A DNA stretch of 64,000 bases. Origin: Microvirga arabica. GTDB lineage: Bacteria > Pseudomonadota > Alphaproteobacteria > Rhizobiales > Beijerinckiaceae. Under the pieces are notes generated by a model. It did not search any database. It saw only the letters and a program-made list of their open reading frames with translations, and had not been told where the DNA came from. Of this stretch, positions 1-64,000 are shown one piece after another; position 1 is the stretch's first letter, and each line of letters begins with the position of its first letter. The stretch covers positions 62,001 through 126,000 of the forward strand of contig NZ_JAFBID010000004.1 of NCBI RefSeq assembly GCF_016811235.1, read 5' to 3'. Both the position numbers and the translations under genes were made by a program.

Positions 1-35
1 CGCCGCCTTGATCATCCTCTGAAATGGAGAGTTCA

Positions 36-494
36 ATGGAACACAGGGATATCGATCAAATCCGCGGTTTTGCAGACGTGCAACCCAGCCCGCCACAAGT
101 GCTGACCCGGCGCGAGCGCCTGGAGCGCTGGGCCGAACTGCTCGAGCGCGATCCCAACCGCCGGCTCAGCACCCTGGGCGAGATCGAGTTCGCGCCGAGG
201 GATGAGCGCCCCTCCATGCGGGCCGACAACTCCCCCCTGGCCGTTGCCTTCGAGGATCCGGTCCTGCGCGCTGCCGGACTCCGGAGCGACAGGCTTGGCG
301 ATGCAATGGCCTTCTTTCAGATCTCGGAGGACGGCGCTCACTACATCATGTGCTCCTGCCTTTTCGGCCAATCCATGTCCGCCGGCACGGCTGCCGCCCG
401 GGTGAGAAGCATGGATCAGGTGCATTGGCTCGTTCCAGCCAGTGTCATGGCCGGGCTGGCCAGTATTCCTGTTCTGCTCCACCTGCTCGGATGA
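36..494 (+). CDS. Conserved protein with C-terminal membrane anchor
   Basis: A 152-residue protein of unknown function. A soluble part is followed by one hydrophobic C-terminal segment (about residues 128-150), so it is probably tail-anchored. The central stretch (RLSTLGEIEFAP, RPSMRADNSPL, VAFEDPVLRAAGL, HYIMCSC) is shared almost residue for residue with the protein at 16165-16629, so the two are paralogs. The start is placed at 36, behind GGAGA at 26-30, because the paralog also begins MEHR; an upstream in-frame ATG at 24 is less likely. No catalytic motif is recognised. Confidence 0.7.
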   Translation: MEHRDIDQIRGFADVQPSPPQVLTRRERLERWAELLERDPNRRLSTLGEIEFAPRDERPSMRADNSPLAVAFEDPVLRAAGLRSDRLGDAMAFFQISEDGAHYIMCSCLFGQSMSAGTAAARVRSMDQVHWLVPASVMAGLASIPVLLHLLG

Positions 495-600
495 AGAGCA
501 TCCCGATGGTGCCATGCGCTTCGGACAAAGACGGCAAGCGGGTCTACACCGCTACGGCTCCAGCGCTCGCTCCTGGAGCGCATCCCTGAGAGCAAAATGG

Positions 601-631
601 AGGCGACCTGGATGATCCATCCAGGTCGCCT
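601..631. terminator. Perfect 14-bp hairpin between convergent genes
   Basis: Arms AGGCGACCTGGATG (601-614) and its exact complement (618-631) enclose a 3-base loop. The hairpin lies between the plus-strand gene ending at 494 and the minus-strand gene ending at 729. Only a short T run follows on the minus strand, so use as a bidirectional terminator is inferred from position. Confidence 0.5.
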
Positions 632-728
632 CGTAGACAGTAACGGCGTTGCTACAGGGAGCGTCCGCGGCCAGCGGGGCTCCGCCGGCAACCTTTGGGT
701 ACAGCCACATCACGGCCGAGGAGCGGGG

Positions 729-1538
729 TTACCCGCCTCTTGGGGTGTTCAAATCTTCACGCATGCCCTGCATCTGGTTGGGCGTGAGTGGGCGTGGCTC
801 ATAAATGAAGCCCGTGCGCCCATCCACCCGAATGTTCACCTCCCGGCCGCGCCAATCCGCCGTCGCGGTATAGCTGTAGCCATCCCTGCTCAAGTTCGAG
901 ATGTCGGCGAACCCGCGCGACTGGAGATCCCGCCGCACCTGGTCAGGATTCAACAGGGGAGCGGAGAATTGGTCCCGACTGGAGGCCGTTTCAGAGGTGC
1001 CTTTCGAGCCGAACTGCGGGCCAGAAGCGGATGCGCCACCTTGGCGCTGATTTGGGTCGGAAGACTGGCCCCGCTGGCTTATGGAGTCGGTTGCTCCCGA
1101 CGCAGCCATCGGCGGAGGATCGACCAACATCAGCACAGACCTTCCATCTGGGATGCGGGCTTGAACCAAATAGGTGGCATTCAGGATCCGGATGTTCTGG
1201 AAACCAGCTTGGCGCAGCTGGTGGCGCAGCGCAGCGCGCTGGTTCAGGCGGCTATGCGCGTCGAGACGACTTTGGCTTGGTGGGCTCTCGCCCGCAGCCG
1301 AAAGATCGCCCGCAGGCCAGGTCCTGTTGTACTGCACCGAATCCCCGTGGCGCTCCGCGGCGGGAGAGAGCGGACCAGGGATCCAATCCCGTTCGATGCC
1401 CGGCGCATTGGAGCCGAAGATCTGGTTCCGCGCGTCTTGGTTCTCCTGAGAGTCGCCGGACCTCGACTGGGCGAGCGCGAGAGTCGAGCCGCCCGCCAGC
1501 AAGGTGGCCGCGAGTGCGGCAACTGACATCTTCCGCAT
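729..1538 (-). CDS. Exported protein with two PepSY-like repeats
   Basis: A 269-residue exported protein. The start at 1538 follows a near-perfect SD (AGGAGGTGAAC), and the signal peptide MRKMSVAALAATLLAGG...ALAQ follows at once. Two related modules are visible: about residues 95-140 (LRHQLRQAGFQNIRILNATY) and the last 90 residues (QVRRDLQSRGFADISN, then GREVNIRVDGRTGFIYEP). The second resembles PepSY-type domains. The middle is rich in Ser, Gln and Gly. The first module is nearly repeated in the protein at 39890-40276. Function is unknown; a periplasmic role is inferred. Confidence 0.65.
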   Translation of the reverse strand: MRKMSVAALAATLLAGGSTLALAQSRSGDSQENQDARNQIFGSNAPGIERDWIPGPLSPAAERHGDSVQYNRTWPAGDLSAAGESPPSQSRLDAHSRLNQRAALRHQLRQAGFQNIRILNATYLVQARIPDGRSVLMLVDPPPMAASGATDSISQRGQSSDPNQRQGGASASGPQFGSKGTSETASSRDQFSAPLLNPDQVRRDLQSRGFADISNLSRDGYSYTATADWRGREVNIRVDGRTGFIYEPRPLTPNQMQGMREDLNTPRGG

Positions 1539-1785
1539 GTTCACCTCCTGTGACATCGCAATCCTGACTAATGACTGCTGATGTCAGGAGATCCAGGCAA
1601 GGCTACGAGTCCGTACGACACCGGACAGATAACCGGTTAGCGGCACCTTCATGGCCGGCTTTGGGGCGGCGGCCACTCCGGATCGCAAGAGACATGAAGT
1701 GTCTTGTTCATCTCCACAGGCACACTGTGTTGAAATCCCATCCTGTGGAAATGGCCGGTGTGGTCTACCTGGAGCGCCCTTTTTG

Positions 1786-2730
1786 TCAGTCGCCCGTCTC
1801 GGTTTGGCGGTCCTCAAGGATCAGATCCACCACAACCGGGAGATGGTCTGAGCCCACACGCGGACCTGTCTCAACAGCCGTGAGCACGACGCCTTTTGAA
1901 ACCAGCACATGGTCAATTAGGACGATCGGGATCAGCCGATTGGCTGGCCAACTCGCTGCAAACGTCTGTCCCCATCGCAAGTCTGCCCACTCGGCCAACT
2001 TGATGAGCTTCCACGAGAACGGTGTCAGGTTGAAGTCGCCACCAAGGATCAACGGCGCTTGTCTTGAGCGTGCAAACCTGATGAGCCGGTCGATGTCGCC
2101 AGGTTGGTGCAGCCACTCGAATGGGTTTGCGGTGTGCACGCTTGCGATCTCGAACAATCGACCATCCTGCTCAAAGCGGGCCCAGACGGCCAATGGCCGG
2201 CCCCGTCCGGTTGGAATGATCCCACTGTCGGACCAACGCCACTTCGACAGTAAAGCAGGCCCGGACCGGGAGTGCTCGTCGAACAGAACATAAGGGTAAG
2301 CGGAGGCAAGCTGATTGAGGACAGCGGCCTGGTCACCTTGACCGACCTCCTGGAGCAGGATCACATCCGCATCGGTCTGCTTGATGAAACCCATGATCCT
2401 GTTTGCCTGTCCATTCACGATCCAGGTGTTGAGGGTCGCCACTCTCAGATCAGGTTCAGCAGCCGCATGTTTCAGTGCGCCATAGCAGAGCGCAGGGACG
2501 ATCAGCAGTGCGAGATTGACGGTGAATAGCGCACTTGCGGTGGCGGTGAGCCTCCGGGAGCGGAGCCCGAGAGAGAGAACCAGCAGCAAGCCCGTGCCCA
2601 GAGCCAGGAACGGACGGAAATGGTTGATTAGCTCAAGGGCCGGCCACCATGGCGCCAGCAGCCCTGCGAGAGTTACGGCGGTGCCAAGGCTCAAGCCTGC
2701 GTCGATTAGGTGGGAGGAGAGTGCCCGCAC
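1786..2730 (-). CDS. Endonuclease/exonuclease/phosphatase-family membrane protein
   Basis: A 314-residue protein with an N-terminal membrane region of about three helices (residues 10-85) and then a metal-dependent endonuclease/exonuclease/phosphatase (EEP) domain. Visible family motifs are LRVATLNTW, LLQEVG (metal-binding Glu), HTANPFEW, ILGGDFNLTP (Asp/Asn), IDHVL and VGSDHLPV (catalytic Asp-His). This architecture is common for VanJ-like or uncharacterised membrane EEP hydrolases. The substrate cannot be read from sequence; a phosphodiester or lipid phosphate is plausible. It starts with GTG at 2730 behind AGGA, and no internal Met offers an alternative. Confidence 0.8.
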   Translation of the reverse strand: MRALSSHLIDAGLSLGTAVTLAGLLAPWWPALELINHFRPFLALGTGLLLVLSLGLRSRRLTATASALFTVNLALLIVPALCYGALKHAAAEPDLRVATLNTWIVNGQANRIMGFIKQTDADVILLQEVGQGDQAAVLNQLASAYPYVLFDEHSRSGPALLSKWRWSDSGIIPTGRGRPLAVWARFEQDGRLFEIASVHTANPFEWLHQPGDIDRLIRFARSRQAPLILGGDFNLTPFSWKLIKLAEWADLRWGQTFAASWPANRLIPIVLIDHVLVSKGVVLTAVETGPRVGSDHLPVVVDLILEDRQTETGD

Positions 2731-3473
2731 GAATTCCTACTGCAATTGGCAAGGGGGTGATTGCGCGCCACAACCGCCCCCGGACGAGAGTGCTGCCAAA
2801 GCGACGCGACTTGCGCCGGTCGGTCATGCTAAGCCAGGGCTAATTTCCGAGCCGGTCCCTGATCTTGGTGTTGTCGGAGATCCACAGGGCCCATTCCATC
2901 GCAAGACCGAGGCCAGACAAGGTGGCGGAGGTCCGTCCTCTCGTGATGATGTCTCGAGCGTCCGATGGGTTGCTGTCATTGTGACGGCGCTTGCTAACAT
3001 TCCAGCTTTCCTTCTCGTACAGCCCCTTTCATCAGCGCCGTCGAGCGCTTTGCACGCCGGCCGACTGCCATCTCAAGGGAGGCCAAGGCCTCTATGCCTT
3101 CTGCCGAATGAGCCCGAGGGCGGATCCGACCAAAGCTGCTCACGCTTCTTGCCCGGAAGGTTATCGCAGACCAGAGACGACGGTTGAATCCGCTTCACCA
3201 TGAGGGGAATTCAACTGGGTCCAATATGAACCGACTCTTTTCTGGTTAGAGACACTGGCAAATATAGCGCGCCTTAGGCTTCATATAGTGGCACGCGAAC
3301 CGCGTAAAACTTGAGTGCTTTCTCCCATATATCGAGCCAAGTACGCTATTGTACAATCTAAAGATCGAACCGGCAGAGAAATCACTCGTTGCATTTCTAG
3401 TGTCTGAGTGGTGTGACGCGACGATGTCTTGCGCACCTTAGCTCAGCCCCCACTAAGCAAAGGAGATTGGTCT
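2731..3473. other. Intergenic, no supported gene
   Basis: About 740 bases between divergent genes. Open frames here lack SD sites and recognisable protein character. The part from 3200 to 3450 is visibly more A+T-rich than its surroundings and probably carries the promoter of the EF-hand gene, but no specific promoter was identified. Confidence 0.5.
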
Positions 3474-3905
3474 ATGAAACTGTTCAGCAACGTTTCCCGT
3501 GTCGGAGTGTGCGCCGTTGGTCTGATGCTGCTCGCGGCTCCCGTGAGCGCTGCGGAATTCAGCGAGTGGGACGCGAATGCAGATGCGCGATTAACGAGCG
3601 AGGAGTTCCGGACGAACTTTGAAGAGGTCGGCATCTTCAACGCATGGGATGAAAACGACGATCTGGGTCTGACGGAAAGCGAGTTTGAAACCGGCTTAGG
3701 AGACGATGCCACAGCTTTTAACACCCGCTTCGGCGACAAGGCGTTCGACGAGTGGGATGTGAACGACGACAACAGGCTGTCGAATGATGAGTTCTACGAT
3801 GGCGTCTATGCCTCCTACGACAGCGACGGCGACAAAATCATTGAGGAGCCCGAATTCGGCGACATTGGCGACGACATCGGCGACGGCGGCTTCTGGGACG
3901 TCTAA
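3474..3905 (+). CDS. Exported EF-hand calcium-binding protein
   Basis: A 143-residue, very acidic protein with a signal peptide (MKLFSNVSRVGVCAVGLMLLAAPVSAAEF). Four canonical 12-residue EF-hand loops follow: DANADARLTSEE, DENDDLGLTESE, DVNDDNRLSNDE and DSDGDKIIEEPE. Each has acidic or Asn residues at positions 1, 3 and 5 and a terminal Glu. It should bind Ca2+ in the periplasm or outside the cell, as a buffer or sensor. The start at 3474 is set by AGGAG at 3461-3465. Some family members form lattices or bind lanthanides, but nothing here decides that. Confidence 0.85.
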   Translation: MKLFSNVSRVGVCAVGLMLLAAPVSAAEFSEWDANADARLTSEEFRTNFEEVGIFNAWDENDDLGLTESEFETGLGDDATAFNTRFGDKAFDEWDVNDDNRLSNDEFYDGVYASYDSDGDKIIEEPEFGDIGDDIGDGGFWDV

Positions 3906-4013
3906 GCCCATCACACGCGGAGGCGGGCTGCGAATACCCCCGGACTGATAGGACAACGCAGCAACGGGCACCACACCGCGACTGTGGTTTGCAGACCCGC
4001 CTCTTCCAGCATC

Positions 4014-4034
4014 GGGCAAGCCTTGGGCTTGCCC
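4014..4034 (+). repeat. 9-bp hairpin before the DUF1236 gene
   Basis: GGGCAAGCC (4014-4022), loop TTG, GGCTTGCCC (4026-4034). It sits 15 bases ahead of the SD of the next gene and about 110 bases past the EF-hand stop. It could end EF-hand transcription or structure the next leader. No T run follows. Confidence 0.4.
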
Positions 4035-4060
4035 ACCTCAACCGATGTGGAAGGTTTCTC

Positions 4061-5308
4061 ATGCATAAAATTCTGCTTTCGACTGTCGCCGCCTTTGCCG
4101 CCGCCGTGTCATCCTCCTCGTTCGCCCAAGAAGCGCCGGCCGCAAAGAAACAGCCGATTCCGGAGGCGGCATCCGACGGCGCGCATGCCAAGCCCAGTGG
4201 AGCGGCTTCGCAAGGGTCAGCACCGACCAAACTTCCGCAGACCAGCGGCCCTTCGGCCGACAGGGTTCAACCTGATTCCGGAAAGGCGAACTCCTCGGCA
4301 GGTGCGCCCGCAAGCGGATCCGACCAGAAGACGCCGACCACGGAGGCTGGGGGGGAGCGGAACGGGTCACCAACCGAACAAGCCCGCCGCCAAGCTTCGG
4401 AGCAGCCGTCCGCGACACAGGCTCAAGACGCAGGCAAGGCCAACAGCTCTGATGCTACGAAGAAGACAACTGCGTCCGATGGGGAGGGGCAGGGCAAGTC
4501 CCGCAAGCGCGCCGCCGACAAGAACGGCAATGGCGACCAGAAGACATCCCCAAGCACCAGCGCCAGCGCCAGCGATGATAATGGCACCAGCGGCAAGACC
4601 AAGCAGAGGATGCCGACCTCGGGAACAGCGCGCGGGACCAGCACCGAGAGCAACAGGGCTGGTCCGGCCACGACCACGGAGACTACCCCCGTGGAGACCA
4701 GCCGCTCGTCCGCCACCACGCAGCAGAAGTCCTCGAATTCCCCTCAAAAGCAGGACACCGGCGCCGATGCCGCAAGCTCGACCTCTATCAAGCTTTCAAG
4801 CGAGGAGAAGTCGCGTGTTGTGCAGTCGTTCACCGCTCGGGAGGTTAAGTCTGTCGAGAATGTCAGCTTTTCGATCTCAGTCGGCGTGAGCGTCCCTCAG
4901 GACTTGAACCTGCGTCCAGTGCCGGCCGACGTTGTGGAGATCGTTCCAGCGTACCGCGACTATCGCTATGTGGTAGTCAAGGATCAGATCGTGATTGTGA
5001 ACCCGAAGACCCGCAAGGTTGTGGAAGTCATCGAGCGGGGCGCCACAACGGCAAGCCTCGGGACCTCCCAAGGATCGGGCTCGCTGAGCCTCTCGCAGGA
5101 CGAGGAGACTACCGTCATCAAGACCCTTCGCAGTGATGCCTCGGCCGTATTCCACGAGGGGGCGACCGTGCCGCAATGCGTGGAGTTGAGGCCGATTCCA
5201 AGCACCGTCGACGTGCCGGAGCTCCGGTCGTATCGCTACGTAGTAGTCGAGGACAGTGTCATTCTCGTCGAGCCGGATTCCCGGCGCATTGTGAAAATTC
5301 TCGAGTAG
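4061..5308 (+). CDS. DUF1236 domain exported protein
   Basis: A 415-residue protein with a signal peptide (MHKILLSTVAAFAAAVSSSSFAQ), then about 220 residues of Ala/Ser/Thr/Gln/Lys-rich low-complexity sequence. Two tandem copies of the DUF1236 domain follow: VSVPQDLNLRPVPADVVEIV...YRYVVVKDQIVIV and ATVPQCVELRPIPSTVDVPE...YRYVVVEDSVILV. DUF1236 proteins are small envelope proteins typical of Rhizobiales and have no settled function. The start at 4061 follows GGAAGG at 4049-4054. The linker suggests a wall- or membrane-spanning spacer (inference). Confidence 0.8.
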   Translation: MHKILLSTVAAFAAAVSSSSFAQEAPAAKKQPIPEAASDGAHAKPSGAASQGSAPTKLPQTSGPSADRVQPDSGKANSSAGAPASGSDQKTPTTEAGGERNGSPTEQARRQASEQPSATQAQDAGKANSSDATKKTTASDGEGQGKSRKRAADKNGNGDQKTSPSTSASASDDNGTSGKTKQRMPTSGTARGTSTESNRAGPATTTETTPVETSRSSATTQQKSSNSPQKQDTGADAASSTSIKLSSEEKSRVVQSFTAREVKSVENVSFSISVGVSVPQDLNLRPVPADVVEIVPAYRDYRYVVVKDQIVIVNPKTRKVVEVIERGATTASLGTSQGSGSLSLSQDEETTVIKTLRSDASAVFHEGATVPQCVELRPIPSTVDVPELRSYRYVVVEDSVILVEPDSRRIVKILE

Positions 5309-5332
5309 AGGTCTGTCAGGCCAGGGTCGCCA

Positions 5333-5356
5333 ATCTCGGCCCGGCCGGGCCGAGAT
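5333..5356. terminator. 24-bp perfect palindrome between convergent genes
   Basis: ATCTCGGCCCGG at 5333-5344 is followed directly by its exact complement at 5345-5356. It lies between the DUF1236 stop (5308) and the stop of the opposite phospholipase D-like gene (5396). A strong GC hairpin can form on either strand, so a bidirectional terminator is likely even without a T run. Confidence 0.55.
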
Positions 5357-5395
5357 CTCTCAGGGCATCGCCGGAGCCGTCGGCAGAGCGGCAGC

Positions 5396-6970
5396 CTACA
5401 GGAGCCACTCGACCGGAAGGATACGCATGCCCACCGCGAGCAGCCGCGCCGGCAGCGTGGTGTCCGGCTCCCGGGTCAACACGGCGGCATCACCGATCCA
5501 GACCAGTCGGCCCCGGCGCAGCTCGACGCGATAGCTTTGGGACGGCGACCGCACCTGCCTCATAATCGTAGCAAGCTCCTGGGCGAAGGCTTCTCCCTCG
5601 ATCAGCAGCACCAGCTCCGTGTTGTACTCCGCCGAACGCGGGTCGAGATTGTAGGAGCCGATCACAGCCAGACGCCCGTCGGCAAGCATGAGCTTGGCGT
5701 GCAGGCCGGCGCCGCCCGAGCTCCCCAACAGGGAGAGGGCACGGCGAACCCTGGCGTCCGGCTGCAGTTCGTACAGCTCGACGCCGGCCGTGATCAGGCT
5801 GCGGCGGCGGCGGGCATAGGCGATCTGGGCTGGCAGGACATCATTGGTACCCAAGGAGTTGGTCACAGCCCGAACCGACACCCCACGCGCAGTTAGCAGC
5901 CGGAACCATGTCAGATCCTCGTCATCAGGAATCAGGTAGCCGCTCTCAATGTCCAGCGAGGCACGGACATTGCGGAGGGCATTCCTGAGCGATTGTTGCA
6001 GTCTGCCTGCTTTTGCATCTCCTCCTGGTGCATCATCCAGCACGGTCGCCGGCGCCCAGATTAGGTTGGACAGGAGCGAATCCAAGTCGGGAACGCGTTC
6101 GGCAAGCATCCCGTCGGTGCCGTGTCGTGATCCTCCAGCTAGGCGGCGTCGGCGCAGACAGTCTTCGATGCTGCAGTCCAATTGAGCCAGGATGCGCGCG
6201 ACCTCAGCCACTTTCCCATGTTCCTCCACACCAAATGCCGCTGACGGCATGACGAGCTCGCTGGCCCAGAACCGCTCGAACGACGCCTCCACCGCCTGCG
6301 CCGCAGGCCCGATGGTCAGCACGTCAAGATCGCGAAAGTTCATGTTGGCCGCCAAGCCGAAATAGACATCGCCGATGTTGCGTCCGCCGATGACTGCGGC
6401 GCTGCCGTCCACCACCAGCGCCTTGTTGTGCATGCGCCGATTCAGACGGTGGAAGGAAAACAACCAGTTGAGAAAATAGGCGCGGCGCGTCACCGACGGG
6501 TTGTAGACCCGCACCGTAATCTGCGAATGCGCCGCGAGCGCGCGCACAAGCCTCTTGGTCGAGTGGGCATGCAGATCATCGAGCAGAATGCGCACGCGCA
6601 CGCCGCGTTCAGCCGCCTGAAGCACCGCCCGCGCCATGAGGCGGCCGGCCAGATCGTCGTGCCAGGCGTAGTACTGCAGGTCGAGCGTGTTGACCGCAGA
6701 CCGCACGAGCACAAGGCGCGCCGCGAGGGCCGTAGGGCCATCGGCGAGGAGGCGGTGGCCGCTATGGCCCCCGTTGGTACCTGACCCGTGATGTGCCGCC
6801 TTCGTCAGAGGCGAGAGGCGCATGGGCCGCTCAGGCCGGAACTCGTCGTTTCGGCTGATGAGTTGCCTTCGTGCCTGCCTGAATCGCCTCTCCATGAAGG
6901 TGACAAGCACCCCAACGGTGAGGATCCCGGCCAGGGAGCGGATCGCCCAGCGTGTCATCAGCCTGAGCAT
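5396..6970 (-). CDS. Phospholipase D family protein (cardiolipin synthase-like)
   Basis: A 524-residue protein with an N-terminal membrane helix and two HKD (HxK-x4-D) catalytic motifs: MHNKALVVDGSAAVIGGRN near the middle and LHAKLMLADGRLAVIGSYN near the C-terminus. Each is followed by the family's Gly/Asn pattern. Members transfer phosphatidyl groups (cardiolipin synthase) or hydrolyse phosphodiesters at the inner membrane. The arrangement resembles ClsC-type enzymes more than ClsA. The start could be ATG 6970 or TTG 6979. Neither has its own SD, and both lie at the stop of a short upstream frame (6976-7062), which suggests translational coupling. Confidence 0.8.
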   Translation of the reverse strand: MLRLMTRWAIRSLAGILTVGVLVTFMERRFRQARRQLISRNDEFRPERPMRLSPLTKAAHHGSGTNGGHSGHRLLADGPTALAARLVLVRSAVNTLDLQYYAWHDDLAGRLMARAVLQAAERGVRVRILLDDLHAHSTKRLVRALAAHSQITVRVYNPSVTRRAYFLNWLFSFHRLNRRMHNKALVVDGSAAVIGGRNIGDVYFGLAANMNFRDLDVLTIGPAAQAVEASFERFWASELVMPSAAFGVEEHGKVAEVARILAQLDCSIEDCLRRRRLAGGSRHGTDGMLAERVPDLDSLLSNLIWAPATVLDDAPGGDAKAGRLQQSLRNALRNVRASLDIESGYLIPDDEDLTWFRLLTARGVSVRAVTNSLGTNDVLPAQIAYARRRRSLITAGVELYELQPDARVRRALSLLGSSGGAGLHAKLMLADGRLAVIGSYNLDPRSAEYNTELVLLIEGEAFAQELATIMRQVRSPSQSYRVELRRGRLVWIGDAAVLTREPDTTLPARLLAVGMRILPVEWLL

Positions 6971-6975
6971 AATAG

Positions 6976-7062
6976 TCAAGGCTGCACAGGTATCGGGTTG
7001 TCCAACAGACAGCCAAGCAGTAAATGGCCGGAATAGCTGATGATCAAGATGCCAGGGTTCAT
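6976..7062 (-). CDS. Possible 28-residue leader peptide
   Basis: A short frame starting ATG at 7062 behind a strong SD (GGAGG, 8-base spacing) and starting MNPGILIISYSG. Its TGA overlaps the possible TTG start of the phospholipase D-like gene and lies within 10 bases of its first ATG. The downstream gene has no SD of its own, so ribosomes may be delivered by this frame. It could instead be the in-frame N-terminus of the downstream protein separated by a frameshift. Confidence 0.35.
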   Translation of the reverse strand: MNPGILIISYSGHLLLGCLLDNPIPVQP

Positions 7063-7561
7063 GGTGCGGACCTCCGGTGCGATCGAAGGACTATGCTTGT
7101 AATATTGGTGCATGTGAGACCTCAATCACATCCTGACGATCGCCACGGAACCTGAACCGGCACTATGTTGAAGTGCAGCTGCCGCAGCGGACCGAAGCAG
7201 AACAGATCATGTTAGGTCAGAGTTCCTCTGATCTGCAGCCTGTCCGGCCCGCTCAAGGAGACCCTGCTCGAATTGCAACAGGAGGGCTCTGTTGCCTGTA
7301 CCCCGGGCAGATCACAATCCACGGCCGCTCCCATTTGGAAGCAGGCCCGCACTCTTCGCCGAGCCAATGGCGCCGGACTTGGCCTAAAGCTTAACGTTTC
7401 TTCCTGGTACCAGTTGTATGGCGCCCGATCAGCGCTGCTGCCTGAACAATGGCATGAGTGCTCGAGTAGCGATTGTGGCGGATACCAGCTCCGGGCTGAT
7501 CGCCCGTGATCTTCACCGAACAATGTGCAGCTCCACCTCCGCGTTGAGATCTCGTCGGTAT
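7063..7561. other. Intergenic, no supported gene
   Basis: About 500 bases. Open frames on both strands here (for example around 7173-7394) show no SD and no recognisable sequence. The upstream control region of the 28-residue leader and phospholipase D-like gene must lie near 7063-7150. Confidence 0.4.
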
Positions 7562-7945
7562 CTAGCTCCGCGTGGCTGTGCCAATCTCCTGCAGCAGCAC
7601 ATCCACCGGCACTGGACGTGGCAGAAAGCAGCCGTCCCCGGGAATGTCGGCAGGATGCAGATGCCGGACATGACTCGATATGATCACCAGCCCCAGCGAC
7701 GGCCACCGGTCGTGGGCCCTTCTAGCCAGATCCAGCCCGTCAGCTCCTGAGTTGAGGTCAAGATCAGCCAGGAGAACGCCCACTTCGGGCCGAGATTCTA
7801 GGGTGGTCCATGCCTCCTCAGGATCCTCAGCTTCAATCACCGCAAAGCCGGCCTTAATCAGGGAGGCCGTCACACCTGTGCGAACCGAAGGCTCACTCTC
7901 CACCAGCAGAACCGTGGCTTTCTTCTCAAGATCGTCTGTCATCAT
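7562..7945 (-). CDS. Stand-alone response-regulator receiver domain, degenerate
   Basis: A 127-residue single receiver (REC) domain with no output domain. The phospho-acceptor Asp is present in GVLLADLDLNSGADGLDLA. The acidic pocket near the N-terminus reads VESEPSVR, so one of the usual paired acidic residues is Ser. The conserved Lys near the end is Arg (FLPRPVP). Such single-domain receivers pass phosphate or bind partners in phosphorelays. The changed pocket suggests altered phosphorylation chemistry (inference). No kinase gene is adjacent. Confidence 0.75.
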   Translation of the reverse strand: MMTDDLEKKATVLLVESEPSVRTGVTASLIKAGFAVIEAEDPEEAWTTLESRPEVGVLLADLDLNSGADGLDLARRAHDRWPSLGLVIISSHVRHLHPADIPGDGCFLPRPVPVDVLLQEIGTATRS

Positions 7946-8385
7946 GGCTCAGCCCAACACAAACAACAGGGAAAGACCGCGTGCGCGCCGCCGGTTCCGG
8001 CTCGCCGAAAGCTTCTGAACGGAGGTGAACACAAAAACTCGTGATGGCCGAAGTAGGGGCAAAACACGGTGTAATCGCGCGGATCAAGCTGCCAGCCAAA
8101 ATCACCTCCTCAATGCTCCGAGGTGCTCAGCACCAAGTGCGAGTCTTGCGGGGCAGTGCTGGGCATTTTGGAGCCGGCTGCGCGATCCCGCCTCTCCCGC
8201 ATTGTGAACTTGGTTCGCTTGAGGACTCACTTTGGACAGGGGATCCAAAACTAAGAATGCTGTTCTGGCGTAATCTCAAAGAATAGTCGATTTCCCGTGC
8301 GCCTTCGTATCGTAGGCTTGGCGCTAAGGGCGTTGGACTCGGGAATCCGCCGATTTGTATATCATCATGTGAAGAAAGTGCTGCG
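7946..8385. other. Intergenic, no supported gene
   Basis: About 440 bases between divergent genes. An 81-codon plus-strand frame (8041-8286) exists but has no SD at a fitting distance and no recognisable character. The promoters of both neighbours presumably lie here. Confidence 0.4.
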
Positions 8386-9504
8386 ATGAAAATAGGATCG
8401 TGGATATTCGCCTCTGCCGTAACACTTGCGGCCGAGATCGGGATTGCGAAGGCTGAAGATATTACGATTGCCGTCGCCGGGCCGATGACCGGCCCGGTTG
8501 CCACGATCGGGGAACAGATCAAACGCGGCGCTGAGCTTGCAGCCGAAGCAATCAACAAGAGTGGTGGTGTCGACGGGAAGGCCCTCAAGATCGCCATTTT
8601 TGACGATGCTTGCGAGCCAAAACAGGCAGTAGCGGTTGCGAACCGGATTGTCTCTGAGGGTATCAAGTTCGTCAATGGCCATGCCTGTTCCGGATCATCA
8701 ATCCCAGCTGCCGGGGTTTACGCAGAAGCCGGCGTCCTCATGATGAGCCCAGCTTCCAGTGCCCCCAAGTTGACGGATGATGCAGCAGAGAAGGGCTGGA
8801 CGACCATCATGCGGCTGTACGGTCGCGACGATGCGCAAGGCAAGTTCATTGGCCCTTGGATCCGGGAGAGGTTTGGATCCAAGAGGATCGCGATTCTTCA
8901 CGACAAGAGCGCTTATGGGAAGGGATTGGCCGACGTCGTGAAATCCTCCTTGAACAAAGCAGGCGTCCAGGAGGTGCTCTACGATGGCATCAATCCAGGA
9001 GACAAGGACTATAGGGCCGTGATCAATCGCCTGAGGGCAGAAGGAGTCGATGTTGTTTACTTCGGCGGGTATCATACCGAGGCAGGTTTAATGAAGCGTC
9101 AGGCCGCTGACCAGAATTACAAGTTTCAACTGATCACTGGAGATAGCATCGCTACGCCGGAGTTCACATCCGTTGCTGGTCCAGCGGGCGAGGGAACCAT
9201 TTTTACCTTTCCTTCTGACAACCGCGACAGTGAGGCGGCACGAAAGGCATTAGAGCAGTTTCAACAAGCTGGATTCGCGCCGGAGGGCTTCTCCCTCTTC
9301 TCCTACGCTACGATCCAGGCTATCGCTGCCGGCATAGATGAGGCAAACAGCACGGATCCACGAGTTGTCGCAAAAGCATTGCGGAGCGGGAGCGTCGACA
9401 CTGTTCTCGGCCCTATCAGCTTCGATGAAAAGGGCGATATAAAAGAACCAAAGTACAACATCAACGTCTGGAAAGACGGAAAGTACAACAAGCTAGCATC
9501 ATGA
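8386..9504 (+). CDS. Branched-chain amino-acid-type ABC transporter binding protein (orphan)
   Basis: A 372-residue periplasmic binding protein of the Leu/Ile/Val (LivJ) type. A signal peptide (MKIGSWIFASAVTLAAEIGIAKA) precedes ITIAVAGPMTGPVATIGEQIKRGAELAAEAINKSGG in the standard position, followed by DDACEPKQAVAVANRIV and NGHACSGSSIPAAGVYAEAG. Members bind branched-chain amino acids, amides or other small molecules and deliver them to LivHMGF permeases. No permease or ATPase gene is nearby, so it either serves a transporter encoded elsewhere or acts in sensing. Confidence 0.88.
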   Translation: MKIGSWIFASAVTLAAEIGIAKAEDITIAVAGPMTGPVATIGEQIKRGAELAAEAINKSGGVDGKALKIAIFDDACEPKQAVAVANRIVSEGIKFVNGHACSGSSIPAAGVYAEAGVLMMSPASSAPKLTDDAAEKGWTTIMRLYGRDDAQGKFIGPWIRERFGSKRIAILHDKSAYGKGLADVVKSSLNKAGVQEVLYDGINPGDKDYRAVINRLRAEGVDVVYFGGYHTEAGLMKRQAADQNYKFQLITGDSIATPEFTSVAGPAGEGTIFTFPSDNRDSEAARKALEQFQQAGFAPEGFSLFSYATIQAIAAGIDEANSTDPRVVAKALRSGSVDTVLGPISFDEKGDIKEPKYNINVWKDGKYNKLAS

Positions 9505-9755
9505 GGAATTGAGAAGGCCTCAGATCAAAGATCCGAACCAGATGGATGCGACAGTCGCGACTAAGAGGCTACGTGCTGAAGGTTTGATCTCTATTGCGCA
9601 CGTGTTCGGGTTGGAGCGTGCTACGACGGCTGGACCGAGGTTCTGTGCGCCAAGACCGGACGGCACTAGGCACGTTACTGGAGCTCGGAGTGACCTTCAT
9701 CTACGCAACGGTGGGAACCGGCACGGCCTCGCGCACTGCTTGGAGTACAAACCTG

Positions 9756-10235
9756 ATGCATTTTCTGTCCCGTCTAATGTTCGGCATCGCCGGCCTTGTG
9801 TTGATGCTGCTTGCTCTTGGCCTCATTGCGTTCGGGTGTTGGCGCCTCGGAGTTGCCATTGTGAGCCCTGGAGCACTTCTCGAGGATCCGCTGCTCGGGA
9901 CCGTAGGATACGTGATCATCTCAATTGCCGTGTTCGATGTCGCGAAGTTCCTCATCGAGGAGGAGGTGCTGAACGGCCGCGAGCGCCGGATCGCGTCGGA
10001 GGCGCGCAGGAGTCTCACCAAGTTCATTTCAACCATCGCCATAGCGGTTTTCCTTGAGGCATTGGTGACGGTGTTCCGCGTTAGTGCGAGAGACGTGACA
10101 CAGCTGCTTTATCCGACTCTGCTGCTCGTTGCCGCCACACTCCTGATCATTGGCCTTGGCCTTTATCAGCGGCTTAGTGCGACGGTGGAACGCCAAGTCG
10201 ATGCGAATGACCGATCCGCCGAGCGAAAGGCATGA
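9756..10235 (+). CDS. Four-helix inner-membrane protein
   Basis: A 159-residue protein of unknown function. Four hydrophobic segments are apparent, at about residues 5-35, 45-65, 90-110 and 120-140. Between the second and third is a polar, charged stretch (LIEEEVLNGRERRIASEARR). The tail is charged. The start at 9756 follows GGAG at 9742-9745, and the longer upstream reading has no protein character. I do not recognise the family. It lies 300 bases upstream of the MscS channel on the same strand. Confidence 0.65.
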   Translation: MHFLSRLMFGIAGLVLMLLALGLIAFGCWRLGVAIVSPGALLEDPLLGTVGYVIISIAVFDVAKFLIEEEVLNGRERRIASEARRSLTKFISTIAIAVFLEALVTVFRVSARDVTQLLYPTLLLVAATLLIIGLGLYQRLSATVERQVDANDRSAERKA

Positions 10236-10537
10236 TGTAAGGGTGAGTACGCGCTTCAGCTCGCTCTGCCGGGACAAATTGGAACTGGCATGGCAAACCT
10301 GCGGATTCTCCTTCGGCAAGGCGCATAGCGTTACCCGCCATAAGGTGCAGCATCTTGGTGTTGCTGCGTCAGTCTACTGCAATGCCAACGCTGAGGGGCT
10401 TCCCACTCGCTTCGGAGTTGTCTTGGAATGAGGGGAATTGCCGCGGGTTCGAAGGTGTCCATCAAGGTGAGAGAAGCCCTTCTCAGGATCCGATATCATT
10501 CGTCGGAACACACACACCAGGTTGGCGTTGCGTCCCC

Positions 10538-11662
10538 ATGCGAGACATCATGCTGACGATATCGAGCGCCATGGCGCAATGGCAGGCTTTGTGGCCGAAC
10601 TGGCTGACCGGCTTCGCGGTCTTGGCCGTAGTGGCCTTCCTGCTGTTGTTCCTTCACTCTGTTGTTATGAATGCCCTACGCTTGGTGCTGCGGGGCAGGC
10701 TGGCCGAGTTCGCGAGTAGACTGCTGAAGAGGATCGGCCCGCCAACGCGGCTAGGTGTGCTCGTGGTCGGCCTCGGAGTTACCTTGCAGGGACTGCCTGA
10801 GCGGGTGGTGGGTCACGACTTGGTTGAGTGGGGCCTGCTGTTCGGCTTCATCATATTCCTGGGCTGGGGCGCCATCACCATTGTTAACACAGCCTCGGAG
10901 TACTACCTGCGGCATGCGCTGAAGGGCTCCGAAGACAGCATGCTCAGCCGCAAGATCCTGACTCAGGTGCGTCTTCTGCGAAGAACAATCGTCTTCGGCC
11001 TCGGCTTTCTGACACTGGCTGCCATTCTGATGACGATCCCTGCGGTGCGGCAGTACGGGGTCAGCCTTTTCGCCTCGGCAGGTGTCGCGGGGCTTGCTAT
11101 CGGTTTAGCGGCGCGGCCCGTGTTGTCGAACCTCATTGCAGGCGTCCAGCTCGCGGTAACACAGCCCGTCCGTCTTGGCGACGAAGTGCTGGTCGAGAGC
11201 GAGTTCGGAACTGTCGAGGAGATTCAGACCACCTATGTGGTGATCAGGCTGTGGGATCTGCGCCGCATGGTTGTCCCGCTTTCCTACTTCATGGAGAAGC
11301 CCTTCCAGAACTGGACCCGGCAATCGACTTCAATCATCGGAGCCGTTCACTGGTACTTGGACTACTCCACCCCAGTCGAGGCAGTGCGAGCCAGATTTCT
11401 TGAGCTGCTGAAGGAATCCCCGCTCTGGAATGGGGATGTCGCGGCCCTGCAGGTGACCGACGCTAAGGAAGGGACCGTCGAACTGCGGGGGCTCATGAGT
11501 GCTGCATCATCAGGGGCGGCGTTCGACCTGCGCTGCGAGATCCGTGAGAAATTGATCGCATGGCTGCAGGAAATCTACCCCCATGCTCTACCCAGAGGTA
11601 GGATCGAGGTCGAGAATTTTCCGGCTTATCCGCCGCAAGGTGTGGGCGGACGGCACCACTGA
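10538..11662 (+). CDS. MscS-family mechanosensitive channel
   Basis: A 374-residue membrane protein with about five N-terminal helices followed by the MscS pore and beta domain. The pore helix is visible as LFASAGVAGLAIGLAARPVLSN, followed by IAGVQLAVTQPVRLGDEVLV, the typical beta-domain entry, and VPLSYFMEKPFQNWTR. MscS channels open under membrane tension to release solutes after osmotic downshift. Starts at 10538 or 10550 are both possible, and neither SD is strong. A second, distinct MscS-type channel lies at 14875-15897. Confidence 0.88.
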   Translation: MRDIMLTISSAMAQWQALWPNWLTGFAVLAVVAFLLLFLHSVVMNALRLVLRGRLAEFASRLLKRIGPPTRLGVLVVGLGVTLQGLPERVVGHDLVEWGLLFGFIIFLGWGAITIVNTASEYYLRHALKGSEDSMLSRKILTQVRLLRRTIVFGLGFLTLAAILMTIPAVRQYGVSLFASAGVAGLAIGLAARPVLSNLIAGVQLAVTQPVRLGDEVLVESEFGTVEEIQTTYVVIRLWDLRRMVVPLSYFMEKPFQNWTRQSTSIIGAVHWYLDYSTPVEAVRARFLELLKESPLWNGDVAALQVTDAKEGTVELRGLMSAASSGAAFDLRCEIREKLIAWLQEIYPHALPRGRIEVENFPAYPPQGVGGRHH

Positions 11663-11866
11663 CATTGCATGCTGTCCCACGTCAGTGACGACCGCCCAAT
11701 CTTGTGATGAGGCTGCTAGGTGGAACATGCCTCAAAGGACGCATCATCCTTAGCGCGAAATGGCTCATTACAGTTCGGACATGCCCCTCTCGAGGATGCC
11801 CAAAGCTGGATGGAACCGCAGCTTGCGTGGCGCTTTGCCAATGGGAAGGTCATGGAGGAACGCCAT

Positions 11867-12037
11867 ATGTCAGGAACAGCAAAGCCCCAAGATCCGTCAT
11901 CCGAGGAGTTCGATATACCTGGGCCCTTACCAGAGCTTCCAGAGCTTGATCCCGTTCCGGAGGATGGGAGCCCGGCTGACCACAAGGGGCCGGCACCGGA
12001 TGACGTGCCTTTCGTTCCGCCCCCAGGCACTCAGTAA
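11867..12037 (+). CDS. Small acidic proline-rich protein
   Basis: A 56-residue protein made almost entirely of Pro, Glu, Asp, Gly and Ser (DIPGPLPELPELDPVPEDG). The start at 11867 is fixed by GGAGG at 11854-11858 with 8-base spacing. It has no signal peptide or membrane segment and is probably disordered. It resembles the protein at 12556-12744 and the C-terminal tail of the membrane protein at 60237-60563, so a small lineage-specific family is likely. Function unknown. Confidence 0.55.
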   Translation: MSGTAKPQDPSSEEFDIPGPLPELPELDPVPEDGSPADHKGPAPDDVPFVPPPGTQ

Positions 12038-12555
12038 GGGCGAGAGGAGCCGAAACGTATCTTTCCGCTTCAGAGGCACTACAGGAATGTTACAGACCTA
12101 TACAAAGGTCCGAAATCGTGCCGAAGGGTAAACCTTGAGCTTAAGATAATTGGGCTGATGGGTTAGGGCTGGGAACGAATTCTTAAAGCGTTGTTATCGG
12201 CTCCCTGACTCGATCGTCTCTGGTCCTCGCCGAGAGGCGGAATGGTCTGGTGGAGTAGCAACCTGCCGTCATGACCCGGGGTCTGATCCTCAGCTTTGCG
12301 GCGCTGCAGAGATATTCAGGCCGCACGATCTCATCACGAAGCTGCGCCGCTCACCCGTGTGGAACAACCTCCGATGGCGGCCGCATACAGCCTCCCTTGG
12401 TCGTTGTGGCTACCACTTTGCATGTTGGGGAGCCATGGCGTAACCACTGTATGGAGCCAGGGTAGGGAAGGTGGTCGCGGTGCTCAGACAGCGATGGAAC
12501 GCAAGCGGCTAGCAGTGACTTACAGAGTTACCAATGCAGATCGACGGAAGCCGCC
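12038..12555. other. Intergenic, no supported gene
   Basis: About 520 bases between two small proline-rich protein genes. The frames present lack an SD at a fitting distance and look random in translation. Confidence 0.4.
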
Positions 12556-12744
12556 ATGTCGGACATGCCACAGCCCGGTGCGCCAGCAACGCCGGCCTCC
12601 AAACCAGTCTTTCCTCCTTCTCCCGAGTTGCCCAGGACTGACGAGCCGGCCGATGTTCCGCTAGCCGATCCAGGCGCACTACCTCAGCAGGACGAGCCAC
12701 AGCAAGTGGACATACCTGCTGCTCCTTATCCGCCTGTCGGCTAG
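12556..12744 (+). CDS. Small proline-rich acidic protein
   Basis: A 62-residue, Pro- and acid-rich protein (SPELPRTDEPADVPLADPG), starting MSDMPQP behind GGAAG with 5-base spacing. It is similar in composition and phrasing to the protein at 11867-12037, and its MSDMPQP start recalls the MSDIPPA stretch in the tail of the protein at 60237-60563. Probably disordered; function unknown. Confidence 0.5.
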   Translation: MSDMPQPGAPATPASKPVFPPSPELPRTDEPADVPLADPGALPQQDEPQQVDIPAAPYPPVG

Positions 12745-12969
12745 CTCAGGCGTTGATGGAACATCCCACCCGGTCAGAACTATAGGATCTGAGCCGGTCT
12801 CCCCCGGAGTTCGAACTCCTGCCTAGAAGCAGCACCTTGGCAGCTACTGCGGGTGCCAAGAAGGAAGTGGCCGTCGAGCATTTTCCTGCTTACGCTTGGG
12901 GCCACCCAGCTGCACAGATCGGTGTCGCACGCCGACCAAGAACAGGCGGCACCCAAGTAGCTTGGCATA

Positions 12970-14709
12970 GTGACAACTCAAGCCTACAGTGGGCCCGCCG
13001 CATGTGGCCGGCTGCAACACGTGGTTTCCACTATGGTTGGATCAGACCCCCCAAACCGCGATGTTGCCCGGTTCCCATTGTTGGGAGCCGACAAGTCCGA
13101 GTTGGCTGGTCTTGAAGCTGTCCTTCGGAGACTCGCAATCTCCATCTCCTCTCAAGAGGTGATGGAGATCATCACCCAAGCAGCCCGTGCCCTCCTGCAC
13201 GCCGATGGCGTCACCTTTGTGCTGCGGGATGGTGACCGCTGCTATTACGCGGAGGAAGACGCAATCTCGCCCTTATGGAAGGGCAAGCGCTTCCCAATGG
13301 AAGCATGCATTTCTGGATGGTGCATGATCAACGGGCAAGGTGTTATCATTCCTAACATCTATGCTGACGCCCGGATCCCGCACGACGCATATAAGCCAAC
13401 GTTCGTTCGCAGCTTGGCAATGGTGCCGATCGGGAAGGATAATCCGATCGCAGCAGTCGGGGCGTATTGGTCTCGGTTACGAGAGATCCCGCCTCCCGAG
13501 TTGGACCTTTTGCAGGCACTTGCGAACGCCGCCGCCCTAGCCCTCTCCCATGTCGAGCTCCGACGAGCGCGGAGGGACGAACGGGAGCTGTACAATGCTG
13601 AAGGTTCGACCCACCAGCGCCCACAGGAGGATCCTACTCCGCCAACGCCGGCCCTGTTGCGTCAGGGGCTCACGACGTCGGCTGATCGACATCCAGCCGA
13701 CGGGCAAGTGTCTGCGTCTTCCGAGAGCACCATATTGGGAGATAGTGCTGCACTTCCAGCGAATGCGGAGGATTGGTTTGCACCGGTTATGCGACCACAT
13801 TCGCCAACCGCCTACGCTGTAGCTGTCACGTGCGTCTTGTTAGCCACTTTGGCCCGTCTCGCATTCGGGTGGTGGTCGCCGGCGGAGCTAGCCCCGTTCA
13901 CCACGTACTTTCCTGCAGTTCTCGTGGCAACGCTCATCGCTGGAGTGCCGAGCGGTCTGCTTTGCTTAGTGTTAGGCGGAGCTCTCAGCTTGTGGGCCTT
14001 CATGCCACCCGAGTTCGCCTTTGCTGTGAGATCACCGGCCCACATTGTGAACCTCTCTCTTTATGTTTTCTCATCCATCATGATTCTTTGGGTCGCTGAA
14101 CGGTACAGGCGTGCCCTTTGCCGCCTGCGGCACGAGCAGGGGTGGAGAACGCTCCTGCACAAAGAACTCCAGAGTCGTTTGAACAATACGCTAGCTGTCG
14201 CGCAAGCAATCGTCAGCCACACCCTTGAGACTTCTCCCCAGAAGGCCCGCAAGATCAACAGGCGACTTGCGGCGCTAATAGCAACGACCCGTTTTGCCGG
14301 GGAGCTGCGCCAGCAGGCGGTCGATCTGAGGAGCTTGGTTGAATCTGAACTGGAGCCCTATGGAACGGCTCGTATTAAGATCAAAGGCCCACACATCGGC
14401 TTAGAGCCCAAGCTCAGTCAGGCCCTTGCTCTCGCCCTTCACGAACTCGCGACTAACGCAGCTAAATACGGTTCGCTCTCCGTCCCGGAGGGACACCTAG
14501 CAGTCACTTGGTCGATTTGTGCCGGTCAAGTCCGCCTCAGTTGGGCTGAACGTGCGGGTCCGCTCGTAGCCACTCCGACGAAACGAGGGTTCGGGACATC
14601 TTTCCTTGAACGGATCCTATCTGACGTTGATGCTACAATTAACATGAATTTCGAACCGGAAGGCTTGGTATGTGGGGTCAGGTTTGCCGCAAGCTCAGCA
14701 ATCTCGTAA
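12970..14709 (+). CDS. GAF-DUF4118-HWE histidine-kinase-like protein without phospho-His
   Basis: A 579-residue protein. Order: a GAF domain (about residues 45-195; FPMEACISGWCMINGQGVII), four closely spaced membrane helices of DUF4118 type (about 280-375), then an HWE/HisKA_2-type kinase core. The N box (LHELATNAAKYGSLS), a W-x-E element (LSWAERAGP) and the G box (RGFGTSFLERIL) are all present. The H box reads ELQSRLNNTLAVAQAI where the family has H-R-x-x-N, so the phospho-accepting His is Ser. The codon is AGT at 14172-14174, two changes from His. It may act as an ATP-binding pseudokinase or partner of another kinase. The start may be GTG 12970 or ATG 13033. Confidence 0.8.
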   Translation: MTTQAYSGPAACGRLQHVVSTMVGSDPPNRDVARFPLLGADKSELAGLEAVLRRLAISISSQEVMEIITQAARALLHADGVTFVLRDGDRCYYAEEDAISPLWKGKRFPMEACISGWCMINGQGVIIPNIYADARIPHDAYKPTFVRSLAMVPIGKDNPIAAVGAYWSRLREIPPPELDLLQALANAAALALSHVELRRARRDERELYNAEGSTHQRPQEDPTPPTPALLRQGLTTSADRHPADGQVSASSESTILGDSAALPANAEDWFAPVMRPHSPTAYAVAVTCVLLATLARLAFGWWSPAELAPFTTYFPAVLVATLIAGVPSGLLCLVLGGALSLWAFMPPEFAFAVRSPAHIVNLSLYVFSSIMILWVAERYRRALCRLRHEQGWRTLLHKELQSRLNNTLAVAQAIVSHTLETSPQKARKINRRLAALIATTRFAGELRQQAVDLRSLVESELEPYGTARIKIKGPHIGLEPKLSQALALALHELATNAAKYGSLSVPEGHLAVTWSICAGQVRLSWAERAGPLVATPTKRGFGTSFLERILSDVDATINMNFEPEGLVCGVRFAASSAIS

Positions 14710-14874
14710 CTAGCAGGGTCGGATCGAGATCTTGCCGCAATCCTTCCGTTGAGCGTTTCCCGACCCACCCGCTATATGGCCATCCCAAGCTCTATGATCG
14801 TCTAGAACACACTTCAGCCTCGCTGCCATGCTCACCTGCCTGCCTGTCATTCCGCAATCCGTCTGTCATGCCAT

Positions 14875-15897
14875 TCACATCCGGTCCGCCGGAAGGCGCA
14901 GGGTGAGCGCCGGCACTCCCACCACCTCGAAAGTGGCTGATGCAATCCCAATTCCGGCTTGCTCATACGCGACCAGAATATCCCGAGTCATCGCATCCTT
15001 AAGCTCGCGCACCCCGTGGTCTTGAGCAACGAAGCGTACCGTCAGCTCCAACCAGTTGTCTGTCATGCGCCAGTATACGCGCGGCTCGAACTCGGGATTC
15101 TGCATGAAGTAGCGGCGTTGCAGCTCCTTCTTCTCAGCCTCCTTCATCCTCACCAAGGGTATGGTGTACCGTCGTGCCACCTCCAGCAGAATGGCCTCGG
15201 CGCGGGCGCGGTTAGCATCGTACTTGATCGGAGTTGTGATTTCTTCGAAGAGAAACGAAAAGTCGCGCGTGTAGTTGTAAATTGGTTCGTCGAAGATCTT
15301 TGCGTTCGTCACGGTTACGATCCGACCAGTGTATTGACGCGCCTTCACCCACATGGCTGGGTCAGCATTCTGAACTGCCGGCGGCTGCCCCATCTCCATA
15401 ATAGTGGTCTGCATGAAGTCTAGGGCGATCACATCCCCGCGCACCCCGCCCATGACGATCCGGTCACCGACATTGAACGTCCTGCCGCGCAAGATCACGA
15501 GATAGCCGGCGATCGCAGTGATCACGCGTTGAAGAGCGAAGGCTAGGCCCGCAGTGACCAGCCCGATGGCAGTCGTAAGCCGGGCCGGATCGTCAAACCA
15601 GATCGAGACAAGCGCCATGACGGCCACAAGAGCAATGAGGATATTCGCTGCCTGTCGGATCCAGAACCGGGTCCGAAGCCGGCTCACGTCCTGGGCGGCC
15701 CGCCCAACAAGGGCATGGAGGAGACGCGAGATTATAACAATGATGAGGATGATGACTGCGGTCAAAAGCAGCTTACGACCGTTCTCTGGGGTCACGCCAA
15801 TCAGGGTGATGCCGAAGAGCTGGAGGGCATCATCGGGGCCGGTGAAGCTCACTTTATCCTCCGTTCGGCGGACCATTCGACCGAAAGGACGCAGCAT
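14875..15897 (-). CDS. MscS-family mechanosensitive ion channel
   Basis: A 340-residue protein. Three or four hydrophobic helices (about residues 40-135) lead into an MscS-type pore and beta domain: TAIGLVTAGLAFALQRVI, AGYLVILRGRTFNVGDRIVMGGVRGDVIALDF, then NAKIFDEPIYNYTRDF. The long soluble C-terminal domain (about 190-335) is typical of the larger cytosolic cage. It should gate solute efflux on osmotic downshift. It is only distantly related to the channel at 10538-11662, so it is a separate type rather than a recent duplicate. Confidence 0.85.
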   Translation of the reverse strand: MLRPFGRMVRRTEDKVSFTGPDDALQLFGITLIGVTPENGRKLLLTAVIILIIVIISRLLHALVGRAAQDVSRLRTRFWIRQAANILIALVAVMALVSIWFDDPARLTTAIGLVTAGLAFALQRVITAIAGYLVILRGRTFNVGDRIVMGGVRGDVIALDFMQTTIMEMGQPPAVQNADPAMWVKARQYTGRIVTVTNAKIFDEPIYNYTRDFSFLFEEITTPIKYDANRARAEAILLEVARRYTIPLVRMKEAEKKELQRRYFMQNPEFEPRVYWRMTDNWLELTVRFVAQDHGVRELKDAMTRDILVAYEQAGIGIASATFEVVGVPALTLRLPADRM

Positions 15898-16164
15898 CCG
15901 TGCCGTAGCGGGATTCTTGGGCGTTCATGATGCCATGGACTCTTGTAAACTATCACGCGGGCGGCGATCCGGAGGACCAGACTCAGTACGGTAACGCTCC
16001 TAGAGCAGGCCATCGCAGCCACCCCGAAGCGGGAGCAAGGATTGTCTCTTCATAACCGGGTTAGCACAGCTCAAGCCCTAGTACTCGCATTTAGCCGAAG
16101 GCGAGTGCCTCTGACGCGAGCGGGCCATGATCTGCGACAAGCCCATTCCACTTGGAGGGAGACT

Positions 16165-16629
16165 ATGGAACACCGATGGAGGAACCAACTCCACACCCTC
16201 GCGGACGTTAGTGAAGGCCGGCCGATGAAACTGACGTCTAAAGCACGTCTGGAGCTTTGGGCCGAGCGCTTGGATCGGGAGCCACAGCGCTGCCTGAGTA
16301 CTTTGGGGGAGATTGAGCTTGCCTCCCCTAGCGAGCGTCCGTGCATGCGCTCTGATAATTCACCGCTCACGGTCGCCTTTGAGGATCCTGTACTTCGCGC
16401 AATTGGCTTAAAGAGCGACAATTTCGGAGACGCCGTCAGCTTTTTCGACCTCACCGAGGGAGATGCTCATTACATCCTATGCTCATGCATGAATGGCTCC
16501 ACCATGACGGCGGCGCAGGCAGCCCAGCGGGTGCGGAGTATCACTAACAGAACGACGGAGCTGCGCGTGTTACTCAGCTGCTTGGTCGGTGCATTGGCAG
16601 TACTGGGTATCAAAATGTTGCTCGGCTGA
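16165..16629 (+). CDS. Conserved protein with C-terminal membrane anchor (paralog)
   Basis: A 154-residue paralog of the protein at 36-494. Shared blocks are LSTLGEIELAS, RPCMRSDNSPLTVAFEDPVL, SDNFGDAVSFF and DAHYILCSC, plus a terminal hydrophobic segment (VLLSCLVGALAVLGIKMLLG). The start at 16165 follows GGAGGGA and matches the MEHR start of the paralog. The conserved Asp-Asn-Ser-Pro and Cys-Ser-Cys blocks could be functional, but no known family was recognised. Confidence 0.7.
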   Translation: MEHRWRNQLHTLADVSEGRPMKLTSKARLELWAERLDREPQRCLSTLGEIELASPSERPCMRSDNSPLTVAFEDPVLRAIGLKSDNFGDAVSFFDLTEGDAHYILCSCMNGSTMTAAQAAQRVRSITNRTTELRVLLSCLVGALAVLGIKMLLG

Positions 16630-16935
16630 AGGGTATCAGGCGCAAATGCGAGCTTGGCCCGCAATAAAGACGCCAATGTCCATTTGCTCTCATGTGGGCG
16701 CATCTCGCTCACGGTGCGGTGCTACCACAACATGCTGAAGTCACTTCGGGATACACTTGCAGCAGGTTCCACCCCTTAGCTCTTCAGGAGCACTAGATCC
16801 TGAATTGCGATACAGCTTGGGAAGGCAATCGATGCTCATCTTCTGACGAGCACATTTGTTCAATGGATTAATCGGATCGTGCGCCAGTTTAGACCTGCTC
16901 CTCATAACGATGCACTCGCGTTCCGAGCGAGTGCG
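16630..16935. other. Intergenic, nothing seen
   Basis: About 300 bases between convergent genes. No coding frame with an SD and no strong hairpin were found. Confidence 0.4.
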
Positions 16936-17130
16936 CTAGTGATCCACAGGTACAATAGAGTGTCCGCCATTGTTCGACGTTCCCAAAGCTCCGTCGATTG
17001 CCCTAAGCAACTCCTCGACTTCGGCGAGTTCGAGCGCCATGGTCACTTGTGCATCGTCACCGAATTCGATGCACAACGTCACAGCACCGTTACTCGGCCG
17101 CGCCTCAAAACGTATTGCGCGGTTAATCAT
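16936..17130 (-). CDS. Small conserved-looking soluble protein
   Basis: A 64-residue protein starting MINRAIRFEARPSNG at 17130 behind a good SD (GGAAGGATAGG). It alternates beta-like stretches with a helix rich in Leu and Glu (LAEVEELLRAIDGALG). Good SD, biased composition and no competing gene support it as real. It has no signal peptide and no recognised family. Confidence 0.5.
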   Translation of the reverse strand: MINRAIRFEARPSNGAVTLCIEFGDDAQVTMALELAEVEELLRAIDGALGTSNNGGHSIVPVDH

Positions 17131-17797
17131 TGATACCTATCCTTCCGTCAGGCCACAGTGTGACCACTTCTTTCTAGAAGGATGGTCCTCAATTGATCTG
17201 GCGTCATCTGGCAGCCAAATGATCTCGGTCCGCGCCCGTACTGAGACGCGCGGTCAGTCGCAATATGATAGACAACCAGCTCTCAATCGACGCGTTGCCC
17301 TTTGAACGGCATCATCGAAGGAGCGTCCGATGAGACGGCAAACAAGAGCCAAGCGCTGGGTTCTACGCGAACTTGAGCGTATCGAGAACATTGCTTGTAG
17401 CACCAAGCCAGATGGTTGCGAACGAGGCAGATCCTCTATCCCGGATGATCAGTGTGCGCCGGCTGGAGGCGCTTCAGAGGTATAAGGTTCTGTTTCTCGA
17501 GGGGAGTTCCGGCCGGTGGATCCAGAGTTGCGGGAGAATAGGCGCCCAAGGAGGCGGGTTGATCCGCCCCAGTTAGCGGCAGGCAGGAGTGTGGCACGCA
17601 ATCTTGAGCCCCGGAAGATCGGCTTGGATATCCTGTACCTGCATATCTTGAGCGCAGCTCGCCGGTAGCTCCGCCGCCTGCGATCGGGGAGGTTTCATCC
17701 GAATCGTGAACCCGAGGCTCGAACCTACCTCGCGTAGTCCGGATCAACATCGTCACACCACCTGAGGTCAACGGAAGGCGAGCGTGGTACCTACTTT
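17131..17797. other. Intergenic except one small frame
   Basis: About 670 bases holding only the possible 51-residue gene at 17330-17485. The remainder (17486-17797) shows no SD-linked frame and no clear hairpin. Confidence 0.4.
17330..17485 (+). CDS. Possible 51-residue basic protein
   Basis: A short frame starting MRRQTRAKRWVLRELERIEN behind AAGGAG at 17319-17324 with good spacing. The N-terminal half is strongly basic and helical; the rest contains three Cys. No homology can be recognised, and support rests on the SD and an otherwise empty region. Confidence 0.35.
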   Translation: MRRQTRAKRWVLRELERIENIACSTKPDGCERGRSSIPDDQCAPAGGASEV

Positions 17798-18466
17798 TCA
17801 GTCATGACTGAGATCTATAAGCCAGCCTTGCGAAGCTCCATAGCGCACGATATCGGCTCGTGTTCGCAATCCCAGTTTCTCGGCCGCCCGCGCCTTGTAA
17901 GTCTCGATTGTTTTAACGCTGATGTTGAGGCGCGCGGCAACTTCCTTGTTGCTGTAGCCCTGAGCAGTCAGCTTCAACACTTCAGTCTCACGCTGGCTAA
18001 GTGCTTCCGGGTCATCGGATGGTATCGCTCCGCCCCTGCTCCCACGGGCTGCATTGGACAGCGCCCGGTCTGCAACGGCAGGATCCAAGTAGATGCCTCC
18101 GGCTGCCACGGCTCGGATCGCCCGCACGAGATCTTCTGCGGCAGAGCGCTTCAGGAGATACCCCCGGGCGCCTGCCTGCAGGAGAGGTTGGACGTACGCT
18201 CGGTCTTCGTGAACAGTCAGGGCCAGCAGTTTCACGTCGGGACAGGATGATGCAACCCGCTTTGCCAGATCAATGCCGTTCAAGTCTGGCATTGAGATGT
18301 CGATCACTGCCACGTCGGGTAGCTTGTCGCATATCATCTGGAGAGCAGCGGCCCCGTTTGTGGCCTCTCCGACGAGTTCAATTTCCGGAGCCGCTTGAAG
18401 GAGAGCTCTCACTCCAGCAAGTACGACGGGGTGATCATCCGCAAGGGCGACTCGGATCTGGGTCAT
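17798..18466 (-). CDS. NarL/FixJ-family response regulator
   Basis: A 222-residue regulator. The receiver domain (residues 1-120) has intact acidic residues (VALADDHPVV), phospho-acceptor Asp in DVAVIDISMPDLNG, the Thr at LLALTVHED and Lys at YLLKRSAAEDL. A LuxR-type helix-turn-helix follows: LSQRETEVLKLTAQGYSNKEVAARL. It overlaps the upstream kinase gene by 4 bases (18463-18466), so the two form a two-component system. Targets cannot be read here. Confidence 0.92.
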   Translation of the reverse strand: MTQIRVALADDHPVVLAGVRALLQAAPEIELVGEATNGAAALQMICDKLPDVAVIDISMPDLNGIDLAKRVASSCPDVKLLALTVHEDRAYVQPLLQAGARGYLLKRSAAEDLVRAIRAVAAGGIYLDPAVADRALSNAARGSRGGAIPSDDPEALSQRETEVLKLTAQGYSNKEVAARLNISVKTIETYKARAAEKLGLRTRADIVRYGASQGWLIDLSHD

Positions 18467-20577
18467 GGCCTCAGCTCATAATGCGAAAGCGGGATTTGGA
18501 TGAAGAGGGTTGTTCCCTCGCCAGGAGCCGACTCGATCTCCAGGGTGCCGTTGACCAGCGTCAAGCGTTCTTTGGCGCCCGAGAGGCCTAGCGGCGGCCC
18601 GTCGATTCGACTTTCTACCGCAGACATTCCACCGGGCTCATCAGGGTTAAATCCCACCCCGTCATCCTCAATGATGATCCGGAGTTTTTGCCCCCGGCGC
18701 TCAACGACTACGCTTACATTGTTGGCATTCGCGTGCTTTAGAATGTTAGTAAATGCTTCTTGCACCACTCGGTACACGACTGTCCCAACTTCCGGGGGTA
18801 GCTGCTCGTCCACACCGACAAAGTGAGTGTCCACTTTGATGCCAAAGCGCTCACCCCAATCGGAAGTGAATGCGATTAGAGACTCTCGAAGGCCAAGATC
18901 GTCGAGAGCTGTCGGTCGAAGGTCCGCTGCTGCGCGATGGATATCACGTCCGATATCGGCCGTCAGCGATTGGAGCCAGCGTACCTGCTCTAAGATGCTC
19001 GTCGCCTCGACGTTCTGCTCGAGGGCCTTCAGTCCCAGCGACAGACCGGTGACCGTTTGACCGACCTGATCGTGGAGTTCACGTGCGATGCGACGTTGCT
19101 CGTTCTCCTGCGCCTCGGCGAGACGTCGCAGAAGATCAAGACGTTCTGCCTGAGCTCGCTTTTCGGGCTCGATGTCGGCGACCACTCCGTGGATGACTGG
19201 CTGGTGACCACCCGATGCATTGAGTGCACGCCCGGTAACCTTGATCCAGTGAAGGCTGCCATCCCGCCGTTCAACACGGATCTCAGTGTTGAGCGTAGAG
19301 CCATCTCTGAGGCAGCGCTGTGCGGCAGTTTGAATTGTGGGGCGATCATCTTCATGTATGGTTTCAAGGAAGCGCTCAGTCGGAACGCTCTCTTCGGGGT
19401 TGGAATCAGGCCCTCTCGGCAAATCCAGCAGAGCCCAGCATCTCTCCGAGCCAAAATACTTGCCGCGACCAAGCTCCCACCGCCAGGTTCCTAGTTCTGC
19501 TGCCTCAACGGCGACAGCACCCCGTTCTTCGCTGAGAGCGAGTGCTAGCTCGGTACGTTCCACCTCAGTTTGCCTGCGCTGTGCGATATCCCGTGCCATA
19601 AGCGATGCGAGAACCAGCGCGAGCAAAAAGCTCGCGAATCCACCACTCGCCAAAATGTACACGGATCTAGATACCGGAGTGTTCAAGACCTCGCTTGGCA
19701 CACCGAGATGAACGGACCAATCACCGGTTTTCGGAAGCGTCCGATAGAAGGTCTCCACCTCGACCCCCTCCAACGTGGGCGCGACATAGAACCCTGCCGG
19801 AGCTCGCTGAATTGCCTCCCGCAGACCGGGCGACGCCGGACGTCCAAGTTCTGTATCCTGAGCAAGCGTCCGGGCGATGAAGTTGCCCCGCGCGTCCACG
19901 ACAGCGCCTACCCACTCATTGGGAACGCCGGCACTCTTGAAAATCTCGCTTATGGCGTTCGGAATGAACGAAATCGTCATAATATAGATGAGTTGCCCCT
20001 GGCGAATGACGGGGGCACGAATGGCGACAAGGCGCTTGCCCGAGATTGGCCCGACCGGACCGACGCCGCCCACGGCGGACTGGCGGGTTCGGAGAACTTC
20101 GTCAAAGCTTTCCCGGTCAGCCGTTGGGCCAAGCCTCACCCCAAGAGGCCGCAGGAGATTGACTAACTGGGTCCCGGAAGGATCTGCAAGCTCGACTGTT
20201 TCCCACAAAGGGTGGGTCGCCTTCACGCGCTGGGCTTCCGTGTAAAAGCCTTGCAGTGACGGTGTGTCGAGAGAGGCCGAGGCGGCAAGAGTTTCAACAA
20301 CTTGGAGTTGCGCGTCCATTTCGGCGGCAATTCGTTCTGCGACCTGGTTAACGGTCTCGAAAGCCCGTCGACGCGCCTGCTCACGCTGCTGTGTCGCAGT
20401 GATGTAGGCCACCCAGCTGCCGAACAAGAGGAGCGGAATGATGGCAGCGATCATAAGAGACAGGAGAGGTCGTCGACTGAACCCGAGCGACAACCAGAGC
20501 CGGCGCCTCAGAGGATTTGAATGGTTCTGATCCATCGAGCGCGATCCGGCACGGAGCTGATCGTTGCGAGACATCAT
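18463..20577 (-). CDS. NarX-type sensor histidine kinase with Cache and PAS domains
   Basis: A 704-residue inner-membrane sensor kinase. Order: helix 1 (LLSLMIAAIIPLLLFGSWVAYI), a periplasmic double-Cache sensor (about residues 65-305), helix 2 (YILASGGFASFLLALVLASLMA), a PAS domain of PAS_3 type (about 375-480), then HisKA_3 dimerisation with the phospho-His in RRIARELHDQVGQTVTGLSLGL. The ATPase domain shows VVQEAFTNILKHANA and IEDDGVGFNPDE. The Cache domain implies sensing of a small periplasmic ligand. The start at 20577 follows AAGG; a GTG at 20634 would add 19 residues. Its stop overlaps the regulator's ATG. Confidence 0.9.
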   Translation of the reverse strand: MMSRNDQLRAGSRSMDQNHSNPLRRRLWLSLGFSRRPLLSLMIAAIIPLLLFGSWVAYITATQQREQARRRAFETVNQVAERIAAEMDAQLQVVETLAASASLDTPSLQGFYTEAQRVKATHPLWETVELADPSGTQLVNLLRPLGVRLGPTADRESFDEVLRTRQSAVGGVGPVGPISGKRLVAIRAPVIRQGQLIYIMTISFIPNAISEIFKSAGVPNEWVGAVVDARGNFIARTLAQDTELGRPASPGLREAIQRAPAGFYVAPTLEGVEVETFYRTLPKTGDWSVHLGVPSEVLNTPVSRSVYILASGGFASFLLALVLASLMARDIAQRRQTEVERTELALALSEERGAVAVEAAELGTWRWELGRGKYFGSERCWALLDLPRGPDSNPEESVPTERFLETIHEDDRPTIQTAAQRCLRDGSTLNTEIRVERRDGSLHWIKVTGRALNASGGHQPVIHGVVADIEPEKRAQAERLDLLRRLAEAQENEQRRIARELHDQVGQTVTGLSLGLKALEQNVEATSILEQVRWLQSLTADIGRDIHRAAADLRPTALDDLGLRESLIAFTSDWGERFGIKVDTHFVGVDEQLPPEVGTVVYRVVQEAFTNILKHANANNVSVVVERRGQKLRIIIEDDGVGFNPDEPGGMSAVESRIDGPPLGLSGAKERLTLVNGTLEIESAPGEGTTLFIQIPLSHYELRP

Positions 20578-20866
20578 GCTGGCCTTGATCCGAAACTGCA
20601 ACCAGGGCGGGCACCGCTGGTTTGGGTACACCAAAGCGCCATCCTTTCTAAATGGTCTCTCATCTAGCCTACAATGTCACGTTTCTACCCGACACGCCTG
20701 AAAGGGATTAGCGACGTCGCGGTCAGGGAAAACCTGACAGCCCTGCGGTATCGCCCGACTGCCAATTCCACCTGCCTTCCACGACATTATGGCAATGCAA
20801 GGTTGCTTCGAAAGTGACCTGAGCTGAAGCCAACGCCAACCTGACCGTTAAGACGGGAGCCCGGAA

Positions 20867-21697
20867 ATGTTCGTTCAACCGCAAGAGCTTAGCCTTAGCA
20901 GTCAAAGACCTCTCAGGCCCGCTGCCTCGCTCAAGTCCGTTCATGCACCCCTTGTTCGGCTCGACGAGATGCCGCTGAGGAATGGATTGCTGACTACTCT
21001 GCCGGCCGAAGTACTCGAGGAGTTGCAGCCCTATCTGGAGCGAGTGGTTCTTAAGCGCCGTCAGGTGCTGCACGAGCGTAATCTGCCGATCGCGCATGCC
21101 TATTTCATTGAGCGAGGATTGGCGTCATTGTTAGCGCGATCTGGCGATCAAAGCATGCTGGAAGTCGGAACGCTCGGCCATATGGACTTCGTTGGAATAC
21201 CTCTTGTTCTTGGAAGCGCGCGCACGCCATACAGATGCGTTGTACAGGTGCCAGGCGAGGCTCTGCGCATTACAGCGGAAGATCTTCGTCGAGTGCTGAG
21301 CGGCATTCCATCGTTGCACCACCTCCTGTTGCGTTACATTCAAGTAAGAACGGTGCAGAGCACCCAACTCGTGGTCTGCAATACCCGGCACACGCTCAAG
21401 CAAAGGCTGGCTCGATGGTTGCTCTTCGCTCAGGATCGGATCCATGGCAACGAGCTGCCCTTAACTCATCAATTCCTCGGGCGCGCCCTCGGCGTCCGCC
21501 GAGCGGGCGTCACGACCGCAATGGGACGCATGGAGGAGACTGGCCTGCTTCATCGGGGACGCGGTCGGATCGTCATCCTGGACCGCGCCGGTCTCGAGGC
21601 CGAGGCTTGCGACTGCTACCGCACCCTTCGAGCAGAGCATGGGCGGCTTGTATGTGACGAGGTCGCTGCGCCGCCACTCGCTGCCCTCCGACAGTAG
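20867..21697 (+). CDS. Crp/Fnr-family transcriptional regulator
   Basis: A 276-residue regulator with an N-terminal cyclic-nucleotide-binding-type barrel (about residues 45-165) and a Crp-type winged helix-turn-helix (LPLTHQFLGRALGVRRAGVTTAMGRMEETGLL). No N-terminal Cys cluster for an FNR-type Fe-S centre is present. The cAMP-pocket signature is not conserved, so the ligand is unclear. It is divergent from the kinase operon across about 290 bases. An internal ATG at 20969 is an alternative start, but 20867 has GGGAG in place. Confidence 0.85.
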   Translation: MFVQPQELSLSSQRPLRPAASLKSVHAPLVRLDEMPLRNGLLTTLPAEVLEELQPYLERVVLKRRQVLHERNLPIAHAYFIERGLASLLARSGDQSMLEVGTLGHMDFVGIPLVLGSARTPYRCVVQVPGEALRITAEDLRRVLSGIPSLHHLLLRYIQVRTVQSTQLVVCNTRHTLKQRLARWLLFAQDRIHGNELPLTHQFLGRALGVRRAGVTTAMGRMEETGLLHRGRGRIVILDRAGLEAEACDCYRTLRAEHGRLVCDEVAAPPLAALRQ

Positions 21698-21934
21698 TCG
21701 GCGCCAGCCAAACCATAAGCTTGCACCTATTGACTCTCGGATCCTATGTCCAGGTGGCGAGAAGAGGGGCGAAAGCCTGTCATGGTGCCTGCAATACGCA
21801 ACGAGGCCCTGAGTTCGTTGCCGTACGTAAAATGTTCTTGAATGGCCGACAGGTGAAAACTGCCAGCCGCCACACCCGTTCTTACACTCTCGCAGGAACG
21901 AGAACCAGCCACTTGAGAAGTCATGGAGGTAGAA

Positions 21935-22492
21935 ATGTTTAGATTTGCCTGGCAGAGCTCCAAAACGAGTGCGGGCGCCCTGCCGATGTTCCTTGCTGCG
22001 ATAACTGTGTCGACAGCCACAATGGCGTTCAATGAAGCGCGGGCCCAGACAACGGCACCAGCTCCCTCGCCGCAGCCGAACCAAGCTGCCCCTAGCCAAC
22101 CAGCCGCTCCCAATCAGCAACAACCGAGTTCCCCGCCGGTGCAGCCCGGAATCCGCGCAGTCGACCCAGCCACCGTCCGACTGACATTCTATACTGTCCA
22201 GCCCGCCGACATGCTCGCCTCGAACCTCCTCGATGCGGACGTTTACAACCTGCAGAACGAGGAAATCGGAGAGGTTGAAGACATCGTCGTCGATCAAGGA
22301 CGCGTTATTCGAGCCGTCATCATCTCGGTTGGAGGCTTCCTGGGCCTAGGCGAACGCAATGTCGCGGCTGATCCCGGATCTCTCGTTCTCATGCGTGAGG
22401 CTGGAGGCGAGATCCGCGTCGTCGCCAACACGACACGTGAGGACCTTCAGAATGCACCCGAGTTTAAGTTCGAGGGGAACATGAGCCGATAA
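21935..22492 (+). CDS. Exported PRC-barrel protein
   Basis: A 185-residue protein with a signal peptide ending ...FNEARAQT, a Pro/Gln/Ala-rich linker (about residues 35-75), then one PRC-barrel domain (SNLLDADVYNLQNEEIGEVEDIVVDQGRVIRAVIIS, GLGERNVA). PRC barrels are small beta domains used for protein or RNA contacts; exported versions are common in Rhizobiales and lack a firm role. The start at 21935 follows GGAGG at 21925-21929. One of at least five PRC-barrel genes in this window. Confidence 0.82.
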   Translation: MFRFAWQSSKTSAGALPMFLAAITVSTATMAFNEARAQTTAPAPSPQPNQAAPSQPAAPNQQQPSSPPVQPGIRAVDPATVRLTFYTVQPADMLASNLLDADVYNLQNEEIGEVEDIVVDQGRVIRAVIISVGGFLGLGERNVAADPGSLVLMREAGGEIRVVANTTREDLQNAPEFKFEGNMSR

Positions 22493-22610
22493 GGAGCGTC
22501 AGGCTTAACCCGGGCAGCTGTTCGTGCCTGCGGGTCACGGTTGAATTACTTTTCGATCGAGGGGCTGGCCGGTCATAACGGTGTCGCCGCAACTCTTGAC
22601 GAGTGCTCCG

Positions 22611-24077
22611 ATGGACAAGCCGATCTTGGAACCGGGCGAAACGTGCTGGCGAATGGCCAAGGCGGACCGTCTTGCATTGATCATTGACGCGGCCTCCTAT
22701 TTCGCGAGCTTGCGGAGAGCGATGGTCCAGGCCCAACGCTCGATTTACCTGATCGGCTGGGATTTCGACACGCGTATTCGGCTCGACCCGAGTATAGAGG
22801 ATGAGTGGCCAGACAAGCTCGGCCCGCTGCTGAACGCCCTTGTGAAGGCGCGGCCCGAGTTGGAGATTCGCGTCCTAAAATGGGACGTCGGCGTGCTCCA
22901 AACTCTCGGACGCGGTGCAACACCCCTGTTTATCCTTGATTGGGTGGCAAGCAAGCGGGTCCACTTTCGGCTCGATCACGTTCATCCGGCTGATGCATGT
23001 CACCACCAGAAGCTCGCCGTGATCGACGATGTGCTGGCATTCTGCGGCGGCATCGATATCACGGTCGGCCGGTGGGACACTCGCGAGCATCGCGAACAGG
23101 ATCCACGCCGGACCAGTCCTTGGGGTTTCACTCAGCCCCCCTGGCACGACGCGACAGCTGCCGTCGACGCAGAGGCTGCATCAGCTCTCGGTGACTTGGC
23201 ACGCGAGCGCTGGAAGCATGCAACCGGAGAGGACCTCGCTCCGCCCGGATTGGACGAGGAGATCTGGCCGGAGACCCTCTCTCCCACTCTCACGGATATC
23301 GAGGTGGGCATCGCCCGAACTCAGCCCGCCTATGATGGGCAACCCGAAGCACGGGAGGTCGAGGCTCTCTATCTCAGCGCAATCGGCAGTGCGCAAGAGG
23401 CCATCTATATCGAGAGCCAGTATCTTGCGTCCCACACGATTGGCGAGGCATTGGCCGCCCGTTTGGAACAGACTGGAGGGCCCGAGGTCATCATTGTCGC
23501 GCCTCTGACAGCGGAGGGATGGCTTGAAGAGGAGGCAATGGGAACGGCTCGTGCGCTCGTCACCCGACGCCTACGCCGAGCGGATCGGAAGAGCCGGCTC
23601 CGCCTGGTCTACCCAGCGAACGCGAGGGGAACACCGATTTACGTGCATGCCAAAATCATGATCGTTGATGACCGCTTCCTGCGTGTCGGATCCTCCAACC
23701 TGAACAACCGTTCTATGGGCCTCGACACTGAGTGCGACATTGCCGTGGAGGTTCGACCCGGAGCGCGAAATGAGGATGCCTCGCGAGCAGCGATCCGCAC
23801 TGCCCGCAACGATCTCCTCGCGGAGCACTTTGGTGTTGCGATTGAAATGGTGAATGCTTTGCAAGACGAGGGGAACAGCCCAATCCAAATCATCGACATT
23901 CTGTCGAGGCCATATGGGAGATCACTTCATCCGCTTCCACTCCCGCATCTCAATGCAGTGGAGGAAAGACTTGCGGCAAGCCATCTCTTAGATCCTGAGA
24001 AGCCGGAGACGTTGCAGCACAAGCTGCGGCGACTGTTGGCGTGGGCCATGCCGGTAGCTCAGCTGAGAGGCGACTAG
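22611..24077 (+). CDS. Phospholipase D family protein
   Basis: A 488-residue soluble-looking enzyme with two HKD motifs: HHQKLAVIDDVLAFCGGID (about residue 130) and VHAKIMIVDDRFLRVGSSNLNNRSMG (about residue 345). Both motifs are complete, with the downstream Gly/Asn and Glu, so hydrolysis or transfer of phosphatidyl groups is expected. It lacks the N-terminal membrane helices of true cardiolipin synthases and is closest in style to bacterial PLD/transphosphatidylases. The start is ATG 22611; the frame remains open to a GTG at 22581. It is distinct from the enzyme at 5396-6970. Confidence 0.83.
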   Translation: MDKPILEPGETCWRMAKADRLALIIDAASYFASLRRAMVQAQRSIYLIGWDFDTRIRLDPSIEDEWPDKLGPLLNALVKARPELEIRVLKWDVGVLQTLGRGATPLFILDWVASKRVHFRLDHVHPADACHHQKLAVIDDVLAFCGGIDITVGRWDTREHREQDPRRTSPWGFTQPPWHDATAAVDAEAASALGDLARERWKHATGEDLAPPGLDEEIWPETLSPTLTDIEVGIARTQPAYDGQPEAREVEALYLSAIGSAQEAIYIESQYLASHTIGEALAARLEQTGGPEVIIVAPLTAEGWLEEEAMGTARALVTRRLRRADRKSRLRLVYPANARGTPIYVHAKIMIVDDRFLRVGSSNLNNRSMGLDTECDIAVEVRPGARNEDASRAAIRTARNDLLAEHFGVAIEMVNALQDEGNSPIQIIDILSRPYGRSLHPLPLPHLNAVEERLAASHLLDPEKPETLQHKLRRLLAWAMPVAQLRGD

Positions 24078-24158
24078 AAATGAGTTCGGCGCTCGCGCTA
24101 CGCTTCCATGCTCCTGAGGCCGGATCACATATTCCAGCCTTACCCGTAGCGCAGTTCG

Positions 24159-24872
24159 TTACAGCGCTGCGCCTTTGAATTTGGTTGGATCGACGCGAAG
24201 TCCTGCCATCTGGGCCTGAGAATCCATCACAAACGGCAGGCCATAGTAGCCGGCGGCGGGATCCCACCGGCCGGTCGTGCCCGGGTAAGGAAAAGCATAA
24301 GTGCCGCCGCCGGAGGCGACATCGCGAGCTATAAGCACGGCAATAAGCCGGCCAGACTTGTCAAACACGGCATCGGACACATAGCCGTAGCCATAGCCGG
24401 TCTGCAGCCGAGCATAGTCCCCAAGAACCTCCGTCAGCCGGAACTCCCGCGGGGCAGTAGGAACTCCCTCCGTTCCGGGGAACAGACCATACTGCGGCTT
24501 CTCGCTGTTGTTTGCCAGCCCGGTACTGACCCCATCCTGACCGGGTGTGAGGTCCACTTCATCCCACGGAATGCGATAAACCGCATCAGGAATGCCGAGG
24601 GCGCCGCCCCCTTCCATCACCATGGCCGCGAGACGGCCATCCGCGTCAATAATGAGGTCGCGCACGGTGCCGATGCGATTTCCACCCTTACGCATAACAG
24701 GCTGCCCGAGCAGTTGCTGCGCCCGCCAACCCGTGTACAGCAGGTCAGGTGAGAGTTGGCTGACCTGCCCTTCAAGTCTGGGTTGGACAGCCGGGTTCTG
24801 CTGCTGTGCGAGTACGGGCGATGCAACGATCGCCGCCATGAGCAGTGGAAGTTGGATCCGCGAGAGCATCAT
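24159..24872 (-). CDS. Exported PRC-barrel protein, two domains
   Basis: A 237-residue exported protein. The signal peptide MMLSRIQLPLLMAAIVASPVLAQ starts at 24872 behind GAGGAGG with 7-base spacing. Two PRC-like domains follow: QPVMRKGGNRIGTVRDLIIDADGRLAAMVME and a second half with YGYVSDAVFDKSGRLIAVLIARD. The C-terminus is Gly/Tyr/Pro-rich (GTYAFPYPGTTGRW). Probably periplasmic. It is divergent from the HtrA gene, with about 350 bases between the starts. Confidence 0.75.
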   Translation of the reverse strand: MMLSRIQLPLLMAAIVASPVLAQQQNPAVQPRLEGQVSQLSPDLLYTGWRAQQLLGQPVMRKGGNRIGTVRDLIIDADGRLAAMVMEGGGALGIPDAVYRIPWDEVDLTPGQDGVSTGLANNSEKPQYGLFPGTEGVPTAPREFRLTEVLGDYARLQTGYGYGYVSDAVFDKSGRLIAVLIARDVASGGGTYAFPYPGTTGRWDPAAGYYGLPFVMDSQAQMAGLRVDPTKFKGAAL

Positions 24873-25223
24873 ACGCCGTCCTCCTCGCAAGCGCGATCAA
24901 CCAGTATAGAACGGGCAAAAAATGCCGAGGGCACAACCCGGGTTCTCTTCTCTGTTCAGCAGCGTACCGAGACTCTTCATCCTGAGCGGTCCCAAGGGCA
25001 GAAGTTGCGAAACGTCTCCTTGTCTACCCCGTTCATAGAAGTCGAAGCAGGGCATTGCCGTGATCTGTGAAGCGCAAGCGAGCGTAGCCAGTCTGTCCTG
25101 ACACTGCGAGTAAGGTGAGGATTACGAACACTTCATCTCGCCGTAAGGACAACTTCACGCGTCTGCCCCCATTTATTCTGGCATCTGGGGCACGTCCCCG
25201 ACGAGCTGATGGAGTATGCAGTA
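24873..25223. promoter_or_regulatory. Divergent upstream region
   Basis: About 350 bases between the starts of the PRC-barrel gene (minus) and the HtrA gene (plus). Promoters for both must lie here, but I could not assign convincing -35/-10 elements or operators. Confidence 0.35.
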
Positions 25224-26765
25224 ATGAGACACTATCTTCTTTCTTCTCCGGGGCCGCATCGCACGCGACGGACCCCGAAGGCAAGATCTGCTCTTCTTGG
25301 AGCCGTTGCACTTGCCGCTCTTGTCACTACCGCTGGAGGGGTTGCGCTTCCTGCCTTCGCTCAGGCGCCGCAGACCATTGTCGCTCCGCAATCGACTGTG
25401 CCCTCATTCGCCGATGTGGTCGAGCGGGTGAAGCCTGCCGTTGTATCAGTCCGGGCGAAAGCCGGCGACGCCAAGCAAGCACAGGTCAGTGGCGACCGGC
25501 AGACCAGCCCCAACTTCAATCTTCCGGACTTCGGCCTCCCCGACGATCATCCCTTCCAGGAGTTCTTTAAACGCTTCCGCGGTGAGGGAGGTCGGGACAG
25601 TGAGGCGCCCCGCTTCGGACGGCCGGGCCCGCGCCAGGGCATCTCCCAGGGATCTGGCTTCTTCATCTCGGCCGATGGCTATCTCGTGACCAACAACCAC
25701 GTGATCGACAAGAGCTCCGAGGTCGAGGTGCTCATGGATGACGGCCGCACCCTCCCGGCCAAGGTCGTCGGTACCGACCCGAAGACCGATCTCGCCCTGC
25801 TCAAGGTCGAGGAAGGCGGACCGTTCAAGTTCGTCGAGCTCGCGCCGGAAGTCCCGCGCGTGGGTGACTGGGTCCTTGCCGTCGGCAATCCCTTCGGCCT
25901 CGGCGGCACTGTGACAGCGGGCATCGTCTCGGCGCGTGCCCGCGACATCGGCGCTGGCCCCTATGACGATTTCCTCCAGATCGACGCGCCGGTGAACCGC
26001 GGCAACTCCGGTGGGCCGACCTTCAACCAGAAGGGTCAGGTGGTCGGCGTGAACACCGCGATTGCCTCGCCGTCCGGCGGCAACGTCGGCATCGCGTTCG
26101 CGATCCCGTCCGAGACCGTTCGCAACGTGGTGACCCAGCTCCGCGAGAAGGGCGCCGTCGAGCGGGGTTACGTTGGAGTTCAGATCCAGCCCGTAACAAA
26201 GGATATTGCAGCGAGCGTTGGGCTCGACAGGAGTGAGGGTGCTATCGTTGCCCGGGTCGAGGATGGCGGACCCGCAGCGAAGGCCGGCATCAAGACGGGC
26301 GACGTCATCATCTCGGTGAACGGCAAACCTGTGGAGGATGCGCGGGACCTGTCGCGGATGATCGCCTCACTGAACGCCGGCTCCACTGCTACCCTGCAGG
26401 TTTGGCGTGATGGCAAACGGCAGGAAATCCCCGTCACGATCGCCAAGATGTCCGGCACCTCCGCGGCTGCGGCGGACCCACAGCAAGGCACCGAAATGGG
26501 CAAGCTCGGGCTGAACCTCGCCCCAGCGGGTAACAACAAGACGGGTGTCGCGGTTGTCGGCGTAGAGCCTGGAAGTCCGGCAGCTGAGAAGGGCTTCAGC
26601 ACTGGCGACGTGATCAAAGAGGTCGCGGGGCAACCGGTACAGACGCCGGCTGATGTGAAGGCTGCACTTGAGGCAAGCCGCAAAGATGGCAAGAAGAGCG
26701 TGTTGTTCCTTGTCGAGGCAAGCGGTGGTACCCGCTTCGTCGCGCTCCAAGTTCCTGCGGCTTAG
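25224..26765 (+). CDS. degP: HtrA/Deg-family periplasmic serine protease
   Basis: A 513-residue Do-type protease. A long N-terminal signal segment (ALLGAVALAALVTTAGGVALPAFAQA) is followed by the trypsin-like domain, with catalytic His in VTNNHVID, Asp in DPKTDLALLKVE and Ser in NRGNSGGPTFNQKGQ. Two PDZ domains follow, with binding loops near RGYVGVQIQP and LGLNLAP. It degrades or refolds misfolded periplasmic proteins under heat and envelope stress. The symbol marks the family; DegQ or MucD would be equal fits. The start at 25224 follows GGAG. A strong hairpin lies just after the stop. Confidence 0.92.
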   Translation: MRHYLLSSPGPHRTRRTPKARSALLGAVALAALVTTAGGVALPAFAQAPQTIVAPQSTVPSFADVVERVKPAVVSVRAKAGDAKQAQVSGDRQTSPNFNLPDFGLPDDHPFQEFFKRFRGEGGRDSEAPRFGRPGPRQGISQGSGFFISADGYLVTNNHVIDKSSEVEVLMDDGRTLPAKVVGTDPKTDLALLKVEEGGPFKFVELAPEVPRVGDWVLAVGNPFGLGGTVTAGIVSARARDIGAGPYDDFLQIDAPVNRGNSGGPTFNQKGQVVGVNTAIASPSGGNVGIAFAIPSETVRNVVTQLREKGAVERGYVGVQIQPVTKDIAASVGLDRSEGAIVARVEDGGPAAKAGIKTGDVIISVNGKPVEDARDLSRMIASLNAGSTATLQVWRDGKRQEIPVTIAKMSGTSAAAADPQQGTEMGKLGLNLAPAGNNKTGVAVVGVEPGSPAAEKGFSTGDVIKEVAGQPVQTPADVKAALEASRKDGKKSVLFLVEASGGTRFVALQVPAA

Positions 26766-26777
26766 CGCCCGTGCAGA

Positions 26778-26809
26778 GGCTCACCGCGGACTTCACGCCG
26801 CGGTGAGCC
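26778..26809 (+). terminator. 12-bp hairpin after the HtrA gene
   Basis: GGCTCACCGCGG (26778-26789), loop of 8, exact complement CCGCGGTGAGCC (26798-26809), starting 13 bases after the protease stop. No T run follows, but position and strength fit a terminator. Confidence 0.55.
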
Positions 26810-26991
26810 GAACCCGTAGTCTGATGATCCTGTGGACCTCCAGATCGGCACTTCTGCGTCAGGAGCCTTGAGGCATAGAACGAAAGCACCCGGGATCTCG
26901 GTAGAATGCCGGGCAGCGGGCCAGAGAGCCTAACGCGCCAGCCCCTTAGGAGGCGCACCTCCTCAACGAAGCCAGAGCTTCCTACATGCTC

Positions 26992-27528
26992 CTATCGGTC
27001 GCGCTGGATTACGCCGCACGCGATCCGGTCACCAGCCGCCCCTGAGGGCTGACTGCGGTAATCGTCGGCCATAGCATGGATCACGAGAGCGGATCCATCT
27101 TGATCGAATAGGGGCGCTTGGCCATTGAAGCTTACGTTGGGATTGAAAACTTCAGCAAGCAGCTTGCCGTCATCTTCCACGGTCTGGTTCGGCATATCGC
27201 CGGCGTGTGGCCCAGCCTGCTGCCAGTAGCCGTGCTGTGATCCCGTCGGATTGTAGTGGCCGCCCGCGGACTCGAAGCCGGCTTGCCCATCGCAGCGCCC
27301 CACTTCGTGGATATGGAACCCGTGAAGGCCAGATGGAAGATTCGCGGCCTCTGCCCTGATCAGTACGCCGTTAGGAGTCTCGATCAGAGTTGCCGTTCCA
27401 ATAGATTGCCCCTTCTGGTCCATGAAGACAGCCCTTGCACTCAGCGGCGTGGACGATGGCTGCTGAGCCAAAACAGGGCTGACACCTAGGATGAGACTTA
27501 CGTAGACAAGTTTGTTCATGGTCGCCAT
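26992..27528 (-). CDS. sodC: Periplasmic Cu/Zn superoxide dismutase
   Basis: A 178-residue Cu/Zn superoxide dismutase with a signal peptide (MNKLVYVSLILGVSPVLAQ). Copper ligands are visible in LHGFHIHEVGRC, the bridging and zinc His/Asp in SAGGHYNPTGSQHG and HAGDMPNQ, and the last copper His in LVIHAMADD. The disulfide Cys pair (GRCD and IACGV) is present, as is the RSQPSGAAGDRIACG block. It turns periplasmic superoxide into oxygen and peroxide. Starts at ATG 27528 or ATG 27519 are both possible. Its neighbour is the respiratory operon. Confidence 0.92.
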   Translation of the reverse strand: MATMNKLVYVSLILGVSPVLAQQPSSTPLSARAVFMDQKGQSIGTATLIETPNGVLIRAEAANLPSGLHGFHIHEVGRCDGQAGFESAGGHYNPTGSQHGYWQQAGPHAGDMPNQTVEDDGKLLAEVFNPNVSFNGQAPLFDQDGSALVIHAMADDYRSQPSGAAGDRIACGVIQRDR

Positions 27529-27761
27529 CACTTCTAACCTGGACTGGTTTGGTCATAATCTTCGGAAGCGACAATGACTGGATGGCACTCCCGACTGTCT
27601 CCCGATAGTCGAGAGCACAAGGTCACTGATCCGAGGTTTACACGGCAAGTGTAGTCCACGGATCTGTTGCTTCATGAAGCGCCTGCAGGCAGAACCGGCA
27701 GCAACAACGGGCGTTCCGGTGGAGCAACCTGCCTCACCTATCCAGTCAGTACGCTGATGAA

Positions 27762-27794
27762 CCAACGGCAGGCGGCTGCGGATCGTGCCGTTGG
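27762..27794 (-). terminator. Hairpin ending the respiratory operon
   Basis: CCAACGGCA (27762-27770), loop of 15 bases, TGCCGTTGG (27786-27794). On the minus strand it begins 5 bases after the stop of the last operon gene. Short T content follows. Inferred terminator. Confidence 0.45.
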
Positions 27795-27798
27795 GGCT

Positions 27799-28716
27799 TC
27801 AGGAGGATTGGTGCGCCGGAAAACGATACCGTCCTGATGAGATCAGGAGCCGTGCGGCTAAAGCTAGACATGCGAGGAGATAGATGAAGCTAGCCGGCAC
27901 CCACATGATTAAGCCAGCGAGTTGCTGATCAGCAAGGGGATCAAGCCCCCATTGTTCCGGTCCCCGCTGGTACCAGGGATAAAGCAAGGTAGGTGAGAAG
28001 GTGATGAGGGCGCCCAGGAACCCGCCGTAAACAAGCGTCAGGAAGCCTGCTGCAATACCAGCCGGCACGGTAGCGGTGCTCCGCAGGCTTGCAGCGAGGC
28101 TATGCCAGAACAGCATTGCGGTTGCAAAGAAGGTGACGTGCTCGAACGCATGGACGGCTTCATTCCGCAATGCAGCTTCGAAGGGCGCTGGAGCATGCCA
28201 CAGCCACAGTGCGGCACCATGGAGAGCGCAGGCGGGAAGCGGGCGGATCAGGAATGCGGTCCACTCGGCGAAGACACGAACGCCAGAACTTCGTCCCAGG
28301 GCGCGCCGTGTCGTCTTTGGTAGGAACCATGGCAGGGCCCCTCCTGGCAAGCCGGCCAGCAGGAGAGGGGGCGCCACCCCGATGAGCAGGACGTGCTGGA
28401 CCATGTGCGCCGCCAGCAAGGTTCCGCTCAGTGAATCTAGAGGTGAGACCAAGGCTACAATGAGGATTGCCCCTCCACCTGCATAGGACGCCACACGGGC
28501 AATGGAGATGCCGCGACCTAGCCCGGCATGGCGCCAGAGATTCCTGACTCCAACCCCATAGAGCACAAAGGCCAGCGGCAATGAGACCAGGACCCACGGC
28601 TCCGCCGACCAGTGGTGCCATACGTTACTAGGCTCTATCGGCTGCGCGCTTTCATGCGCGAAGGCCGGAATGGAGAGAAAGATCATCAGGACAGCTGATA
28701 CAAGCGGCCTCATCAT
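27799..28716 (-). CDS. ctaG: CtaG-like cytochrome c oxidase assembly factor
   Basis: A 305-residue multi-spanning protein of the caa3_CtaG family: signal-like N-terminus, then about seven helices. Conserved His-rich features include AAHMVQHVLLIGVAPPLLLAG, LWLWHAPAPFEAAL and EHVTFFATAMLFWHS. In Bacillus this family is needed for active caa3 oxidase, likely in copper delivery; it differs from the Cox11-type CtaG of other proteobacteria. It is the last gene of the operon, 4 bases after the small membrane protein gene and downstream of the oxidase genes, as expected for an assembly factor. Confidence 0.88.
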   Translation of the reverse strand: MMRPLVSAVLMIFLSIPAFAHESAQPIEPSNVWHHWSAEPWVLVSLPLAFVLYGVGVRNLWRHAGLGRGISIARVASYAGGGAILIVALVSPLDSLSGTLLAAHMVQHVLLIGVAPPLLLAGLPGGALPWFLPKTTRRALGRSSGVRVFAEWTAFLIRPLPACALHGAALWLWHAPAPFEAALRNEAVHAFEHVTFFATAMLFWHSLAASLRSTATVPAGIAAGFLTLVYGGFLGALITFSPTLLYPWYQRGPEQWGLDPLADQQLAGLIMWVPASFIYLLACLALAARLLISSGRYRFPAHQSS

Positions 28717-28720
28717 CGAT

Positions 28721-29086
28721 TCATCCGCAAGGTGGGATCATGAAAGCGGGCAGACCGTTCCAGGCGACGGCAACGAAGGAGAGAGCAGCGATTGTCATTG
28801 TGGTGTACCGCATGAAGTCGTTAACGGGTTTCCGGTCTCGCGACGCACGGGCTGGTCCCCGCCTCCAGAGCGCGAGAAGGAGAACGACAAGCACGCCGGC
28901 CAGCGCAACGACTGTAGTCCCGACGACCACCAGTGGAACGATGCCAAATCCTAAGTAGCTCTCGCCTGCAAAGTGCCGAGCACAAGCCAGTGAATTGAAG
29001 GCGTAGACGAGACCGAAGTGGGCGCCCCAGATAAGGAGCCCCCCGATCATGAATAGCGATTTTCGGATGAAGTCGGTGTCACCCAT
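28721..29086 (-). CDS. Small membrane protein of the oxidase operon
   Basis: A 121-residue protein with three apparent hydrophobic helices (MIGGLLIWGAHFGLVYAF, VPLVVVGTTVVALAGVLVVLLLALW and MTIAALSFVAVAWNGLPAFM). It lies 5 bases after the oxidase gene and 4 bases before ctaG, so it is translated with both. Similar small proteins accompany caa3-type oxidase operons and may be accessory subunits, but I cannot assign a known name. Confidence 0.7.
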   Translation of the reverse strand: MGDTDFIRKSLFMIGGLLIWGAHFGLVYAFNSLACARHFAGESYLGFGIVPLVVVGTTVVALAGVLVVLLLALWRRGPARASRDRKPVNDFMRYTTMTIAALSFVAVAWNGLPAFMIPPCG

Positions 29087-29091
29087 CGATC

Positions 29092-31674
29092 TTACCCCAG
29101 GAGTCTCGGGAAGGCGTGGACGATGAGAAGGGCAACGAGGCCCTGCGCGACACCGTAGTGCCAGAACAGCTGCGTATTGTCGAAGGTCGACCGTCGCACC
29201 CGATTCAGCCGGCCGGCTAATGAACGGACAACGGTGTAAAGCCCCATGATCGCCAAAACCGCAACGACGAAACCTTGGTAAGAAGCCAGACTGTAGACGA
29301 CTGCACCATAGCCCGACTCGGAGGGGCGCAGACCCGTCTCAAGCTGTCCGAAAACCTCGAGTGCAACACTCCCGATTAGCAAGGGTATAGCTACTAAGAG
29401 GGCGATACGGGTTAACCAAGCGCTCCGCTCGGGCACTTGCGAGAGCCTCCTTCCTGCAAGCCAGACGAGAAGGCTGCTTGCCACAAGAAGCGCCCCCGCA
29501 CCCACGGGCCACCAAATGGAAGGCAGCGCGGCTGCCGACGTCGGCCAGATGCGCGGGTTGACGGTCCAGAGAAAGAGATAGGAAAAGACAATACAGCTGA
29601 AGACCATTCCCGTCACCATCATCAGGATAATCATCGCCCACCAGGAATGGTTCATCGATCCCGTGACATAGGTCGGTAGCCTCAGCCCGCCGCCAATATC
29701 AACGTCACCAACTTCAGCAGGACCTGGATCGGTGTCCCACAGCCACCAGATGACGCAGACGACGGCAAGAATCCCGCAGATGAAGGCAGGAATGTAGAGC
29801 TTGATCGTCAGACCGATGAAAAACGATGCGGTAAAAAAGGCCGCGAAGACCGTGCGCCAGCTCGGTCCCGGGATCTGCAGCACGTATTGTGCCCTCGCAT
29901 CGATGGGACTGGTGACGATTGTCTCGCGCCCGCGTGTCGGTGCCCCCGGAAGGTAATACCGGCCTGCTTCAACATGGTTAGCCAAGCTGGGCTGATCCCA
30001 CAATGGTTCACGACTGGTGATGATGGGGATAGAACGTGTCTGATAGTTGCCACTTGGGAGCCATTCCAACGTACCGGCATTCCAGACGTTCCCCAGATCG
30101 CCTTGATAGGGACGGAAGTTCTTCGCCAAGTCGATGAGAAAGATCAGCACGCCTGCGCCGATCATGTAGGCGCCAAGCGTCGAGATCAGGTTGAACGTGC
30201 CCCACCCCATTTCGGCGAGATAGGTGTAGGTGCGTCTGGGCATGCCCATAAGACCAGTGATGTGCATGGTGAAGAAGGTCACGTTCACACCGATGAAGAT
30301 GAGCCAGAACGCCCATTTCCCGAGGGTCTCCGACAGGGGCCGCTGAGAGGCAGTCGGTGCCCAATAATAGAAGGCGGCGAACATGGGAAACACCATGCCG
30401 CCGATCAGGACATAGTGGAAATGGGCGACGATGAAATAGGTATCGTGAGCCTGCCAGTCGAACGGCACCATCGCGACCATAACGCCTGTCAGCCCGCCGA
30501 GGACGAAGATGAACAGGAACCCGAGGATGAAGTAGGTCGGCGTCTTGTTCTGCAGCTTGCCGGACGCAATCGTCGCGATCCAAGCGAAGACCTGGATTCC
30601 AGTCGGTATCGAGACCGCCATGCTAGCCGCCGAGAAGAAGCTCAAGGAGAGCTGCGGCAGCCCCGTCGTGAACATGTGGTGGACCCAAAGGCCGAAGCTG
30701 AGAAACCCTGTGCCGATCACCGCAAGCACCACCAGGCGGTAACCGGCGAGCGGCGTCTGCGCCATAGTGGGCACGATCATGGAAACCATTCCGGCGGCAG
30801 GAAGGAAGATGACATAGACCTCTGGATGACCGAAGAACCAGAACAGGTGCTGCCATAGCAGAGGATCGCCGCCTTTCTCGGCGATAAAGAACGGCCAGTG
30901 GAAGGCGCGCTCGAGCTCCAGAAGCAACGTGGCCGCTATGATTGCCGGAAACGCGACGATCACCATCAGGGCGAAGACGAGCATCGCCCACGAATAGACC
31001 GGCAGCTTATCGAGGCTTTGGCCCGGGGCTCGGGTTTTTAAGACGCCGACGATGATCTCGATCGCACCCGCAATAGCCGATATCTCGATGAAGCCGATAC
31101 CAAGGAGCCAGAAATCGGCGTTGATGCCTGGCGAGTAGATATAGCTCGTGAGCGGTGGGTACATGAACCAACCGCCATTCGGCGCGAGGCCGAAGAACAG
31201 GCTCGTGAAAAACGCAAGCCCGCCAAAGAAGTAGGCCCAGAAGGCATAGGCCGAGAGCCGCGGGAACGGCAGGTCGCGGGCGGCCTGCATGTTGGGGAGG
31301 AGAAAGACACTTAGAGCCTCGACCATCGGCACGGCGAAAAGAAACATCATGATCGTGCCGTGCATGGTGAAAAGCTGGTTGTACAGCTCGTGCCCAACGA
31401 GCCGGAGCTCCGGCTGTGCCAGCTGGGTCCGCATGATCAGGGCCAAGATGCCGGCTAGAACGAAGAACAGGAACGCCGTGCCCACATACCAGACACCAAC
31501 ATAGTTGTTGTTCACGGCGGAGATAAAGTGGATGCCCTTGGGCTGCTCCCAAACTCGCTTGAGTTCCTCAAGTTCGCCTCTCGGGCGAGGAGCGGGATTG
31601 GGCAGCCGGACCGGTCCGCCTTCCTGCCTGACGCGGGTGTCCGCAATTCCGCCTTGGAAGGTTGCATCGCTCAC
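29092..31674 (-). CDS. coxA: Fused cytochrome c oxidase subunits I and III
   Basis: An 860-residue fusion. Residues 1 to about 600 are subunit I: heme a ligand in QLFTMHGTIMMF, Tyr-linked copper site GHPEVYVIFLPAAGM (with the D-channel Glu of A-type enzymes), CuB histidines in LWVHHMFTTG and heme ligands in HDTYFIVAHFHYVLIGG. After a long soluble link, the C-terminal 230 residues form a subunit III-like bundle (SMNHSWWAMIILMMVTGMVF). It reduces O2 to water and pumps protons in the inner membrane. Its start overlaps the coxB stop by 4 bases. Such I-III fusions are known in caa3-type oxidases. Confidence 0.93.
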   Translation of the reverse strand: MSDATFQGGIADTRVRQEGGPVRLPNPAPRPRGELEELKRVWEQPKGIHFISAVNNNYVGVWYVGTAFLFFVLAGILALIMRTQLAQPELRLVGHELYNQLFTMHGTIMMFLFAVPMVEALSVFLLPNMQAARDLPFPRLSAYAFWAYFFGGLAFFTSLFFGLAPNGGWFMYPPLTSYIYSPGINADFWLLGIGFIEISAIAGAIEIIVGVLKTRAPGQSLDKLPVYSWAMLVFALMVIVAFPAIIAATLLLELERAFHWPFFIAEKGGDPLLWQHLFWFFGHPEVYVIFLPAAGMVSMIVPTMAQTPLAGYRLVVLAVIGTGFLSFGLWVHHMFTTGLPQLSLSFFSAASMAVSIPTGIQVFAWIATIASGKLQNKTPTYFILGFLFIFVLGGLTGVMVAMVPFDWQAHDTYFIVAHFHYVLIGGMVFPMFAAFYYWAPTASQRPLSETLGKWAFWLIFIGVNVTFFTMHITGLMGMPRRTYTYLAEMGWGTFNLISTLGAYMIGAGVLIFLIDLAKNFRPYQGDLGNVWNAGTLEWLPSGNYQTRSIPIITSREPLWDQPSLANHVEAGRYYLPGAPTRGRETIVTSPIDARAQYVLQIPGPSWRTVFAAFFTASFFIGLTIKLYIPAFICGILAVVCVIWWLWDTDPGPAEVGDVDIGGGLRLPTYVTGSMNHSWWAMIILMMVTGMVFSCIVFSYLFLWTVNPRIWPTSAAALPSIWWPVGAGALLVASSLLVWLAGRRLSQVPERSAWLTRIALLVAIPLLIGSVALEVFGQLETGLRPSESGYGAVVYSLASYQGFVVAVLAIMGLYTVVRSLAGRLNRVRRSTFDNTQLFWHYGVAQGLVALLIVHAFPRLLG

Positions 31675-32717
31675 TTGAGGCTCTCCAGATAGGCCGCGAT
31701 GGCACGCAGCTCCTCGCCTTGCAGATTGCCGAACGAAGGCATGAGGTTGTCCGGCTTCAGATGCTGGGACGATGAGACCCAGCCGGCCAATGTCCCGATA
31801 TTGGTGGGATATGTCCCGGCAGCGATTGAGCGGCGCCCACCCACGTACGTCAAATCAGGCCCGACCAGTCCGGCGGCCGACGTGCCCCGAATGGTATGGC
31901 AGGCACCGCAGCCATTTTCCAGGAAGAGCGTTTTGCCCCGTACGAGGAGTGGAATGACAGGTTCCGCAGGAGGGATTGCCTCCCGAGCGTACCAAGCCTC
32001 GAACTCGTCCGGCGGCAGCGCAATCACGTAGAAGGCCATCAAAGCGTGCTGCGCACCGCAATACTCGGCGCACTGTCCCCGATAGATGCCGGGGCGCTCA
32101 GCGGAAAAGCGGGTGACATTCACGCGCCCAGGGATCATGTCGAGCTTGCCGGCAAGACTGGGCACCCAAAAAGAGTGGATTACATCCTGGGTCTTGAGAA
32201 CGAACTCGATGGGCCGACCCGTCGGCACCTTGATCTCATTTGCGCTGACGAGCCGAACCGCTCCCTCGGCGTCCACGTAATGTACGCGCCACCACCAGCG
32301 CTCACCGATCACCTCTACGCGCAGAACAGCCGGCTCGCCCGTCACAAGCACTCTGGATATGGATAGCCCCCAGGTGAGCAGAGCTGTCAATGTCACGACA
32401 GGAAAGATGATGCCGAGGCCGATGATAAACTTTCGACCCGTCATCCAGCCTCGCATCCTGGCCGGAGCAAGGATGGCAAGTGTGGCCAGCCCCATAACCA
32501 ACAGGAAAATCAAGGCCGCGCCGATGATCATCACCCAACTCAAGGTCTCGATGATCGCGGCGTGAGGCCCGTATGTCACCATCGTGGATTGGATCCACAT
32601 CAGCGCTCTATCAACGATGCCAGCAGGCTGGGCCGAGGCTCCGGTCGTGCCGAGAACGCCAGCGAACAAGTATGAGAGGACAGCGGTTAGGAATCGATGG
32701 TGTCTCATATCCGTCAC
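31671..32717 (-). CDS. coxB: Cytochrome c oxidase subunit II with fused cytochrome c
   Basis: A 348-residue protein: signal peptide, two membrane helices (about residues 50-115), a cupredoxin CuA domain and a C-terminal heme c domain. The CuA ligands are visible in VIHSFWVPSLAGKLDM and in YRGQCAEYCGAQHALM. Heme c attaches at GCGACHTIRG, with a likely Met ligand in NLMPSFG. The fused heme marks a caa3-type enzyme that can take electrons directly from other cytochromes c. The gene overlaps both neighbours by 4 bases. Confidence 0.93.
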   Translation of the reverse strand: MTDMRHHRFLTAVLSYLFAGVLGTTGASAQPAGIVDRALMWIQSTMVTYGPHAAIIETLSWVMIIGAALIFLLVMGLATLAILAPARMRGWMTGRKFIIGLGIIFPVVTLTALLTWGLSISRVLVTGEPAVLRVEVIGERWWWRVHYVDAEGAVRLVSANEIKVPTGRPIEFVLKTQDVIHSFWVPSLAGKLDMIPGRVNVTRFSAERPGIYRGQCAEYCGAQHALMAFYVIALPPDEFEAWYAREAIPPAEPVIPLLVRGKTLFLENGCGACHTIRGTSAAGLVGPDLTYVGGRRSIAAGTYPTNIGTLAGWVSSSQHLKPDNLMPSFGNLQGEELRAIAAYLESLK

Positions 32718-33109
32718 CGCAACGTATAGAGGTAGGCAGCCACGTGGCGGGCTTCCTCATCGGACAGGCCGAGATCCGGCATTCCCGTGTGCGGGGCAAT
32801 GGACGGCGCGTCCTGCACCCATCGCACAAGCAAAGACGGTTCGTTGGGAACGACGCCGCCGATGAATTGGCGCCTGCCGAAACCTGTCAGCGGCGGCCCT
32901 ACGATTCCATGTGCGCCTTGGACGCCAGGAATGACGTGACAGACACCGCATTCATAGGCTGCGATGATGCGGCGCCCCCTCTCGGGCTCGCCGCCAGCTA
33001 CACGCGTGATCCTCAACTCATCGAGTGGCTGGCTGGCCTTCTGAGCGGAACCGTCATCATTGCAGCCGGCGAGCATCATGAAGAGCGCGGCCGACACTAT
33101 CCTGCGCAT
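32714..33109 (-). CDS. Monoheme cytochrome c lipoprotein
   Basis: A 131-residue protein. The start at 33109 gives a lipoprotein signal (MRRIVSAALFMMLAGC) with the Cys at the lipobox end. One heme site (YECGVCHVIPG) and a likely Met ligand (GMPDLGL) are visible, in a small class I cytochrome fold ending HVAAYLYTLR. Membrane anchored in the periplasm, it would carry electrons to the oxidase. It overlaps the coxB start by 4 bases. The frame extends upstream to 33211 but without signal character. Confidence 0.85.
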   Translation of the reverse strand: MRRIVSAALFMMLAGCNDDGSAQKASQPLDELRITRVAGGEPERGRRIIAAYECGVCHVIPGVQGAHGIVGPPLTGFGRRQFIGGVVPNEPSLLVRWVQDAPSIAPHTGMPDLGLSDEEARHVAAYLYTLR

Positions 33110-33152
33110 TTGACCCGGGCCGTTCCGCTGCCATAGGAGCATCCATCTGCTC

Positions 33153-34160
33153 CTACGGCTGGTTGCGGGAGGGGGCCCCCGTGGTGGTCGTGGTGCCACG
33201 TGGCCTTTCATCGACAGGGGGCGAGAGATAGGGCGGCAAAGCGTTGGGAGGGAGCGGACGCCGCGGGAGACCCAGAGGCGGTTCTATTGCCGGAGCCGGA
33301 GGCCCGGCGGGCTCCATGCCTGGAACCACGACGGAGCCACGTCCCGGTTCGGGCCTTTGCACAGCACCGACATCAGTCGGATTTTGCCCGGGCGATTGCC
33401 TGGGCTGCACTGCCGGAGATCGTCCCCCTTCGGGAGCATAGCGGGCGTCCTGAGGGATCACCTCCCTCGGTCGTACGGAGGCATAGTAGAGCGAAACCGC
33501 TCGAATCTGCTCGTCCGTCATGGCCTTGGCGATCATCTCCATAATGTTCATGGGGTCGCCGTCCCGCCGGCCTTGCTTCCAGAGCATCAATTGATGCTGC
33601 AGATAGGGAGCGAACTGGCCACCCAGAAACGGATAGATAGGGGCTTGGCCGATGCCGCTCGGGCCATGACACCCATCGCAGGCGGGCACACCCTGTGACG
33701 GTATGCCAATGGCCGCAATGGCACCGCCGATCTGCCGGACCTGGACGTCCGCACGCGGCTCGGCCGGGTATGGCGCGTCCTTGATGCTGGCGTAATAGGC
33801 TGCGACATCCTCCATCTGCTGCGGCGTGAGCGTCCGGGCGATCGGCGCCATGATGTCACTTGGGCGAAGGCCCGATGCATAATCCCGCAAGGACTTATAG
33901 AGGTACCAGCCGGCTTGGTCGGTCAGGCGCGGAAAGGCTCCGCTCGAGTTGCCTGCCCCGTCGACTCCGTGGCATTGGACACACCCGATTCTCTGTTCCG
34001 CAAACATGCCCCCGATGATGATAAACCTGCCACGATTGGGATCGGCTTCGTGGTTGCGCTCGCGCTGATCGCTCAGGCCGAGCAGGGATTGTGAGAGCGC
34101 GGCGGAGGTAATGACGGCGCCCGCGATCACGGCCGCACCGATTTGGACTGCGCGGATCAT
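33153..34160 (-). CDS. Diheme cytochrome c (c4-like) with proline-rich tail
   Basis: A 335-residue exported protein starting at ATG 34160 (MIRAVQIGAAVIAGAVIT...). Two c-type heme motifs, CVQCHGVDG and CDGCHGPSG, each sit in a cytochrome domain ending in a Tyr-rich helix (DVAAYYASIKD, AVSLYYASVRP). The C-terminal 90 residues are rich in Pro, Gly and Arg and look disordered. The gene overlaps the flavoprotein gene by 4 bases, which suggests it is the direct electron acceptor of that dehydrogenase. Closest known group: cytochrome c4 and dehydrogenase-linked diheme cytochromes. Confidence 0.88.
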   Translation of the reverse strand: MIRAVQIGAAVIAGAVITSAALSQSLLGLSDQRERNHEADPNRGRFIIIGGMFAEQRIGCVQCHGVDGAGNSSGAFPRLTDQAGWYLYKSLRDYASGLRPSDIMAPIARTLTPQQMEDVAAYYASIKDAPYPAEPRADVQVRQIGGAIAAIGIPSQGVPACDGCHGPSGIGQAPIYPFLGGQFAPYLQHQLMLWKQGRRDGDPMNIMEMIAKAMTDEQIRAVSLYYASVRPREVIPQDARYAPEGGRSPAVQPRQSPGQNPTDVGAVQRPEPGRGSVVVPGMEPAGPPAPAIEPPLGLPRRPLPPNALPPYLSPPVDERPRGTTTTTGAPSRNQP

Positions 34161-35926
34161 GGCTGCACCAGAGGGCCAGGGTTTTTCAGGTACTGCTTGA
34201 TCATGGCATCCGCCGCCCAGTAGGCGAGGGCGCCAACAGTGTCCGTGGGGTTGTAGCCCGCGTTCTGTGGAAAGACGGACGAGCCCATGACCCACAGGTT
34301 ATGCAAATCCCAAGACTGCAAGTAGCGGTTCACGACGCTCGTCTTCGGATCGGTGCCCATGATGGCGCCGCCTGTGTTGTGCGTCGTCTGGTAGGGTACG
34401 ATACTATAGTGATCGTCCAGCCATCCTACACTCATCTGTTTGCCGCCCATCGCTTGAGCAATACCGGCCATCTTCTCGGTGATGTAACGAGCCATGAGAC
34501 GATCATTATAAGGGAAGTCATAGGTGAGCATCCCGAGCGGCTGGCCGAACGCATCCGTATAAGTCGGATCAACGCCGAGGTAGTTGTTCGGATGAGGGAT
34601 TGAGGATCCATGGAACCCGAGCGAGACCGTGCTGTTGTAGTGCTGCCGAACCGCCTGCTTCCACCCAAGCCCCCACCGGGGCGTCCCTTCGGGCACCGGA
34701 TGGTGGTAGATGGGTCGGCCTGTCGTCTGATAGGCCGCAATGTAACCGCCGCCGATAAAGCCCAAGCCGGAGTGATCGAAGCTTCCGTTGTTGAAGTCGT
34801 CGATGGCGGTTCCGAGGGCTCCAGCGGCCATGAAGGGGTTGATGCGCTTTTCACCGTCATAGAAAACCTCGGCGCCGGTCATGGTCTGATAGGTGTAGTT
34901 GCGCCCGACCGTTCCTGTCCGGGTCTCCGGATCATACGGCTGACCAATGCGTGATTGCAGCATCAGGATGGGATTGTGGTGCGCGAAGGCGCAAAGCACG
35001 ACCATGCTTGCCGGCTGGAAGACCTCTCGACCCTGTGCGTCCACATAGGTGACCCCACTGGCAACCTTCGCTTGCCTGTCCCATTCCACCCGAAGGACGT
35101 AGGAGTGGGTGCGCATCTCAAAATTTTTGTTGGCCAGAGCGAAAGGCAGGATGCACACCTGAGGGCTTGCCTTTGCGAAGTGTTCACAGCCGAAAGGATC
35201 GCAAAAGCCGCAGTACATACAGGGCTTGATTTCCGCCCCAAAAGGGTTCGTGTAGTGGCGCGTCACGTTCGCTGATGGTACGGGAAATGGACGGTATCCC
35301 AGTTGCGCCGCAGCTTGCCCGAAGAGAAAGCCGGAATGGGACTGTTTCATCGGCGGATTCGGGTAAGGCTCGCTGCGTGGCCCCTCGAAGGGGTTTCCGC
35401 CAACCTGAATCTGCCCCTTGATGTTGCCTGGCGCTCCGCTGATCCCCATCACCTTTTCGAAGAAGGTGTAATAAGGTTCAAGCTCTTCGTACGTGATGCC
35501 CCAATCTTGGATGGTGACATCGTCATCCAGGAAACCGCGCCCGTAGCGTTGCTCCGCCCAGCTTTTCAGGACGAACCACTCGGGCTGAAACCGCCAAGTC
35601 TGGCCGTTCCAGTGCGTCGCTCCGCCCCCGACCCCCTCGCCCGGCAGGAATGATCCAAGTTGGCGCATTGGCAGAGCCTGCTGGCCAACGAAGTTGCGAA
35701 AGGTAATGGTCTGGACGCTAACATCCTGAGCATAGGCGTGACGCACGTCGTACTTCAGTTCGTCATGCATCGTCGGTGATTGAAAATCCGGCACGGTCTG
35801 GCGCATTCCACCGCGTTCGAGCGCAACGACTGTCTGACCGGCCTCAGCAAGCTCCTTCCCCAGAATGGCAGCAGTCAGGCCACCTCCGACGAGCGCGACG
35901 TCCACAGGCTTCATGCGCACCGTCAT
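34157..35926 (-). CDS. GMC-family FAD dehydrogenase, catalytic subunit
   Basis: A 589-residue flavoprotein. The FAD dinucleotide fold is at the start (VDVALVGGGLTAAILGKELAEAG) with no signal peptide. GMC features follow: GVGGGATHWNGQTWRF, the catalytic His in TTHNTGGAIMG, and AGYNPTDTVGALAYWAADAM. A cysteine cluster, CMYCGFCDPFGCEHF plus a later Cys, lies near residue 230 and may bind an Fe-S centre. Members oxidise alcohols or sugars, such as gluconate or sorbitol. It is probably co-exported with the Tat-signal partner encoded just upstream. Start ATG 35926 behind AGGAG. Confidence 0.87.
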   Translation of the reverse strand: MTVRMKPVDVALVGGGLTAAILGKELAEAGQTVVALERGGMRQTVPDFQSPTMHDELKYDVRHAYAQDVSVQTITFRNFVGQQALPMRQLGSFLPGEGVGGGATHWNGQTWRFQPEWFVLKSWAEQRYGRGFLDDDVTIQDWGITYEELEPYYTFFEKVMGISGAPGNIKGQIQVGGNPFEGPRSEPYPNPPMKQSHSGFLFGQAAAQLGYRPFPVPSANVTRHYTNPFGAEIKPCMYCGFCDPFGCEHFAKASPQVCILPFALANKNFEMRTHSYVLRVEWDRQAKVASGVTYVDAQGREVFQPASMVVLCAFAHHNPILMLQSRIGQPYDPETRTGTVGRNYTYQTMTGAEVFYDGEKRINPFMAAGALGTAIDDFNNGSFDHSGLGFIGGGYIAAYQTTGRPIYHHPVPEGTPRWGLGWKQAVRQHYNSTVSLGFHGSSIPHPNNYLGVDPTYTDAFGQPLGMLTYDFPYNDRLMARYITEKMAGIAQAMGGKQMSVGWLDDHYSIVPYQTTHNTGGAIMGTDPKTSVVNRYLQSWDLHNLWVMGSSVFPQNAGYNPTDTVGALAYWAADAMIKQYLKNPGPLVQP

Positions 35927-35935
35927 GTTGTACTC

Positions 35936-36733
35936 CTATTGCCTCTGAGCGTCATGGGTGTGGCCGTCGAGGTAAGCCTGTCGGGCTCCGGTGTCACCAA
36001 TGCTGATTGGTGGGCGTGTGTATGGAAGATTGTAGAGTTCGACCAAGTCGATGAACTGCGCGTAGGCGCCAGGAAATCCGACCATCCGCCAGCCCACCAT
36101 ATCCCGGTTTCCACCATAAACCGGGTCACCGAAGAAGCCTTCGATGGTGTTAGCGAGCAGGGTCTCGAAGAAAACAGGTGCTGGGAGAGAAGGAAGCTCA
36201 ATGGCCCCGCTTTCAAGCGAGGAAAGCACCTCGTCCATCACGGGTGCCCCGAGATCCCAGAACTCGCGTCCGCTATAATTGGAAGTGACATGGGCGCGAG
36301 TTTCCGCAATCCCTATCCTGTAGAGTTGGGCTGGAGTGTAGCGCAGCTGGTAGCCTTGCTGGGGAGGGGCGTCAGGGACCCACGGACCTTTCAGGTACAT
36401 CCGCGCTCCGGCACCGTACGCGGCAGCGAGCTGGCGATCGATGAAGTTGAGAACGCCCGCCCAAGCAGCTCCCGGCCATTCGGAATCCGAGGGGATGAGG
36501 CGTTCGACAGCAGCGTCGACGAACCGAGCTTCTTCGTCGTTGAAGAAGAAGAGCATACCGCGCTCGGCCGGCAAGTCCGCCCGAGGCGGTGGAGAGGACA
36601 GAGCATTCTGCCTGCCAACCTGCGCAACCTGAACAGGATGCTCCTCGGCGGCCGCATGATCCGGAACGGTAACGGCCACACTGGCAACTCCGGCAACTTT
36701 GAGGAGATCACGACGTGAGAATTTCTCAGTCAC
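35936..36733 (-). CDS. Gluconate 2-dehydrogenase subunit 3 family protein, Tat-exported
   Basis: A 265-residue protein. It begins GTG at 36733 behind AAGGAA; the frame is open upstream to 37066 but only from here is there a Tat signal (MTEKFSRRDLLKVAGVASVAV). The body matches the gluconate 2-dehydrogenase subunit 3 type: FNDEEARFVDAAVERLIPSD, GVLNFIDRQLAAAYGAG, GFFGDPVYGGNRDMVGWRM. In known complexes this subunit carries the FAD subunit across the membrane by the Tat route. It is 9 bases upstream of the flavoprotein gene, consistent with that. Confidence 0.87.
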   Translation of the reverse strand: MTEKFSRRDLLKVAGVASVAVTVPDHAAAEEHPVQVAQVGRQNALSSPPPRADLPAERGMLFFFNDEEARFVDAAVERLIPSDSEWPGAAWAGVLNFIDRQLAAAYGAGARMYLKGPWVPDAPPQQGYQLRYTPAQLYRIGIAETRAHVTSNYSGREFWDLGAPVMDEVLSSLESGAIELPSLPAPVFFETLLANTIEGFFGDPVYGGNRDMVGWRMVGFPGAYAQFIDLVELYNLPYTRPPISIGDTGARQAYLDGHTHDAQRQ

Positions 36734-36749
36734 TGTCTTTTCCTTGTGT

Positions 36750-37091
36750 TCAGTCTTCGAGTGAGACCCAAAGACACGCCTGGTAAACGGCAGGTGTGCT
36801 TCGGTAGGGTTCACACAGCTCAGGCCGCGGCAGAGGGGGCACCCTGATCGGTCCCGGCGCACTCTCTGTGACGTCTTTTGGACCGCTGTAGCCTGTTGTT
36901 GATCCGCTGGTCGTTCCTGCGCCCACCTGAGCCGTCTGAGCCTTATTGACACTTCCCTGGACAGGCGACGAACTGCCTTGTTCGGAACGGTCACTGCTCC
37001 TATTCGAGTTGCCTTGCGCAAGCACCGGCATGTGACTGAAGCCCATAATAGCAAAGCCGGCGACAATGAGTGGGCGAAAGGTCAGGCGCAT
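36750..37091 (-). CDS. Small exported protein of the dehydrogenase operon
   Basis: A 113-residue protein with a signal peptide (MRLTFRPLIVAGFAIMGFSHMPVLAQ), then a Ser/Gly/Thr/Gln-rich stretch and a short C-terminal part with two Cys (RPELCEPYRSTPAVYQACL). It starts only 2 bases after the stop of the diheme cytochrome gene and ends 16 bases before the Tat subunit. I do not recognise it. Position suggests an accessory part of the dehydrogenase. Confidence 0.7.
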   Translation of the reverse strand: MRLTFRPLIVAGFAIMGFSHMPVLAQGNSNRSSDRSEQGSSSPVQGSVNKAQTAQVGAGTTSGSTTGYSGPKDVTESAPGPIRVPPLPRPELCEPYRSTPAVYQACLWVSLED

Positions 37092-37093
37092 CT

Positions 37094-37915
37094 TTACCTC
37101 GCCGAACTTGGACTGGGTGTCGGGGGCAGGGGAGCCGTCGATGCTTGATGTTCAGCCTTCTCAGGGGTGACAGTTCGCGGGCGGATTGCTGCATAGTATT
37201 GAGAGACAGCGTGAATCTCGTCATCCGTCAAACGCTTGGCAATGTTTTCCATGACGCCGAAGCCGTCTCCCTTGCGCTGTCCGGTTTTCCAAGCCTGCAT
37301 CTGGCCCTCCAGGTACCTCGCGTACTGGCCCGCTAAATAGGGGTAGGTCGGCGGTAGACCGACACCATCCGGGCCGTGACAGTTGATGCATCCTTGAACG
37401 CCGCGTGTCGCACTTCCGACTGCTGCAAGCGCGGCACCGTGCTGCAGGATTTGAGGATCCACACGATCCACAGGTGGATAATCGGCCGCCTTCTGCGCAG
37501 CGTAATAGGCAGAGACGTCGCGCATCTGCTGGTCATTCAGCGCCTTGGCGATGGGTGTCATTACCGCGTTTTGGCGCACACCTGACGCGTAGTCCTGCAG
37601 GGAGTCGAAGAGATACTTGTATGTTTGATCCGTCAGTCGGGGGAACACAGCTGCCTTGTCACCTTTGCCATCCATTCCATGGCACTGGAAGCATGCTCCC
37701 GCCTGCGGACTTATCGCGGGCGACCCGGGACCTGCATCTGGGCCGGGTGGAACGGCATAGACTCCAACGACGACGGCGCGCCCTCTCTCGACATCGGCTC
37801 TGCCGATGTCGTACGCGGCGGCTTCCTCCATGCCACTCTGCGCCTCGAGCTCTGAGAAGGCTGAGGCACCGGCCATGAACACCAAAGCCGCGATTAGCAG
37901 ATTTTGGGCGGACAC
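37094..37915 (-). CDS. Diheme cytochrome c (c4-like), first gene of the operon
   Basis: A 273-residue exported protein starting GTG at 37915 behind AGGGGAAG; the signal peptide is SAQNLLIAALVFMAGASAFS. Two heme c motifs, CFQCHGMDG and CINCHGPDG, are each followed by the domain-ending Tyr helix (DVSAYYAAQKA, AVSQYYAAIRP). It is a close relative of the protein at 33153-34160 but without the long proline tail. It is first in the operon; the promoter should lie between 37916 and the plus-strand DedA gene. Confidence 0.88.
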   Translation of the reverse strand: MSAQNLLIAALVFMAGASAFSELEAQSGMEEAAAYDIGRADVERGRAVVVGVYAVPPGPDAGPGSPAISPQAGACFQCHGMDGKGDKAAVFPRLTDQTYKYLFDSLQDYASGVRQNAVMTPIAKALNDQQMRDVSAYYAAQKAADYPPVDRVDPQILQHGAALAAVGSATRGVQGCINCHGPDGVGLPPTYPYLAGQYARYLEGQMQAWKTGQRKGDGFGVMENIAKRLTDDEIHAVSQYYAAIRPRTVTPEKAEHQASTAPLPPTPSPSSAR

Positions 37916-38125
37916 TCTCTTCCCCTCGGGACGTTCGTTGGGGTGCAACGGTAGGCTGAGGCGCCCGTTCCTGATCTGCAATGTTCAGGTTGATCCTTTT
38001 AGTACGGTGGCGGACAGACCTTTGTTCAACGGTTCAAAACCAAGAGCGGCCCGCGCAGTTCAATGAGACACTACGCTAAGGCGGAGCGCTACCCGGAGCC
38101 GAAGGTAGCCCTACCGGAAGATGCT

Positions 38126-38728
38126 ATGTTCGAGTGGATTACAACCTTCATCGAAAGGACAGGGTACATTGGCATCGCGCTGCTGATGTTGGCAGAGAAC
38201 CTGTTCCCGCCCATACCGTCTGAGGTGATTATGCCGCTCGCTGGTTTCACGGCGGCCCGCGGGGAGCTCCAGATTATGCTCGCCGTGCTGGCCGGCGTCA
38301 TCGGCTCGGTCATCGGCACCTCCTTCTGGTATCTCCTCGGACGGTGGATCGGAATGCATCGTATGAAGTCCTTTGCGGCCCGCCATGGACGATGGCTCAC
38401 TTTGACGCCGCAGGATCTGGACAGTGCCGAAGCGTTCTTCTCCCGCCACTGTGGGAAGGCAGTCTTCTTGGGACGTTTGGTCCCCGCGATACGGACCTTG
38501 ATCTCAGTTCCCGCTGGTATGGTGGAGATGAGTTTCGGCCGCTTCCTGTTGTACTCGACGCTGGGCACCGTTCTCTGGACAACCCTCCTGGCCGGAGCAG
38601 GTTACGTGCTGGAGTCCCAATATCGTGTGGTGGCCGAATGGCTCGATCCTGTCACGAACGCGATCCTGGCCATTGCTGTGCTGTGGTATATCTACCGGGT
38701 AGCCACCTTCGGCTCAAAGGCCAGCTAA
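38126..38728 (+). CDS. DedA-family membrane protein
   Basis: A 200-residue inner-membrane protein. DedA/SNARE-associated features are visible: ENLFPPIPSEVIMPLAGF near the N-terminus, GSVIGTSFWYLLGRWIG, and the Arg/Pro block FLGRLVPAIRTLISVPAGMVEM. DedA proteins recycle or flip lipid carriers and support membrane homeostasis and envelope-stress resistance. The start at 38126 follows GGAAG at 38116-38120; the frame extends upstream to 38063 without hydrophobic character. It is divergent from the dehydrogenase operon. Confidence 0.9.
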   Translation: MFEWITTFIERTGYIGIALLMLAENLFPPIPSEVIMPLAGFTAARGELQIMLAVLAGVIGSVIGTSFWYLLGRWIGMHRMKSFAARHGRWLTLTPQDLDSAEAFFSRHCGKAVFLGRLVPAIRTLISVPAGMVEMSFGRFLLYSTLGTVLWTTLLAGAGYVLESQYRVVAEWLDPVTNAILAIAVLWYIYRVATFGSKAS

Positions 38729-39247
38729 CGCGCCTTGCTGAATTGGCAAAGCTAAGCCAATGGGCGTCCCTGCTGTAGGAGTTGGTGTCGCCAGAAGCAT
38801 CGCACCGTTGCCTGTCCTGTGGGCCAACCTTTGCCCCCCTTCATCACTTCTCGGAAGAGCATGTAAAACTCGCGAGAGACATACTCTCCCCCACTGCTCG
38901 GCGCAGGCCCTGACATCATCCGTTGGCCAAGTGTCTCAGCGCTGGGCCGGCCTCAGGGGTCAAGTTCCTTGGGAAACACCAACAGTGCCGTTGCCCGTCA
39001 CAAGCAATCCGGCGCAGATCTGACCAAATCTCTCATGGTACGCATCCGCTCAAAACTAAGTGCTCACGTTGCACCTTTAGTCCCAAGCGTGATCTAGCCG
39101 TTTCTGTTCCTGTACTTAGAATCTGATCACAGGGGATTGTTCTTCTCTTCCTCTGCTCCTGCCGATTTGGCCACGTTGCATGACAGGCAGGGAAATCTAC
39201 ACCGCGACATGGCTCCTCATCGCCGCAGAACCGATGTCGATGCTAGG
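38729..39247. other. Intergenic, nothing seen
   Basis: About 520 bases between DedA and the small DUF3309 gene. Translation of the open frames gives no SD-linked or recognisable product, and no strong hairpin was found. Confidence 0.4.
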
Positions 39248-39400
39248 CTAGCCCAAGACCAACAGGCCGACTAGCACCACAAGGATCAGACCAAGGGCAC
39301 CACTGGGCCAGAGACCCCATGTACGGCTATATGGCCAAACCGGCACAGTCGCGATGATGAACAAGACCACCACCAGGATTAGAATTGCGCTCAGCGGCAT
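39248..39400 (-). CDS. DUF3309-family small membrane protein
   Basis: A 50-residue protein read directly from the minus strand, ATG at 39400 to TAG at 39248. It has two hydrophobic helices around a conserved centre: MPLSAILILVVVLFIIATVP, then WPYSRTWGLWPSGALGLIL. The W-P-Y-S-R-x-W-G...P-S-G pattern is the hallmark of DUF3309, small inner-membrane proteins of Alphaproteobacteria and other groups, with no known role. Confidence comes from that match. Confidence 0.75.
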   Translation of the reverse strand: MPLSAILILVVVLFIIATVPVWPYSRTWGLWPSGALGLILVVLVGLLVLG

Positions 39401-39889
39401 CACGACTGACACTCCGCGTTGGTCGAACAGATATTAGCCCACTTCCCGGAATCCTGGAATCAGATCCGGAAGTGAGCGCCGGACGTGTCGAGGAAGTGAC
39501 CGGCAAGCCCATGTCGGGCGGCCTAAGTGGTTCGGCGCAGAAGGCCCCTTGCCCGGTTGCTGGTTTCGCGGGTCGCTTGGAGGAGTACCTGCACATATCC
39601 TGCGGAGGTTGACACCTTGCTGGTGCTGCATGCAGCCACCCAGCACCGCTATAATGGCGATGGGTTTGCAGCGCAACCAACGTAGGCGGCTCCTTGCAAG
39701 TTCCCAGTACCGCTAACGCGATATCCACCTTAGATGCTGGAGCCTAGATCTTGCGGCCAAATTGACGTCGAACATGTTTATACGGTCCGGTGGCCTCTGG
39801 GTGCCCCTTGCACCTCTCCTGAGACGCGAGGGGCGGTGACATCCCGCCCCTCGCGTTTGATCAGTGGGCTGAGTGGTCGAACAAGACCA
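39401..39889. other. Intergenic with one strong hairpin
   Basis: About 490 bases with no supported gene. It contains the hairpin at 39824-39856. Frames such as 39385-39612 (plus) look random. Confidence 0.4.
39824..39856. terminator. 13-bp hairpin after the PepSY-like paralog gene
   Basis: ACGCGAGGGGCGG (39824-39836), loop of 7, exact complement (39844-39856), ending 33 bases beyond the stop of the minus-strand gene at 39890. Plus-strand reading is followed by TTT. Terminator inferred from position. Confidence 0.5.
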
Positions 39890-40276
39890 TTACTGTTTGG
39901 GTGCAGTAGAGGCGCCCCCGGTCGAAGATCCAGAGGATCCACTCGGCGACCCGCTTGTGGCCCCAGTTGTCGCAGGTGCTCCAGTACGATCCATCGCAGG
40001 AGGATTGATGACGACCAGGATTTGGTCTCCATCCTTTGTCGAGCCCTGGACCAGGTACGTAGCATCAAGAATCCGGACGTTGGTGAAGCCTGCGTCCTTC
40101 ATGACTTGGCGAACTTTATCCTGAGACATAGCTTTCGGCATCGCGTTCGATGCGGGCTGCGCTGATTGAGAGGACGATGACGAGGCGGGTGTCCCAGATT
40201 GGGACTGTGCAAGCGCTGCGGTGGACCCGAAGGCCAGTGCTGTTAGCACAGATGTCGTCAGTATCATATCATGCAT
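39890..40276 (-). CDS. Exported PepSY-like protein (paralog)
   Basis: A 128-residue exported protein. The signal peptide (MILTTSVLTALAFGSTAALAQ) and Ser/Gln-rich linker lead into one module, KVRQVMKDAGFTNVRILDAT followed by YLVQGSTKDGDQILVVINPP. This closely matches the first module of the protein at 729-1538. The C-terminus is Ser/Gly/Thr-rich. The start at 40276 follows GAGG with good spacing. Function unknown; the shared module may be a small binding domain. Confidence 0.65.
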   Translation of the reverse strand: MHDMILTTSVLTALAFGSTAALAQSQSGTPASSSSSQSAQPASNAMPKAMSQDKVRQVMKDAGFTNVRILDATYLVQGSTKDGDQILVVINPPAMDRTGAPATTGATSGSPSGSSGSSTGGASTAPKQ

Positions 40277-41221
40277 TGTAAGCTTTCCTCTTCGTCTTTC
40301 GATCTCGTACGGCTCACAGAAGGTAGGACATCCTAATTCCTGACCCCCGCACGATTCATTGGACTGTCCAGTCCGGAACCAGTGCCAACCATTTTCAAGC
40401 GGCGGCTGGTTCCCTTCGGGTTGGAAGCTGTCGGTTGGAGCCCTTTAAGGGGCCGTTCGCGACAGTTGGCACCGGCAATGGCACCTGATCAGTGAACAGA
40501 CCCGCATGGGGGACGTTCCTGTCGAATGCGCGAAGAAAGTACGCTGACGGACCAGTGCTGCCCGAAACATACGGACCCGGATAACACGTGATCACGACAT
40601 CAACATCGTGAAATTGTCCGGAACGGCGCCGAGAAGCTGTGCGAATCAAGCAATGTGGAAGCGAGCAATCGTTGAGCCAAAGTTTCTCCGCCGACCTGCT
40701 CGCGCCTCCTGCTGACGAGATACCCATCGTGGTTTGTGAAGTTGTACGCTGAATGAAAGCGCCCCTAGATTTAGCATCGGGATCATATCAGGATAGACGT
40801 GACCGCGGGTTCAATCGACCTCGCGTCTGTCGCGATCCTTTCAGGTGTTTGATGGAAATTGGCGCTAGGTGAGCCGTTACCGTCGGAGCAAATTCAACCC
40901 GAATGCGTACATTGGGGATCCACTCCGCCCCTTGCTCCCATGGGTGTGGTCGGTGTCGGCAATCAGCCGGATTCGTAGCGATAGGTCAGGAAGATCTCCT
41001 TTCGTTCCACCGTGCACCGGTCCGGTCTGGCCATAGAAGCCGCAGCAAACCAAGGTTGAGGCGCACATCATACCGGCTAAGATCCGACTAACGGATTGGC
41101 CACGTCACTTGTGCGAAGCCGCTTCTGAGCTCGACGCCCTGATCCAAACCGCCTGTTGGGCTCTATGTCACCGAGAGTAAGGCTAGCTCCAATGCGGCTG
41201 CCAATCGCCCGCAGCCATGCC
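40277..41221. other. Intergenic, no supported gene
   Basis: About 945 bases, one of the longest gaps. A 110-codon minus-strand frame (40395-40727) has no SD and no recognisable features, and shorter frames look random. It may be decayed coding sequence, but no family remnant was recognised. Confidence 0.4.
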
Positions 41222-41947
41222 TCACTCCTCTGCAGAGCAAATCCAGCCACTTTCGTTGTCATCGCAGCGATAGATCTGCTGCCCCGTGTTAGCCAAACCT
41301 TCATTAACTGGGGTCGACCCAGTTTCGCGGGGAGTATCGTCCCGGGAGGCTAACGCGGACAGTTGCTCCTCAAGAGCAACCAGCTCACTCCGTCGTGACG
41401 CCAGCTGGTTCGCAAATCCTGCGAGTTGCTGCTGCAGGGCCGCGGACCGCTCCCGCGCCTCGTTTATTTCCGCCATGACGCGATCCCGGCTCACCGTGAT
41501 CTCGCCGACCGCTCTTACCATTTCCGCCCGACGACGCTCCAACTCAGCTAGCTCCTCCCGTGCCGCGGTGAGATCCTGTTGAACGTCTGCCTGAGCCTGC
41601 CGGGACTCCTGAAGCCGCCGATCTGCTGCCTCCGCTTCACTGCGGATAGTGGCTAATGCCTGGACGGTTTTCTCCTGCTGCTGTTTAAGACTCGCCAAGT
41701 CCGCGCGCGCAATGCTGATCTGGCTCTGGAGGCTTTCAGCGGTTCCTGCCGTGCGCCTCAGTTCTTCCAGCTGGCTGACGGCGACCTGGTGAGTGGCTTC
41801 GAGCTGCTGGATACGTTCGTTGAGATATGCCTCTTGACGCGAGCTGAACCCAATCGACCAGATTGCTACGATCCAGCCGACCGCCGCCACAGCGGCAATG
41901 GCAATGAAGCTCGGTCTTCTAGAAATCTGCGAAACTCCATTGGACAT
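41222..41947 (-). CDS. Membrane-anchored coiled-coil protein
   Basis: A 241-residue protein. One N-terminal membrane helix (FIAIAAVAAVGWIVAIWSIGF) is followed by about 160 residues of heptad-rich coiled coil (AYLNERIQQLEATHQVAVSQ, ELAELERRRAEMVRAVGEI). A short C-terminal tail has two Cys (IYRCDDNESGWICSAEE). The start ATG at 41947 follows a weak AGGTG. The shape suggests a periplasmic rod or scaffold. No enzymatic domain; function unknown. Confidence 0.75.
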   Translation of the reverse strand: MSNGVSQISRRPSFIAIAAVAAVGWIVAIWSIGFSSRQEAYLNERIQQLEATHQVAVSQLEELRRTAGTAESLQSQISIARADLASLKQQQEKTVQALATIRSEAEAADRRLQESRQAQADVQQDLTAAREELAELERRRAEMVRAVGEITVSRDRVMAEINEARERSAALQQQLAGFANQLASRRSELVALEEQLSALASRDDTPRETGSTPVNEGLANTGQQIYRCDDNESGWICSAEE

Positions 41948-42095
41948 GGCGCACCTGAGAGCGGTCTCCTGGCAAACAATGGACGTGGCACTCAGCCAGT
42001 TCCTGACTAGAGACACCCTCGGTACGCCAGTGATCCGACTTCCGCGTGTAGCGCCGTCCTCGCACCTGCAGACGCAGCTGCTATGCCCGAGCCGA

Positions 42096-42572
42096 TCAGG
42101 TTGCCGCAGGCACGACTATCAGGAACCCGCTCGATGCAGGGTTCGGTATGCTATTCGGTTGGAAGCAAGAGAAGTAGTACTCGCCGGGCGCCGGAGTCCG
42201 CAGAAGGACCCTCACTGTACTCTTGGGTGCAACGAGAAATCCTCCCTTCACCAAATCCATGACGAAGCCGGCGGACTCGATGTGCTGCGATGCCTTGAAG
42301 AACTGGGGCGCAACGAACATGATGGGGAACTCAGAACGATTGATAACCCTCAAGTCAAGAGGATCCCGCGCTGGCAGTCGGGCCCGTGGCGGACCGCACT
42401 GCACGTCACTGTTGACCGTGTTCATTGTGATTTCGACAGGCGTCGCAATTTCGCCGCCGACCGCAGGTGAGCGTGGTACCTGACCGGAGGCTCCTTTCCC
42501 AGCCGCGGTTAGAACTGCCACAGGCCCAAGAAACAGTGTGGCGAGCTTTAGCGCATGATTCATTCTACCCAT
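42096..42572 (-). CDS. Exported cupredoxin-like protein without a clear copper site
   Basis: A 158-residue exported protein. The signal peptide starts at 42572 (GAGG upstream) or 42563 (MNHALKLATLFLGPVAVLTAA). The body reads as a beta-sandwich of cupredoxin style: DLRVINRSEFPIMFVAPQFF, APKSTVRVLLRTPAPGEYYFSC. A typical type 1 copper site needs two His, one Cys and usually Met. Here only the Cys of YYFSC fits, and no His follows it. It is therefore a cupredoxin fold with an altered or lost metal site. Alternative: another beta-sandwich binding domain. Confidence 0.65.
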   Translation of the reverse strand: MGRMNHALKLATLFLGPVAVLTAAGKGASGQVPRSPAVGGEIATPVEITMNTVNSDVQCGPPRARLPARDPLDLRVINRSEFPIMFVAPQFFKASQHIESAGFVMDLVKGGFLVAPKSTVRVLLRTPAPGEYYFSCFQPNSIPNPASSGFLIVVPAAT

Positions 42573-42805
42573 GGAAGTATACCTCAGTGACGCCAGGGAT
42601 CGTCTGGGGCCCGCCGAAGATGATCGCCGGTGCCGCGGGTAATATCTTCGATACGGCCCTTGGTTCGGCTCATGGAGGCTCTTGGTCCGGTGGTGTACAA
42701 ACAACCGTAGTTACGGCTGATCTCCGTCAGCCTGCTTTGAGGGAACCTGGAAGGATCAGCAGAATTTCCCGGTGACACTGGACCTTACATTGAGAGGACT
42801 TCAAC

Positions 42806-43525
42806 ATGGCCGATCGAAACCGGAGCTCCAACAGCGGTTATCGAGCTGCCGACGAAGGTCTTAACGGATATCTCCGGAACGAGTACCGCGCCGACGAGGG
42901 AGCCTACCTTGAGCGGCGTCCTGCCTATGCACGTTCCGGAGAAGGCGAAGAGGATCCATGGTTCTTGGACCCAAGGCTGCCAGGCAGTTACTATGAAGAG
43001 AGAAGCTTCCCCGGTCCCAGATGGGCAGCCGCTCGCGCAGAACCGCTTCGCCGAGAACAGGGCGAAGCTGAGCGCCGGACTCGCAGGACCTCACCGCGCA
43101 GCGCAAGAGATCACTTCGGGAACGCGCGATATGGTACCTCCGTTCTAAGCGGCACTGCTGGCCAGTCCAGCAAGCGGGACCGCGAGGCCGCGCACAAGCT
43201 CTTCCGCGCCGCCGGAGCGTTCTACGAAGACCTGACCAGGGCTGTTGGCCTGGAGAGCCATGACGATCTCCGGCAGGATTACAGCGGACGCGGGCCCCGC
43301 AACTTCCGGCGCCCGGACGGACGGATCCTTGACGATGTAGGCCAACGGCTCACTGAAGACGGGTACGTCGACGCGTCTGACATCGAGGTCTCAGTCCAGG
43401 ACCAAGAGGTGACACTCTCCGGAACAGTTTCGACACTCTTCGAGAAGCGCCGGGCGGAGGATATCGCCGACTCCGTGTCGGGAGTGACACATGTTCAGAA
43501 CAACCTGCGTGTTCGACCGCGTTGA
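42806..43525 (+). CDS. BON-domain protein
   Basis: A 239-residue protein without a signal peptide. The first 110 residues are Arg/Tyr/Gly/Glu-rich and polar. The C-terminus (about residues 170-238) is a BON domain: DDVGQRLTEDGYVDASDIEV, DQEVTLSGTVSTLFEKRRAE, VSGVTHVQNNLRV. BON domains bind membranes or stress-related partners, as in OsmY. The start at 42806 follows GAGAGGAC. An osmotic or general stress role is likely from the family. Confidence 0.8.
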   Translation: MADRNRSSNSGYRAADEGLNGYLRNEYRADEGAYLERRPAYARSGEGEEDPWFLDPRLPGSYYEERSFPGPRWAAARAEPLRREQGEAERRTRRTSPRSARDHFGNARYGTSVLSGTAGQSSKRDREAAHKLFRAAGAFYEDLTRAVGLESHDDLRQDYSGRGPRNFRRPDGRILDDVGQRLTEDGYVDASDIEVSVQDQEVTLSGTVSTLFEKRRAEDIADSVSGVTHVQNNLRVRPR

Positions 43526-43720
43526 AGATCCGGCAGCGAGCGTGTGAACTTGAGGCAAGAGGTCGCTCAACAGACATCAGCAATCACCGACTAACAGGAT
43601 CGCGAACCGCACGGTCCGCTGGCGTACCACGTCTTTCTACGTTCCCAGGAACGGCTCGTGTATTCACGGACTTCGTCATAGGTCGACTGATTAACCGACT
43701 AGAGGTCAGAAGGTCAGAAC

Positions 43721-44491
43721 ATGCTTCTCAGAACATCAAGTCTCAAGAACTTGTCGATCGCCGCTCGGGACGGTGAGATCGGCAACATCAATGACCTCTT
43801 GTTCGAGGACGACACCTGGCGAGCTCGCTGGCTGGTCGTAAGCACCGGATCATGGCTTTTTGGCCGTAAGGTGTTGCTTCCAGCCTCTCACGTGGCTCCC
43901 TCCAAACCCGGCGCGACCTCAATCGTCGTCGATTTGACAAAAGAGCAGGTAGAGAGCAGCCCAGGAAGCGGTGTCGATTTGCCGGTTTCTCGTCAGATGG
44001 AGACGTCAATCTATGAGTCCTACGGGTGGACGCCCTACTGGGCAGCCCACGGCATGGCCTACGCGTCGACAACTGCTTTTCCCGTGTTCCCTGTAGCCCC
44101 CATCCCGGCGGCGCCAGGCGCACCCGCCGTGGGTCCTGTTCCCGTGGACGGCACCCACGGCGGGAGCCGCGGTCACGAGCAGCCGAGTGGCGATCCTCAT
44201 CTTCGCAGCGCCAAAGAGGTGACCGGATACTATGTTCGTGCGGCGGACGGCGATATCGGGCACGTCGAAGACCTTCTGGTCGATGGGAGCAACTGGTTGA
44301 TACGGTATTTGATCGTGGACACAAAAAATTGGTGGTCCGGCAAGATGGTTCTCGTCACGACAGAATGGATCGATGACATCTCCTGGACCGACGAAACTGT
44401 GCAAACCTCTCAAGCGCGTGATGAAATCAAGCGCGCGCCGGAATACAATCCGGCCCTGCCCATAGATCGTATCTCAGGAAGTCCCGCCTAG
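43721..44491 (+). CDS. Cytoplasmic PRC-barrel protein, two domains
   Basis: A 256-residue protein with no signal peptide. Two PRC-barrel domains flank a Pro/Gly-rich linker: SSLKNLSIAARDGEIGNIND (about 6-85) and RSAKEVTGYYVRAADGDIGH (about 160-230). Each has the W-L/I-R-Y-L/V pattern (RARWLVVSTGSWL, WLIRYLIVDTKNWW). The two halves look like an internal duplication. Cytoplasmic PRC-barrel proteins of this kind are common in Rhizobiales and other groups and are of unknown function. Confidence 0.8.
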   Translation: MLLRTSSLKNLSIAARDGEIGNINDLLFEDDTWRARWLVVSTGSWLFGRKVLLPASHVAPSKPGATSIVVDLTKEQVESSPGSGVDLPVSRQMETSIYESYGWTPYWAAHGMAYASTTAFPVFPVAPIPAAPGAPAVGPVPVDGTHGGSRGHEQPSGDPHLRSAKEVTGYYVRAADGDIGHVEDLLVDGSNWLIRYLIVDTKNWWSGKMVLVTTEWIDDISWTDETVQTSQARDEIKRAPEYNPALPIDRISGSPA

Positions 44492-45034
44492 TCAGGCTCA
44501 ACTTCCGGGATGCTATGCGATCGAACAAAGCCCCGCGCATTTGGCCTTCTCGGCGGGAGCAGGCATGTAGGAACGTACGCGCTCGCGCCGACGCTCTCCG
44601 GCGGCGAGCTTACAACTAGAGAGATCTCGCCGCGCCTGAACGAAAACAAAAGCTGATCCAGTTTCACAAGATCAGCTCTCCGTCCTCGAACTGCACTGCT
44701 CCTCTAGCCAATCCCAACTGACGTCATAATGGCGGAGTTTCACCTGTAAAGAGAGTGATACTAACATTCTCGGCCTTCTCATCGAACGAAGTATAATCAC
44801 TGTGCCTTGGCCTTTATACAACGGCAAGGGTAACGATGCGAAACAGAACTGCTCGGCCCGGACGGCGGCGTAGATCTGCTCAGGGACGTACAACCACCGC
44901 ACGGAGGCCAGCAACTCAAGATGCAAGGAATGGCTTACCTGCCGCAGAATAGCGTTCGCTAAGGTCAGGCATGGACCGAAGTTGCGTGGGTCCTGCTCAC
45001 TGGAAGCATGGTACATGCTTCCAGCGACGAACAT
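44492..45034. other. Intergenic with a terminator hairpin
   Basis: About 540 bases between convergent genes. The minus-strand frame 44672-45034 begins directly at the neighbour's stop and runs through that gene's hairpin, so it is judged spurious. Nothing else is seen. Confidence 0.4.
45000..45024 (-). terminator. 11-bp hairpin after the PRC-barrel gene
   Basis: CTGGAAGCATG (45000-45010), loop GTA, exact complement CATGCTTCCAG (45014-45024), starting about 10 bases after the stop of the minus-strand gene at 45035. Confidence 0.5.
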
Positions 45035-45517
45035 TTACCTTCGCCTTACATTGATGATCTCCGAGTCTGCTAACTCGCGATACTTGTGGTCATTCACGTC
45101 CCAGTCGGACACCGCTTCGAGCTCTGCCTCAGTGAGGCCTGGAACGACAAGGCGTCCACCCTGAACGTACACGCGATCCACTGGAAGAGGGAACTCCTTA
45201 TCACCTAAGCCCACAAGGCCGCCACGTTCAAGCACGAGGAATGTCCGTCCATCAGTCACATTCAGAACGATCCGCCTCACGCTTCCAAGCCTCTCACCAC
45301 GAGGAGTATAGATGTCGCGGCGCTCGACTTGTCCTACACGCATAGCTTGTTCGGGAAGGACGGCATTATCCTGAGCCCGCGAAATGTTTACCTGGGCCTG
45401 GAGCGCCGACGGCGTAAGCTTGCCCTCGCCCCTGTCCGAGGCGGTCTGAGCCAGGGCAACGCCTGGACTTAGCAAACCGGTGCCGAGCAATGCCGCGACA
45501 AGAGACCCTTTCATCAT
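45035..45517 (-). CDS. Exported PRC-barrel protein
   Basis: A 160-residue exported protein starting at ATG 45517 behind GAGGAG. The signal peptide (MMKGSLVAALLGTGLLSPGVALAQ) is followed by a PRC-barrel-like domain: GQVERRDIYTPRGERLGSVR, TDGRTFLVLERGGLVGLGDK, EFPLPVDRVYVQGGRLVVPG. The C-terminal part (LTEAELEAVSDWDV) is acidic. It is in the same family as the proteins at 21935, 24159 and 55173. Confidence 0.75.
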   Translation of the reverse strand: MMKGSLVAALLGTGLLSPGVALAQTASDRGEGKLTPSALQAQVNISRAQDNAVLPEQAMRVGQVERRDIYTPRGERLGSVRRIVLNVTDGRTFLVLERGGLVGLGDKEFPLPVDRVYVQGGRLVVPGLTEAELEAVSDWDVNDHKYRELADSEIINVRRR

Positions 45518-46059
45518 GTGCAACTCCTCAAGTAATCTGCCCAGACGCGTGTCTTATTGCCGGACACCAAGCGTCGTCTCGGCTAGAGCGGCGCAGCGTT
45601 GGCGCTTCAGCGCACCAGGCTTTCTGACAGCCAACATATCCTAGTGGCAGACGTTCCTAGACTAGACATGCGTCTTCGTCGGGTTCGTACGCTAGAGAGC
45701 AGAATTCATCGGACTAAGCGTCAGACCCCTGTTTGGCGGATGTCGTTAAGGGCGGATGCGCAATGCTCGCGTGCCCATTTTGCTCACCACTCATACAGTG
45801 TCCGCTGGAGTACACGGCGGTTAGGTAGGAGGAGAACTGCCCAGAGGGTTTTACATTGCCTTCATAACGACGAGCGGCGAGGGCTCGCTCCGGCACTTTG
45901 GATCACGCAACCGGATCCGGCTGCGGACAAAGCCTCAGCGCCATTGCGCGAGGTTCATTCGCGTTAACCCTCACGGCTGTCGAACCTCGTGGCTCGCAAC
46001 CGCTAGCTTTGCCCGCTTCACCGGCTCGAGCGCGCCACTTAGAACAGTGGAGTTCAGGT
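45518..46059. other. Intergenic, nothing seen
   Basis: About 540 bases between divergent genes. Frames here lack SD and recognisable sequence. Confidence 0.4.
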
Positions 46060-46368
46060 ATGAAACTCTTGAATGGAATCCCTGTCGTGAGTATCGCAGC
46101 AATCGCTTTCGCCCATAGCTCTCATCCAAGCTGGGCTCAAGTGCCATGTGCTCCACGCGATGAAATCGTCGATGCACTTAGCGAACACTATAAGGAAGTT
46201 CCTGCGGGAATCGGCTTGGCGCCTCCGAGCCGCGTGTTCGAGCTATACGTCTCTGACGGTGGTACCTGGACGCTTTTGCTCACGACCGCAAGCGGGAGAT
46301 CCTGTGTGATCGGGGCTGGAGAGAACTGGGAATCCAGTACAGTATCGACCAAGGGAAGTGCCATCTAA
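46060..46368 (+). CDS. Small exported protein of unknown function
   Basis: A 102-residue protein with a signal peptide (MKLLNGIPVVSIAAIAFAHS) and a compact body containing two Cys (VPCAPRDEIV, GRSCVIGAG). The core FELYVSDGGTWTLLLTTASG alternates like a small beta sheet. Start at 46060 behind GGAG. Likely periplasmic; not recognised. Confidence 0.65.
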   Translation: MKLLNGIPVVSIAAIAFAHSSHPSWAQVPCAPRDEIVDALSEHYKEVPAGIGLAPPSRVFELYVSDGGTWTLLLTTASGRSCVIGAGENWESSTVSTKGSAI

Positions 46369-46905
46369 GCTCCGAAACAGCAGGCACGGGATATTTCGCA
46401 GGACAGAGACATCCTGACCTGGCGGCGGCAGAAGCGGTGGCGTGTCGCTCCAGGTACGGTGGCGTACCGGATTGTGGCTACTGATCCTTGATAGATAAAC
46501 CCTGTGAACGTGACGGCAGGTGTCAAATTGCAACCTGGTTCTCTGTGCCCCGTCTCGAGTTCAAGGCTTTGCCGGTTTAGAGCGTTAGCGGCGCTTCTCA
46601 TCATGGAAGGAGAGTGATCCATGCTGCACGGCCGAAACAGGTCTGGATACCCACAATCGGACAATGTGCCTCAGAGTTACAAATTGTTCATTGGGCTGTA
46701 AGGCTCTCTCTATGGGCAAACAGCAAAGTCTAGAGATGAGGCGCTCGTCGCAAGTCATCTTGGCAGTGTGTAGAAGACCCCTCTGCCGACACTGTGCGCC
46801 GGAAGCCCGCCTAATCAGATCAGATGCGAGTAGATCTACTGTCACAATCTGACCAGCATGCATGAGCCCAGCTTGATGGCGGCCAAGTACCCGGAGAGAC
46901 AATCT
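46369..46905. other. Intergenic with one possible small frame
   Basis: About 540 bases. Only the short frame at 46621-46701 has a good SD. A longer minus-strand frame (46585-46902) has no SD or recognised family. Confidence 0.35.
46621..46701 (+). CDS. Possible 26-residue peptide
   Basis: ATG at 46621 follows AAGGAG with 8-base spacing, an excellent SD, but the frame is short (MLHGRNRSGYPQSDNVPQ..., ending at TAA 46699-46701). It may be a real small protein or a truncated remnant. No homolog recognised. Confidence 0.25.
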   Translation: MLHGRNRSGYPQSDNVPQSYKLFIGL

Positions 46906-48753
46906 ATGATCAGCCGTGCCGCATGCATTGTCGTTGCACTTTATGTAGGGCTATCGCCCGCCACTGGGCAGGAGGAGGGATGGCGCCACGGCCTTGCCCT
47001 GATGGGAACGCCAAAGTACGAGATCGGCTTCGGCCACTTCGATTATGTTAACCCAGATGCTCCAAAGGGCGGCCTCGTACGATTTGGGGTGCAGGGTACC
47101 TTTGACAATTTCAATCTGGTCGTCTCCGGGGTGAAAGGCGAACTTGAGGCGGGCATCAGCCGGCTCTATGACACACTCATGACGCGCTCGATGGACGAGG
47201 TAGGAACGGTCTATGGTCTCCTGGCGGAAGCCGTGCGATACCCTGCGGACTACTCATCTGTTACCTATCGCCTCAATCGACATGCCCGATGGCACGATGG
47301 GAGAGCGGTGACACCCGAAGACGTCATCTTCTCCCTTGACTCGCTGAAGACCTACTCCCCGCTTTACGCGTTGTACTACAAGAACGTCTCTGAGGCAGAG
47401 AAGACAGGAGAGCGCGAGGTCACCTTCACCTTCAATGAAACCGGCAATCGGGAACTGCCGCAGATCGTCGGACAACTTCCTGTACTGCCGAAGCACTGGT
47501 GGGAAGCGACAGGCCCTGACGGCAAGTCGCGGAATATTGGGGAGACCACTCTAGAGCCCCCTTTGGGATCAGGCCCTTACCGGCTGAAGAGCTTTGAGGC
47601 GGGTCGCACGGCATCCTACGAGCGGGTTCCCGACTACTGGGGGGAAAGCCTCAACGTCAACCGTGGCCAGCACAACCTCGATGAGGTTCGATATGAGTAC
47701 TTTCGAGATGCGACAGTGCTCCTCGAAGCGTTCAAGGCAGATCGGATCGACTATCGCAGCGAGAACATCGCACGGCAGTGGGCAACTGCGTACGACTTTC
47801 CAGCTGTTCACGACGGCCGCGTGGTCAAGGAAGAGTTTCCGCTCCGTGCAATGGGTGTTATGCAAGCGCTGGTATTTAATCTGCGACAGGACAGGTTCAA
47901 AGACGAGCGCGTTCGCCGCGCATTTAACCTCGCCTTCGATTTTGAAGATATCAATCGCACTCTCTTCTACGGCTTGTACGACCGTATCGACTCGTTCTTC
48001 TTCGGTACCGACTTGGCTGCCACAGGCCTGCCCGAGGGACGAGAACTCGCGATCCTGGAGAGCTTGGGCGACAAAGTGCCGGCATCGGTGTTTACGGAGC
48101 CCTATCGCAATCCGATCAATGGAACGAACCAGGCCGTCCGCGACAATCTACGTGAAGCAATGCGTCTCCTCGAAGAGGCAGGATATGAGTTGAAAGGGGG
48201 GCGGATGGTGAGCAGGCTTACTGGCGAGCCGCTGACCGCCGAGTATATTACGGCTGATCAAAGCTTCGAGCGCGTGATCCTACCCTATCGGCAGGCGCTA
48301 GAGCGGATTGGCATCGGCCTGAGCGTTCGGGCGCTTGATCCTGCACAGTACCAGAACAGAGTACGCTCGTTCGATTTTGATATTACGACACATGTGTGGA
48401 CACAGAGTCTCTCGCCAGGCAACGAGCAGCGGGAGTACTGGGGTTCCGGCGCGGCGGATCAACCGGGGTCACAGAACATTGCCGGTATAAAGGACCCGGC
48501 CATCGACGCCTTGATCGAAAGAATCATTTTTGCTGGAGATCGTGAGGAACTCGTGGCAGCCACGAGGGCGCTCGACAGGGTTCTCCTCCACCACAACTAC
48601 GTGGTACCGCAGTGGTACTCGCTCGTAGCCCGTACCGCACGCTGGAACCGGTTCGGACGCCCGGTCGACCTCCCTCGGTATGGTGGATCAGCCTTTCCGG
48701 ACGTTTGGTGGTATGATCCGGCTCTGGCCGCCCGGGTAGGCACAGCGCGCTAA
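46906..48753 (+). CDS. Peptide-type ABC transporter binding protein (orphan)
   Basis: A 615-residue family 5 solute-binding protein of YejA type. The signal peptide (MISRAACIVVALYVGLSPATG) starts at 46906 behind GGAGAG. Landmarks: GHFDYVNPDAPKGGLVRFGV, LYDTLMTRSMDEVGTVYGLLA, YRLNRHARWHDGRAVTPEDV, and PDYWGESLNVNRGQHNLDEV. YejA-like proteins deliver oligopeptides or peptide antibiotics to YejBEF. No permease or ATPase gene is adjacent, as with the other binding protein at 8386. Confidence 0.88.
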   Translation: MISRAACIVVALYVGLSPATGQEEGWRHGLALMGTPKYEIGFGHFDYVNPDAPKGGLVRFGVQGTFDNFNLVVSGVKGELEAGISRLYDTLMTRSMDEVGTVYGLLAEAVRYPADYSSVTYRLNRHARWHDGRAVTPEDVIFSLDSLKTYSPLYALYYKNVSEAEKTGEREVTFTFNETGNRELPQIVGQLPVLPKHWWEATGPDGKSRNIGETTLEPPLGSGPYRLKSFEAGRTASYERVPDYWGESLNVNRGQHNLDEVRYEYFRDATVLLEAFKADRIDYRSENIARQWATAYDFPAVHDGRVVKEEFPLRAMGVMQALVFNLRQDRFKDERVRRAFNLAFDFEDINRTLFYGLYDRIDSFFFGTDLAATGLPEGRELAILESLGDKVPASVFTEPYRNPINGTNQAVRDNLREAMRLLEEAGYELKGGRMVSRLTGEPLTAEYITADQSFERVILPYRQALERIGIGLSVRALDPAQYQNRVRSFDFDITTHVWTQSLSPGNEQREYWGSGAADQPGSQNIAGIKDPAIDALIERIIFAGDREELVAATRALDRVLLHHNYVVPQWYSLVARTARWNRFGRPVDLPRYGGSAFPDVWWYDPALAARVGTAR

Positions 48754-48773
48754 AGCGGTCGTACGTGCATACC

Positions 48774-48804
48774 TTGATCCGATTTACTCCGTTCAGCGGA
48801 TCAA
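48774..48804 (+). terminator. Hairpin just after the peptide-binding protein gene
   Basis: TTGATCCG (48774-48781), loop of 15, CGGATCAA (48797-48804), starting 20 bases after the stop. No T run on the plus strand. Probable terminator by position. Confidence 0.4.
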
Positions 48805-48950
48805 AAGCGCATGCTTTCCACTTGAGGCTGCCGAGACTTAATGGAGGCGGCTCCTCCGGAGCCTAGCCAAACACGAGCGGTCGCCATGATCGCCTTCCGC
48901 CTCTATCTGATCCCGTAGGTATGCCATTGAGGGCGAGAGCAACGATTACA

Positions 48951-48982
48951 GATGCCCCATGTGGGGGTCCACATGGGGCATC
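48951..48982. repeat. 14-bp perfect inverted repeat
   Basis: GATGCCCCATGTGG (48951-48964), loop GGGT, exact complement (48969-48982). It lies 200 bases from the nearest gene, so it is either a second terminator or a protein-binding or structured-RNA element. Confidence 0.5.
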
Positions 48983-49835
48983 CAACCGAGGAGAGTGTCT
49001 TCTTCAGTGAGCCCCGTAGCAGACCTTTCCCTGAACCTCGGGAGGTGTTTGCAGCAGCCGCTACGCGCTCACGATGACAACCTCTACATCGGGCCCATGT
49101 TCACGGTCAGGCTCCGGTTCCGGTACGATCCTGTACCAACGAGGACACATGGCGCGTCTATTCGAAGTGAACTGCTCGTAGGTCACCACAGGTCGGTGCA
49201 GGCGATGCCCGATCTGATTAGAAAGCTTTCACCTTGTGGTTCTCGCGGAAGCTGAACTCAATGAACCTCGGTTCCAAACCGTGAGGTATATTCTCCAGGC
49301 GGACGCAATTCATGAAATGGCAATCGTATGCTCAAACCGTACAGTTCCGCACCATGACCACCTGCGATGCCGGAACTGGACCAGCGGTTTTGGCTTGTAC
49401 TTCTAGTCAACTGGCGGATCTCGTTTGGAACTAAGGCCATGCCAATGTGGCAGGCGATGCATTTCAATCGGATCTCGGCAGTGGCTGTGATGATGCAGAT
49501 GCTCCTGACCAAATGCTCTTCAGCTAACTGCCCCGCTCCTATGTTTCTGCATCAGGACGGGGCCTTCTGTTTGAGTTAGGCAGGTACATTCTGAGCGTTT
49601 TCAGACGCCGATGAGATGATCACGGCTCATGTGGGCTCCACAGGCCCGCCGGCAGCTTCGTGGCAATCTAAAGAGCCGCTGCCGTTACCCCTGCGGAGCG
49701 GCCGTCGAGATGGTTGAAGCGGATTAGCAGGGACATTAGCCAATTAATCATGCTGCTCACGGCAAGCTGCAAGTCGCGCAAGCGTAACGTGCGAGCTCAA
49801 GATTGTGGACATCGGAGATGCGCTCTTGGGGTTGC

Positions 49836-50717
49836 TTAAGAGGCGATCCTACCTTCGTCAGTCCTTGCCGAGCCTTTAGTTCCCTTTTCCTTCATCAGAG
49901 CGGCATCCAGCTCTGCACCGACCAGAACAGCAATCATTGAAAGCCAGACCCAGACCATAAAGCCCATCACTGCGCTAAGTGACCCGTAGAGTTCTACGAA
50001 GCTCCGGAAGGACGAAACGTACCAGGAAAAGAGAGCGGAACTCGCAACCCAAAGAGTGGCCGCGAGGAAGCTGCCCAGAATTATCGAGCGCCACCTAAAC
50101 GCTTTGCGGCTTGGTCCAAACCGGTAAATGACTGAGATCACCGCACTAACAATCAGCAGGAGTACTAGCCAGCGTAGGATTTCAATGAGATAGGTATGGC
50201 CGCCGCCGATCCCTAGCATCTTCAAGCCTGCGGGCACCAGCAGGACCGCACCGAGCGCGAATACGAGGAAGATGATCGCTCCGATAGTGAAGGTGAGGGT
50301 TGCCAACGTAAATGCAAAAAAGCCTCGGGTCTCCTTGCAGTCGAAAATAGTGTTCAAGCCACGAAACAGGGCCTTCGTCCCCTTGTTTGTGGCCCACACT
50401 AGCATGAAGAACCCGACGTATGGCGTGAACACCACAACCTGTTCCTGTGATGCTTCCGCCTCAGAAAGGCGCCGGACCTGCTGCATCAAAACAGAGACGC
50501 TGCCTTGCGGGATCAGCTCGGAATATGACCCTAACAAAGTGTCAAGCCGCAGGGGATCGACAAAGAGACTGACAAGCGTGACTATTGCGGCGAGCGCTGG
50601 AAAGAACGCGAGAAGCACGAAAAACGAGATACTAGCCGCGACAGAGGTAACACTGTGACTGAGAATGCCCCGCCAAACCCGCCACGTCGTAACATAGTAC
50701 ATGCTTTCTTGTGCCAT
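49836..50717 (-). CDS. YihY/BrkB-family membrane protein
   Basis: A 293-residue inner-membrane protein of the YihY/UPF0761 (BrkB) family with about six helices. Landmarks: SVTSVAASISFFVLLAFFPALAAIV near the start, PYVGFFMLVWATNKGTKALFRGLN, TYLIEILRWLVLLLIVSAVISVIYRFGPSRK and GSLSAVMGFMVWVWLSMIAVLVGAELDAAL near the end. It was once linked to ribonuclease BN by mistake; true function is unknown. It lies 79 bases after the GMC gene on the same strand and may be read through from that operon. Confidence 0.88.
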   Translation of the reverse strand: MAQESMYYVTTWRVWRGILSHSVTSVAASISFFVLLAFFPALAAIVTLVSLFVDPLRLDTLLGSYSELIPQGSVSVLMQQVRRLSEAEASQEQVVVFTPYVGFFMLVWATNKGTKALFRGLNTIFDCKETRGFFAFTLATLTFTIGAIIFLVFALGAVLLVPAGLKMLGIGGGHTYLIEILRWLVLLLIVSAVISVIYRFGPSRKAFRWRSIILGSFLAATLWVASSALFSWYVSSFRSFVELYGSLSAVMGFMVWVWLSMIAVLVGAELDAALMKEKGTKGSARTDEGRIAS

Positions 50718-50796
50718 CTGCTGTCAAACCTTCTCATGCGGAGCATAACTCATGCAACTTCCCAGGCTCCGGCATTAAAGCGCTGAGTTCAGGTCG

Positions 50797-52401
50797 CTAC
50801 TCTAGCTCCCGAATACTTGCACGGACTACGTCAGCGATCAGCAATGACAGCGCTGCAATCGTGAGTGTCGGATTAACTGATGCGATAGATGGAAAGGTGC
50901 TACTGCCTGCTATGAAGAGGTTTGGATGATCGTGAGAGCGGCAATTATGATCGACCACCGAGCTCCGAGGGTCACCTCCCATGATCGTCGTTCCCACGAG
51001 ATGGTTGTTTCGGACCCAATCCTCGTCGAACGTGATTTCTGTTGCGCCTAAGATATCGGCGATCCGCTTGTAATCGTTGCGCGTTTCTTCCGCACTCCGC
51101 CGGACGTACTCATCGATCGAATATCGGATCACCGGGCGTGGGATCCCAATCGGGTCCATCAGCGTCTCGCTCGGAACGATGCGGTTGCTCGGGTCAGGTA
51201 GCTGCTCGTGGAAGCTGTCCACGCGTAGCCGCCTGATGGATATGTCTCGGATCCTATTGTCAAGTCGGCTTCCAAGCAGCCCCTCATCCAGCGCGTTCTG
51301 CGTGATATCAAGTGTGTCCACTCTGTTGGCGAAGTGATACTTCCTGGCTGCGTAATGGCGCCTGAATGCACCATCCCGGAGGCTCACCACTGAGGTGATC
51401 TCCTGGGGTCCACGGCCGGGGTATACTGGCTCGCGTATAACCATATTGGCCCCGACGCCAGGATGATCCATCAGGTTGCGTCCCACCATATCGGACGAGT
51501 TGCCAACACCCGCGGGCGTCCTTTCCGACTTGGAGATGAGCATGAGCTTGGGCGTTTCAATTCCGTTGCACGCCAGGATAAATACGCGTCCGCGTATTGT
51601 ATGAGTCGCTTGTAGGGGATCCTTATACTGGATCGCCCGAACTCGCCGCTCAGGACCGACATCTATGAAATTGGCGACTGCGTTCTCGATGAGGCGCGCT
51701 CCGGCCTCTTCGGCCAGACGGACGTGGAGATCGCCGCTGTACTGAGCTCCTATCGGACAGATGGGCATGCAATTGTTATTCCCGCAGCAGGGCGGCCGTC
51801 CGCGGAATGGTTTTGTGTACCGGGCCACAGGTTCCGTGACCGTTGTAAGCCCAGCCGGACTCAATTTTCGGACCAGATACTGGTCCATGGTTGACAGTGG
51901 TATGGGAGGGAGCGGAAAGGCTGAACTCCGGGGCGGATCAAGCGCGCGCCCCTGGCCAGCAACGCCCATCTCGCGCTCCGCGCGACCGTAGTAGGGCTCC
52001 AGGAAATCATAATCGAACGGCCAGTCCCTTCCAACGCCATAAAGCGTTCGAAGCTTGAAGTCGCTCGGCAAAAGCCGCCAGGCCGCCGCTGCCCAGTGCC
52101 AAGTTGTGCCTCCGACGGCGCGGATGTACTGGTTATTATAGGCCACTGGACCTGCCTGTATCAGGTAAGCGCCCCAATCATCAGGCGTCGGATGTGGGGC
52201 CCAGTAGTGGGGCGGGTAGGGTGCCATGAAGTGCTTCTCAGGCGCAGCCCTGAACCGGTCCACAAGAACGTCGCGGTTCAAGCGTGGACCTGCTTCAAGG
52301 ATGAGGACGCTTAGGCCGGCCCGGGCAAGCTCATACGCAACGAGACTTCCGGCGACCCCAGATCCTACCACCACGACGTCGGCGTCAAGATCGCTGGCCA
52401 T
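50797..52401 (-). CDS. GMC-family FAD dehydrogenase with Fe-S-type Cys motif
   Basis: A 534-residue catalytic subunit. The start ATG at 52401 follows GTGGAGG. FAD fold: DADVVVVGSGVAGSLVAYEL. GMC features: AVGGTTWHWAAAAWRLLPSDF and the catalytic pair in NNHLVGTTIMGGDPRSS and SVNPTLTIAAL. Near residue 210, PPCCGNNNCMPICPIGAQYS has the C-C-x4-C-x3-C spacing of the 3Fe-4S site known from Burkholderia cepacia FAD-glucose dehydrogenase. It should oxidise a sugar or polyol and pass electrons through the cluster to the diheme cytochrome. It has no signal peptide; export would be with the Tat partner. Confidence 0.9.
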   Translation of the reverse strand: MASDLDADVVVVGSGVAGSLVAYELARAGLSVLILEAGPRLNRDVLVDRFRAAPEKHFMAPYPPHYWAPHPTPDDWGAYLIQAGPVAYNNQYIRAVGGTTWHWAAAAWRLLPSDFKLRTLYGVGRDWPFDYDFLEPYYGRAEREMGVAGQGRALDPPRSSAFPLPPIPLSTMDQYLVRKLSPAGLTTVTEPVARYTKPFRGRPPCCGNNNCMPICPIGAQYSGDLHVRLAEEAGARLIENAVANFIDVGPERRVRAIQYKDPLQATHTIRGRVFILACNGIETPKLMLISKSERTPAGVGNSSDMVGRNLMDHPGVGANMVIREPVYPGRGPQEITSVVSLRDGAFRRHYAARKYHFANRVDTLDITQNALDEGLLGSRLDNRIRDISIRRLRVDSFHEQLPDPSNRIVPSETLMDPIGIPRPVIRYSIDEYVRRSAEETRNDYKRIADILGATEITFDEDWVRNNHLVGTTIMGGDPRSSVVDHNCRSHDHPNLFIAGSSTFPSIASVNPTLTIAALSLLIADVVRASIRELE

Positions 52402-52418
52402 CTGACGGACCTCCACGC

Positions 52419-52928
52419 TTATAAGGGCACATGACCACCCTCCTTGGGTGGTTCGGCCCAATACCCTGTGGGCCCACCGCAGAACGTAGGGATGTTGTGC
52501 AAGCCAAGCGTGGGCCGGTACATCAGAGCGTGGGTATAGGTGGCCAACCGCTTTTCATTGTTGCTGCCATACCGGCCAGTATACCAGGCAGAGACGATCA
52601 CTGTCGCGGACCGGCGTTCCTCGTCTGTCATGATCTGTTTGGCGATCAGATCATCGATCTGGAGACCGCTGGTATCCGGCCGGTAGAGGAGACTTCGGAG
52701 TACGTTGAGTTTTGGCTGGCTGCCAGTTGCTTCGGCCAGCCCGTAAAAAATTCTCAAACCAACTTCTTCGTGCAGCATGCGCTTCCCGGTTAACATTTGC
52801 GACAAACGCATGAACTCGCTGAAGTGCAGCGGGGCCTCACCGGGCAGCGCGCGAGATGGCTGCGTGAGCGTACCGGCAGAGAGGCACGCCGCACCCTGAA
52901 TGATTTGACGTCTGCTCAACCCGCTCAT
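52419..52928 (-). CDS. Sorbitol/sugar dehydrogenase small subunit, Tat-exported
   Basis: A 169-residue protein with a Tat signal (MSGLSRRQIIQGAACLSAG) and a body of FAD-dependent sorbitol dehydrogenase small-subunit type: FMRLSQMLTGKRMLHEEVGL, YTGRYGSNNEKRLATYTHAL, ending HNIPTFCGGPTGYWAEPP. In the three-part family it acts as chaperone and carrier for the FAD subunit. It overlaps the cytochrome gene by 4 bases and ends 17 bases before the catalytic gene. Confidence 0.87.
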   Translation of the reverse strand: MSGLSRRQIIQGAACLSAGTLTQPSRALPGEAPLHFSEFMRLSQMLTGKRMLHEEVGLRIFYGLAEATGSQPKLNVLRSLLYRPDTSGLQIDDLIAKQIMTDEERRSATVIVSAWYTGRYGSNNEKRLATYTHALMYRPTLGLHNIPTFCGGPTGYWAEPPKEGGHVPL

Positions 52929-53686
52929 GGACTGCCCTCCGAAGCGGGCAATGTGGAGTAATAGGTGGTCACGGCCGTGATTTCGTTGTCTGTAAGGCGG
53001 GAAGCGAACGCGCGCATCCGCTCGAGAGGGTCGTTGTCCCTATGACCGGATTTGAACAGATGCATCTGATAAGACGAGTAGGTTGCGCTTAAGCCTGCTA
53101 GTAGCGGCGCCTCGGGTGGTTTGTTCTCGAGGCCCGGTGCATGACAGCTATCGCAGGCCGGCAGGGCCTTCTCGGGCAAGCCAAGTCGCGCAATGGCGCG
53201 ACCCTGGTCGAGCACGTCGAATCGAAGATTAGATGGTTTTCGCACGCGCTCCGCCTCGGTGAGACGGGCAAAATAGGCCGATACGTTGGCACGCTGCTCC
53301 TCGGTGAGGACGGCTGCAATGGGAGACATGACCGGGTTGGACCGCTCGCCCGACGCATAGTTCTGCAATTGCTTGAACATGTAGACCGGATTCTGGCCGG
53401 CGAGACGTGGCACAATACCCGCCGCGTCTCCTTCCCCGTTCCACCCGTGGCACGCCACGCAGGCGCCAAAGCCGCCGCGATTGATAGCGATCGCTCGTCC
53501 GGCAATCAAATCGGCGGCCGATAGCGAGGTGACGAGACCCATAGTAGAACCGCAAAGCAGAGTGGCCGAGAGCGGCAGAGCAAAGAAGCGACGACACCAT
53601 GTCGTAGATGTCCGATACTCTATTGCTACACTGAGCGGTTTGGTCCATTGAGGTGACAAGTTGAGCGCACCTGCTTCACGGGTCAT
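52925..53686 (-). CDS. Diheme cytochrome c of the second dehydrogenase module
   Basis: A 253-residue exported protein with two heme c motifs, CVACHGWNG and CDSCHAPG, in the c4-like layout shared with the proteins at 33153 and 37094 (NYASGERSNPVMSPIAAVL; VSAYFARLT; VTTYYSTLP). The first 35 residues precede a hydrophobic signal (RFFALPLSATLLCGSTMGLV), so the true start may be internal. It is first in a three-gene operon and is the likely electron acceptor of the flavoprotein. Confidence 0.87.
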   Translation of the reverse strand: MTREAGALNLSPQWTKPLSVAIEYRTSTTWCRRFFALPLSATLLCGSTMGLVTSLSAADLIAGRAIAINRGGFGACVACHGWNGEGDAAGIVPRLAGQNPVYMFKQLQNYASGERSNPVMSPIAAVLTEEQRANVSAYFARLTEAERVRKPSNLRFDVLDQGRAIARLGLPEKALPACDSCHAPGLENKPPEAPLLAGLSATYSSYQMHLFKSGHRDNDPLERMRAFASRLTDNEITAVTTYYSTLPASEGSP

Positions 53687-54182
53687 AATACTGCTATTCT
53701 GCGCAATGCAGAGTAGTTGTACGGGGTTGCCGGAGGATCATGCACTTCCGGCTGGAGACGGTGCGCTCCTGCACCATCAAAATCGAGCAGGATAGCGTGG
53801 CGGCTCGAATCCTTCAGTTCAATGTGACCGTCTTGCCTGCTTGCCTACATGCGGGAGGGGCACAGGAAGTCACGAACCGCCCAATCGTAGCGCAGAATAA
53901 GCTGAGCTGGCACTTGTGAGCCTTTGCCGCATCTGCAGTCGAGGCCGCTTGGTCCGCTACCCTCTTGTAGCGTCATGTCTTGCAAGCATTTCAGGGTTCA
54001 GGAGGAAGCGTCTTCAACAATCAACAGGTCAAATGGCTGTCCAGGATGTCCTCTGCAGAAGATCGTTCGTCGCGAGCGGCCGTGCGTGCAGCGGAATCAG
54101 TGCACTAGGGTACGCTCTGCATGCTGCGGAGATTGAACGTACTCGGCCTACACATGAGTTTTCTTTCAAAGGAGGGCACGTC
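53687..54182. other. Intergenic with one possible small frame
   Basis: About 500 bases upstream of the DUF6894 gene. Apart from the short frame at 53740-53919 no gene is supported. The promoter of the dehydrogenase operon should lie just beyond 53687. Confidence 0.35.
53740..53919 (+). CDS. Possible 59-residue protein
   Basis: The frame starts MHFRLETVRSCTIKIEQDSV at 53740 behind GGAGG, though the spacing is short (3 bases). It has mixed beta-like character and no signal peptide. No family recognised; weakly supported. Confidence 0.25.
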   Translation: MHFRLETVRSCTIKIEQDSVAARILQFNVTVLPACLHAGGAQEVTNRPIVAQNKLSWHL

Positions 54183-54485
54183 ATGCGCTATCATTTCTAC
54201 ATCTCAGATGGTGAACGCCTCTACATCGACAGCATCGGCGTTGAACTGCCGAGCCCGTCTGCAGCGATCGACCGAGCGTGGGGCACCGCCTCTCAGCTTA
54301 TGCTTGAGCTCGCCACTGAAGTTCCCGATTGGACGAAATGGCGGCTGCAAATCATCGATGAAGAGCAAGGCGACTGCTTGATCCTGCCGTTCTATTACAT
54401 CCAGCGAAGTGAGAGACTTCTCCGAGGATCCCCGCGCTTGAGTGGTATGATACCATGCGAGCTTGAACAGAAATTTTGGTGTTAA
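54183..54485 (+). CDS. DUF6894-family small protein
   Basis: A 100-residue protein starting MRYHFYISDGERLYIDSIGVE at 54183 behind AAAGGAGGG. The opening Y-x-F-x-x-x-D-G and later GVELPSPSAAIDRA match DUF6894, small cytoplasmic proteins common in Rhizobiales. It is a little longer than usual, with a C-terminal extension of about 30 residues. Function unknown. Confidence 0.75.
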   Translation: MRYHFYISDGERLYIDSIGVELPSPSAAIDRAWGTASQLMLELATEVPDWTKWRLQIIDEEQGDCLILPFYYIQRSERLLRGSPRLSGMIPCELEQKFWC

Positions 54486-54649
54486 CTGTGTAGTCCCAAC
54501 GGCGATGATCTGGATGACTACGGCATCGTGCTCGTCCACACACCTCACGCCCGGGGATGGCATAGGAGAAACCTCGTTACAGTAGAAGAATTTGTCCTGC
54601 TTCTATGTTGCCTTCATAAGTGAGTGTTCTTTTGACGAGGACTCGAATA

Positions 54650-54865
54650 CTAGAATGCAATGGCAAAACGTACGTTAGGGCCGAGCTCGGTTGGCCTACA
54701 TGTATCAACCTTGATCCTGCCTCGATCAGGAGGGGATTTCCGGACGGCGCCAGCTCTGGAGCCTAAGTCTCCGACTTCTAGCGCTGACGCAACGTACTCA
54801 GATTCGCCGGTAAACAGGTGGATGAGCACAAAGCCCACTGCGTAGATCCCGGTCAGAATAGGCAC
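54650..54865 (-). CDS. Possible small membrane protein
   Basis: A 71-codon frame starting GTG at 54865 (MPILTGIYAVGFVLIHLFTG), giving one N-terminal hydrophobic helix followed by a polar tail. Codon choice is like the neighbours. The SD is weak, so this is a tentative call. Confidence 0.35.
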   Translation of the reverse strand: MPILTGIYAVGFVLIHLFTGESEYVASALEVGDLGSRAGAVRKSPPDRGRIKVDTCRPTELGPNVRFAIAF

Positions 54866-54946
54866 AGGATTCTCTATGGTAGAAGCGCCGCGCCTAATCA
54901 GTAGCTCTGGCAGAACAGTAGTCTTGGGAAACGTTGGAGGTTTGCA

Positions 54947-55111
54947 ATGAGTGCCTCCGAGACCCGCTCGCTACCGTACCGAATTGCACTTCAAGCAAGC
55001 TCCTGGCCAGGAACAGGTCATCCGAACCGCTGTTGTTTCAACAATTCAAGGCAGTTGCTTCCGGTCAGCGCCGCGCCGTCCACGCCCTGGCAGTTCTTAG
55101 CCAACGACTAG
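54947..55111 (+). CDS. Possible 54-residue protein
   Basis: ATG at 54947 follows GGAGG at 54936-54940 with ideal spacing. The product (MSASETRSLPYRIALQASSW...) has two adjacent Cys and no known family. It lies 61 bases upstream of the PRC-repeat gene on the same strand and could be cotranscribed with it. Confidence 0.4.
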   Translation: MSASETRSLPYRIALQASSWPGTGHPNRCCFNNSRQLLPVSAAPSTPWQFLAND

Positions 55112-55172
55112 CTCCGGCGGCCGCCCAACAAATGGTGCCGAACCGCTCACCTGACCTGCAACGGAGATGACG

Positions 55173-56222
55173 ATGAGGTTGATCATAATGGCTGTGTTGG
55201 CGTCAGCCGCGATCGTGCCTACCGCTGCGATGGCCCAACGCGGAGGTGGCCCAAGCCAACCCGTCCAAGCGAACCAGGCCAGCCAGACGGGAGGGGTTGC
55301 GGTTTCGGACCTTGAAGGCCGCGAGGTGTACAGGGCTCAAGGGCAAGCGATTGGTCAGGTCGACGGCGTAGTTCTGGGGCAGAACGGGCAATCCTTCGCC
55401 GTGGTTAGCTTCGATGAACTCCTTGACCTGGGTGGCGAGGCGCGTCTTGTGCCACTGGCACGGATGACTCTGCAAGGAGGCCGTGCGGTCATTCCAGACA
55501 TGAGCGATAAGGAATTAAGGTCTCTGCAGACGTACCGCGCCAACATCGCCAGCTTCCGCGTAGCCAATCCAGGCCAGCAGGTCACATTAAGTGCGGAGAC
55601 GCAGCCGAAGCAACAGCAGGTGATGCACGAGCAGTCAAGCCAGGCTGGATCTCAGATTGTCGTCAAACAGGCGGCACCGACAGTGCGTGTGGATCCAGCG
55701 GACCCGCGCGTGGTCGTGCGCCAGCCACAGCCGCAAGTGACGGTGAACCAAGCTCAACCGGAGATCATCGTGCGCCAGCCGCAACCGATGGTGACGGTGA
55801 ACATTCCTCAACCGGAGATCGTCTTGCGCATGCCCCAGCCTGACGTGAACGTCGCGATGCAACGGCCACATGTGCGGGTTCTGATGGAGCGGCCCGACGT
55901 AGCGGTCGTCCCGCAGAGCCGGCCGCAAGTGCAAGTCGATGCGGTCCAGCCCCAAGTCTTGGTGCAGCGGCAGGCCGCTGAGCCACAGGTGCAGGTCCGA
56001 CAGGCGCAGGGGCAGCCAACGCTGCGCTATGAACGGGCCGAGCCACGAGTGATCATCAATCGGGCGCCGGGGCAGCCGAGCGTTCGTATTGAACGCCCGG
56101 ATCAGTACCAACCGGCCAGCGCTCAAGGTCAGGCCAACCGCGAGCAAGGGCAGGTAGCGCAACAGCAGGCGCAGCAGCACGGTCAGCAACCCAAACCTCA
56201 GCTGAACAACCAGTCCCAGTGA
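55173..56222 (+). CDS. Exported PRC-barrel protein with long Val/Pro/Gln repeat tail
   Basis: A 349-residue exported protein. The signal peptide (MRLIIMAVLASAAIVPTAAMAQ) starts at 55173 behind GGAG. A PRC-barrel domain follows (VSDLEGREVYRAQGQAIGQV, FAVVSFDELLDLGGEARLVP, about 35-115). From about residue 165 to 300 there is a run of 9-11-residue units built on P-x-V-x-V-x-Q/R-P-Q-P (RVVVRQPQPQVTVN, EIIVRQPQPMVTVN, EIVLRMPQPDVNVAM). The last 45 residues are Gln-rich. Alternating Val suggests stacked short beta strands; this is inference. Confidence 0.8.
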   Translation: MRLIIMAVLASAAIVPTAAMAQRGGGPSQPVQANQASQTGGVAVSDLEGREVYRAQGQAIGQVDGVVLGQNGQSFAVVSFDELLDLGGEARLVPLARMTLQGGRAVIPDMSDKELRSLQTYRANIASFRVANPGQQVTLSAETQPKQQQVMHEQSSQAGSQIVVKQAAPTVRVDPADPRVVVRQPQPQVTVNQAQPEIIVRQPQPMVTVNIPQPEIVLRMPQPDVNVAMQRPHVRVLMERPDVAVVPQSRPQVQVDAVQPQVLVQRQAAEPQVQVRQAQGQPTLRYERAEPRVIINRAPGQPSVRIERPDQYQPASAQGQANREQGQVAQQQAQQHGQQPKPQLNNQSQ

Positions 56223-56354
56223 GCTGACCTCGAGGGCTGGTGTTCAGGTGAGCACGAGGCGGGTGATCGCTCTTGATAACCGTAACGTATGGGGCACTGA
56301 TTGATGCCCCTCATGCCCGATCGATGGAAATATGCGGCATAAGGAGCTCACCCG

Positions 56355-57461
56355 GTGCATAGGTCAGACCCATCCGGCGGAGTGTCGCGCTCAATTCTGG
56401 GTCCATGTCAGGGAATGGACGCCGATGGCCTCCGGCAAGAAGGACCTTATGTACGGCGCCTACTCATCACTGTGGCGGTAATTAGCCTTGCCTACTTCGT
56501 CTGGCTCGTCTCTGGCGTGCTGCTGCTTGCGTTCGCCGCAGTTCTACTGGCGGTACTTCTAAGTGGCTTCGCTAGGTTAATCGCAGAGTACACGCCAATT
56601 CCAGAGACTTGGGCTCTCACCGCAGCGACCATCGTCGTCGCGCTTTTCTTTGCCACTTTCCTTACGCTGTTTGGAACGCGGATCGGAGGTCAGATCTCGC
56701 AGCTGTCCGAAACTCTGCCAAGTGCCATCGACGCTGTCGGCAATAGGATCGGCATCAGCAATGCGAGTGAAAAGCTTCAGGAGGCTGTCGCCGCAGGCTC
56801 CCGCCCTGGGATGCTATCCCGGGCTGTCGGCCTTGGGTACACGATACTCGGAGTGTTAGCCGATCTTGCCCTTGTGGTGGTTGCGGCCATCTATCTGGCG
56901 GCGGACCCGAGACTATACCGGCGGGGCGCCGTCAAGCTTTTACCGCCGAGCCAGCACCAGCGCATCTTCGAGGCCATGGACGTCACGGGCAATGCCCTGC
57001 GCCTGTGGTTTGGTGGCCAGCTTGTCACCATGACGCTAGTCGGAATGCTATCGGCACTCGCCTACTGGTGGATTGGGTTACCTTCACCGCTAGCGCTCGG
57101 TCTCATTGCCGGCGTGACCAACTTTGTCCCCTTTCTGGGACCCATCCTAGGCGCCGTTCCGGCATTGATCTTCGCCATGACAATGGACCTTGCAACGGCA
57201 CTCTGGACCGTCGCAGCCGCTCTAGCCATCCAGCAGCTGGAGGGGAACGTCATCACGCCTTTCATCCAACAGCGGGCAGTATCAATGCCACCGGCCTTGG
57301 TGCTTTTTGCGATCCTGGTGTTTGGAGTAGCTTTCGGCTGGCTTGGCGTCTTCCTTGCTGTTCCCCTTGCCGTCGCCATCACCGTGTTGGTGAAGAAGCT
57401 GTGGATCCGACAAACCCTGGGCGAGCACACCACTGTACCCGGGGAGAACGCCGCTGACTGA
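56355..57461 (+). CDS. AI-2E-family (PerM-type) transporter
   Basis: A 368-residue inner-membrane protein with about seven helices. AI-2E transporter features: LLITVAVISLAYFVWLVSGVLLLAFAAVLLAVLLSGFARL near the start, LAYWWIGLPSPLALGLIAGVTNFVPFLGPILGAVPAL, and the conserved QQLEGNVITPFIQQRAVSMPP. Members export autoinducer-2 or act as Na+/H+ antiporters, so the substrate here is open. The start is GTG 56355, well placed behind AAGGAG at 56341-56346. The gene stands alone between an upstream plus-strand gene and a convergent one. Confidence 0.88.
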   Translation: MHRSDPSGGVSRSILGPCQGMDADGLRQEGPYVRRLLITVAVISLAYFVWLVSGVLLLAFAAVLLAVLLSGFARLIAEYTPIPETWALTAATIVVALFFATFLTLFGTRIGGQISQLSETLPSAIDAVGNRIGISNASEKLQEAVAAGSRPGMLSRAVGLGYTILGVLADLALVVVAAIYLAADPRLYRRGAVKLLPPSQHQRIFEAMDVTGNALRLWFGGQLVTMTLVGMLSALAYWWIGLPSPLALGLIAGVTNFVPFLGPILGAVPALIFAMTMDLATALWTVAAALAIQQLEGNVITPFIQQRAVSMPPALVLFAILVFGVAFGWLGVFLAVPLAVAITVLVKKLWIRQTLGEHTTVPGENAAD

Positions 57462-57632
57462 TGTCTGCGTCAAAGTGATCAGGGATTGTAGTGGCATACT
57501 ACACACGTTCCCGCCGAACTACAGGCTCCTAGTGCCTTATCGCCGCCCTGCGTTGGAGGGTGCCTTGGTCGGGCCCTTGTACTATCGCCGCTCAGCTTAT
57601 GCTGACATAGATGCCTGGGCTCGCCTCACGCA

Positions 57633-58964
57633 TTAGAGACAATGCAGGGGAGGCCGCTTGCGAGCAGCAGAGATAGCGGCGCTGGCCTGCTCAACGCGGG
57701 TCAGCACCGCTTCGCGGTCACTTGGAGTAAGGTGGGCCTCTTTGGCCGTTTCAGCGACTTTAGCGAGTTGTACTACCACTCCCTCGCGCATTGCATCGGA
57801 TCGAAGAACTGGAGCCAACTGGCCAAGAACGTCAGCCATCCGGATCAGCACCGTCGGTAACTGACTGCTCGCCTGCCGGATCGCATCGAACGCTGCATTG
57901 GTGAGGCCGGTCAAATCCGAGCGCTGGGCAATCACTCGGACTACACCATCCTTATCGCGCCAGACCACCGGTTGGAGCGAGCGCTGAAAAATTTCCTCCA
58001 AGGCCGCACCAAGTCGATCGAGCACAGCAATCGCAGTGAACGGATCGTTGATCCCAGGAGAGACAGCCCGCAAAGCGATCTCCACCAGCTGGCGCAACCC
58101 ATACTCTAGGTCCTGTGCCGGGGTGCGGTCAGTATCCACAATGAACGCGCTTCTAATGGATTCGATAATGTCTTTATCGAGGTCATGATGGGAGTTGGCG
58201 ATCACATGCTCACCAGCTTGCAAAACAAAATGCCCAGCACGCACAGTCACCTGGAGAAGCGCGTTCGCCCGACACGCGATCGACACAAGCTGCTCATAGT
58301 CGACCACTTGAATGTATCCGCTGCGACCCAGCGCTACTGCACTGGACCTATTCATGACCACGTCCGGCACGGCACGCTCAGGTCCATCCGCCTCGTTTGG
58401 CAATATACTTCTGATGTTGTTGTGCAGGTTGGTGGCTACTCGCGCGACGACACTGTCAGCGATGATCGCACGTGCAATTTTATGAACGTAGAACAGAAGC
58501 GCCAGTACGCAGACGGCAGTGAGTATGCTTCCTGCCGTTACTGCAATGTGCGGGACGCCTTGGGTGCCAAGCCCCTCATCCAGGGTGCGCAGCACAACGA
58601 GAACATACAAAATCGTACCAAGAAAGAGACCGAGCACAGACTGGATCTGGCGATCGGCCATAAAGGTAGCGATCAAGCGTGGACCGAGCTGGTTAGCTGC
58701 TAGGGTAAGGATCACAAAGGTAACGGAAACGACAAGCGAAGTCATCGTCATGAGGCCGGACAGCAGACTGGATAGAAGATCTCGGGCGCTGCTTGCGTCA
58801 CCACTGAAAAGCCACCAGAGCCGGTCCTTGTTCCATCCATCCAAGAGTATGGCTCCTGACGTAAGAAGCCACCAAGCCAGCACCAAAGCGGAGACGCTCA
58901 TCAGCAGAGGGATAAGCCAGAGCTGCCCCTGCAGTAGAACAATCGCGTTCCGAATACGATCCAT
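57633..58964 (-). CDS. DUF2254-family membrane protein
   Basis: A 443-residue protein with four N-terminal helices (about residues 15-170) and a large soluble C-terminal part. Family marks: SLVVSVTFVILTLAANQLGPRLI, FLGTILYVLVVLRTLDE, and later GHFVLQAGEHVIA with GLRQLVEIALRAVSPGINDPFTAI. DUF2254 proteins are conserved bacterial membrane proteins of unknown function. The closest gene is convergent, so no operon context helps. Confidence 0.87.
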   Translation of the reverse strand: MDRIRNAIVLLQGQLWLIPLLMSVSALVLAWWLLTSGAILLDGWNKDRLWWLFSGDASSARDLLSSLLSGLMTMTSLVVSVTFVILTLAANQLGPRLIATFMADRQIQSVLGLFLGTILYVLVVLRTLDEGLGTQGVPHIAVTAGSILTAVCVLALLFYVHKIARAIIADSVVARVATNLHNNIRSILPNEADGPERAVPDVVMNRSSAVALGRSGYIQVVDYEQLVSIACRANALLQVTVRAGHFVLQAGEHVIANSHHDLDKDIIESIRSAFIVDTDRTPAQDLEYGLRQLVEIALRAVSPGINDPFTAIAVLDRLGAALEEIFQRSLQPVVWRDKDGVVRVIAQRSDLTGLTNAAFDAIRQASSQLPTVLIRMADVLGQLAPVLRSDAMREGVVVQLAKVAETAKEAHLTPSDREAVLTRVEQASAAISAARKRPPLHCL

Positions 58965-59915
58965 AGAGTGTCAGCCGCCTTCATGAAGGAGGGGACATCC
59001 AGATCCTGGAGACGGACTTTCCAGTGTATCTCTGGAGAGCACGACGTATCGCGGGTTCTGGTAGGAACGTGGTAGCCCACTGTCTTCTACGCCCCGAGTT
59101 GCTCAACTGTGGCTCATATTTACTTTCAATGATCAGATTACAACCGCGAGTGACATTTGAGGAAAGCAACTGGTTCAGGAGGTGAAGGTCCGCGATTGTG
59201 GCATCTGCGTGAGGGCAGATGTATGAATTTGCGCCGCACACAGACGAAGTTCACGACGGCAACTGCGCCTGTGACAGGTACGAGGCGGGGAATGCTGTCG
59301 GCGACACAAGCAACAGTACGACAATCGCAGCTATCGCAGCACCAAGCATTATCCAAACACGTCCACCCATTTCAGGTCTCTTAGCAGTTCCAGAGTGCTT
59401 CACGGACGGCAGTTGAGCCCCTACTCGAGCTGACGAGTCATCCGGCAAGCAACGTATGCAGAACGCCGCGTCAGAAGCGACCGTTCCAGCTGCAAGGGTC
59501 AGACGGTACGTAACCGTACCGGGAGTGACAGCAACCTAGCGTTCAACGACGCACCAATCCTGAGACTAGACCTTCCAGTCAACCGGACGCCGAAGCGACG
59601 AGCTTTGTGCCTGAATGCACCCACCCGTATGTTCGTCGATGAGGCAGAATGTCAGTCCATTAAGGATCACGGACATAGCTCAAGATGTCTCTTCGCACAT
59701 CCAGCTCCAGCCGAGCTTCCCGCTTTGTGAAGAGACCCGCTCAATAGCCGCGTTTGGATTGGTCAAGCCATTACTCAGGGGAGGCTGGATACCTCAGGCT
59801 TAGAAACAGTTCGTCTCCGTACAATCGGCAGAACATAGCTATTTCAGTTCGGTTTTCCTTGCGGAGGTAGCTCCGCGTCGTGGAGCTCATATTAACCTGT
59901 TAACTGGAGGTCAGT
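58965..59915. other. Intergenic with one possible small membrane gene
   Basis: About 950 bases. Only the possible gene at 59251-59370 is proposed. Opposite-strand frames over the same bases (59219-59416) are less convincing. Confidence 0.35.
59251..59370 (-). CDS. Possible 39-residue single-helix membrane protein
   Basis: ATG at 59370 opens MGGRVWIMLGAAIAAIVVLL, giving one clear transmembrane helix with a short tail. The frame extends upstream to a TTG at 59448 (65 residues). The SD is weak (AGAGACC). Small single-helix proteins are often missed; tentative. Confidence 0.35.
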   Translation of the reverse strand: MGGRVWIMLGAAIAAIVVLLLVSPTAFPASYLSQAQLPS

Positions 59916-60188
59916 ATGGCCCGTCACCTGGCTGCAGCGCCCATAATTTTGGTCGTTCTCGTGCCACTCACTCTATCCCCAAGCCGGGCCGAAGTGATCT
60001 CCGAGGATAAGGGGCTCTACAAAAAGGAAAAGTGGAATATCAGCAAACGCTATGACGATCTCGACAATCCTCACGACGCGCCGGGAATAATCACGAAGGG
60101 ACACGATCCTGCCAATCCTTCTGGCCCCGCTGTCGACTTCAAGGAGCCGCTTGGGAGCAGCAACCCTGATCCTGAAGCAGACAACTAG
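59916..60188 (+). CDS. Small exported protein of unknown function
   Basis: A 90-residue protein. The signal peptide (MARHLAAAPIILVVLVPLTL) ends near SRAEV; the start at 59916 follows GGAGG. The mature part is short, charged and turn-rich (GLYKKEKWNISKRYDDLDNP). It is likely periplasmic or secreted and is 48 bases upstream of the next gene. Not recognised. Confidence 0.65.
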   Translation: MARHLAAAPIILVVLVPLTLSPSRAEVISEDKGLYKKEKWNISKRYDDLDNPHDAPGIITKGHDPANPSGPAVDFKEPLGSSNPDPEADN

Positions 60189-60236
60189 CTCGACATGAAC
60201 ACGGCGGATGCAGCAGCTTGAACGTAGGAGGAGGCG

Positions 60237-60563
60237 ATGGCGTGGAAGCAATGGATGTCACGGCCGTCGGGACAAAAACAAGGAGCGGGCGGGACTGGCC
60301 AAGGGGCAGGGACGGGCCGCTTAGGCACTCCTGTTCTGTTGATAGTTGGGGCTGGCCTTACACTGGTGGGTCTCTTACTGGCAGGCGTGACGATATGGGC
60401 CTCACAGCGCACGTTGCCGGCTATTTCTGATCAGTCTACATCGCGTCCGCAGAATGTGGCAGCGGATCTTGGCTCCGGCAGTGAGCCTAGCATGTCCGAC
60501 ATTCCACCAGCCAATCCCGCCTACCCTGCGCCAGTGGAGGGGCGCCCCCTGAGGAAGCGTTAG
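60237..60563 (+). CDS. Single-helix membrane protein with acidic Pro-rich tail
   Basis: A 108-residue protein starting at 60237 behind GGAGGAGG. A Gly/Gln-rich N-terminus precedes one helix (TPVLLIVGAGLTLVGLLLAG), and the C-terminal 40 residues are Pro-rich and disordered (SMSDIPPANPAYPAPVEGRP). The tail recalls the small proteins at 11867 and 12556. Probably cotranscribed with the gene at 59916. Function unknown. Confidence 0.65.
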   Translation: MAWKQWMSRPSGQKQGAGGTGQGAGTGRLGTPVLLIVGAGLTLVGLLLAGVTIWASQRTLPAISDQSTSRPQNVAADLGSGSEPSMSDIPPANPAYPAPVEGRPLRKR

Positions 60564-61076
60564 GCCTCTACTATCCGCCCTGACCCGTGCGATGGTCGCG
60601 CTGCCGGCTATCCCATGCTCCCCATGCCGGCTATCCGATTTTCCGGATGGGGAGGGCTCTCCGGAGCGTTCCCTTCAGCCCCTTCCGGGTTGAGCGCCGC
60701 GCAGTCATGCCGCGGGCGCCGGGGCTGCCGAGGAGGTGCATACATCCACGCACGCCTCCTGCCGGTCAGCCTCCCACCTCAAAATGTGTTCTGGGCGAGC
60801 ACCGCAGCGCCGGTCTCCTCCAACCCCCAATGCCGGATAGCTCCCATACCGATCGTCCTGCATGCCGCAGCCATCAAGCCATCCCCGTCGCTCGATGCAT
60901 TCCGCCTGCAGCAACTTCCCAATTGCGTTATGCCCTCACATTACATGTGACGCCATATGCGCTGAACTTGGCACGTGCCTGTACAAACAACTGGTTCCGT
61001 TCGCCCACCCACTATGGCTCTCTCGTTGCCCGGTCCGTATCCTCCAATCGCTTGTTGACCAACATTGAGGTGTGGC
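60564..61076. other. Intergenic, no supported gene
   Basis: About 510 bases. The sequence ATGCCGGCTATCC occurs in near-repeat form around 60603-60641, but no coding frame with an SD is supported. Confidence 0.35.
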
Positions 61077-61364
61077 ATGTCGATTCTGAGTGATGTCAAT
61101 CTGCACGAGCTCGATCGGGAACTCCAGGAAACGATCGGCGCACTCGCCGAAATCGATCGCTGGTACGAGTCCGAACGCAATCTCCTTCTGACACTCCCCG
61201 AGCCTGTTAGAGCAGGTTTGTGCGAAGATCTCGAGAGGCGACAGAGACAGAACCGCGAACCTTACGTTCGCCACCTCGCTGAAGTTTACCACATGATCGT
61301 GTCTACCAAGCTGTTCAGAACTCAAGACAATCGTCCGGCATGGCGGAGCGTTCGATCACATTGA
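61077..61364 (+). CDS. Small soluble helical protein
   Basis: A 95-residue protein starting MSILSDVNLHELDRELQETI behind GAGGTG. It is largely helical and charged (EIDRWYESERNLLLTLPEPV, ERRQRQNREPYVRHLAEVYH). No signal peptide or known domain. Good SD and codon use support it as a gene. Confidence 0.6.
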   Translation: MSILSDVNLHELDRELQETIGALAEIDRWYESERNLLLTLPEPVRAGLCEDLERRQRQNREPYVRHLAEVYHMIVSTKLFRTQDNRPAWRSVRSH

Positions 61365-61578
61365 AGGATTAGCGTACGTTGGATACTCATCCGCGTCGCC
61401 AGGCTCGCATTTTTTGCCTCCAAGCCGGACCGACCGGCATAGGCAGTAGGCGGAACTCTGCCCGCCGACGTACGAGGGTGGCGCTTGCATACAGGCCCTT
61501 GCGAGCATTGGCTGTTGGTGAGCGGTGTCACGACTATAGATCCTTGGTCGCTATAACTGCGAATGAATGGAGCCCATC

Positions 61579-62103
61579 ATGAAAGCCGATTATCGTATGT
61601 TATTTGGAGCCAGCCTTGTAGTCGCTGCACATCTTGCGACCAGCGCCCATTCCCAGCCGCAATCTCCACCGAGTAATTCAGGTGACAGGGCACAGCTCAA
61701 AGTTGGGCACGTCGACTACGCGAGATCACTAGAGGCTCTTCTAGAGGCTGCAAAAGAGCTCCGTGAGTCAATTCAGCATATGGCTCAGCAGGAGCCTGGT
61801 GCGATGCGCACCGCAGCGATCGACGCTGCGTATGAGGCACTTGTTCAGACGCAGCGAGCGATGCTAAAACTTCCGCCCGACTGGCGGATCGAAGATGTGA
61901 AAGTACGTGACGCCAAGGAGTGGCCCAAGGCCATGGCCCGCCTGGATGCGGCTGCTCGGTCCCTGCAGAACTCAATCGCGGCCATATCAAAGCAACGGGA
62001 CGGGAAGGAACGCTCCGAAGCGATCGGGTCGGTCCGCAGGGCTCTCACGGAAACACAGGAGGCCATGCTCGCAGTGCCGGAGGCTGGGGCAATGAGCCGG
62101 TAA
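61579..62103 (+). CDS. Exported helical protein of unknown function
   Basis: A 174-residue exported protein. The signal peptide (MKADYRMLFGASLVVAAHLA) starts at 61579 behind GGAG. The mature part is nearly all alpha-helical and shows two similar halves: VDYARSLEALLEAAKELRES with AYEALVQTQRAMLKLPPDW, then MARLDAAARSLQNSIAAISK with VRRALTETQEAMLAVPEAG. This looks like an internal duplication forming a helical bundle. Probably periplasmic; not recognised. Confidence 0.68.
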   Translation: MKADYRMLFGASLVVAAHLATSAHSQPQSPPSNSGDRAQLKVGHVDYARSLEALLEAAKELRESIQHMAQQEPGAMRTAAIDAAYEALVQTQRAMLKLPPDWRIEDVKVRDAKEWPKAMARLDAAARSLQNSIAAISKQRDGKERSEAIGSVRRALTETQEAMLAVPEAGAMSR

Positions 62104-62644
62104 TTGGTCCGAAGGTGACCCAGGGTACGGCCTCGCTCGACGGGGCCGTGGGGGATCGCGACCGGATATTCATCATCCCTCAAGTCAAGCGCTCCCCCGC
62201 GGCGCCTGCGGCTATCAAGGTTAACTCAATGCAGGTACGGCAGTTCACACAGCGCTCATCGCGCCGTACGTGCCCCGGGCTCCGCGCATCAACTCGGCCG
62301 ACCGCGAACCCCGCTCCTATGTGGTAAGCTTACTGAGATTAGCTTGCTTGCGCGCCGCGGCCTAAGGCTCACCTGCCCCGACTTCGGCGGCTTTGTCTCC
62401 CGGCTACACACGCCACAGTATATGAACGCTCCCGAGAACCACTCCAGGTGACGGAGTGCTGCCAGCGCCTGTAGGGGCAGGCAGCATCGACGTCGGGATC
62501 TTCCTGACACTATGGCTGTATTCACTGACTACCAAGTTTCACGACAGTCGCGGATTGTAGGAAGGTGGTGCTTGTGGCGTGCATGAAACCGTCGCGCGCT
62601 GCCTCAGGTGAATATTAGCAGAGGCTCAACGCCGGGAGGTGAGC
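62104..62644. other. Intergenic, nothing seen
   Basis: About 540 bases between plus-strand genes. No SD-linked frame or strong hairpin was found. Confidence 0.4.
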
Positions 62645-63055
62645 ATGATTGAGCCGAATGTGATTCTGGTTGTGGATGACAACCCTATCTTTCGAAACAC
62701 GCTCGCTGAGTGGCTTCGTGGCCTCAGCTACCAAGTCCTCATAGCAGGAAACGGAGAAGCTGCCTTTATCGAACTGCGTGATTGGCCGAGGCGCATCGGC
62801 TGGCTTTACAGCCGCGCCAACCTCCCTGGACTAATTGACGGCTGGATCCTTGCCGACGAATACCACGACTCCTTCCCGCGCCGGGCAGCTGTCCTTTCAT
62901 CGTACGAGGCGAGGACATCCGCTCAGGGGCACATTGTCTTGCCGCAACCGACACCGTCCATGGTCTTCAATACTCTCCGTCAAGTGATTGAACCGTCAAG
63001 GGGGTCTGAGAACGCCGAATGCCTTTGTGCTTTCGCTCATCATGCGGCAGCATAG
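62645..63055 (+). CDS. Receiver-domain-like protein without phospho-Asp
   Basis: A 136-residue single receiver-like domain. The N-terminal acidic pocket is intact (VILVVDDNPIFRNTLAEWL). The phospho-acceptor position reads WLYSRANLPGLIDGWILADE where related receivers have S/T-D-x-x-L-P-G, so Asp is Arg. The conserved Lys is Gln (VLPQPTP). It therefore cannot be phosphorylated in the usual way and probably acts as a binding partner or competitor. The start ATG at 62645 follows GGGAGG at 62634-62639, which rules out the GTG at 62639. Confidence 0.75.
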   Translation: MIEPNVILVVDDNPIFRNTLAEWLRGLSYQVLIAGNGEAAFIELRDWPRRIGWLYSRANLPGLIDGWILADEYHDSFPRRAAVLSSYEARTSAQGHIVLPQPTPSMVFNTLRQVIEPSRGSENAECLCAFAHHAAA

Positions 63056-63084
63056 AGGCTTCATTCTCCGAACTAGGAGACGAG

Positions 63085-63243
63085 ATGAATGAGACACCGC
63101 TGCGCACATCCGCTGGACATGCAGCACGTGCTTGTGTCGGGATTCCTCCATTCGAACCGCACAAGCCAAGTGCGCGCAGATCCAAGCATCGCGCTGAGAT
63201 GCCGTCCCCACCGTCCGCGCTAAGGCGAAGAGCTTTGATATGA
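63085..63243 (+). CDS. Small basic protein coupled to the BTLCP gene
   Basis: A 52-residue protein starting MNETPLRTSAGHAARACVGI at 63085 behind AGGAGA. Its C-terminal half is rich in Pro, Arg and Ser. The TGA stop (63241-63243) overlaps the ATG of the next gene (63240), which is typical of translational coupling and supports both frames. Function unknown. Confidence 0.45.
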   Translation: MNETPLRTSAGHAARACVGIPPFEPHKPSARRSKHRAEMPSPPSALRRRALI

Positions 63244-63986
63244 GTACGGCGGCGAAACCGAAGATTTGGCGTCCACACAGGCAACAGTCCCAAAGCCCAT
63301 CAAAGCGTGCCTTTTGGTTTCAAACTTCTCTGCGTATTCGGCATGCTTACCGATCCTTGCGTGCAGCAGGTCCAGCTTTTTGCCTCCTGCTCGCAATAGC
63401 TCTTTTGGGCATGCTCGTCGAGTTTCCGTATAGTGCAACCAGATCAGCACCTGCCGCTGCACGTCTAGTTAACTCGATGAATATGGCCGATCCAATCCCA
63501 GCTTGGTCGAGAATGTGCACGCGCTATCCTGGGGAATGCAGCGTCGACCTTTCGGAGCCAGCAATCGTACCCCTGACGCCAGCTATTTGGAAGTTACTGG
63601 TGTCCGTGAACCGCCGAGTGAACCACACTATTCGGCCCCGTGCAGACCGGGAGCATTGGGGCGTTGAGGATCATTGGGACTTCCCGTATGACGGCTTCGG
63701 AGATTGCGAGGATTATCAACTTCTGAAGCGGAGGCTGCTGGTTAGGGCTGGCTTACCCGCCCGAGCGCTCCGCATGACCGTCGTGATTGATGAGCATGCC
63801 TCGGGCCATGCTGTCATGCTTGTAAGGACGGACCAGGGAGATTATGTTCTTGATAACAGAAGGAGCGAGGTTCTTCCGTGGTACAAAACCACGTACATCT
63901 ATGTCAAACGTGAGGGCGACTATGGTGCCGGCTGGGTATCCACTCGTGAGATGGTCTCGCCGATCGGTGTAGCAAGCCACTTATAA
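63240..63986 (+). CDS. BTLCP-type transglutaminase-like cysteine peptidase
   Basis: A 248-residue protein of the bacterial transglutaminase-like cysteine proteinase family (COG3672). An N-terminal membrane helix (AFCLLLAIALLGMLVEFPYS) directs it to the periplasm. The catalytic Cys lies in GFGDCEDYQLLKRRLLV, the His in SGHAVMLVRTDQGDY and the Asp in YVLDNRRSEV. Family members such as LapG cleave envelope adhesins, but no LapD-type partner is in the window. It overlaps a small upstream gene by 4 bases. Confidence 0.88.
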   Translation: MSTAAKPKIWRPHRQQSQSPSKRAFWFQTSLRIRHAYRSLRAAGPAFCLLLAIALLGMLVEFPYSATRSAPAAARLVNSMNMADPIPAWSRMCTRYPGECSVDLSEPAIVPLTPAIWKLLVSVNRRVNHTIRPRADREHWGVEDHWDFPYDGFGDCEDYQLLKRRLLVRAGLPARALRMTVVIDEHASGHAVMLVRTDQGDYVLDNRRSEVLPWYKTTYIYVKREGDYGAGWVSTREMVSPIGVASHL

Positions 63987-64000
63987 ATTCCATAGGCGCG

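Follow-up and report, generated by a model that had tools for sequence, protein, structure and literature searches.

The 64,000-nucleotide stretch of Microvirga arabica DNA analysed here, called the window in what follows, carries on its minus strand a compact set of genes for a GMC-type flavoprotein dehydrogenase, several cytochromes and a caa3-type oxidase. Do these genes make a respiratory chain of their own, and what kind of oxidase ends it? The reading that we favour, with a probability of about 0.6, is that the operon encodes a single, dedicated aerobic chain, whose caa3 belongs to a large subfamily with fused subunits I and III that lacks the K-channel lysine and the subunit II glutamate, and has glutamates in place of D-channel residues or added near them.

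The operon and its products

A check of open reading frames and coordinates over the window gives ten frames on the minus strand, from 37915 down to 27799, forming one operon as originally predicted, with 4-base overlaps at 34157/34160, 32714/32717 and 31671/31674, all as announced. With the preferred start codons, the other six gaps are of 2, 16, 9, 10, 5 and 4 bases. Of the predicted range of 2 to 43 bases, the lower end is found with these starts and the upper is not: it fits a later start, at 33109, for the lipoprotein cytochrome. The genes and the elements within and after them are:

37094..37915, minus strand: exported diheme cytochrome c, c4-like, 273 aa, GTG start (two CxxCH; Pfam; cytochrome c4 in the PDB)
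36750..37091, minus strand: small exported protein with no family match (VGAGTxxxxTxGxSG and PxLPxxxLC conserved among relatives, 10 sequences)
35936..36733, minus strand: Gluconate_2-dh3 small subunit with an RR Tat-like signal (Pfam, 97 bits; RRDLLK visible)
34157..35926, minus strand: GMC/FAD dehydrogenase, own signal peptide not evident (Pfam; nearest solved structures fructose dehydrogenase and FAD-glucose dehydrogenase)
35186..35221, minus strand: C236-x2-C239-x2-C242-x4-C247 in the GMC protein, putative Fe-S cluster (alignment)
33153..34160, minus strand: exported diheme cytochrome c, c4-like, with a proline-rich tail (CxxCH; Pfam)
32714..33142, minus strand: lipoprotein monoheme cytochrome c, LAGC lipobox (CxxCH; Pfam)
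31671..32717, minus strand: CoxB, CuA motif from residue 216 and heme c CGACH from 270 (Pfam COX2; motifs)
29092..31674, minus strand: fused CoxA-CoxC, 860 aa, caa3 subfamily without the K-channel lysine (Pfam COX1; fold; alignments)
28721..29086, minus strand: small membrane protein adjoining the oxidase, subunit IV-like by place only
27799..28716, minus strand: Caa3_CtaG copper-assembly protein (Pfam, 185 bits)
27762..27794, minus strand: hairpin 3' of the last gene, 9-bp stem, 15-base loop, no T-run

The Pfam matches in the operon are Cytochrom_C, in four proteins, Gluconate_2-dh3, GMC_oxred N and C, COX2, COX1 and Caa3_CtaG; for the small exported and small membrane proteins, neither Pfam nor further searches matched a family. 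The CxxCH motifs number 2+2+1+1, the six c-type hemes foreseen, while the "five cytochrome proteins" hold if CoxA is counted as one: the c-type cytochromes are four.

The borders are less sharply drawn. The predicted terminal hairpin exists but is weak: it folds modestly better than its shuffles (z -1.66; 16 of 200 equal or better), has no T-run, and is not among the sites of the terminator scan. The promoter scan is uninformative, since it yields a single site, within a gene, against 3.2 expected, and Rfam over 27000-39000 has nothing at the gathering threshold. Downstream lie a SodC gene (26992-27531) and one for a trypsin-PDZ, DegP-like protease (25209-26765).

The Gluconate_2-dh3 subunit, which scores 20.6 bits with a Tat model whose cut-off is 22.7, is probably a hitch-hiker exporter for the GMC subunit. 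The latter has the FAD motif and a His/Asn pair, and its fold model (mean pLDDT 71) is nearest to fructose and glucose dehydrogenases. Three of its four motif cysteines align with cysteines of fructose dehydrogenase, C239 being extra, and all four are invariant in 16 of 16 aligned sequences. We take the three aligned cysteines to be cluster ligands, and the His/Asn pair to be that of the active site, as in fructose and FAD-glucose dehydrogenases.

On the oxidase side, subunit II carries both CuA and heme c, and subunit III, fused to subunit I, is recognised by its fold. In the C-terminal 289 residues of CoxAC, COX3 goes undetected both by Pfam and by a phmmer search of the PDB, and a mis-call of CoxC was considered and rejected: that part matches subunit III by fold, not by sequence. 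The AlphaFold2 model (mean pLDDT 81, pTM 0.87) aligns with the fused I+III chain of Thermus caa3 (820 columns, TM 0.81/0.89), which supports the predicted CoxA-CoxC fusion by fold only.

Proton-channel residues of the oxidase

The K channel is one of two proton entry channels, and textbooks hold it essential in the A class; changes of N207 in the R. sphaeroides oxidase lead to decoupling. Residue positions are numbered as in R. sphaeroides. Seven of these numbers (N121, D132, N139, N207, E286, T359, K362) come from a table in PMC12901375, which we cite from an extract; the others are conventional or obtained by counting. According to an excerpt of PMC3084760, an A-type (A1) enzyme has in its D channel an Asp, three Asn, a Ser and a Glu, and in its K channel a Lys, a Thr, a Ser and a Tyr. 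Alignment places the following sites:

30592..30594, minus strand: Q361, replacing the K-channel lysine (R. sphaeroides K362)
31057..31059, minus strand: E206, at the position of D-channel N207
31084..31086, minus strand: E197, a new invariant glutamate nine residues before E206
31318..31320, minus strand: E119, a new invariant glutamate four residues before the N121 position
31252..31254, minus strand: S141, at the position of D-channel N139

Both positions were read in 80 fused CoxAC (68 + 12) from Pseudomonadota samples, and all of them have Q for K and E for N207. Counted apart from these are 11 unfused oxidases, 5 of a W286 group, the fragments L203 and L204, and the halves L196 and L197. 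The D channel of the fused proteins keeps its Asp (D132, mostly) and its Glu (E286, in 78 of 80), with N121, N139, S142 and N207 replaced; in the K channel, apart from the lysine, the tyrosine (Y288) is kept and Thr/Ser mostly so. The haem and CuB histidines tabulated are retained, and the cross-link tyrosine is present. At the mouth of the K channel, an acid (D or E) occurs in none of the 81 CoxB-like frames of these loci, some of them cut by locus ends and some without heme c (CuA motif in 74, CxxCH in 61), versus a glutamate in 4 of 4 references.

On its aligned sequence, then, the oxidase breaks the A-family channel rule in both subunits. The name "caa3-type" suits its subunit II and its I+III fusion, but the channel residues differ from those that define the A type. 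The pattern predicts an enzyme that works by way of a remodelled D pathway and may pump differently. A bolder conjecture, to which we give somewhat less than even odds, is that of a widespread A-family subfamily that lost the K channel from subunits I and II alike and remodelled the D channel with glutamates, yielding a one-channel enzyme with pumping changed or absent, here hard-wired to a periplasmic sugar-type GMC dehydrogenase. If true, this oxidase would be the reverse case of the B and C families, which have a K channel only.

However, there is the possibility of an ordinary A-type pump, in which Gln361, Thr/Ser and water act as the K channel while the D-channel changes offset one another, or in which pumping takes another route. 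The glutamine could indeed still sit in a working water channel, E286, Y288 and mostly D132 are kept, and mutant effects need not carry over between backgrounds. Moreover, PMC12901375 argues, in the part cited here, for an H pathway for pumped protons, so that D-channel changes need not stop pumping. The same part reports that a K-to-M change in laboratory enzymes of the A type blocks the reduction of heme a3, and that their N139D, T and S mutants lose pumping; this, and a loss coordinated over two subunits with new invariant glutamates, make the ordinary pump unlikely in our view.

In the open-access literature we found neither an A-type enzyme described as lacking the K-channel lysine nor a GMC-caa3 operon; older subscription papers may have either.

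Pairing of dehydrogenase and oxidase across genomes

The dehydrogenase and oxidase genes do recur together, a co-occurrence that had been proposed as a check. In a contig scan of genomes, each of the 7 Microvirga loci has the full set of ten, G092 and G230 have nine, and G158, the same record as the Bauldia locus L082, has eight. Plasmid pDSHI02 of Dinoroseobacter shibae has eight genes in unchanged order, and in Rhodobacterales the pairing involves other oxidase lineages. Within the same assembly, a second locus (G000:C177) also has all ten genes, with CtaG matched in pieces only. Since the assembly has a contamination rating of 3.06%, and this locus groups closely with other Microvirga species in the GMC and oxidase trees, it could be foreign in origin.

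One clade of the GMC tree (16 rows, 98/99) has 15 oxidase-adjacent members, whose oxidases are spread over several lineages of the oxidase tree, a quick one with SH-aLRT only, from which Tranquillimonas (L081), with only a 444-aa subunit I piece in frame, was left out. In the order sample, a fused CoxAC is no more than 5 kb away from 8 of 31 close GMC genes, and CoxAC occurs in 14 of 28 GMC genomes versus 27 of 269 others, counts that ignore relatedness. Of the tree's 41 further close GMC relatives, 33 can be judged and 8 (L119-L126) have a flank of only 1.5 kb; 26 of the 33 have no oxidase within 8 kb, three have a K-bearing oxidase of another type and four a fused one. The GMC family as a whole thus does not need the fused oxidase. 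Not counted as this system are L043 and L072, tagged "cox_adjacent" through a canonical K-bearing aa3 about 6 kb off, and L041, unlabelled with an A2-like K-bearing oxidase 2.2 kb away. Aquabacter has GMC and CoxB, with no CoxAC found in the flanks covered. Around GMC-free relatives of the oxidase, ten neighbouring frames reveal no general rule of other dehydrogenases: one is a molybdopterin enzyme (G211 copy), one is of alternative complex III (ACIII) type (the assembly's own C11 copy), three have no match, and the rest are regulators or unrelated.

As judged from the genes, a dedicated substrate-to-oxygen chain is supported: conserved gene order, the second locus and the varied oxidase lineages all argue for the predicted coupling. 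The wiring need not be exclusive, since the genome keeps a bc1-type cytochrome b and has further oxidases. One may suppose instead shared regulation without dedicated wiring, the GMC enzyme feeding a common pool of cytochrome c or quinone while the oxidase serves the whole chain, bc1 included. The bc1 complex and the 26 relatives without a nearby oxidase fit this view, as does a 69% identical caa3 of the same assembly, whose position beside ACIII-type genes means that such oxidases may take quinone-derived electrons. Yet the GMC enzyme is paired with several oxidase lineages, and cytochromes and CtaG are encoded in the operon itself; we consider a common pool rather improbable, more so than the ordinary pump. 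That the operon works to remove oxygen or protect against stress, and not for energy, burning O2 by periplasmic sugar oxidation, is the least credible reading: SodC and the protease lie downstream and pumping is possibly weak, but the operon is complete without these neighbours.

A proposed chain and the systems it resembles

For the dedicated chain that we prefer, we infer the substrate class, the direction of electron flow, the proton route and any change in pumping as follows. The GMC flavoprotein, carried to the periplasm by the small subunit with its Tat-like signal, would there oxidise a sugar-like substrate. Electrons would pass from FAD through the Fe-S cluster to the diheme c4-like cytochromes, whether free or loosely attached as a subunit, then to the lipoprotein cytochrome c and to heme c and CuA of CoxB, and from CoxB to heme a, heme a3/CuB and O2; all chemical protons probably enter by the rebuilt D pathway. 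Such a chain would bypass quinone and bc1, and dehydrogenase, cytochromes and oxidase might form a supercomplex.

The operon would then be a small and autonomous electron chain, probably fed by sugar, which could be transferred and assayed as a whole. It also offers a natural test in a long debate, on the need of A-type oxidases for a K channel and the role of the D-channel asparagines in pumping: the laboratory K-to-M and N139 mutants were blocked or decoupled, and comparable changes occur here naturally, jointly and in a large family.

Several known systems resemble parts of it. The caa3 of Thermus thermophilus (2yev) shares the fused I+III and a CoxB with CuA and heme c. The Thermus CoxB has LEVVW, where that of the operon has no acid. 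The operon oxidase has a glutamine at the place of the K-channel lysine, which we take Thermus caa3 to keep. The fructose and FAD-glucose dehydrogenase complexes (PDB 8jej, 7w2j, 8grj) share the GMC subunit, the three aligned cysteines and the His/Asn pair, as well as a small subunit, Tat-bearing in them and with a Tat-like signal here, and a heme c acceptor (PMC9727119, from an extract). In contrast to them, the operon has no triheme cytochrome c subunit, two c4-like proteins with two CxxCH each standing in its place; its GMC protein has a fourth invariant cysteine and is joined to an oxidase, and its small subunit belongs to the Gluconate_2-dh3 family. The COX1-3 fusion recalls the alphaproteobacterial COX operons of type a or a-II described in parts of PMC4013037. 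According to the same parts, type a-II operons often carry a PQQ-dehydrogenase, and the combination of dehydrogenase and oxidase in one operon is thus already known; here, the dehydrogenase is instead a GMC flavoprotein, and neither "GMC" nor "proton" occurs in the main text of that article. Finally, the 69% identical fused oxidase beside ACIII-type genes evokes alternative complex III with its linked oxidase: there the donor would be quinol, through ACIII, whereas here it would be a periplasmic dehydrogenase.

The operon and its dehydrogenase

The ten-gene operon is present on the minus strand, from 37915 to 27799, with 4-base overlaps at all three places where the original prediction had put them; the remaining intergenic gaps are of 2-16 bases. 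Family searches recover the members that had been named: two diheme cytochromes c, a Gluconate_2-dh3 small subunit, the GMC flavoprotein, a lipoprotein cytochrome c, CoxB (CuA and heme c), CoxA and a Caa3-family CtaG; they give no family match for the two small proteins. Six CxxCH motifs are spread over four proteins. Subunit III, the C-terminal third of CoxA, is recognised by fold only, and the CoxA model (mean pLDDT 81, pTM 0.87) has the Thermus caa3 polypeptide I+III as top structural match. The observation thus stands; its interpretation, a dedicated chain from substrate to oxygen that bypasses quinone and bc1, is supported in part only, and the most interesting feature, the channel residues of the oxidase, was missed. 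Three genes flank the operon:

25209-26765, plus strand: trypsin-PDZ (DegP-like) protease
26992-27531, minus strand: SodC
38063-38728, plus strand: VTT/DedA protein

The genome is 6.67 Mb in 246 contigs, with a contamination rating of 3.06%. The closest named relatives of the GMC protein are from Microvirga, with 98% identity in M. arvi and M. soli. Among solved structures it comes nearest, by both sequence and fold, to fructose dehydrogenase (large subunit) and FAD-glucose dehydrogenase (alpha subunit), and after these to pyranose oxidases; the structure model is middling (mean pLDDT 71, below 50 around the cysteines). The active-site His and Asn of fructose dehydrogenase and three of its cysteines align with the operon protein, which has a fourth, C239, invariant in all 16 aligned relatives; the substrate is likely sugar-like. 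No signal peptide is evident in the GMC protein, and the small subunit encoded before it has a twin-arginine start. In known FAD dehydrogenase complexes, according to passages of PMC9727119, export works by Tat hitch-hiking through the small subunit, electrons pass from FAD to an Fe-S cluster, and three hemes sit in the acceptor subunit; here the acceptors would have to be the diheme c4-like proteins.

A second GMC set lies in the window at 50797-53686 on the minus strand: a GMC protein distant from that of the operon (28% identity), an FAD-SLDH small subunit (PF12318) and a diheme-type cytochrome c, a set resembling fructose/sorbitol dehydrogenase.

Channel residues of the oxidase

At the site of the K-channel lysine the window's fused CoxAC has glutamine: it reads PTGIQVF, and the five solved A-type enzymes of the alignment carry Lys in place of the Q. 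The same replacement is found in 80/80 fused CoxAC covering the site (68 + 12 sequences, 42-100% identical to the window's, from Alphaproteobacteria and from further classes within the phylum), as are glutamate at N207 and a hydrophobic residue at N121 (R. sphaeroides numbering). Position N139 holds Ser, Thr, Gly or Ala; D132 is Asp, or Glu in four; E286 is retained in 78 and is Asp in two. The cross-link tyrosine and the tabulated haem and CuB histidines are retained. Three glutamates, E119, E197 and E206 in the numbering of the window's CoxAC, are invariant in 68/68 sequences and present in the further 12, and none occurs in the five lysine-bearing references. L196 and L197, halves of one gene split across contigs, agree at all readable sites. 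In subunit II, a glutamate marks the K-channel mouth in 4/4 references, and no acidic residue occurs in that segment in any of 81 CoxB-like ORFs of other loci (76 gap-free there). Both subunits are affected, so the loss of these K-channel residues is coordinated across the two.

Among unfused relatives (about 650 aa), 11/11 likewise carry Gln in place of the K lysine; N139 is retained in 11/11, N207 is Glu in 9/11 and D132 is Asn in 9/11. In a further group of five sequences (L198-L202), E286 is replaced by Trp and the K lysine by Ala or Thr, with the D-channel Asn/Asp retained; a piece of a Tranquillimonas oxidase (L081:3314-4645) resembles them, with Trp at E286 and Ser at the K lysine. The third fused oxidase of the window's assembly, on contig C11, is 69% identical to the window's, lacks the lysine, and adjoins ACIII-type genes:

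L052 (G000:C11:50000-69900): multiheme c, MoCo-like/4Fe-4S protein, NrfD, monoheme c

Related oxidases thus appear to be paired with different donors.

According to part of PMC3084760, it takes both channels to define an A-type enzyme, and the K channel contains a lysine. Passages of PMC12901375 report that in laboratory enzymes heme a3 is no longer reduced after a K-to-M change, and that N139D, T and S mutants are active but lose pumping; its authors favour another pump route, the H-pathway. Because changes of the K and N139 type coexist here with intact catalytic ligands and added glutamates, the family would most simply work through a rebuilt D pathway, and its pumping may be reduced. Some energy would be conserved even by charge separation alone, as electrons still arrive on the outer side and protons are presumably taken up on the inner one.

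Dehydrogenase and oxidase as neighbours

Co-occurrence of the two gene sets, a check proposed with the original prediction, is found in other Microvirga, in Dinoroseobacter and in a sample of the order. All ten genes are present in 7/7 Microvirga loci from the genome contig scan (six named species and one strain) and at a second locus of the window's own assembly, where CtaG matches only as two pieces; the GMC proteins of these loci are 82-98% identical. This second locus is possibly contamination, since M. makkahensis and M. pakistanensis are its close neighbours in both GMC and oxidase trees. In each of the genomes G092 and G230, nine of the ten proteins have a match, CtaG being the exception; in G158, whose record is also that of the Bauldia MAG L082, eight do. 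Plasmid pDSHI02 of Dinoroseobacter shibae has the same order, small subunit-GMC-c-c-coxB-ctaD-hypothetical-CtaG, with just 54% GMC identity; on a Sulfitobacter plasmid, the two halves are divergently oriented. Among 297 genomes sampled from the order, a close GMC relative is present in 28, a fused CoxAC in 41 and both in 14 (odds ratio 9.0, kinship ignored); CoxAC lies less than 5 kb away for 8 of 31 GMC genes.

In the GMC tree, a clade of 16 rows (support 98/99) has an adjoining oxidase in 15. Those oxidases fall in several places of a quick tree, not in one clade: G092 and Dinoroseobacter/G311 fall elsewhere, and Tranquillimonas has yet another kind. The neighbourhood has therefore outlived oxidase swaps, or been rebuilt after them, and such persistence points to function more than to drift. 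Against a functional pairing count the 41 close relatives outside the clade: the flanks of 8 are too short for a verdict; among the 33 that can be judged, 26 lack any oxidase within 8 kb, 3 lie near a lysine-bearing oxidase of a different type and 4 near a fused one. Aquabacter spiritensis, inside the clade, also counts against it: L080:10001-13587 holds the GMC set and a CoxB (CuA, heme c), with no subunit I in the flanks examined. This CoxB may be a bare electron carrier.

The Thermus thermophilus plasmid pTHTHE1601 (L147) carries a GMC gene (57% identity) and small subunit with transposases nearby, which suggests that the set moved between phyla.

Relation to known systems

A literature search, mostly open-access, found no report of a GMC-oxidase operon or of an A-type oxidase without the K-channel lysine; specialists may know of either. 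The joining of ACIII to an oxidase is a described arrangement. So are operons of a PQQ-dehydrogenase with a COX cluster, which part of PMC4013037 describes as type a-II.
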